In this document: positions 1-27,125 of the stretch, one piece after another | How positions within the stretch are numbered: the first letter of the stretch is position 1 | Layout: every line of letters starts with the position of its first letter | NCBI GenBank assembly: GCA_949742895.1 | Contig: CATJRT010000063.1 | Location: forward strand, 1 to 27,125 | Direction of reading: 5' to 3' | From: an uncultured Eubacteriales bacterium | Lineage (GTDB): Bacteria; Bacillota_A; Clostridia; Oscillospirales; Oscillospiraceae | Length of the DNA: 27,125 nt | The notes under the pieces: generated by a model | The model's database searches: none | Seen by the model: only the letters and a program-made list of their open reading frames with translations | Told to the model about the DNA's origin: nothing | Position numbers and translations under genes: made by a program

Positions 1-696
1 ATTCTGGAGGGCCATCAGGTGACGCTGATGAAGGACATCGCCATGCTGGACCAGATGTACGACCTGAACACCAAGTACTACAAAGAGCTGACCATGTATA
101 TCCTGGCGGGCAAGAAGGCGCTGATGAAGGCCCGCAGCGAAACGCTGGAGGAGTTGCGCCAGAGGGCCGCTACCACCGGGGCCCAAGAGGACGCACAGAA
201 GTATAACGATTATGCCAACCTCTGCAACCGCTTCGAGAAGAAGCTCCATGATCTGGAGCTGACCCGGATGATTTCGATCCAAATGGGTCCCCAGACCCGG
301 CTCATCCAGAACAATGATACCCTGATGCTGGAAAAGATCCAGTCCTCTCTGGTGAATACCATCCCGCTGTGGAAGAGCCAGATGGTGCTGGCCCTTGGCC
401 TGGAGCACTCCCGTCAGGCCACTGCTGCTCAGTCCGCTGTCACCAACATGACCAACGACCTGCTGCGCCGCAATGCGGAGATGCTCAAGATGGGCACCAT
501 CGAGACAGCAAAGGAAGCGGAGCGCTCCGTGGTGGACATCGAAACCTTGCAGCACACCAACCAGCAGCTCATTTCCACCTTGGACGAGGTAATGCAGATC
601 CAGAAGGACGGCGCACAGAAGCGCAAGGAGGCCGAGTTGGAGTTGGGCCGCATCGAGGGCGAGCTCAAGCAAAAGCTGCTTGAATTAAGGGGCTAA
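1..696 (+). CDS. TelA/KlaA-family toxic anion resistance protein, C-terminal part
   Basis: The reading frame is open from base 1 (first codons read ILEGHQ), so the gene starts upstream of the window and about 231 residues are present. The internal GTG at 19 is unlikely to be the true start. The segment LKYYKEL-like 'TKYYKELTMYILAGKKAL' near the beginning, the following long helical region, and 'RMISIQMGPQTRLIQNND' with later coiled-coil-like Glu/Lys/Gln-rich helices are typical of the C-terminal half of TelA proteins. The family is linked by name to tellurite and other toxic-anion resistance, but its biochemical role is not settled; in Firmicutes it often lies near membrane or stress genes. 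The next gene begins within a few bases of the stop, so the two are co-transcribed. Confidence in the family is high, in the function low. Confidence 0.85.
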   Translation: MLEGHQVTLMKDIAMLDQMYDLNTKYYKELTMYILAGKKALMKARSETLEELRQRAATTGAQEDAQKYNDYANLCNRFEKKLHDLELTRMISIQMGPQTRLIQNNDTLMLEKIQSSLVNTIPLWKSQMVLALGLEHSRQATAAQSAVTNMTNDLLRRNAEMLKMGTIETAKEAERSVVDIETLQHTNQQLISTLDEVMQIQKDGAQKRKEAELELGRIEGELKQKLLELRG

Positions 697-702
697 TTGC
701 CA

Positions 703-1224
703 ATGAAATTATTAAAAAATCAAGCAGTGGCCTGGGTCCTCACCATTGTGATGATTGTTGCCGCAATCGGTATCAGCTATGCCAGAGCGCCCAAAGCCCC
801 GCATCCTGAGCCCCCCAATGCTCCGGCTGCATCCGATTCCTACGTATGGGATGACGCCGGAGTGCTGTCCAGCAGCACCAGACGGACGCTGAACGAGCGA
901 AACAGCCGGCTTTTGCGGGAGTACGATACCATCATCGGCGTAATCACCTGCGAGTACGGTGGGGACGATTTGTACAGCTATGCTTGGGAGCAGGCCGAAC
1001 AGATGGGGCTGGGCAGCTATGATATGCTGGTGGCGTTGGACATTATGGGCGATAACTATTATCTGCTGACCGGGAATGGTCTGACCCGCGACTTCACGGA
1101 CTGGGACAGTGCGGATTATCTTGACCGCTATATGGAAAAGCCCTTCGCCAAGGGGGATTACGACAGAGCCGTACTGGACCTCACCGAGATGCTGGAGGCA
1201 TGGTACGGGACCTATTACGGATGA
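703..1224 (+). CDS. TPM-domain membrane-anchored or secreted protein
   Basis: This 173-residue protein has one N-terminal hydrophobic helix (roughly residues 8-28) followed by a Pro/Ala-rich linker and a TPM-like domain: 'YVWDDAGVLSSSTRRTLNERNSRL' is the usual opening (xVxDxAGxLS...), followed by an alpha/beta core with 'TIIGVITCEYGGDD' and 'LVALDIMGDNYYLLTGNGL'. TPM domains occur in YgcG-like and photosystem repair proteins; some have acid phosphatase activity, but a function cannot be assigned here. I chose ATG 703 because AAGGGG at 687-692 sits about 10 bases upstream; a TTG at 697 immediately after the TelA stop is the alternative. It lies between TelA and a Pro/Gly-rich membrane protein in one apparent operon. 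Confidence 0.75.
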   Translation: MKLLKNQAVAWVLTIVMIVAAIGISYARAPKAPHPEPPNAPAASDSYVWDDAGVLSSSTRRTLNERNSRLLREYDTIIGVITCEYGGDDLYSYAWEQAEQMGLGSYDMLVALDIMGDNYYLLTGNGLTRDFTDWDSADYLDRYMEKPFAKGDYDRAVLDLTEMLEAWYGTYYG

Positions 1225-1240
1225 ACTGAGGAGGTGCTCC

Positions 1241-1843
1241 ATGGACCTGTTTGAACTGATTGTGGTGATCGTGGTTGTCATTGCGCTGATCGCGGCCATC
1301 GAGGGAGCTCACCGCCGCCGGTACCGCAGCGGCTACTATGGCCCCAGCTATGTTTATCGGCCCTTCTATTTCTTCCCGCCCCGTGCGCCAAGACCGCCCA
1401 GGCCCCGGCCTCCGCGTCCCGGTCCCGGTCCCGGACCAGGCCCTGGCTTTGGCCCTGGACCTGGTCCAGGGCCCCGACCCGGTGCGGGTCCACGTCCGAG
1501 CCCCGGTCCTCGTCCAGGCGGTGGTCCGTTCGGGGGAAGCCGTCCTGGAGGCGCAGGTCGCCCCGGCGGGTCCTTCGGGGGCGGTGGCAGGCCCGGCGGC
1601 GCAGGCCGTCCTGGCGGGTCTTTCGGAGGTTTTGGCGGTGCGGGTCGGCCTTCCGGCGGCATGGGAAAGGGCCGTCCTGGCGGGTCCTTCGGGGGCGGTG
1701 GCCGTCCTGGCGGCGCAGGCCGTCTTGGCGGGTCTTTCGGAGGTTTTGGCGGTGCGGGTCGGCCTTCCAGCGGCATGGGAAAGGGCCGTCCTGGCGGCTC
1801 CTTTGGGGGCGGCGGACGTCCCGGCGGCGCGGGACGGCGTTGA
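1241..1843 (+). CDS. Membrane-anchored Pro/Gly-rich low-complexity repeat protein
   Basis: Start ATG 1241 has a strong ribosome site (GAGGAGGTG at 1227-1235) and follows the TPM gene by 16 bases. The roughly 200-residue product has one hydrophobic helix at residues 4-23, a short basic/tyrosine-rich stretch (RRRYRSGYYGPSYVYRPFYF), a Pro-Arg segment, a run of GP dipeptides, and then repeats of the type GRPGGSFGGFGGAGRP. There is no recognisable catalytic domain. Such tails are expected to be disordered and exposed on the far side of the membrane from a short N-terminus. Glycine/proline-rich tails are common in proteins coded beside TPM-domain genes, so a structural partnership with the upstream gene is plausible but inferred. 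The opposite strand also has a long Pro-rich open frame, a by-product of the composition. Confidence 0.6.
   Translation: MDLFELIVVIVVVIALIAAIEGAHRRRYRSGYYGPSYVYRPFYFFPPRAPRPPRPRPPRPGPGPGPGPGFGPGPGPGPRPGAGPRPSPGPRPGGGPFGGSRPGGAGRPGGSFGGGGRPGGAGRPGGSFGGFGGAGRPSGGMGKGRPGGSFGGGGRPGGAGRLGGSFGGFGGAGRPSSGMGKGRPGGSFGGGGRPGGAGRR
1561..1838 (+). repeat. 114-bp in-frame tandem repeat, about 2.4 copies
   Basis: Copies begin near 1561, 1675 and 1789; identical landmarks (for example GGGTCCTTC at 1568-1576 and 1682-1690, and TTTCGGAGG at 1621 and 1735) are exactly 114 bases apart. Each unit encodes 38 residues of the Gly/Arg/Pro-rich tail. Because the unit is a multiple of three, gain or loss of a copy would keep the frame. 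The high identity between copies suggests recent duplication. Confidence 0.85.
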
Positions 1844-1886
1844 GCGGCGCTGAGGCAGGTTTGCTCCGGTTTCATTTGCGCATGAA

Positions 1887-1926
1887 AAGCGAAGGACAGA
1901 CGAAAGCCTGTCCTTCGCTTTTTTCT
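1887..1926 (+). terminator. Intrinsic terminator of the TelA-TPM operon
   Basis: A perfect 13-bp stem (AAGCGAAGGACAG at 1887-1899 pairing with 1908-1920) with an 8-base loop is followed by a T-run. It lies 44 bases after the stop of the Pro/Gly-rich gene. Confidence 0.92.
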
Positions 1927-2014
1927 ATTTTCTCCAAAAATAGATTGCGTCAGGGAGGACAAACACACGCCTTTGTAGAAAATGTAAAAAAGACAAGAAA
2001 TTGGCCGGAAGATA

Positions 2015-2023
2015 TGGTACAAT
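2015..2023 (+). promoter_or_regulatory. Extended -10 promoter for the Na/Pi transporter gene
   Basis: TGG-TACAAT at 2015-2023 matches an extended -10 element (TGn before the hexamer), in an AT-rich stretch between the upstream terminator and the gene. No good -35 is visible at the right distance (the base run near 1995-2000 is AAGAAA), which is common for extended -10 promoters. The leader to ATG 2094 is about 65 bases and holds a short GC hairpin (around 2055-2072). Confidence 0.55.
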
Positions 2024-2093
2024 ATAAAGGCAAATTAGGTATGACTTTGTAAGGAGGCGGGCGGTCTCCCGCCAGGAAGGAACGAAACGCGGT

Positions 2094-3860
2094 ATGGGCA
2101 TTGCGGATGTCATCTCACTGCTGGGCGGATTGGCCTTTTTTCTGTTTGGTATGACGCTTTTGGGAGACGGGCTGAAACGGGTGGCAGGTAGCCGGTTGGA
2201 AACCATCTTGGGCCGTTTGACCTCCAGTCCTATCAAGGGCGTACTGCTGGGCGCACTGGTTACGGCGGTCATCCAATCCTCTTCAGCTACCACAGTCATG
2301 GTGGTGGGCTTCGTCAACTCGGGTATCATGCAACTCGCCAACGCAGTGGGTATCGTCATGGGCGCCAACATCGGCACCACTGCTACCGGCTGGGTGCTCA
2401 CCCTGGCCGATGTGGAAGGGCAGGGGGGCTTTACCTCCGCCACGGTGTTTGCCGCTGTTGCCTTTGTTGGCATTATTCTGTACTTTTTCTGCAAAAAACC
2501 GTCGCAGAAGCATGTCGGGTTGATTCTTTTGGCCTTTTCCGTTCTGATGAGCGGGATGCAGGCCATGAGCGCCGCTATGGCGCCGCTCCAGGAAAGCCCC
2601 GCTTTTCTGGACATGATTTCCGCCGCCTCTAACCCGGTGGTGTCCCTGATCGTGGGCCTGCTGGTTACGGCGCTTATCCAGTCCTCCTCTGCCTCGATTG
2701 GCATTTTGCAGGCGCTGTCCGTCACCGGGGCCATCAGCTATGAGGTAGCCATCCCCATGGTGCTGGGTATGTGTATCGGCGCGTGTGTGCCGGTGCTGTT
2801 GTCCGCCATTGGGGCCAGCGCCGACGGCAAGCGCACAGCTGTTATTTACCTCTATTTCAACATCGTCGGCGCGGTGATGTTCCTGGTGCCCTTCTATCTG
2901 ATTCATGCCATAGCGGAGCTGGACTTTATGGCGCTGCCCGCCTCCGCCTTTGGGATCGCCGTATTCAACACCGTGTTCAAGATTGCGGCCACTGTGGTGC
3001 AGCTTCCCTTCACCGGGATGCTGGTGCGGCTGGCCAAAGCCACCATCAAAGAGCCGCCCTCTGAGGACGACGAGGAGTATGAGGAGAATCTGCTGGACGA
3101 GCGTTTCCTGGACTATCCGCCCCTGGCCCTGGAGCAAAGCGGTAGGACAGTAGGGCGCATGGCTTCGGCCTCGTTCAAGAATCTGAACCGCTCCATCGAC
3201 CTGCTCACCACCTTCAGCCAGGAAAAATATGAGAAGATTATGGCGCGGGAGAACGTGGTGGACCGGTATGAGGACCAGCTTGGCAACTATCTGGTCCGGC
3301 TGAACAGCCGGGAGCTGAACGAACGAGAGACTCTGGTCAGCTCCCAATACCTTCACTGCCTTACCAATTTGGAGCGTATCTCCGACCACGCGGTGAACCT
3401 GGCCTATCTGGCACAGGAGATGTACGAGAAAAAAATCGCCTTTTCACAGATGGGGGCGGAGGACCTGGACCAGGCGTCCGCCGCTGTGCGGGAGATGATT
3501 ATCCTCGCTCAGGAGGCGCTGGAGAGCGAGGACATGGACATTGCCCAGCGGGTGGAGCCGCTGGAGGACGTTATCAGCACACTGCTGGAGCGCATTAAGC
3601 TGCGCCATATCCGCAGACTGCAAAATGGCGAGTGTACTCTGGAGATGGGTTTTATCCTCAATGACTGTATTAACAATTTCGAGCGTGTGGCTGCCCACTG
3701 CTCCAACCTGGCTCTGGCAGTGCTGGAGCTGCAATTCAGTGGCGACCTGCGTTTCCACGACTACACCCGCGGCGTTCGGCAGGGAGATCAGCCCCAGTTT
3801 CACAAATGGCTGGCCTTCTATCAGGAAAAGTACCTTACATCCACCTCTGCTGCAAACTGA
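2094..3860 (+). CDS. Na/Pi-cotransporter family protein with C-terminal PhoU-like domain
   Basis: The 588-residue protein has an N-terminal membrane domain made of two inverted repeats, each with the family signature: QSSSATT at residues 61-67 and QSSSASI at 196-202, both preceded by the usual small/hydrophobic helix. After about residue 315 comes an acidic linker and then a helical cytoplasmic PhoU-like region (about 350-560) with paired helices containing 'ENVVDRYEDQLGNYLVRL' and 'LTNLERISDHAVNLA', the typical E/D-rich metal-binding type segments. The family (NptA/YjbB) moves phosphate with sodium, in some members as export that lowers cytoplasmic phosphate; direction and substrate cannot be decided here. 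AGGAAGGAA at 2074-2082 precedes ATG 2094. It is a single-gene unit with its own promoter and terminator. Confidence 0.9.
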   Translation: MGIADVISLLGGLAFFLFGMTLLGDGLKRVAGSRLETILGRLTSSPIKGVLLGALVTAVIQSSSATTVMVVGFVNSGIMQLANAVGIVMGANIGTTATGWVLTLADVEGQGGFTSATVFAAVAFVGIILYFFCKKPSQKHVGLILLAFSVLMSGMQAMSAAMAPLQESPAFLDMISAASNPVVSLIVGLLVTALIQSSSASIGILQALSVTGAISYEVAIPMVLGMCIGACVPVLLSAIGASADGKRTAVIYLYFNIVGAVMFLVPFYLIHAIAELDFMALPASAFGIAVFNTVFKIAATVVQLPFTGMLVRLAKATIKEPPSEDDEEYEENLLDERFLDYPPLALEQSGRTVGRMASASFKNLNRSIDLLTTFSQEKYEKIMARENVVDRYEDQLGNYLVRLNSRELNERETLVSSQYLHCLTNLERISDHAVNLAYLAQEMYEKKIAFSQMGAEDLDQASAAVREMIILAQEALESEDMDIAQRVEPLEDVISTLLERIKLRHIRRLQNGECTLEMGFILNDCINNFERVAAHCSNLALAVLELQFSGDLRFHDYTRGVRQGDQPQFHKWLAFYQEKYLTSTSAAN

Positions 3861-3868
3861 ACATAAGG

Positions 3869-3900
3869 AAAGCCCCGGCGCACGGCGCCGGGGCTTTGTT
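3869..3900. terminator. Bidirectional intrinsic terminator between convergent genes
   Basis: AAAGCCCCGGCGC (3869-3881) pairs perfectly with 3885-3897 around a 3-base loop, with a T-rich stretch following on the plus strand. It begins eight bases after the Na/Pi transporter stop and ends directly at the stop codon of the minus-strand ABC gene. The A-run on its left could serve as a U-tract for the opposite direction. Confidence 0.88.
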
Positions 3901-5730
3901 TTACCGTTTGAGTACTTTGGCGGCGTTTTCCTCTGCAAACTGTTTGCTGTACAGGTCGTGGTAATAGCCCTGCCGCTTCAAAAGCTCGATGTGGGTGCCC
4001 TGCTCCACTATTTTGCCGTCTCGGACCACCAGAATCAGGTCTGCCTTGCGGATGGTGGACAGCCGGTGGGCGATGAGGAAGGAGGTACGGTCCTGAAGCA
4101 GGTGGTCAATGGCCTGCTGAATGAGCTGTTCGGTCTGGGTGTCGATGGAGGAGGTGGCTTCGTCCAACACGAAGATGCGCGGGTCGGCCAGCACCGCACG
4201 GGCAAAGGAAATGAGCTGCTTTTCGCCGGTGGAAAGCCGGTCGCCGCCCTCGCCCACATCGCTGTCCCAGCCCTTTTCAAGCTTGGACACTACCGTGTCG
4301 GCGGAAACGGCCCTGGCCGCAGCCTCAATTTCGGCGTTGGTGGCGTCCAGCCGCCCATAGCGGATGTTGTCCCGCACGGTGCCGGAAAACAGGTGGGGGC
4401 TTTGCAGCACATAGCCGATGCTGGAGTGGAGCCAGAGCTGGCTGCGCTCCCGGTAGTCCCGTCCGTCGATGAGGATTTGGCCCTCCGTCGGCTCGAAGAA
4501 CCGGCAGGCCAGGTTTACCAAGGTGGATTTGCCCGCTCCGGTTTCGCCCACGATGGCTACGGTGGTGCCCGCTGGTATGTGGAGCGAGAAGTGCTCCAGC
4601 ACGTTTTCACCGCCGTCTGGGTAGCGGAAGGTCACGTCACGGAATTCGATTTCTCCCCGAATTGGCTCCCAGTTTTCCCTCTTGGGGTTGAAGGCGTCGC
4701 CGTATTTGTCGATGACCTCTGGGGTGTCCGTAATCTGCGGCTCTTCGTCCAGCAGGCCGGTAACCCGTTCGATGGAGGCCTGGAGGGCGATGAATTCCGC
4801 CAGGTTGGCCGCCAGGTTCTGGATGGGATCGAAAATGCCCATGGCGTAGGTGACAAATACGGACAGGGTGGCGATATCCAGCACCTGGCCGATGACCAAA
4901 TACCCGCCCTGGAGCAGTACGATGGCCACTGCCATGGAGGAGAAGAACAGCGCCAGGGGGATATACACCGCGTTGAGCCGGGAAGCCCGCACACCGGAGG
5001 AGCGCATGGATTCGGTTAGCGCACGGAAGCTCTCACCGCTGCGCTCCTCGATGACCAGGGTTTTGGAGGTCTTGGCCCCGGTGATGCCCTCGTTGAATGC
5101 ACCGGTGATCTTGGAGTTGAGCTTGCGCACCTTGCGGTTCCAGTGGAGGATGCGGGGTTGAAAGTACCCAGTGAGTCCGGCGATGATGGGCACCACGATG
5201 ATGACCACCAATGCCAGCTTCCAGTTGAGCATCAGCATGGACCCAAAGGCCCCCAGCACATAGAAGACGGCCCAGCACATATCCGGCAGCGCCCAGGCGA
5301 TGTTGCCGGCGATGCGGTTGGTGTCGTTCATCACCCGTGTGAGGAGATAGCCTACTGGAGTGACATTATAGAAGGAAAGGGAGAGGGTTTGCAGATGCTC
5401 AAACAGGTCCTTTCGCATATCCCGGCCCAGGTACATCTCCACGAACATGGAGCGCCGGGCAAAGGCCACCACCAGCAGGGCTTCGATTACGATGACCGCG
5501 AAGTAGACGCCCACAAAGGCAGGCAGGCCATCCAAGGTGTTCAGTTCGATGAAGTGCCTGATGGCGTACTGTTGGAACAGGGGGATGGCAACATCTACCA
5601 GGGCATCCAGGCCATTAAAGAAAATCATGCCTGCGATGACCCACTTGTAGCGCCCTAAAATGGGAAGGAGCCGTTTCCAGATTCTAATGTCAAAGGATTT
5701 TGTATACTCTTTTTCGTCGAACGCAGCCAT
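3901..5730 (-). CDS. ABC exporter half-transporter, permease-ATPase fusion (second subunit)
   Basis: A 609-residue type IV ABC exporter half: six-helix membrane domain in residues ~20-315 and nucleotide-binding domain from ~360. Motifs seen: Walker A GETGAGKS (395-402), Q-loop VLQSPH (~441-446), signature LSTGEKQ (499-505, degenerate compared with LSGGQ), Walker B FVLDE with catalytic Glu524, D-loop SSID, and H-loop His555. The partner gene is directly upstream and overlaps by one base (TAATG on the minus strand). The pair resembles heterodimeric multidrug exporters such as BmrCD/YheHI or TM287/288. Probable role: ATP-driven export of drugs, peptides or lipids across the cytoplasmic membrane; the substrate is not predictable. 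Confidence 0.9.
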   Translation of the reverse strand: MAAFDEKEYTKSFDIRIWKRLLPILGRYKWVIAGMIFFNGLDALVDVAIPLFQQYAIRHFIELNTLDGLPAFVGVYFAVIVIEALLVVAFARRSMFVEMYLGRDMRKDLFEHLQTLSLSFYNVTPVGYLLTRVMNDTNRIAGNIAWALPDMCWAVFYVLGAFGSMLMLNWKLALVVIIVVPIIAGLTGYFQPRILHWNRKVRKLNSKITGAFNEGITGAKTSKTLVIEERSGESFRALTESMRSSGVRASRLNAVYIPLALFFSSMAVAIVLLQGGYLVIGQVLDIATLSVFVTYAMGIFDPIQNLAANLAEFIALQASIERVTGLLDEEPQITDTPEVIDKYGDAFNPKRENWEPIRGEIEFRDVTFRYPDGGENVLEHFSLHIPAGTTVAIVGETGAGKSTLVNLACRFFEPTEGQILIDGRDYRERSQLWLHSSIGYVLQSPHLFSGTVRDNIRYGRLDATNAEIEAAARAVSADTVVSKLEKGWDSDVGEGGDRLSTGEKQLISFARAVLADPRIFVLDEATSSIDTQTEQLIQQAIDHLLQDRTSFLIAHRLSTIRKADLILVVRDGKIVEQGTHIELLKRQGYYHDLYSKQFAEENAAKVLKR

Positions 5731-7571
5731 TATGCTTCGCCTCCTTTCTCAATGAGCCTTCGGTCGTCGCTGCTCATCTGAATGTCGTAGATTTCCTTAT
5801 AGATGCCGGGGCGGGCTACCAGCTCGGCATGGGTGCCCACGTCCGCCACCCGGCCCCCGTCCAGCACCAGGATGCGGTCAGCCTGCATCAGAGTAGTTAC
5901 CCGGTGGGAGATGAGTATGACGGTGGCGTCCGCCATGCGCTGTTTCAGCGCGGCGCGGATTTTCGCGTCCGTCTCCGCGTCCACGGCGGACAGGGAATCG
6001 TCGAACACCATCACCGGGGCATTTTGCAGCAGCATCCGGGCGATGGCCACCCGCTGCTTCTGTCCGCCGGACAGCGTTACGCCCCGCTCGCCCACGATGG
6101 TCTCATAGCCTTCAGCCAGCTCGGTGATGGCCTCGTCCACACAGGCGATGTCTGCGCACCGGCGCAGCTCCTCCTCGGATACACCAGACCGGGTGATAGC
6201 AATGTTTTCCCGGATGGTCTGGGAGAACAGGAAGGGTTCCTGCAGGACCATGCCGATCTGCCGGCGCAGGTCCTCCCGACGGATGTTACGGATATCTACC
6301 CCGCCAATGGTGATGTGGCCCTGGCCCTCGCCCAGGTCATACAGCCGGTCCAGCAGATGAACCAGGGTGCTCTTGCCTGAGCCGGTGCCCCCCAGTACGG
6401 CAAAGGTGCTGCCCCAGGGGATAGTAAAGGACACATCGCGGAGCACCTCCTGTCCCTCGTAGCCGAAGGTGACGTGGTCGAACACGATGTCACCGCCCAG
6501 CTTCACGGCCTTGGCATCCGGGCTGTCCTGCTCCTCGGAGGAGTTCAGAATGTACCCCACACGGTCCATGGACACCCCGGCCTTACTCATGTCGGACAGT
6601 ACCCGGCCCAGAGAGCGCACCGGCCAGGCCAAGGCGGCGTTGTAGGTGGCAAAGGCAAGGAAATCCCCCAGGGAGAGCCCGCCGTTCACCGCTGCTACCG
6701 TCCCCGCCACGATGACCGCCATTACCTGGAGGCAGGTCAGAAACGCGCCGGAGGCCCAGTAGATGCTCAACAGCTTGCCGAGCTGGATCCAGAGGGCGGA
6801 AAAATGGTCGTTCTTCTCGCCGAAACGGTCGATTTCGAACCGCTCCCGGCCAAAGGCCCGCACCACCCGTACGCCAGTGAGGTTTTCCTGGGCACAGGTG
6901 GTCAGCGCACCCTCTGCCTCGTCCGCCACCAGGAAGCGGGAAGAGATTTTCTTATAGAACACGCCGGAGGCCAGCCCCGAAATGGGGATGAAGGCAATGG
7001 CTACCAACGACAGCCGCCAGTTCATGGACAGCATGATGCCAACATACAGGACGATGATAAATACAGTTCGTAATACCTCCATGAGTTGATTACACACGAA
7101 GGTGCGGATAACCTCTACGTCGGAAGTACAGCGCTGGATGATGTCGCCGGTAGCATGGGCGGTGTGCCACTGGAAATCCAACCGCAGGATATGGCTGTGC
7201 AGGTCATCCCGTATCTTTTTTACGAAGCCTTCCGAGCCTTTGGCCAGGTTGATGCGCATACCGTAGATACACACGCCCCGCGCCGCCGCAGCCAGCACCA
7301 CCGTACCCGCCGCGATCCACAGGGCCTGAAGCGGGTTGGCCCGGAGCTGCTCCAGGGGCAGCAGGCGCAGGACCAGGGCAGGGAGCTTGGGCTCCTGCAC
7401 GTCCAGCACCGAGTCCACCGTGACCCGGATGACCTGGGGTATGACGGCGTTGCAGATGGTATTCATCCACGCCAGCAGGATAGCTCCGATGAAAAAGCTC
7501 CAGTTTCCCCGCAGATACCGCAGGATCATCCCTGTTTTTTCGCGCCCTGACAATTTTTGCTGTGGTTCCAT
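5730..7571 (-). CDS. ABC exporter half-transporter, permease-ATPase fusion (first subunit, degenerate catalytic site)
   Basis: I chose ATG 7571 because AAAGGAGG lies at 7577-7584 on the minus strand; an upstream in-frame extension to 7646 lacks this and runs through a terminator hairpin. The 613-residue product has six membrane helices (about 20-330) and an NBD with Walker A GGTGSGKS (394-401), Q-loop VLQEPF (~442-447), canonical signature LSGGQ (500-504), Walker B MVFDD (521-525) and H-loop His556. Asp525 stands where the catalytic Glu is normally found. In heterodimeric exporters this subunit's Walker A/B faces the partner's signature, here the altered LSTGE, so the two changes fall in the same, presumably weakly hydrolysing site. 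It is first in the two-gene operon and sits behind an attenuator-like leader. Confidence 0.9.
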   Translation of the reverse strand: MEPQQKLSGREKTGMILRYLRGNWSFFIGAILLAWMNTICNAVIPQVIRVTVDSVLDVQEPKLPALVLRLLPLEQLRANPLQALWIAAGTVVLAAAARGVCIYGMRINLAKGSEGFVKKIRDDLHSHILRLDFQWHTAHATGDIIQRCTSDVEVIRTFVCNQLMEVLRTVFIIVLYVGIMLSMNWRLSLVAIAFIPISGLASGVFYKKISSRFLVADEAEGALTTCAQENLTGVRVVRAFGRERFEIDRFGEKNDHFSALWIQLGKLLSIYWASGAFLTCLQVMAVIVAGTVAAVNGGLSLGDFLAFATYNAALAWPVRSLGRVLSDMSKAGVSMDRVGYILNSSEEQDSPDAKAVKLGGDIVFDHVTFGYEGQEVLRDVSFTIPWGSTFAVLGGTGSGKSTLVHLLDRLYDLGEGQGHITIGGVDIRNIRREDLRRQIGMVLQEPFLFSQTIRENIAITRSGVSEEELRRCADIACVDEAITELAEGYETIVGERGVTLSGGQKQRVAIARMLLQNAPVMVFDDSLSAVDAETDAKIRAALKQRMADATVILISHRVTTLMQADRILVLDGGRVADVGTHAELVARPGIYKEIYDIQMSSDDRRLIEKGGEA

Positions 7572-7607
7572 AACATCCTCCTTTTCCGATGAAAGCCGCT
7601 TTGCGGC

Positions 7608-7640
7608 AAAATAAAAACGCCCCTCCTGTTCAGAGGGACG
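7608..7640 (-). terminator. Attenuator terminator ahead of the ABC exporter operon
   Basis: On the minus strand CGTCCCTC (7640-7633) pairs with GAGGGGCG (7625-7618, one G-U pair) around a 7-base loop, followed by TTTTTATTTT (7617-7608). This is a full intrinsic terminator located after the promoter and leader ORF and before the first structural gene, so transcription of the exporter requires read-through. Confidence 0.85.
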
Positions 7641-7647
7641 TCGCAAG

Positions 7648-7683
7648 CCTGTTCAAACAGGGGTGGAAATACTATCCAACCCC
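7648..7683 (-). promoter_or_regulatory. Competing leader hairpins (candidate anti-terminator region)
   Basis: On the minus strand, GGGGTTGGA at the end of the leader ORF (7683-7675) can pair with TCCACCCC (7667-7660), enclosing the stop codon. The overlapping CCCCTGTT (7663-7656) can instead pair with the adjacent AACAGG (7653-7648), or, with one bulged base, with AACAGGAGGGG (about 7630-7620) in the right arm and loop of the terminator. The motif TGAACAGG occurs twice. These mutually exclusive pairings are what an attenuator switch needs. Which fold wins under which condition is inference. Confidence 0.55.
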
Positions 7684-7779
7684 AAAGGTGCGCAAAAACC
7701 CCACTGATCCCATCGTTATCTTGCAAGAAAACAGCTTGGTCCCAATCCCCCACAGATTAGCAGCGGTGATGATAGTCAT
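7672..7779 (-). CDS. 35-residue leader peptide of the ABC exporter attenuator
   Basis: A short ORF with an excellent ribosome site (AAAAAGGAGG about 8 bases before ATG 7779) begins MTIITAANLWGIGTKLFSCK and ends FGVG before TAG at 7674-7672. It lies about 45 bases after a consensus promoter and 32 bases before the attenuator terminator, and its last codons form part of a hairpin. There is no similarity I recognise. In Bacillus subtilis the bmrCD exporter is preceded by the leader peptide BmrB and controlled by ribosome-mediated attenuation; the arrangement here is analogous, not demonstrably homologous. The likely role is to sense ribosome stalling by antibiotics. Confidence 0.65.
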   Translation of the reverse strand: MTIITAANLWGIGTKLFSCKITMGSVGFLRTFGVG

Positions 7780-7831
7780 ATTGCGCACCTCCTTTTTGTT
7801 GAAATAGCCGCCATTTTTTGACTGCCCACCC

Positions 7832-7860
7832 AGTATATACGCTGTCGGTACAGTTGTCAA
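7832..7860 (-). promoter_or_regulatory. Consensus promoter of the leader and ABC exporter operon
   Basis: On the minus strand TTGACA (7860-7855) and TATACT (7837-7832) are separated by exactly 17 bases. It is immediately downstream of the terminator of the preceding minus-strand operon, so the exporter is an independent unit. Confidence 0.88.
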
Positions 7861-7879
7861 GAGCTTTTTTAAAATGAAT

Positions 7880-7919
7880 TCATAAAAAGCGGCGGATGAT
7901 ACTTACATCCGCCGCTTTT
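7880..7919 (-). terminator. Terminator of the TRAP/amidohydrolase operon
   Basis: A perfect 14-bp stem (AAAAGCGGCGGATG at 7885-7898 with 7906-7919) and a 7-base loop. Read on the minus strand it ends in a run of five or more Ts. It lies 54 bases after the amidohydrolase stop. Confidence 0.9.
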
Positions 7920-7973
7920 GTGGAAGCATCTCCCAGCAGGCAAAACCCGGCCCATTTCATGGGCTGCGGATGG

Positions 7974-8963
7974 TTAGCCAATCCCAAGGGCCTGGGCATT
8001 TTTGTTGTAAAGCATTTCCCGCTCCCGCTCGCCCAGGGGGAGGTTGTCAACGAAGTCCACCATGTGGGCCGCGTCCTCAAAGGGATAGTCGCTGCCAAAG
8101 AGGATGCGCTCCAGCCCCAGCACCCGGCGGGTGCAGTCGAAGGCTTGCGGTGACATATTGCCGCTGGTGGTGACGTAGATGTTGTGATGAAAGTAGTAGC
8201 TGAAGTCCTGGTGGTTCTTGGCCTTGGGGTTGGGCAGGAACTTCAGGCGGTTGTCCATCCGGTCCAGCAGGAAGGGTAGCGCCTCCCCCAGGTGGCCCAG
8301 TACCAGCTTCAGTTCGGGCAGCTCGTCGAACAGCCCGCCCACAATCATGCGGGTGAGGGTGGTGACGGTGTCCAGGGTGAAGCCCAGGCCCGGCCCCGCC
8401 ACGGGGAAGCCGCAGTCGTCCACACGGGAGGAGTGGGCCAGTTGGGGATGTAGGTAGACGTATACGCCCAGCTCTGCCGCCTTCCGGAACAGGGGGCGGT
8501 AGCGCGGATCGTCTGGGGCGGTTTCGCCGTAGTTGGAGTGGGTGTGCCAGGCCACGAAGCCCAGCTCCTTCACGCACCGCTCCAGCTCCGCCACAGCGGC
8601 AGGTACGTCCCCCACCGGCAGCACGGCGCTGCCCAGGTATCGGCCGGGGAAACGCTGGGTGAGGGAGTACAGCGCGTCGTTGGTGGCCCGGCAGACCCGG
8701 ACGCTTTCGGCGGGGTCAAGCTGTTCTGCGCCGGGGGAGCAGCTCAGCACGGCGCAGTCAATGTGCAGCCGGTCCATCAGAGCGATGCGCTCCCCGCCCA
8801 CCTCCAAAAGCTGCCGGAGCAGCTCTCCCTGGGGCATGGTGATGGAGGGGCTCCAGGTGATCAGGTCAGCGTCTGCCCGATAGTAGGGCGGCTCGGTGCG
8901 CTTGGCCAAGGCGTCGATGAGGCATTGGTCATAGAAATGGTTTTCAAAATCGATCCGTTTCAT
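7974..8963 (-). CDS. Amidohydrolase-2 family metal-dependent enzyme, probable decarboxylase
   Basis: The 329-residue TIM-barrel-type protein shows the ligand set of the ACMSD/gamma-resorcylate decarboxylase group: E7-x-H9 near the N-terminus (DFENHF), H172 in YLHPQ, H224 in GHLGEALPFLLDR, and D292 in LFGSDYPFED. The ExH instead of HxH start and the GHLGE and SDYPFE motifs favour a non-oxidative decarboxylase or related C-C lyase/hydratase over a true amidohydrolase. ATG 8963 is preferred over GTG 8972 because GGAG lies 10 bases upstream of the former. It is the last gene of the TRAP operon, 24 bases after dctM, so its substrate is probably what the transporter brings in. Exact reaction unknown. 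Confidence 0.8.
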   Translation of the reverse strand: MKRIDFENHFYDQCLIDALAKRTEPPYYRADADLITWSPSITMPQGELLRQLLEVGGERIALMDRLHIDCAVLSCSPGAEQLDPAESVRVCRATNDALYSLTQRFPGRYLGSAVLPVGDVPAAVAELERCVKELGFVAWHTHSNYGETAPDDPRYRPLFRKAAELGVYVYLHPQLAHSSRVDDCGFPVAGPGLGFTLDTVTTLTRMIVGGLFDELPELKLVLGHLGEALPFLLDRMDNRLKFLPNPKAKNHQDFSYYFHHNIYVTTSGNMSPQAFDCTRRVLGLERILFGSDYPFEDAAHMVDFVDNLPLGEREREMLYNKNAQALGIG

Positions 8964-8987
8964 GTGTATCACGCTCCAGACAATGGT

Positions 8988-10271
8988 TCAGCCGCCCATC
9001 AGCAGGGCGGGCAGGGCGGTGGACAGCTCGGGGACGTAGGTAATGACCAGCACAGAGGCCACATACAGGATGATAAAGGGGATGCAGGACCGGGAGATCA
9101 GTCCGATGGGCCGCTTGAGCACGCTCTGGGCCACGAAGATGTTCAGGCCGAAGGGAGGAGTAAACAGGCCGATGGCCAGGTTGACCACGAACACCATGCC
9201 CAGGTGCAGCGCTGGGATGCCCAGCAGGGAGGCGGTGGGCAGCAGGATGGGGGCCAGGATGAGGATGGCGGCGCTGGTGTCGAAGAAGCAGCCCACGATC
9301 AGCAGCAACACATTGAGCATCAGCAGGAACTGGATGCGCCCCATGCCAGAGAACGCCTCGGTCACGGCGGCAGGGACTTGGGCGATGGTGATGGCCTGGG
9401 AGAATACAGTGCTGGCGGCGATGAGCAGGAACACCTGGGCGGTGGTGCGTCCGGCATCCTTGAACACGCCGATGAGCTGCCTGGGCTTGATGTCCCGTGT
9501 GATGAACACTGCCACAATGAAGGAATAGGCGGCGGCCAGTGCGCCGGACTCGGTGGGGGTGACGAAGCCGCTGTATACGCCGCCCAGCACGATGATTGGC
9601 AGGATCAGCACTGGGATGCCCCTCCACAGCGCGGTGAGGAACGCCCTGCCGGAGAAGCGCTCCGCCTGGGCTTCGGAGTTGGGCTTGCAGCGGACGATCA
9701 GGTAAATGGACACCACCAGTACGATGAGCACGCCGGGACCAATGCCCGCCAGGAACAGCTTGGGGATGGAGGTCTCAGTGGCCACGCCGTAGATAATCAT
9801 GGTGATGCTGGGCGGGATGATGGTGGACAGGGCCGCAGAGGAGGTGATGATGCCCAGGGACATCTTCTCCCCGTGACGCTGGGCCAGCGGTTCATGGACG
9901 ATTTTTCCGAAGGTGGCGGTGGCCGCCGGACCGGAGCCGGAAATCGCGCCGAATACGGCGTTGGACAGTACACAGGCGATGGGCAGGCCGCCCCGTACGG
10001 TCTTGAGCAGCTCAATGAACACGTTGATGAGCCGGGTCCCCAGACTGCTGGCGGCGATCAGGCTGCCCGCCACCATGAAGAAGGGCACAGCCAGCAGGGC
10101 GTTCTTGGTCATGGCCTCGAAGAACCCGGTGAACAGGTTGGTCAGGGACATATGGTTGACGAAGAGCTGGAGATAGATGGCCGAGCACAGCACGGAGATG
10201 TAGATGGGGCACTTGAGGATGGAGAGCGCGATCATGATGATGAGCGCGGGCACCAATACTTGTAAAATCAT
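8988..10271 (-). CDS. dctM: TRAP transporter large permease (DctM family)
   Basis: A 427-residue, very hydrophobic protein with about 11-12 membrane helices and DctM hallmarks: 'AVPFFMVAGSLI' near residue 65, 'NAVFGAISGSGPAATATFGKI' in the first hairpin and 'ITSSAALSTIIPPSITMIIYG'. In the second half come 'TPTESGALAAAYSF' and 'ATPPFGLN'-type 'LFTPPFGLNIFV'. It uses the sodium gradient to import the ligand handed over by the binding protein. Its start overlaps the dctQ stop by four bases (ATGA), indicating translational coupling. Confidence 0.93.
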   Translation of the reverse strand: MILQVLVPALIIMIALSILKCPIYISVLCSAIYLQLFVNHMSLTNLFTGFFEAMTKNALLAVPFFMVAGSLIAASSLGTRLINVFIELLKTVRGGLPIACVLSNAVFGAISGSGPAATATFGKIVHEPLAQRHGEKMSLGIITSSAALSTIIPPSITMIIYGVATETSIPKLFLAGIGPGVLIVLVVSIYLIVRCKPNSEAQAERFSGRAFLTALWRGIPVLILPIIVLGGVYSGFVTPTESGALAAAYSFIVAVFITRDIKPRQLIGVFKDAGRTTAQVFLLIAASTVFSQAITIAQVPAAVTEAFSGMGRIQFLLMLNVLLLIVGCFFDTSAAILILAPILLPTASLLGIPALHLGMVFVVNLAIGLFTPPFGLNIFVAQSVLKRPIGLISRSCIPFIILYVASVLVITYVPELSTALPALLMGG

Positions 10272-10753
10272 TCGTCAGCCTCTCCTTTGTTGCAGATCAT
10301 GATGACCAGCAGAGTGAGTACGCCCACCACAAGGCACACCATGGCGATGGCATACAGGATGCCTTTTGGCATATGGAGCACATAGGTGAGCTGGTTGCGG
10401 CGGAATGCCTTGAGCATTACGTCCACGCCATGCCAGCCCATGATGACCAGCACCACACTGGTGACCAGGTTACGGATGTAGCTCAGGATGGTCTGGCCCA
10501 CCTTGCCCTTCACCCACAGGTCGATGGCGGAGATGCAAAGCTGGTCGTTGGCCCCCTCCAGATAGGGGATGGCCAGATAGGCCATGAGCACGATGCAGTA
10601 GCTGCACAGCTCCTCCGTCCAGGTAAAGCCCTCTCCGAAGAAGCGGGCAATGGCGTTGGCGGTGGCCAAGGCGGTGGCGATGGCGATCAGCACAGCGGAG
10701 AGCATAAACATAAAATGGCGGATATGGCGCATGATTTTGACACAGGTTTCCAT
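10268..10753 (-). CDS. dctQ: TRAP transporter small permease (DctQ family)
   Basis: A 161-residue protein with four predicted membrane helices and the family motif 'FTWTEELCSY' (W-x-E-E) after helix two. The ribosome site GGGAGG lies about 10 bases before ATG 10753. It sits between the binding protein and the large permease in the normal dctP-dctQ-dctM order. Its role is to form the membrane complex with DctM and to help dock the binding protein. Confidence 0.9.
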   Translation of the reverse strand: METCVKIMRHIRHFMFMLSAVLIAIATALATANAIARFFGEGFTWTEELCSYCIVLMAYLAIPYLEGANDQLCISAIDLWVKGKVGQTILSYIRNLVTSVVLVIMGWHGVDVMLKAFRRNQLTYVLHMPKGILYAIAMVCLVVGVLTLLVIMICNKGEADE

Positions 10754-10775
10754 GGATGTTCCTCCCTTCCAAGGA

Positions 10776-10802
10776 GGGCGGGGCCGCAGGCTGGCCCCGC
10801 CC
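10776..10802 (-). other. Intercistronic GC hairpin between dctP and dctQ
   Basis: A perfect 10-bp stem (GGGCGGGGCC at 10776-10785 pairing with 10793-10802, loop of 7) lies in the 58-base dctP-dctQ gap, without a U-tract. On its downstream side, minus-strand CCCTCCTT can pair imperfectly with the dctQ ribosome site AAGGGAGG. Likely protects the binding-protein message and lowers permease expression; inferred. Confidence 0.6.
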
Positions 10803-10811
10803 GGGTCAGGT

Positions 10812-11864
10812 TCAGCCGATCAGGTCGGCGAATTCTTCATAGATGGCGGCACAGTCAGAGTCCGTGTTCTTGAAAGCCTCGTGGAGGGGGGCGGAGGCGG
10901 CCTTCATGTCGTCCAGAAGCTGCTGGTCCGGTTCAATCTGTGTGGCGCCGGCCTCCACCATGGCGTCCATGGCCTCCTGGGAATACTTGGTCATATAGTC
11001 CACCTCGTAGTCGTTTACCACGTCCCTGGCGGTGGAAAGAATCAGGTCTTGTACGTTCTGGGGCAGGGTGTCCATCCAGTCGGCGCTGAAGAAGAAGCAG
11101 TTGACAAAGGCGCCGGCGGGACACAGGTTGATGTGTTTGGCGCTCTCATACAGGCCCTGGGTGTACCAGAAGGTGCAGTCGTTGAGCACACCTTCAATGG
11201 TGCCGTTCTGGAGGCCCACCGCTACGTCGCCGGGGTCCAGTGCGGTGACGGATGCGCCGTAGGCGGTCAGAGAGTTCTGAAGGGTGGGGGAGGGCAGGGT
11301 CCACAGCCGGTGGCCGTTGAAGTCGCCGATCTTCTCAATGGGGAAGGTAGACAAAATGTAGGAGTTGCCGCCCAGCAGCCAGCCGCCTACCTTGAAGCCC
11401 TTGTTATAGAGGTACTCGTCCAGGCTGGTGCCGTTGGACAGAATTTTTTGGGCCTGGGCGGCGGCTGTGCCGTCGGTGTCGAACAGGAAGGGCAGGTCCA
11501 GGATGGCGATGGCGGGGGCGTAAGAGGCGAAGTAGGAGGAGGGGATGAGCACGCCCTCAATGTCGCCGTTCTGTACACCCTCAATCATCTGAGGCGCGGT
11601 GCCCAGAGTGCTGGTGGGGTACAGCTCCACAGTGATGGCGCCGTTGGAGGCGGCCTCGATGCGGGACTTGAACTCCTCCATGGTTACGTTCTGCTGGTGC
11701 TTGCCGCCAGTGGGGGTGCCCAGGCGGATGGTGTAGCTGCCAGTGATTTCGGTGTCACTGCCGGGCTGGGTGCTGTTGCCGGGGTTTTCGCCGGAGCCGC
11801 AGGCGCACAGCAGCAGGGACAGCGTCATTGCTGTGGCAAGGATCAGGGCCAGTTTCTTTTTCAT
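10812..11864 (-). CDS. dctP: TRAP transporter solute-binding lipoprotein (DctP family)
   Basis: A 350-residue protein with a lipoprotein signal (lipobox ending LCAC22) and a Thr/Ser/Pro-rich linker, then the DctP fold: 'IRLGTPTGGKHQQNVTMEEF', 'VELYPTSTLGTAPQMIEGVQNG' and 'LDLPFLFDT'. The stretch 'GHRLWTLPSPTLQNSLTAYGAS' aligns with the family segment GLKIRxP. The arginine that normally binds the substrate carboxylate is therefore replaced by Trp188, unless the neighbouring Arg186 takes its place. Further signs are 'VGLQNGTIEGVLND', equivalent to ALQTGVVDGQEN. GGAAGG precedes ATG 11864. First gene of the operon and divergent from a PucR-type regulator, which probably controls it. Confidence 0.9.
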   Translation of the reverse strand: MKKKLALILATAMTLSLLLCACGSGENPGNSTQPGSDTEITGSYTIRLGTPTGGKHQQNVTMEEFKSRIEAASNGAITVELYPTSTLGTAPQMIEGVQNGDIEGVLIPSSYFASYAPAIAILDLPFLFDTDGTAAAQAQKILSNGTSLDEYLYNKGFKVGGWLLGGNSYILSTFPIEKIGDFNGHRLWTLPSPTLQNSLTAYGASVTALDPGDVAVGLQNGTIEGVLNDCTFWYTQGLYESAKHINLCPAGAFVNCFFFSADWMDTLPQNVQDLILSTARDVVNDYEVDYMTKYSQEAMDAMVEAGATQIEPDQQLLDDMKAASAPLHEAFKNTDSDCAAIYEEFADLIG

Positions 11865-12105
11865 CTTAATTGCCTTCCTTTCATACCGGTCTCAGATGGT
11901 AGTGGTCAGGCGCAGCCACCCTGAAACAGGACGTGCGGCGGCTTCGCCTGTTAAAAATCTATCAAAAAAGAAGGGTCGATTCATTAGAGCATTTGACAAT
12001 ATTTTACCGACGTCCCCGGCGGGATTATTGTAGGATTTGCAAATTGTCTTCATCTTACTCCCAAAAGGCGGAGACAGCCGGCCTGGGGAGATATGCGCTT
12101 GCCGG
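11865..12105. promoter_or_regulatory. Divergent control region between dctP and the PucR-type regulator
   Basis: No gene is visible. On the dctP side I see no good sigma-A promoter; the best -10 on the minus strand is TACAAT (12032-12027), without a matching -35, which fits an activator-dependent promoter. A perfect 10-base palindrome ATTTGCAAAT lies at 12035-12044 directly upstream of that -10, and GACAAT (11995-12000) and ATTGTC (12043-12048) form a spaced inverted repeat. These are candidate regulator sites only. Confidence 0.35.
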
Positions 12106-12134
12106 TTGAAAACGGCGGGAATACAGGTTATACT
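12106..12134 (+). promoter_or_regulatory. Promoter of the regulator-fumarase operon
   Basis: TTGAAA (12106-12111) and TATACT (12129-12134) with a 17-base spacer. The transcript would begin around 12141, giving a leader of about 55 bases before ATG 12196. Confidence 0.8.
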
Positions 12135-12195
12135 ATGGGCAGAGGCTTTGTATGACGGCGGATTTTGCCACTGTCCCGAAGAAAGGAGCGGCCCG

Positions 12196-13782
12196 ATGCT
12201 GAAAATATCCCTGAATATGATCTTGGACTGTCTGGAAGGGCTGAAGGTGGAGCCACTGTTTTCCACGGAGGACGACCTGTTTTTCAGCGGTCTGCGCCTG
12301 TACGAGCGGGGGCAGGACCAGCTCTTGCCGGAAAACATCTATATGTGCCGGGGAGAGGAGCTGACCGGCGAAGCGGCGGACAGCGGCTGCTGCTTTTTGT
12401 GCGTTTCCCCTATGCCGGAGGATATTCGAGAGAAGCTTGGGGGCAGGCAGCTTGTGCTGGTGGAGGGAGAGGAGGCCGGGCTGGCTCGGGTATTCAACCT
12501 GGTGCAAAGCTTGTTCACCGACCTGCGGGAATGGCACCAGGCAATGCACGTCTCCCTCATCCAGAACAACGACGTGCAGGAGCTGATGGACCTGAGCGAG
12601 AGCGCCATCGGCAACCCCATTGTGCTGGGGGCCCGGGGCTTCAAGCTGCTGGCTCACACCCGCCATATCGAGACGGACGACGAAATTTACAACGAGCTGG
12701 TGTCCCATGGCTACCACACCCGGCAGAGCATTGAACGGCTGACCAAAAACCGCCAGGTAGACAGCATCAAAAAGGCCAGCGTTCTGGATATCACCTTCCC
12801 CCTGCCCCAGATGACCCGATACCAGACTGTGACCAGGACCTTTTACATGAACGGCGTGCCCTTCGCCTATCTGCGGATGATTTGCAGCAGCTACCCGCCC
12901 TCCAAGAGTCTGGCGGAGCGGTTCAGCCTGCTGTCCGAATGTGTGGAGCTGTACCTGCACAGCCGCTATTCTGAGGGAAGCATTAACAAATATATGTACG
13001 AGTACGTGCTGGTGGAGCTCATCGAGAAAAAGATCAGGGACGACGAGCTGGACGAGCGCATCCGCTGCGTGGGGCTGCGCCGGGATTCGGAGTACCAGCT
13101 TTTGAAGATTATTTTCCAGGATGAGGCCAACACCTCCCTGAGCTATGTGCTGGAGCAGCTTCTTACTACCTTCCCGGAGGCCCGGCCCTTTGCTTACGAC
13201 GGGGATATTGTGATGCTGATGAACTACGAGAGCAAATACCGGCAGGCGGAGGCCCGGAAGAGCAGCCAGCTCAAGCTGCTTGGGGATTTTCTGGACTATC
13301 ACAAGGCATACTGCGGCATGAGTACCGTGTTCCGCTCCCTGATGAACGTCAGCGACGCCTATGTTCAGGCCACGGTGGCCATCGAGATTGGGCGGAAGCT
13401 TCAGCGAAAGGGGGTTCCAGTGCCTGACACCGGGGACGGTTGGGTGTTCGATTACCGGGACTACTACATCTACCACCTGATTGACGCCTGCGCAGATCAG
13501 GTGCGGTTGGGCAGCCTGTGCGACGGGCAGCTCCTGGCCATCCGGGAACAGGATGAGCAGAAACACACCCAGTATGCCAACCTGCTGTATACCTATCTGA
13601 TGAGTGAGTGCAAGCCCACCGACACCGCACGGGCGCTGCATATGCACCGCAACAATGTCATCTATCATGTGGAGCGGCTCAGTGAGCAGCTTGGGGTTGA
13701 CCTGGAGGACCCGGAAACCCGGCTACGCCTGCTGCTGTCCTTCAAGGTAATGGACCTGATGCAGTGTCTGCCGCCGCTATGA
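12196..13782 (+). CDS. PucR/CdaR-type transcriptional regulator
   Basis: ATG 12196 follows AAAGGAG (12182-12188). The 528-residue protein ends in the PucR C-terminal helix-turn-helix: 'TDTARALHMHRNNVIYHVERL' followed by 'LGVDLEDPETRLRLLLSF'. This module, with the RNNVIYH-type recognition helix, is specific for PucR/CdaR activators. The N-terminal ~300 residues are a sensor portion that I cannot assign firmly. The middle includes 'GNPIVLGARGFKLLAHT', resembling a GAF/PAS-like pocket often seen in this family. PucR relatives usually sense a catabolic substrate or intermediate. It is transcribed away from dctP and together with the dehydratase genes 33 bases downstream, so it most likely controls this locus. 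Confidence 0.85.
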   Translation: MLKISLNMILDCLEGLKVEPLFSTEDDLFFSGLRLYERGQDQLLPENIYMCRGEELTGEAADSGCCFLCVSPMPEDIREKLGGRQLVLVEGEEAGLARVFNLVQSLFTDLREWHQAMHVSLIQNNDVQELMDLSESAIGNPIVLGARGFKLLAHTRHIETDDEIYNELVSHGYHTRQSIERLTKNRQVDSIKKASVLDITFPLPQMTRYQTVTRTFYMNGVPFAYLRMICSSYPPSKSLAERFSLLSECVELYLHSRYSEGSINKYMYEYVLVELIEKKIRDDELDERIRCVGLRRDSEYQLLKIIFQDEANTSLSYVLEQLLTTFPEARPFAYDGDIVMLMNYESKYRQAEARKSSQLKLLGDFLDYHKAYCGMSTVFRSLMNVSDAYVQATVAIEIGRKLQRKGVPVPDTGDGWVFDYRDYYIYHLIDACADQVRLGSLCDGQLLAIREQDEQKHTQYANLLYTYLMSECKPTDTARALHMHRNNVIYHVERLSEQLGVDLEDPETRLRLLLSFKVMDLMQCLPPL

Positions 13783-13815
13783 CCGGCAAAGCGAACGAGA
13801 AAGGAAGGGAACGTT

Positions 13816-14649
13816 ATGAGAGAACTGAACGCCAAAGCCATTGCCGAAGCTGTGGCCCGGCTGTGTATCCGAGCCAATACCTGTCTGCCCCAGGATGTGA
13901 AGAACGCCATAGCCCGTGCCCGTCAGGAGGAGGATTGGCCTGCTGCCCGGGAAATCCTGGACCGCATCATCGAAAACAGCAGCATTGGAGGTGGCTTTCC
14001 CATCTGCCAGGATACAGGGATGGCCTGCGTGTTTCTGGAGGTGGGCCAGGACATACACATCGACGGCGACCTGTTTCAGGCCGTTAACGAGGGGGTGCGC
14101 AGGGGATATGCAGAGGGTTATCTGCGTAAGTCTGTGGTTGGTGACCCACTGGAGCGGGTAAACACCGGAGACAATACCCCTGCCATGCTTTACACGGAGC
14201 TGGTCCCTGGCGAACGGGTGGCTGTCACGGTGGCCCCCAAGGGCTTCGGCAGCGAGAATATGAGCCGAATCGCCATGCTCAAGCCATCCGACGGATTAGA
14301 GGGAGTCAAGCGCTTCATTCTGGATACGGTGGAGCAGGCGGGGCCAAACCCATGTCCCCCCATCGTGGTGGGGGTTGGCATTGGCGGCACCTTCGACAAG
14401 TGTGCCCTTCTGGCAAAAAAGGCGCTGCTGCGGGAGTTGAATGCTTCCAGCCCCCAGCCCTTCTATGCGGAGTTGGAGCGAGAGTTGTTGGAAAGAATCA
14501 ATGCGCTTGGCATTGGCCCCCAGGGGTTCGGTGGGCGGACCACTGCTTTGGCGGTCCACATTGAAACTATGCCCACCCACATTGCAGGGCTACCCTGCGC
14601 CGTGAACATCAACTGCCATGTGGCCCGCCACGCAACGGAGGTGCTTTGA
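13816..14649 (+). CDS. Fumarate hydratase/tartrate dehydratase alpha subunit (class I, Fe-S)
   Basis: The 277-residue protein matches the N-terminal half of class I fumarases. It has 'FPICQDTGMACVF' (Cys64), 'VVGVGIGGTFDKCALLAKKALLRE' (Cys196) and a C-terminal 'GFGGRTTALAVHIE...INCHVARH' (Cys267). The three cysteines are good candidates for the [4Fe-4S] ligands. 'VNTGDNTPAMLYTELVPGE' and 'APKGFGSENMSRIAMLKPSDG' are also conserved in the family. With the beta subunit it would interconvert fumarate and malate, or dehydrate L-tartrate to oxaloacetate; the two activities cannot be told apart by eye. AAGGAAGGG precedes ATG 13816. The locus also contains a TRAP transporter and a regulator, which favours a catabolic dehydratase. 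Confidence 0.9.
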   Translation: MRELNAKAIAEAVARLCIRANTCLPQDVKNAIARARQEEDWPAAREILDRIIENSSIGGGFPICQDTGMACVFLEVGQDIHIDGDLFQAVNEGVRRGYAEGYLRKSVVGDPLERVNTGDNTPAMLYTELVPGERVAVTVAPKGFGSENMSRIAMLKPSDGLEGVKRFILDTVEQAGPNPCPPIVVGVGIGGTFDKCALLAKKALLRELNASSPQPFYAELERELLERINALGIGPQGFGGRTTALAVHIETMPTHIAGLPCAVNINCHVARHATEVL

Positions 14650-14650
14650 T

Positions 14651-15220
14651 ATGACCAGATCTATCACCGCCCCCCTTGACGCCGGGACCGCCCGCTCCCT
14701 GCGCTCCGGGGACAGCGTGCTGCTCAGCGGAATCATCTACACAGCCCGGGACGCGGCCCATAAGCGCCTGTGCGAGCTGGCGGCAAGGGGAGAGCCTATG
14801 CCCTTTCCTATGGAGGGGGCCGTTATTTACTACGTGGGGCCTACGCCCGCCCGTCCCGGACAGCCCATCGGCTCCGCCGGGCCCACCACCAGCTACCGCA
14901 TGGACACCTACGCGCCTACCCTGTTACGGCTGGGGGAGCTGGGCATGATTGGAAAGGGTAAGCGGGGTGCAGAAGTCATCGAGGCCATGAGGGAGACCGG
15001 AGCGGTATACTTTGGGGCCATCGGCGGGGCAGGGGCTCTGCTGGCCCGGTGCGTCAAGTCGGCGGAGCTGGTATGCTATGAGGACCTGGGGGCGGAGGCC
15101 GTCCGGCGGCTGGAAGTAAAAAACCTTCCCCTCACCGTGGTCATCGACAGCTTGGGAAACAACCTCTATGAGACAGGACGGGCCGCCTATCTGGCCCAGC
15201 GGCAGGAGGAGACTTCCTGA
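14651..15220 (+). CDS. Fumarate hydratase/tartrate dehydratase beta subunit (class I)
   Basis: A 189-residue protein corresponding to the C-terminal half of class I fumarases: 'SGIIYTARDAAHKRL', 'YVGPTPARPGQPIGSAGPTTS' then YRMDTYAP, 'GMIGKGKRG' and 'YFGAIGGAGALLA'. These form the swivelling domain that completes the active site. ATG 14651 starts one base after the alpha-subunit stop, with GGAGGTG at 14638-14644. An upstream ATG at 14618 lies inside the alpha gene and lacks support. It is the last gene before a terminator. Confidence 0.92.
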   Translation: MTRSITAPLDAGTARSLRSGDSVLLSGIIYTARDAAHKRLCELAARGEPMPFPMEGAVIYYVGPTPARPGQPIGSAGPTTSYRMDTYAPTLLRLGELGMIGKGKRGAEVIEAMRETGAVYFGAIGGAGALLARCVKSAELVCYEDLGAEAVRRLEVKNLPLTVVIDSLGNNLYETGRAAYLAQRQEETS

Positions 15221-15240
15221 AAAATCCATATGGAAAAACC

Positions 15241-15270
15241 GGCGGCAGGTCTTTGGGCCTGCCGCCTTTT
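15241..15270 (+). terminator. Terminator of the regulator-fumarase operon
   Basis: GGCGGCAGG (15241-15249) pairs with CCTGCCGCC (15258-15266) around an 8-base loop and is followed by TTTT. It lies 20 bases after the beta-subunit stop. Confidence 0.88.
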
Positions 15271-15311
15271 CACTGGCTAAAAGCTGTAACTGAACTGTAA
15301 TTATTGCGTTG

Positions 15312-15340
15312 TTGACAGTGTCGACTGGTGTACCATAGTA
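15312..15340 (+). promoter_or_regulatory. Possible promoter of the truncated repressor gene
   Basis: TTGACA at 15312-15317 is followed by a weak -10 (CATAGT at 15334-15339, 16-base spacing). The -35 is nested in a short dyad, GACA-G-TGTC at 15314-15322, which could be an operator. About 100 bases without genes separate it from ATG 15444. Confidence 0.4.
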
Positions 15341-15443
15341 AGAGCCTGTCCCGGAATTAGACGTGCATGGGTAATGCAGTCAGATTTTACGCTGGGCAGG
15401 GCGATTTGGCGTAGGAATACTTTGCCGACAGGAGGAAAATGAC

Positions 15444-15548
15444 ATGGAACCAAGTAAACTGACGTCCAGCGAATGGAGCGTGCTTGCGTGTCTGTGGGAG
15501 GACAGTCCCCGCACGGCCATGCAGCTCTCCCCTGCACTGCTTGATTGA
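15444..15548 (+). pseudogene. Truncated BlaI/MecI/CopY-family repressor (N-terminal remnant)
   Basis: After a strong ribosome site (AGGAGG at 15430-15435) a 34-codon frame begins MEPSKLTSSEWSVLACLWED and ends at TGA 15546-15548. The sequence 'LTSSEWSVLACLWEDSPRTAMQL' is the first winged-helix segment of BlaI/MecI/CopY repressors (xLTxxExxVMxxLW), which are normally about 120-130 residues. The rest of the DNA-binding domain and the dimerisation domain are absent from all frames downstream, where a promoter and cutC follow. It is therefore a remnant; start, ribosome site and perhaps promoter remain, so a short peptide could still be made. Confidence 0.7.
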
Positions 15549-15574
15549 CAGAATGCAGTAGTATACATTATAAT
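15545..15574 (+). promoter_or_regulatory. Strong promoter of cutC, overlapping the repressor remnant
   Basis: TTGACA (15545-15550) and TATAAT (15569-15574) with an 18-base spacer. The -35 overlaps the stop codon of the truncated repressor. A near-perfect dyad, GTAGTAT and ATAATAC at 15558-15564 and 15570-15576, covers the -10 and could be an operator. Confidence 0.85.
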
Positions 15575-15624
15575 ACGTGAAACTGGCCGGGGGCCGGCAA
15601 TACATTGACTGGGAGATGAACGGC

Positions 15625-16377
15625 ATGGGTAAAGTGCTTTTGGAGGTCTGCTGCGGCAGTGCGGACGACGTGATCCAGGCCCACAAGGCGGGGGCGGACC
15701 GGGTCGAGCTAAACAGCGACCTGTTTCATGGTGGTCTGACTCCTACGATAGGGGAGCTGATCGTGGCCAAGCGGGAGACCGGGATGCAAGTCATGACCAT
15801 GGTACGGCCAAGGGAGGGCGGCTTCTGCTACACCCAGGCGGAGTTCGACACGGCGGTGGAGGATGCGAAGCTGCTGCTGGCCCACGGCGCGGACGGCCTG
15901 GTGTTCGGGTTCCTCCATGCGGACGGTACGCTGGACAGGGAGCGCACCCGGATATTGGCGGAGTTAGCCCAGGCGGCAGGGAGGGAGACGGTGTTCCACC
16001 GGGCCATCGATGTGGTTCCAGACTGGCGGGAGGCCCTGGACTGCCTGATCGGGCTGGGGGTGACTCGGGTACTCACCAGCGGGCAGGAGCCAGATGTCTC
16101 CCAGGGGACGGAGACCGTGAGGGAGATGATCGAATATGCCGCCGGACGTATCCAGATTTTGCCCGGCGCGGGCATTACTGCCCGGAATATGGACCGGGTA
16201 ATCGGGCAGACCGGATGCAATCAGATCCATCTTGCCGCGCATATGGCTCAGACCGACCCGTCTGTGCGAAACAACCGGGCCATCTATTTTGGCGGCTGCC
16301 TCTACCCGCCGGAGGACCGTTTCAGCGTGGTCGACAGCGGTTATATCGGCGGAATGGTGAAACATTTGGCGCGTTAA
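15625..16377 (+). CDS. cutC: CutC family protein
   Basis: A 250-residue TIM-barrel protein with the family opening 'LLEVCCGSADDVIQAHKAGA' and DRVELNSDLFHGGLTPT, then 'MVRPREGGFCYT', 'GADGLVFGFLHADGTLD', 'VFHRAIDVV', 'VTRVLTSGQEPDVSQGTE' and 'ILPGAGITARN'. The length matches the family. CutC was named for copper homeostasis in Escherichia coli, but later work questioned that role, so its function is best left open. ATG 15625 is preferred (GGGAG at 15611-15615); ATG 15616 and GTG 15577 are alternatives with poor spacing. It is a single gene; no clear terminator follows. The 144 bases after it hold nothing recognisable. Confidence 0.9.
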   Translation: MGKVLLEVCCGSADDVIQAHKAGADRVELNSDLFHGGLTPTIGELIVAKRETGMQVMTMVRPREGGFCYTQAEFDTAVEDAKLLLAHGADGLVFGFLHADGTLDRERTRILAELAQAAGRETVFHRAIDVVPDWREALDCLIGLGVTRVLTSGQEPDVSQGTETVREMIEYAAGRIQILPGAGITARNMDRVIGQTGCNQIHLAAHMAQTDPSVRNNRAIYFGGCLYPPEDRFSVVDSGYIGGMVKHLAR

Positions 16378-16521
16378 AGCAGGAAAATTTGCAAGTTGAA
16401 ACAGTTTTTCAGGCAGCGGAACAGGGCGGAGTAGAGGGGAGCACAGAACGCTCTGGAGGGGACGTTTTCTGTGTGGATGACCGAAAAATGTCTGAGGCGG
16501 CGGGAAATCTGTAATTGCATA

Positions 16522-16550
16522 TTGACACGTCAAAAGATTGTGGGTATAAT
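16522..16550 (+). promoter_or_regulatory. Perfect consensus promoter of the Opp-like operon
   Basis: TTGACA (16522-16527), 17 bases, TATAAT (16545-16550): both hexamers and spacing are ideal. Transcription would start about 300 bases before the binding-protein gene. Confidence 0.9.
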
Positions 16551-16556
16551 ATCTTA

Positions 16557-16859
16557 AGAATTGTAAGTAGGATTTTAGGGCCTGCAAAGCGATTTTAATG
16601 AAACTGTTGGGTGCAGTTCTTGCAAATTTCAAGGCTCGGTATGGGGGTCAACCGGCGGTTGAGTGAAATAATCTGCTGTTTGCAGGCTGCTTTGACGCTA
16701 TACAGCATTGAACGGGGCTGCCCCGTTCGCCGTCCCCCGCAGGGGGACGAAGGGATCTTAGAAGTGTTGGATCCCGGTAAATCCGGTTTAGCCTGTGCAG
16801 AATGGATGGAACGGTCTGTTTTGTTCGGTTAAATATAAAAATAAAACAGGAGGATAATT
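16557..16859 (+). promoter_or_regulatory. Long structured 5' leader of the Opp-like operon
   Basis: About 300 bases without a convincing gene. GCCTGCAAA (16580-16588) pairs perfectly with TTTGCAGGC (16679-16687), closing a ~90-base domain that holds the hairpin TCAACC-GGC-GGTTGA (16648-16662). Then follow GAACGGGG/CCCCGTTC (16710-16728), CGTCCCCC/GGGGGACG (16731-16749) and GGGATC/GATCCC (16752-16775). A P1-like long-range stem plus hairpins suggests a riboswitch or other cis-regulatory RNA. It matches no class I recognise, and there is no T-box motif or U-run terminator. A GTG/ATG frame through it has no good ribosome site. The binding-protein ribosome site AGGAGG is at 16848-16853. Confidence 0.5.
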
Positions 16860-19112
16860 ATGAAGAAGATTTTAAGCCTGGTGCTGGCTCTGGCCATGGT
16901 TCTGAGTCTGTTCGCCTGCGCGCCCAATGCAGACAACAACGAGAGCCAGAACCCTGTCCAGAACAGCGAGCCTGCGGGCGACGAGAACTCTGCGGCTCCC
17001 GTGGAGCCCGGCGAGTTCACCCCGCTCACCTACGACTATGAGGAGCTGTTCGATCCCGCTATGGGCGAGTTCTATGAGATGTACAGCGAGGCCCGCCAGG
17101 AGCTGGACGACATGGACCTGCGTTATGCCAAGATGGCTCTGGCCGAGGGCAAGCTGCTGGGTACCGGCATGATGCTGCCCGATACCGCCAAAGGCGGCAG
17201 CTACGCCATGAGCCGCGTGGCGCCCCGCACCGTCAGCGGCGTGCTGTACGGCAACGACTCCGACCGCTTCCATCAGGCCATTCTGACCACCGAGCTGATC
17301 AAGGCTTCCGACCGTACCGCCATGGTGGACAAGTGGCGCGAGGTGGAGACCGCCGACGAGTATGAGGCGTGGGCCAAGCAGTACCTGGTGGACCAGGGCT
17401 ACACCCTGAAGGACACCTACAACTACATTTACAGCTCCGACCCCATTACCTGGGATATCTTCGCCAGCTCCAACGCCACCGAAGGCGAGGTGCTGGTCAA
17501 CACCTTCGACGGCCTGATGGAGTACGATATCAAGGATACCCTCCAGCCCGCGCTGGCTGAGAGCTACACTGTGTCCGAGGACGGCCTGGTTTACACCTTC
17601 AAGCTCCGCGAGGGCGTTATCTGGACCGATTCCCAGGGCCGCGAGGTCGATAAGGTGACTGCCGACGACTTCGTTGCCGGTATGCAGCACCTGATGGACG
17701 CCAAGGGCGGCCTGGAGGAGCTGCTGTCCGGCGTCATTGTCGGCGCTACCGGCTACATCGGCGGCGAGATCACCGACTTCTCCCAGGTCGGCGTGAAGGC
17801 CGTGGACGAGTACACCGTGGAATACACGCTGGAGGCTCCCACCCCCTATTTCATGACCATGCTGGGCTACTCCATCTTCGCCCCCATGAGCCGCAGCTAC
17901 TATGAGTCCCAGGGCGGCAAGTTCGGCAAGGAGTATAAGACTGAGGACTCCGGCCGCACCTACGGTACCGGCCCGGACCACATCGCCTACTGCGGTCCCT
18001 ACCTGGTGACCAACGCCACCGCCAACAACACCATTGTGTTCCAGGCCAGCCCCAGCTACTGGAATGCCGACAAGATCAACGTCAAGACCCTGACCTGGGT
18101 GTTCCAGGACGGCAGCGAAGTGACCAAGACCTACACCGACCTGAAGTCCGGCGTGGTGGACGGCGCCAGCCTGAACTCCAGCACCATTAAGATGGCCCGT
18201 GACGAGGGACTGTTCGATGAGTATGTCTACACCAGCGCCACCGACGCCACCAGCTACTATGCTTCCTTCAACCTGGCCCGCCTGATGTTCCACAACTACA
18301 ATGACCCGGCCAAGCTGGTCTCCACCCAGAGCCACGGCAGCGTGGACGAGATCCTGGCTGCGCGGAAAAACGGCGAGGAGGCCAACACCTCCGACATCGA
18401 GGACGACGCCGCCCGCACCCATATTGCGGTCAACAACCGCCACTTCCGTCTGGCTATGATCATGGCCCTGGACCGCGGCGACTGGAACGCCCAGATCTAC
18501 AGCGACGAGCTGAAGTTCAACCCCATGCGCAACACCTATGTCCCCGGTACCTTCGTCCACATTGAGAACGAGGTCACTGTGGACGTCAACGGCACTCCCA
18601 CCACCTTCCCCGCCGGTACCCAGTACGGCGAGATCGTTCAGGCTCAGATCACCGCTGACGGCCTGCCCATCAAGGTGTGGGATACCTCCACCGGCGCTGA
18701 GGACCCCTCCACCGGCTTTGACGGCTGGTACAACCTGAACGCCGCCAAGGAGCAGTTCGAGCTGGCCAAGCAGGAGCTGGCCGCTGTGGGCGTTGAGGTC
18801 TCCGCGGAGAACCCCATCCAGATCGACTTCCCCTTTGCCGGTCAGGACGAGCACTACGCCAACCGTGCCCAGGTGTTCGTGAAGTGCATGAACGAGGCGT
18901 TCGGCGGCGCGATTCAGGTCAACCTGCTGGAGGGCGCCAGCTTCCAGGAGATGAACGATTCCAGCTACTTCCCCGAGTCCGGCGCTGAGATGAACTTCGA
19001 CTACACCATAGCTTTCGGCTGGGGTCCCGACTGGGGCGACCCGAACAGCTATCTGGATCAGATCTTGCCTTACGGCGAGGGCTTCATGCAGAAGGGCTTC
19101 GGTCTGTGGTAA
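16860..19112 (+). CDS. Family 5 (OppA-like) solute-binding lipoprotein, apparently circularly permuted
   Basis: A 750-residue lipoprotein (signal ending LFAC20) with a low-complexity linker to about residue 50. The normal start of the family 5 fold appears only near 187: 'YNYIYSSDPITWDIFASSNA', 'VLVNTFDGLMEYD', 'LQPALAESYTVSEDGLVYTF' and 'LREGVIW'. The protein ends at 'GWGPDWGDPNSYLDQILPYG' plus 11 residues, whereas family members normally continue for about 100 residues. Residues 60-147 (helix 'EFYEMYSEARQELDD', then 'DLRYAKMALAEGKLLGTGMM' and LP) resemble that missing C-terminal part (eA..etD..kRy..l..AE.lLl....iP). An extra segment lies near 485-525. It should capture peptides or similar ligands outside the membrane for the permeases encoded downstream. 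Codon use is strongly biased, suggesting high expression. Confidence 0.85.
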   Translation: MKKILSLVLALAMVLSLFACAPNADNNESQNPVQNSEPAGDENSAAPVEPGEFTPLTYDYEELFDPAMGEFYEMYSEARQELDDMDLRYAKMALAEGKLLGTGMMLPDTAKGGSYAMSRVAPRTVSGVLYGNDSDRFHQAILTTELIKASDRTAMVDKWREVETADEYEAWAKQYLVDQGYTLKDTYNYIYSSDPITWDIFASSNATEGEVLVNTFDGLMEYDIKDTLQPALAESYTVSEDGLVYTFKLREGVIWTDSQGREVDKVTADDFVAGMQHLMDAKGGLEELLSGVIVGATGYIGGEITDFSQVGVKAVDEYTVEYTLEAPTPYFMTMLGYSIFAPMSRSYYESQGGKFGKEYKTEDSGRTYGTGPDHIAYCGPYLVTNATANNTIVFQASPSYWNADKINVKTLTWVFQDGSEVTKTYTDLKSGVVDGASLNSSTIKMARDEGLFDEYVYTSATDATSYYASFNLARLMFHNYNDPAKLVSTQSHGSVDEILAARKNGEEANTSDIEDDAARTHIAVNNRHFRLAMIMALDRGDWNAQIYSDELKFNPMRNTYVPGTFVHIENEVTVDVNGTPTTFPAGTQYGEIVQAQITADGLPIKVWDTSTGAEDPSTGFDGWYNLNAAKEQFELAKQELAAVGVEVSAENPIQIDFPFAGQDEHYANRAQVFVKCMNEAFGGAIQVNLLEGASFQEMNDSSYFPESGAEMNFDYTIAFGWGPDWGDPNSYLDQILPYGEGFMQKGFGLW

Positions 19113-19146
19113 GCAGGCCGTTCTGAAAAGGACCTTGTAATACTGC

Positions 19147-19184
19147 GCGTGCAGGAGAATGGTGCGTGCCATTCTCCTGCACGC
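19147..19184 (+). other. Intercistronic hairpin 1 after the binding-protein gene
   Basis: A perfect 16-bp stem (19147-19162 with 19169-19184, loop of 6) lies 34 bases after the binding-protein stop. No U-tract follows, so it is more likely a message-stabilising or processing element than a full terminator. Confidence 0.7.
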
Positions 19185-19205
19185 ATATCAGGAGCGGATT
19201 CTATC

Positions 19206-19271
19206 TCCCTTACGGGGGAGGAAACGGAGTGTCAGAACTCTGAATATTACCGTTTCCTCCCCCGTGAGGGG
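19206..19271 (+). other. Intercistronic hairpin 2 before the OppB-like gene
   Basis: A 22-bp stem (19206-19227 with 19250-19271, two or three G-U pairs, inner 16 pairs perfect) encloses a 22-base loop with a nested TCAG/CTGA mini-stem. There is no U-tract. It ends 32 bases before the OppB-like start. It could limit read-through or protect the upstream message. Confidence 0.7.
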
Positions 19272-19303
19272 CGAAAAACGGAACATTAGGTGTGTGAACG
19301 ATT

Positions 19304-20878
19304 ATGGGAAAATACTTAGTGAAACGCTTGCTGCATGGTGTGGTATCGGTCGTTCTGGTTGTTGCTATCGTAATGATAATGATCTACAGCTTGCTGGACG
19401 AGCGGCAGGTCTTTGTGGGCGATTCGACGTTTACTAAGACCAGCCTCAACGCCCGGACTGCATATATGTACTCCAAATGGGAGGAGTTCGGGTATCTGGA
19501 CTATGTGACATTTGCGGACTATATGAACGACCTCACCTACAGCGGTGAAATTGACGAGGAGACCCGTGCGGCTGCGGTATCTATTGGCCGGACGGAGGAA
19601 CAGGACACCGAGCTGACCCACGAATATGTGGAGAAGTTCAAGGACTATTATGAATCGCAGGGTTATACGACAGTGCGTTTGAATGCCGTCACGCAGGGCA
19701 AAAACAGTACCCGTCTGGCGGCTGGCGGACAGCAGCAGTTGTTTGTCTACAAGCACATTCCGCTGTATCAGCGTATGCTGACGTACTTCACCGGGCTGCT
19801 CAGTTTTGACAATATCCACTATGTAGAGGAGGATATTGGGGAACGTGGGCTGACCTTCACATTGCATGATCCGCTTGCGGGAGGCAAGTTCGCTCCGGCA
19901 ATTATCGGAAACGGCACGTATCACAAGTACCTCTTTTATGTTGACTCGGTTTTTCCCTATATTCACCAGAATATGGTATCCATCAACCTGGGTACGTCTT
20001 ACACCGTAAACAACGGCGTGGATGTATTTACCACCATGACCAGGAGCCAGGGCTCCTATGTGCAGAGCACAGTCACATTCCCGACGGGGTTTGTGGAGAG
20101 CAGCGCCGATGATTTGCATACGGCCACATACCGGGCGAATTCCAGAGAGGGGAATCCTCTCAACGAGGCTCGATTTACGGATGATTATACCAATGTGGCC
20201 ACAATTCGAGGCGGTATGTCGAAGGTAGGCTACTCTTTTGTAATCGGCATTATTTCGGTTGCGCTTGCCTATCTGCTGGGTGTGCCGCTGGGTATTCTGA
20301 TGGCCCGTAAGAAGGACAAGCTGATCGATAAACTGGGTACGGTTTATATTGTGTTCATCATCGCGGTGCCCTCGCTGGCCTATATCTTCCTGTTCAAGGC
20401 CATCGGCGGCAAGATGGGTCTGCCCACTACCTTCAATATGGATTCCAGCAGCAAGCTGATGTTTCTGCTGCCCATCATTTCACTGGCGCTGCCCTCTGTG
20501 GCAAACCTGATGAAGTGGATTCGCCGGTATATGATCGACCAGATGAACTCGGACTATGTGAAGTTTGCGCGGTCCGGGGGCCTGTCGGAGGGAGAAATCT
20601 TCTCCAAGCATATTTTGAAAAATGCTGCCATCCCCATTGTGCAGGGCATACCGGGTAGTGTGCTGGGGGCGCTGGTAGGTGCGATCATCACAGAGCGTGT
20701 GTACGTGGTTCCCGGTGCCGGCAACCTGCTGACCGAGGCCATCAATAAGTATGATAACGGTGTTATCGTAGGCGTTACGCTGTTCTACGCGATATTGTCC
20801 GTGGTATCCATTATCCTGGGCGATATTCTGATGGCGACAGTTGACCCGAGAATTTCGTTCTCGACGAAGGATAGGTGA
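19304..20878 (+). CDS. OppB-like ABC permease with a large extracellular domain
   Basis: 524 residues, compared with about 310-340 for usual OppB/DppB. The first membrane helix is at 10-30. Residues 31 to about 305 form a soluble, presumably extracellular segment containing a charged helical part (80-120) and 'LYQRMLTYFTGLLSFDN'; 'INLGTSY' (228-233) recalls the G-D-L-G-x-S element of OppB. The normal permease core follows, with helices near 306-333, 345-366, 383-404, 447-470 and 487-512. Its EAA loop is 'ARSGGLSEGEIFSKHILKNA' (422-441). The ribosome site before ATG 19304 is weak (TTAGGTG), which with the upstream hairpins suggests lower synthesis than the binding protein. It forms the channel with the OppC-like protein encoded next. 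Confidence 0.87.
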   Translation: MGKYLVKRLLHGVVSVVLVVAIVMIMIYSLLDERQVFVGDSTFTKTSLNARTAYMYSKWEEFGYLDYVTFADYMNDLTYSGEIDEETRAAAVSIGRTEEQDTELTHEYVEKFKDYYESQGYTTVRLNAVTQGKNSTRLAAGGQQQLFVYKHIPLYQRMLTYFTGLLSFDNIHYVEEDIGERGLTFTLHDPLAGGKFAPAIIGNGTYHKYLFYVDSVFPYIHQNMVSINLGTSYTVNNGVDVFTTMTRSQGSYVQSTVTFPTGFVESSADDLHTATYRANSREGNPLNEARFTDDYTNVATIRGGMSKVGYSFVIGIISVALAYLLGVPLGILMARKKDKLIDKLGTVYIVFIIAVPSLAYIFLFKAIGGKMGLPTTFNMDSSSKLMFLLPIISLALPSVANLMKWIRRYMIDQMNSDYVKFARSGGLSEGEIFSKHILKNAAIPIVQGIPGSVLGALVGAIITERVYVVPGAGNLLTEAINKYDNGVIVGVTLFYAILSVVSIILGDILMATVDPRISFSTKDR

Positions 20879-20885
20879 GTGCGCA

Positions 20886-21851
20886 ATGGATTATGATTTG
20901 AGTAAATATGGGACTGAAAAGGAGCTGTTTGCCCCGGTGGAGCACAGCGGCCTTGAGTCCGAGAAAATTACAGCGCCCCGGTATTCCTACTGGCAGTCCG
21001 TGTTCCGTGTGTTTTTCCGCAATAAACTGAACATTGTCATCCTGAGTGTCCTTGTGCTGTTGATTGCATTTGCGTATATCTATCCTGCCCTGACCGAATA
21101 TGGCCGTTATGACAATTTGACGGACCCCAACGCCAAGCATTTATCTCCTGGAGCCGCACTTCAGTACTTTGGCTGGAGCATCAAGTGGATTCTGGGCAGT
21201 GGGGCTTCCGGACAGTCCACCTTTGACGCGATTTGGAACGGTTCGAGAATTTCCATTTCTTTGGCGTTTATCTGCGCCGCGATTAACATGACGGTAGGCG
21301 TGCTCGTGGGCGCGATTTGGGGCTTCTCCAAAAAAGTGGACGTTATTATGATGGAAGTCTACAATACTATCGGTAATGTACCCTATATTCTGTTGATTTC
21401 TGTGATGGTGATGCTTTTTACCGCCAGCTTTTGGACTATGGTATTTGCGTTGACCATTACCGGCTGGCTGGGGATTGCGTTTTTTATCCGAACGCAGGTG
21501 GTCATTATTCGTGACCGGGAATATAACCTGGCCTCCAGGTGTTTGGGGACCTCTACGATCAAAATCGCCATGAAAAATATCCTGCCCTTTATGACCTCCG
21601 TCATTGTTACGTTGCTGGCTACAGAAATTCCCTCTTATATTTCCTACGAGGTGTTTCTGTCCTACATTGGTATGGGTCTTTCCGATATGTCTCTGGGCCG
21701 TCTGATTTTCGAGGCGGAAAGCGCCATGGTTACGCCGGGGTGGGAATTTGAATTCTGGAGTCCGGTGGCGATTGCGTCCATCATCACGGTTGTGCTCTAT
21801 GTGATTGGTCAGAATCTCGGTGATGCATCTGACCCCAGGACACATATGTAA
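20886..21851 (+). CDS. OppC-like ABC permease
   Basis: 321 residues from ATG 20886, eight bases after the OppB-like stop. An N-terminal cytoplasmic segment with 'SYWQSVFRVFFRNKLNIVIL' precedes the first helix, as in OppC. The short extracellular part ends 'ILGSGASGQSTFDAIWNGSR', a variant of the LGTDxxGRDxxSRxxxG motif. Later helices include 'ISISLAFICAAINMTVGVLV', and the EAA loop is 'LASRCLGTSTIKIAMKNILP'. Unlike its neighbours it has the usual size. It should pair with the OppB-like subunit in the membrane. Confidence 0.92.
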   Translation: MDYDLSKYGTEKELFAPVEHSGLESEKITAPRYSYWQSVFRVFFRNKLNIVILSVLVLLIAFAYIYPALTEYGRYDNLTDPNAKHLSPGAALQYFGWSIKWILGSGASGQSTFDAIWNGSRISISLAFICAAINMTVGVLVGAIWGFSKKVDVIMMEVYNTIGNVPYILLISVMVMLFTASFWTMVFALTITGWLGIAFFIRTQVVIIRDREYNLASRCLGTSTIKIAMKNILPFMTSVIVTLLATEIPSYISYEVFLSYIGMGLSDMSLGRLIFEAESAMVTPGWEFEFWSPVAIASIITVVLYVIGQNLGDASDPRTHM

Positions 21852-21863
21852 GGGGTGGCCGCT

Positions 21864-23612
21864 ATGGAAGAGAAAAATGTATTGCTGTCCATCAAGGATC
21901 TCGAGGTCAAGTTCCGCGTCCGCGGAAGAATTCTGACGGCCATCCGCGGAGTTTCTCTTGATATTTACGAGGATGAGTCTATCGCTATCGTGGGTGAATC
22001 TGGTTCCGGTAAGTCCGTGTTTACCAAGACCTTTGCAGGTATGCTGGATTCCAACGGTTTTATCAGCAATGGACACATCATCTTTAACGACGCAGAGCTT
22101 GCCGATACGGTAGTGGCGCTGAATGGAACGGCGCACAAGATCATCAGCCATGTGGAAAACAAGCTGAATGAGTACTCCAGCCTGGAGCTGGGGGCGGCTA
22201 CCTACCGGAAAATTCTGGAGCTGGAATCGGAAAAGAAGGAAAAGAGTGGATTGAGCAGCGAGGAGCAGGCCCAGGCGGAGGAGGAGCTGAAGGAGCTCCA
22301 GGCTAAACGGGCAGATGCGTTCAATTTGAAGCAGACGCTGGATTCTGCCCAGGATAAGGAGCAAATTAAGCAGGTGGCTCAATCTATCCGCGAGTACGAT
22401 GCGCAAATCAAGGAGTTGAAAAAGCGCGGTGAGCAGATGGCTAAGGATAAGGCTCACGCTGTTTCGGCAGATGCGGATTATATGAAGCGGTATCGTGAGA
22501 AGCTGGCTGCGCTGAATAAACAATACGAGCAGGAGACGAAGGGAAAGGTTTCCGATGAGGTCATAGTGCGCAACCGGATTTTGGCAAAGGAAGTCTATTT
22601 GTCTGTAGGCCGTTACAACATCAAGCGGCGGATGCAGGCGGTGTCGAATTTGTTGAAAGCGCTTAAAAAGGCCATGCAGTTTGGGGTGGACCTTAACGAT
22701 GACGCTCAGCGCAACGCAGTGTTTGACACTGTGACCTTCCGGGTGCGTTATCTGGACGAGACAGCGGAAAAGCTGCACGGCACCTGCGTGCTGAACCTGG
22801 CCAATATGAAATATTCCAAGGACTGGAGCCAGGTCCGCGGTCGCCGGATTGCCACCGTATTCCAGGATCCCATGACGTCGCTGAATCCCATTATCACCAT
22901 CGGCAAACAGATTACCTCCATTATTCTGAAGCATCAGGACTGCACCGAGGCGGAGGCCCGGCGGCGGGCATTGGATCTGATGCACAAGGTGGGTATTCCC
23001 AACGCTGCCGCCCGTTTTGACGACTATCCGTTCCAGTATTCCGGTGGTATGCGCCAGCGCATCGTCATCGCCATCGCGCTGTCCTGTCAGCCCAAGATTC
23101 TGATTTGCGACGAGCCGACCACCGCGTTGGACGTTACAATTCAGGCTCAAATCCTTCAGCTCATCAAGGACTTGCAAAAGGAATTTCACTATACCATCGT
23201 GTTCATCACCCATGACCTTGGGGTAGTGGCCAACATTGCCGATCGGGTGGCGGTGCTATATGCCGGTCAAATCATTGAGCTGGGTACGGTTCGGGAAGTG
23301 TTCTATGACTCCCGCCATCCATATACCTGGGCGCTGCTCTCTTCGCTGCCTCAGTTGGCGCAGAAGGATACTAAGCTCTATTCCATTACTGGTACACCAC
23401 CCTCCCTGTATAACAACATTGTGGGCGATGCGTTTGCGCCAAGAAATCCCTATTGCTTGAAGATTGACACCGTGCTGGAGCCTCCCATGTTCCAGGTCAG
23501 TGAAACGCATTTTGCCAAAACGTGGCTTTTGGATCCCCGTGCGCCCGAAATTGAGAGGCCGGAGGGTATCCAAGATATCCACGAAAAGCTGATGCGGGCA
23601 TTCAATATTTAA
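21864..23612 (+). CDS. OppD-like ABC ATPase with a ~240-residue helical insertion
   Basis: 582 residues, against about 330-350 for normal OppD. Walker A is GESGSGKS (44-51), but the Q-loop ([12 protein letters not shown]334) comes about 240 residues later than usual. The insert, roughly 80-320, is rich in Lys, Glu, Gln and Ala with heptad-like stretches, for example '[20 protein letters not shown]', and is probably a coiled coil that projects from the ATPase. Later motifs are intact: signature YSGGMRQR (392-399), Walker B ILICDE (412-417) and H450. The OppD C-terminal region is present ('FAPRNPYC'), but most cysteines of the usual Fe-S-type motif are missing. I chose ATG 21864 (AAGGGG 9 bases upstream); GTG 21855 is the alternative. 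Confidence 0.88.
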
Positions 23613-23625
23613 GGAGGGTCGGAAC

Positions 23626-24930
23626 GTGAGTCAGGAAAAAATGAACGCGTCGCGGTCCGGCATCCTGCCGGAGCATGGACCGCTGGATGAAAACGGCAGA
23701 GAAATTCTGTTGTCGCTGAAAGATGTTGATATAACGTTTGGCAAAGGCGACAGCGCAGTTAGGGCAGTGCAGGAGGCGTCCTTTGATATTTACAAAGGTG
23801 AAACGTTCTCTTTGGTGGGCGAGTCCGGTTCCGGAAAAACCACTGTGGGACGTGCTGTCATTCGGGTTAATCCCCTGGCCAAGGGCGAAATCCAGTATAA
23901 GGGTGTGCGTATTTCCGGAAAAATTCCCCATGCGCTTGACCGGGAAGTGATCCGTAATATCCAGATGGTGTTCCAGGACCCGGCGGCGTCGCTGAACGAG
24001 CGCGCTACGGTGGATTACATCATTTCGGAGGGGCTTTATAACTTCCACCTGTTTGAGAATGAGGCGGACCGAGTGCATAAGGTGGAAACCATGATCGAGG
24101 AGGTGGGCCTGCTCCCTGAGCATCTGACCCGGTATCCCCATGAGTTTTCCGGTGGACAGCGCCAGCGTATTGGCATTGCCCGTGCCATGGTCATGGAGCC
24201 GGAGCTGGTAGTTGCGGACGAGCCGATTTCTGCTCTTGATGTGTCTATCCGTGCCCAGGTGCTCAACCTGATGAAGAAGTTCCAGGAGGAGAAGGGGCTG
24301 ACTTATCTGTTCATCGCCCATGATCTGTCCGTAGTGCGCTTCATCTCGGACCGGATCGGCGTTATTTACAAGGGACGCATTGTGGAGGTGGCAGAGGCAG
24401 AGGAGCTGTTCAACTTCCCGTTGCATCCCTACACCCATTCGTTGATTTCCGCTATCCCGATTCCCGATCCAGAGTTGGAGAAAAACAAGGTGTTGTATAC
24501 CTATGACCCAACTGTACACGACTATTCGGAGGATAAGCCGGAGTTTGTGTGCGTTGGTCACGATCACTATGTGTATGGAAATAAAAAGGAAATTGAGGAG
24601 TACAAGGCTATCCGGGAGAAGGATATTCCCCTCAAGCCTATTACCATTCGTGACCCCAATGCTCCGAACGAGGCCCATAAGGAAGCGGAGGATTCCAGCG
24701 TGTCTGAGGAGGAGTTCCTGATTCATCCGGCCCACGACACAGGGAGCATTTGGTACAAGATATTGTCTTTCTTCCTGCCTGTTCTGGGATTGATTGCTAT
24801 GGTTGTGTTCAACCATTTCCATCACACCAGGAACGCTAAGGCGTGCAAGAAGGGAGCAATCGCCGGTCTTATTACCTTGGCAGTCATTATTTTGATATTC
24901 CTGCTCCTGATTGCGTTGACGGTGATTTGA
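23626..24930 (+). CDS. OppF-like ABC ATPase with two C-terminal membrane helices
   Basis: 434 residues. The ATPase domain is normal: Walker A GESGSGKT (65-72), Q-loop [11 protein letters not shown] (Q117), signature FSGGQRQR (174-181), Walker B VVADE (195-199), H-loop His232, and the OppF ending '[20 protein letters not shown]'. After residue ~290 comes an acidic linker of about 85 residues. Two hydrophobic helices follow (about 375-396 and 410-433), with Lys-rich '[20 protein letters not shown]' between and in them. An ATPase subunit of an importer is normally a peripheral protein, so a membrane anchor is unusual. The helix pair looks like the two-helix module found in many small clostridial membrane proteins. 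GTG 23626 is preferred (AAGGAGGG at 23611-23618); ATG 23641 is possible. Confidence 0.88.
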
Positions 24931-24931
24931 A

Positions 24932-26200
24932 TTGGGCCGGACAGTGAAGGACAATAGGGATCTGCCCCATCCCCGCCCGGTCAAAAAGATAGAGCTTTCT
25001 GCGGACAATACAAAACGGCGGATTATTGCGGCGGTTCTGTTTCTGCTGATTGGTGCGGTGGCGCTGGCCTATGCGTTTTTTAACCTGATTACTCCGGAAG
25101 CGGGATGGCAGGCCATTGAGGTCAGCAGCTCAGCGGGTGTTACCTGCGCCGATGAATTCGTATTTCTCTATGAGCTGGGCAGCAGCGGGGCGGCGGTCCA
25201 AGCGGAAAACCGTGCTGTTTCAATGCTCTATACGCAGGCGGCGCAGAAAGCATACCAGTTGTTTAACAGCGACGAGCGATTTGACGGCGTTACCAATGTA
25301 TATGACATGAACCGGCAGCCCAATCAGGTTTTGAAGGTTGACGAAACACTTTACCGGGCGTTTAATACAATTAAAACGGATGGGGACCGGACTATTTTTC
25401 TTGGTCCAGTTTATGCCCGGTATAATGATCTGTTTTTCTGTGAGGACGACGCACAGCTTATGGATTTTGATCCCCGGCTCAGCGAGAGTGTCCGTCAGGA
25501 GTACAGTGAGCTGGCTGCCTTTGCCGTTGATCCCACAGCCATCGATTTGCAGCTTTTAGGAGAAAATCAGGTACGTCTCTATGTGTCGGAGAATTATCTT
25601 GCCTATGCGGAGCAGGTGGGTATCGTAGACTTCATTGATTTTTCATGGATGAAAAATGCCTTTATTGTGGATTATTTGGCCCAGGTGATGACGGAGCATG
25701 GCTATACACATGGTTCCATCTCCAGCTATGACGGTTTCCTTTGCAACCTGGACGACAGGGATACCCTGTATTCCCTCAATCTGTTTGATCGTGTAGGCGG
25801 GGTTATTTATCAGGCGGCGTCCATGGAGTATGTTGGGGCAATGAGCGTGGTGTATTTGCGTGATTACCCCATCAACGATATGGATGAACTGCATTACTAC
25901 GAGTTGCGCAACGGCGAAATCCGCACACCCTACTTGGACGTTCAGGATGGGTTGTGCAAGAGTGCAGTGGGCGATTTGACCGCCTATTCCAGGACCTTGG
26001 GCTGTGCCGAGATATTGCTGCAAATCAGTCCGATTTATATTGCGGATGAGTTCCAAAAGCAGGCGCTTGATTCGTTGTCCGAAAGAGAGATTTATTCGAT
26101 TTACTGCGAAAACCAGGTGATTTTTGGAAACGACCCGGAATTGTCTCTTACCAGACTGTACGAAACAGACGAGCTCCATTACAGTGCAGTGCAAAAATGA
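24932..26200 (+). CDS. Membrane-anchored extracellular protein, possibly a diverged ApbE-like domain
   Basis: No firm family. The 422-residue protein starts at TTG 24932, one base after the OppF-like stop (GGTGA upstream); GTG 24944 is an alternative. A short basic N-terminus and one helix (30-52) imply that residues 53-422 are outside. Some stretches recall ApbE flavin transferases: 'LYTQAAQKAYQLFNSD', 'NVYDMNRQPNQVLKVDETLY', 'TIFLGPVYARYNDLFFCEDD', and 'SWMKNAFIVDYLAQVMTEHG', which would match the KGYAVD helix. The metal and FAD-binding residues are not clearly kept, so enzyme activity is doubtful. As the last gene of the Opp-like operon it is probably an accessory subunit, for example a ligand-delivery or permease-interacting protein. 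Base composition is more AT-rich than in the binding-protein gene. Confidence 0.7.
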   Translation: MGRTVKDNRDLPHPRPVKKIELSADNTKRRIIAAVLFLLIGAVALAYAFFNLITPEAGWQAIEVSSSAGVTCADEFVFLYELGSSGAAVQAENRAVSMLYTQAAQKAYQLFNSDERFDGVTNVYDMNRQPNQVLKVDETLYRAFNTIKTDGDRTIFLGPVYARYNDLFFCEDDAQLMDFDPRLSESVRQEYSELAAFAVDPTAIDLQLLGENQVRLYVSENYLAYAEQVGIVDFIDFSWMKNAFIVDYLAQVMTEHGYTHGSISSYDGFLCNLDDRDTLYSLNLFDRVGGVIYQAASMEYVGAMSVVYLRDYPINDMDELHYYELRNGEIRTPYLDVQDGLCKSAVGDLTAYSRTLGCAEILLQISPIYIADEFQKQALDSLSEREIYSIYCENQVIFGNDPELSLTRLYETDELHYSAVQK

Positions 26201-26205
26201 TATGG

Positions 26206-26258
26206 AAAGGGCCGCGCTTTTAACCGATTGAAACGGCTGGAGGCGCGGCCCTTTTGTT
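26206..26258 (+). terminator. Terminator of the Opp-like operon
   Basis: AAAGGGCCGCGC (26206-26217) pairs with GCGCGGCCCTTT (26243-26254) and is followed by TGTTTG. The intervening 25 bases include a small internal stem (AACCG with CGGCT-type pairing). It starts five bases after the last stop. Confidence 0.88.
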
Positions 26259-26301
26259 TGCAGAAGAGGAGAAACATTGAATTCTCAATGCCTTCAACGG
26301 C

Positions 26302-26330
26302 TTGAACCTCTATAAAATTTGTGATATAAT
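26302..26330 (+). promoter_or_regulatory. Promoter of the PAS-domain gene
   Basis: TTGAAC (26302-26307), 17 bases, and TATAAT (26325-26330) with a TGA extension just before the -10. The leader to ATG 26399 is about 62 bases. Confidence 0.85.
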
Positions 26331-26398
26331 ATTAAACTTCTCCAAAGTTCGGATGCGTAAAAAGAGGCTGGTTTTAAGGCCACAGGGGGCGGAAAACG

Positions 26399-27125
26399 AT
26401 GCAACCCAAAAGGCAGAAGAAACAGACCGGTGTTTTTGCCATAGTGGGCATAATTGTGCTGGTGGTGCTTATTGTTATTGCAGTAGTATGGGTGGTAGGC
26501 GATGGCAAAACAGGCACAGGTCAGACAGCTTACATACTGGAGAAAATAGGGGTGAAATCTCCGGAGGCGCTGTATAGGTTTTTGGTTCAGATGGTTGTAG
26601 TAGCAGTTACGGTGCTTCTGGCATTTTTGATACTGGGGCATCGGTCTAAGAAAAATGCAAGGATTATTCTGGATCAGGAAAAGGTGGACAAGGACCGGCT
26701 TATGGCTGCGATTGCCCAGATTGAACGGGAACGGACAGCAATGGAAAATATCCAAGCGGCCTTGGGATCCGGTCCCTGGAGCATGGAGTTTAACGAGCAT
26801 GGAGAGATTATCTCCTGCGTCTGGACCGATGTGTTTCGAAATATGCTGGGATACGAGGGTGAGGAAGATTTTCCCAATAGGCTGGATTCCTGGTCGAATT
26901 TGCTGCATGAAGAGGATAAAGAGTATGTGATGAAGGAATACTGGGACACGGTAAGAGACTACACCGGCCAGAAGACCTATGATGTAAAATACCGCCTTCT
27001 CACCAAAAATGCAGGGTGGAGATGGTTCCATGCGGCTGGCCGCTTGTCCAGAAGGGAGGATGGTTCTCCGGTTACTTTTGTAGGCTTTTTTATAGATATT
27101 GATGATAAGAAGAGGATGGAGGCAC
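26399..27125 (+). CDS. Membrane-bound PAS-domain sensor protein, N-terminal part
   Basis: The frame runs from ATG 26399 off the end of the window (242 codons seen). There are two membrane helices: 'AIVGIIVLVVLIVIAVVWVV' (14-33) and a second with 'FLVQMVVVAVTVLLAFLIL'. They flank a short external loop. A signalling-type coiled linker (about 80-120) follows, then a PAS_3-like domain: 'GPWSMEFNEHGEIISCVWTD', 'FRNMLGYEGEEDFPNRLDSW', 'SNLLHEEDKEYVM', 'YRLLTKNAGWRWFHAAGRLS' and 'VTFVGFFIDIDDKKRMEA'. The output domain (GGDEF, kinase or chemoreceptor) lies beyond the window. The ribosome site is only fair (GGGGGCGG). It has its own promoter, so a link to the Opp-like operon rests on position alone. 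Confidence 0.8.
   Translation, partial: MQPKRQKKQTGVFAIVGIIVLVVLIVIAVVWVVGDGKTGTGQTAYILEKIGVKSPEALYRFLVQMVVVAVTVLLAFLILGHRSKKNARIILDQEKVDKDRLMAAIAQIERERTAMENIQAALGSGPWSMEFNEHGEIISCVWTDVFRNMLGYEGEEDFPNRLDSWSNLLHEEDKEYVMKEYWDTVRDYTGQKTYDVKYRLLTKNAGWRWFHAAGRLSRREDGSPVTFVGFFIDIDDKKRMEA

What the first reader, a model, noticed from the sequence alone, without database searches (positions are those of the whole stretch)
16860..19112. Solute-binding protein looks circularly permuted
The family 5 fold begins about 187 residues into the protein and the protein stops right after the GWGPDWGDPNSYLD motif, where about 100 further residues are expected. Residues 60-147 carry a pattern (EA..ELDD.DLRYAKMALAE..LL....MLP) that resembles exactly that missing C-terminal piece. 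Both termini of the normal fold lie in the same lobe, so moving the last segment to the front is structurally possible. The motif positions are read from the sequence; the permutation is inference. It would be an unusual architecture for an importer's receptor.
Basis: partly seen in the sequence, partly recalled or inferred. Interest (0 to 1): 0.8.

Follow-up and report, generated by a model that had tools for sequence, protein, structure and literature searches.

The report
Circularly permuted peptide-uptake receptor
A bacterial surface receptor for peptides has its usual last ~105 residues moved to the front of the protein, a rearrangement shared by a large family of related receptors and seen once more, probably independently, in a distant relative.

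Summary
ORF 16860-19112 (750 aa) is an Ami-type (SBP_bac_5) oligopeptide-binding lipoprotein in circularly permuted order. Residues 58-161 match the C-terminal ~100 residues of AmiA, AliB, AliC and AliD, and no other PDB chain below E 0.9; residues 182-750 match the rest. Rotating the query gives a collinear match across the join. No such segment is encoded downstream. All 240 listed relatives from two searches share the order. Of 13 permuted loci fetched with surroundings, 12 lead an OppBCDF operon and one is cut. P0359 carries the same permutation but is 71% identical to canonical-order P0340; trees favour a second origin, AU p 0.27, 0.09 or 0.03 by sampling. The cut maps to lobe 2, so the lipid tether moves from lobe 1 to lobe 2 (by published AliD domain limits). 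AlphaFold is confident (pLDDT 92, pTM 0.88), but without coordinates the moved segment's 3D place is inferred. A permuted sugar receptor (TpMglB-2) is known; my paper searches listed none in the OppA class.

The parts
16522..16550 (+). sigma-70-type promoter-like site TTGACA-17-TATAAT, 12 of 12, upstream of the SBP gene
   Evidence: consensus match only
16860..19112 (+). gene of the circularly permuted Ami-type oligopeptide-binding lipoprotein (750 aa)
16860..16919 (+). signal peptide with lipobox LFAC, Cys20
   Evidence: sequence; lipobox pattern in 235 of 240 listed permuted relatives
16920..17021 (+). low-complexity linker (residues 21-54), mostly low pLDDT
17031..17342 (+). moved segment 'TAIL' (residues 58-161), homologous to the C-terminal ~100 residues of AmiA/AliB/AliC/AliD
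17343..17402 (+). connector (residues 162-181) joining the old C-terminus to the old N-terminus; helix 165-178 in the model
17403..19109 (+). old N-terminal and middle part (residues 182-750) in canonical order
19017..19058 (+). GWGPDWGDPNSYLD motif (residues 720-733); W721 and D724 align with AliB W500 and D503, which bind the peptide N-terminus
19304..20878 (+). OppB-type permease, 524 aa, with an extra stretch at residues 33-261 (AmiC-like extracellular part, inferred)
20886..21851 (+). OppC-type permease (start chosen from the sequence; the listed ORF opens at 20841)
21855..23612 (+). OppD-type ATPase with an insert at residues 81-313
23626..24930 (+). OppF-type ATPase with a C-terminal extension 333-434

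Best explanation
It is the peptide receptor of an OppBCDF importer. The protein is a natural circular permutant of the Ami-type (cluster C) oligopeptide-binding fold. The last ~105 residues of the canonical chain (end of domain III in lobe 2, last part of domain I, first part of the extra C-terminal helix) now follow the lipoprotein signal. They lead through a short helical connector into the old N-terminus, and the chain ends in a lobe-2 loop just after the peptide-binding motif. It most likely folds into the same two-lobed receptor. It should bind peptides through D724 and W721 in lobe 2 and hand them to the OppB/OppC pore. The main mechanical change is that the membrane tether leaves from lobe 2 instead of lobe 1. 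The likely route is duplication of the gene in tandem, in-frame fusion, and loss of the outer ends. Shown: order, homology, conservation, operon. Inferred: 3D packing of the moved segment, ligand, effect of the tether, route.
Against: No coordinates were available, so placement of residues 58-161 on the AmiA frame was not measured. The covariation agreement is small (Spearman 0.0249; highest of 90 tail shifts 0.022; Neff 88 and 86), and the overlap of the top 200 pairs (3) is not above the shifted controls (maxima 4 and 5). No duplicated intermediate (TAIL-HEAD-MID-TAIL) was seen among 360 listed proteins. Ligand and transport are untested.
Confidence: 0.91

Rival explanations
1. The moved segment completes the fold in trans: the receptor is an obligate domain-swapped dimer, with residues 58-161 of one chain packing on the other.
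For: AliC, a relative by sequence and fold, crystallised as a domain-swapped dimer (PMC11192437 passages; entry title).
Against: The swap in AliC exchanges whole lobes, not this segment. A single chain is predicted with pTM 0.88 (a monomer job, so dimers were not tested). The connector between segment and core is short, 11-20 residues in 240 relatives.
Confidence: 0.05
2. The N-terminal segment came from another substrate-binding protein by gene fusion (a chimera), so the protein is a fusion rather than a permutant of one gene.
For: Neighbouring SBP genes occur in surveyed genomes (G721; G1159, G1218, G1251), and the segment diverges faster than the core in one pair (83% against 96% identity).
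Against: In the more recent case P0359, segment (67%) and core (71%) both have P0340 as closest canonical relative among the sequences in hand, as expected if one gene was rearranged. For the window's clade the event is too old to tell, and I built no tail-only tree.
Confidence: 0.1
3. A truncated receptor plus an unrelated N-terminal extension that looks like the missing part.
For: Pfam sees only the middle domain and nothing in residues 55-181.
Against: The tail profile has significant PDB hits only at AmiA-family C-termini; the alignment to canonical tails is almost gap-free over ~100 residues in 139 canonical rows; the order is conserved in 240 of 240 listed relatives.
Confidence: 0.02
4. 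Assembly or frameshift artefact in the window.
For: None found.
Against: Intact ORF, the same order in 240 listed proteins, including one from a 3.1-Mb contig named Roseburia sp. 831b (P0050), and in further genomes.
Confidence: 0.005

Closest known systems
AmiA / AliB / AliC / AliD, oligopeptide-binding lipoproteins of the pneumococcal Ami importer (cluster C SBPs)
   Same: Whole sequence homologous; lobe-2 W/D peptide-binding motif; lipoprotein; importer with a permease that has a large extracellular part (AmiC 498 aa; OppB here 524 aa); the tail includes part of the Ali-specific C-terminal helix.
   Different: Order permuted: the C-terminal ~105 residues come first, the termini lie in lobe 2, and the Ali C-terminal helix has become part of an internal connection (mapping). 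Partners OppD and OppF are longer than in 7 canonical operons.
TpMglB-2 (Tp0684) of Treponema pallidum, a circularly permuted glucose-binding protein ('Type Ic / Cluster Bc'; PMC4990184, abstract and passages seen)
   Same: Natural circular permutant of an ABC-importer receptor, lipid-tethered; permuted relatives also in Gram-positive gut bacteria.
   Different: Cluster B (sugar) fold, with three N-lobe strands at the C-terminal end. Here a cluster C peptide receptor has its C-terminal segment moved to the front. Independent events by all evidence here.
Canonical-order Ami-type SBPs (P0241-P0360 listing, L019/L057; source names include Erysipelotrichaceae, Peptoniphilaceae, Solobacterium)
   Same: Together with Ami/Ali-like L062 and L071, sister group in the core tree; L057 has the same operon order and a long OppB (498 aa).
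   Different: Order HEAD-MID-TAIL in 119 of 120 listed; the exception, P0359, is permuted.
Mollicutes Opp system (NCBIfam MMSYN1_0165-0169)
   Same: Window OppD matches NF043079 over 10-580 (718 bits, cut-off 740); the insert alone matches it weakly (E 3e-4).
   Different: The OppA family NF043077 matches weakly (115 bits, cut-off 650), and its order at the ends could not be decided.

Membership tests
SBP family 5 (Pfam PF00496, cluster C) | Match to the family model above the curated cut-off | tested here: met
   147.2 bits against 32.4
Ami-type oligopeptide-binding protein | Full-length homology to AmiA/AliB/AliC/AliD including the C-terminal segment | tested here: met
Ami-type oligopeptide-binding protein | Canonical order with the C-terminal segment and extra helix at the C-terminus | tested here: not met
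   Segment lies at residues 58-161, and no copy is found elsewhere in the window
Ami-type oligopeptide-binding protein | Trp and Asp of the lobe-2 motif that binds the peptide N-terminus | tested here: met
   W721 invariant and D724 at 90% or more in 101 rows; aligned with AliB W500 and D503
Ami-type oligopeptide-binding protein | Binds and imports oligopeptides | not testable with these tools
   Needs binding and uptake assays
Circularly permuted SBPs (TpMglB-2, 'Cluster Bc') | Receptor with permuted chain order | tested here: met
   At sequence level only
Circularly permuted SBPs (TpMglB-2, 'Cluster Bc') | N-lobe strands of the canonical chain found at the C-terminal end | tested here: not met
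   By sequence the opposite move: the canonical C-terminal segment is at the front (paper passages)

The most novel reading that the evidence does not exclude
Ami-type peptide receptors have been circularly permuted at least twice at the same lobe-2 loop. This was not by accident alone: moving the lipid tether from lobe 1 (domain I) to lobe 2 (domain III) changes how the receptor sits on the importer. Tether position would then be an evolvable setting of peptide importers, and P0359/P0340 would be a close pair in which the step can be retraced.
Probability: 0.3. Interest if true: 0.78.

Novelty: new variant of a known kind. Interest (0 to 1): 0.64.

Why it matters
Natural circular permutation of an importer receptor was known to me, and found in the papers searched, only for one sugar-receptor class. 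Here it is the shared state of a large clade of peptide receptors (source names include Roseburia, Fusicatenibacter, Acetatifactor and Lachnospiraceae), and the source names given say only substrate-binding protein. It shows that the fold tolerates a cut next to the peptide-binding motif and, by mapping, a tether on the other lobe, which bears on docking models and on biosensor design. The P0359/P0340 pair (71% core identity, opposite orders) makes the origin and cost of a natural permutation directly testable.

Tried and rejected
Truncation with the tail encoded downstream: rejected. Separate accessory domain: no Pfam family in residues 55-181 and in NCBIfam only a sub-cut-off hit (mycolic acid methyltransferase, E 0.066, 12.8 bits against 390), while the AmiA-family tail match explains the segment. 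Duplicated intermediates: none with two tails among 360 listed proteins. Plasmid carriage: 2297 plasmid records match, 0 cover 80% of the query at one place. Viral contigs: no relatives by the tool's pattern scan. Whether Mollicutes OppA is permuted: not decidable (one search found no NF043077 match at E 1e-30 in 199 genomes or the 14 controls; one search gave no NF043077 match for the tail piece). Single origin of all permutants: the core tree needs two changes and starred branches force two, but AU tests of one clade gave p 0.269 (core, 117 rows), 0.093 (core+tail, 72 rows) and 0.033 (core+tail, 85 rows); in the last two trees P0359 is the first branch of its canonical clade, with weak support (58 and 27), not deep inside it. 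So a second origin is favoured, not proven. Papers: ten searches listed no report of a permuted cluster C receptor; two searches listed only 20 of 62 and 10 of 6952, one search was poorly chosen, and the library lacks most subscription papers. Order-keeping structure aligners cannot show where the moved segment packs, so I did not claim it. My single genome-contig scan used one protein rather than the alignment and returned one locus, a poor use of the cap.

Full report
WHAT WAS CLAIMED AND WHAT IS THERE. The ORF at 16860-19112 (+) encodes 750 aa. It starts with a lipoprotein signal (MKKILSLVLALAMVLSLFAC, Cys20) and a low-complexity linker. Pfam finds SBP_bac_5 at 228-736 (147.2 bits, cut-off 32.4). 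phmmer against PDB sequences puts residues 185-460 on AmiA 14-279, 510-735 on AmiA 301-497 and, out of order, 67-161 on AmiA 523-620. The chain ends at residue 750, 17 residues after the GWGPDWGDPNSYLD motif.

ROTATION TEST. The protein rotated at residue 182 (182-750 followed by 55-181) matches AliB 6-608, AmiA 15-620 and AliC 12-617 collinearly, each in two successive stretches. The second (79.2 bits for AliB) runs across the artificial join, where the native order gave two separate stretches (51.1 and 13.6 bits). A canonical-order relative, P0340, used as a control gives one stretch, 54-658 to AliC 20-615.

THE MOVED SEGMENT. A profile of 17 permuted tails (A2) searched against all PDB chain sequences finds AliC 519-630, AliB 517-611, AmiA 523-624 and AliD 503-609, E 1.3e-11 to 1.2e-8; the two further hits have E 0.97 and 0.98. 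HHalign of 101 permuted tail rows (79 kept by the program) against 119 canonical proteins places it at columns 551-660 of 660, P 1e-13. In a joint alignment the 139 canonical rows fill about 100 tail columns with almost no gaps. A tail HMM built from canonical proteins finds, in all six frames of the window, only this protein's N-terminal segment with significance (37 bits, E 7.9e-11; next E 0.17), so nothing like it is encoded downstream.

WHERE THE CUT LIES. In AliD, lobe 1 is domain I (29-63, 191-296, 583-617) plus domain II (64-190). Lobe 2 is domain III (297-582). A C-terminal helix, 622-652, packs on lobe 1 and is called a hallmark of the Ali proteins (PMC11192437, passages seen by term search). 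Mapped, the window protein ends at AliD ~526 and its moved segment starts at ~528. The cut is therefore inside domain III, in lobe 2, and the segment runs to ~634, into the extra helix. The new ones are in lobe 2, so the lipid tether changes lobe (inference from this mapping). In AliB, W500 and D503 in lobe 2 hold the peptide N-terminus (same passages). By the numbering offset they align with W721 (invariant in A1) and D724 (90% or more).

HOW WIDESPREAD. In the window-protein search, 5755 proteins matched at E <= 0.001 among 7992 scored candidates; only the best 120 were listed, so the order of the rest is unknown. 120 of 120 listed have the order TAIL-HEAD-MID. So do 120 of 120 listed for the divergent permuted L035. 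Source names include Roseburia, Lachnospiraceae, Fusicatenibacter and Acetatifactor. Genome surveys at E <= 1e-50 (where only the few best candidates per genome were scored): 5 permuted and 8 canonical of 391 genomes of one class (order checked); 14 permuted (one split over two contigs) and 3 canonical of 299 in one family; 2 permuted and 9 canonical-start of 398 in the phylum (one of the 9, L066, is cut before the tail). In the family of G001 at E <= 1e-3, 1 of 60 genomes listed a permuted match and two a canonical-order one (G026, G032; the list was cut). With P0359 as query, 37 listed places in 11 of 170 genomes of the class of G1020 all start at query residue 163 or later; 30 of 30 loci tested from there are canonical. 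No genome listed both types at 1e-50. In the permuted relatives the conserved P-D/E-Y/W/F-G-D lies 25-29 residues from the C-terminus (229 of 240 have the pattern); in 119 canonical relatives, with a looser pattern, it lies 94-179 residues away.

OPERON. 12 of 13 permuted loci fetched with surroundings have SBP-OppB-OppC-OppD-OppF in the window's order; the thirteenth (L044) is cut by its contig end. Seven canonical loci have the same gene order. In stop-to-stop lengths, OppB is 525-582 aa with permuted SBPs against 317-361 (one 498); OppD 585-629 against 347-399; OppF 437-459 (11 of 12; one 342) against 314-349. OppC and OppD trees of 20 rows put the permuted operons' partners in one clade (95/92 and 98/94 support), next to L057, the canonical locus with the long OppB; L057 is a long branch, so that join is unsure. 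The paper's model of the Ami importer has the AmiC extracellular part wedged between the receptor lobes; OppB residues 33-261 here look equivalent (inference).

A SECOND PERMUTANT. The search with canonical L019 listed 119 canonical proteins and one permuted one, P0359 (688 aa, 69 member sequences). Its core is 71% and its tail 67% identical to canonical P0340, its first 20 residues 80%; its tail is 27% identical to the window's. Against AmiA it shows 167-665 to 12-502 and 57-153 to 521-620, i-E 1.8e-11. At its junction the old C-terminus (..AAEKLW) is followed by what reads like the canonical N-terminal linker (..YTGPREL..SREVQTMDY; P0340 has ..YTGPTEYVEATSREVQTMDY). This is what tandem duplication and fusion would leave. 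The window clade has a different junction, with an extra helix (consensus ELKGTGTYE.WAK.YL.EKGYTLKD). In the core tree of 122 rows, 63 permuted proteins form one clade (SH-aLRT 100), sister (92) to a canonical Ami-type clade in which P0359 is nested (98, 100). In the two core+tail trees P0359 stays inside that clade (100) but as its first branch, with weak support (58, 27). AU tests against one permuted clade gave p 0.269, 0.093 and 0.033 with 13 more canonical rows. Two origins are favoured, not proven. P0359's own contig was not available.

ROUTE. Neighbouring canonical SBP genes, the raw material for duplication-fusion, appear in G721, G1159, G1218 and G1251. No protein with two tails was seen among 360.

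HOW IT LIKELY WORKS. Lipid-tethered receptor, cleft between two lobes, peptide N-terminus held by D724/W721, delivery to OppBC with ATP hydrolysis by OppDF. This is the Ami mechanism. Only the homologies and motif were tested here; binding and uptake were not. Selection keeps the segment: dN/dS 0.18 (tail) and 0.09 (core) in one sister pair, L014/L015.

KNOWN OR NEW. A natural circular permutant of an importer receptor is known: TpMglB-2, a cluster B glucose receptor, for which 'Type Ic / Cluster Bc' was proposed (PMC4990184, abstract and passages seen). A term search of its main text finds no OppA, cluster C or oligopeptide. My ten paper searches listed no permuted cluster C receptor. Among solved chains listed for the window protein (60 of 77 shown) no best stretch begins before residue 179, so no solved permuted member appeared. 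I file this as a new variant of a known kind.

Noticed in passing
P0359 (688 aa), found by the L019 search: A permuted receptor 71% identical to a canonical-order one (P0340), with a junction that still reads as old C-terminus plus old N-terminal linker.
   Followed up: partly
21855-23612 (OppD residues 81-313): A ~230-residue charged, helical-looking insert inside the ATPase, present in the permuted operons and absent from the 7 canonical ones compared; weakly like Mollicutes OppD.
   Followed up: partly
23626-24930 (OppF residues 333-434): C-terminal extension with two membrane-like stretches on an ABC ATPase; 11 of 12 permuted operons have the long OppF; only a sub-cut-off family match.
   Followed up: partly
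19147-19184 and 19207-19270: Two strong inverted repeats (16 nt perfect; 21 nt, 95%) between the SBP gene and oppB; no terminator-like site was found there. Perhaps differential expression of receptor and permease.
   Followed up: no
G721:C63 (L038, L041); G1159, G1218, G1251: Neighbouring canonical SBP genes on one strand; those of G721 are interrupted by a stop or frame change.
   Followed up: no
16872-19172 (-): A 766-aa open frame runs antisense through the whole SBP gene, probably a codon-usage effect.
   Followed up: no
10650-11924 (+), 24932-26200 (+), 26294-27031 (-): Open frames without a Pfam match at E 1e-4; the one at 24932 follows oppF directly.
   Followed up: no
2094-16377: Neighbours: Na/Pi cotransporter with PhoU, two ABC exporter halves, DctM, PucR-type regulator, fumarate hydratase, CutC.
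   Followed up: no
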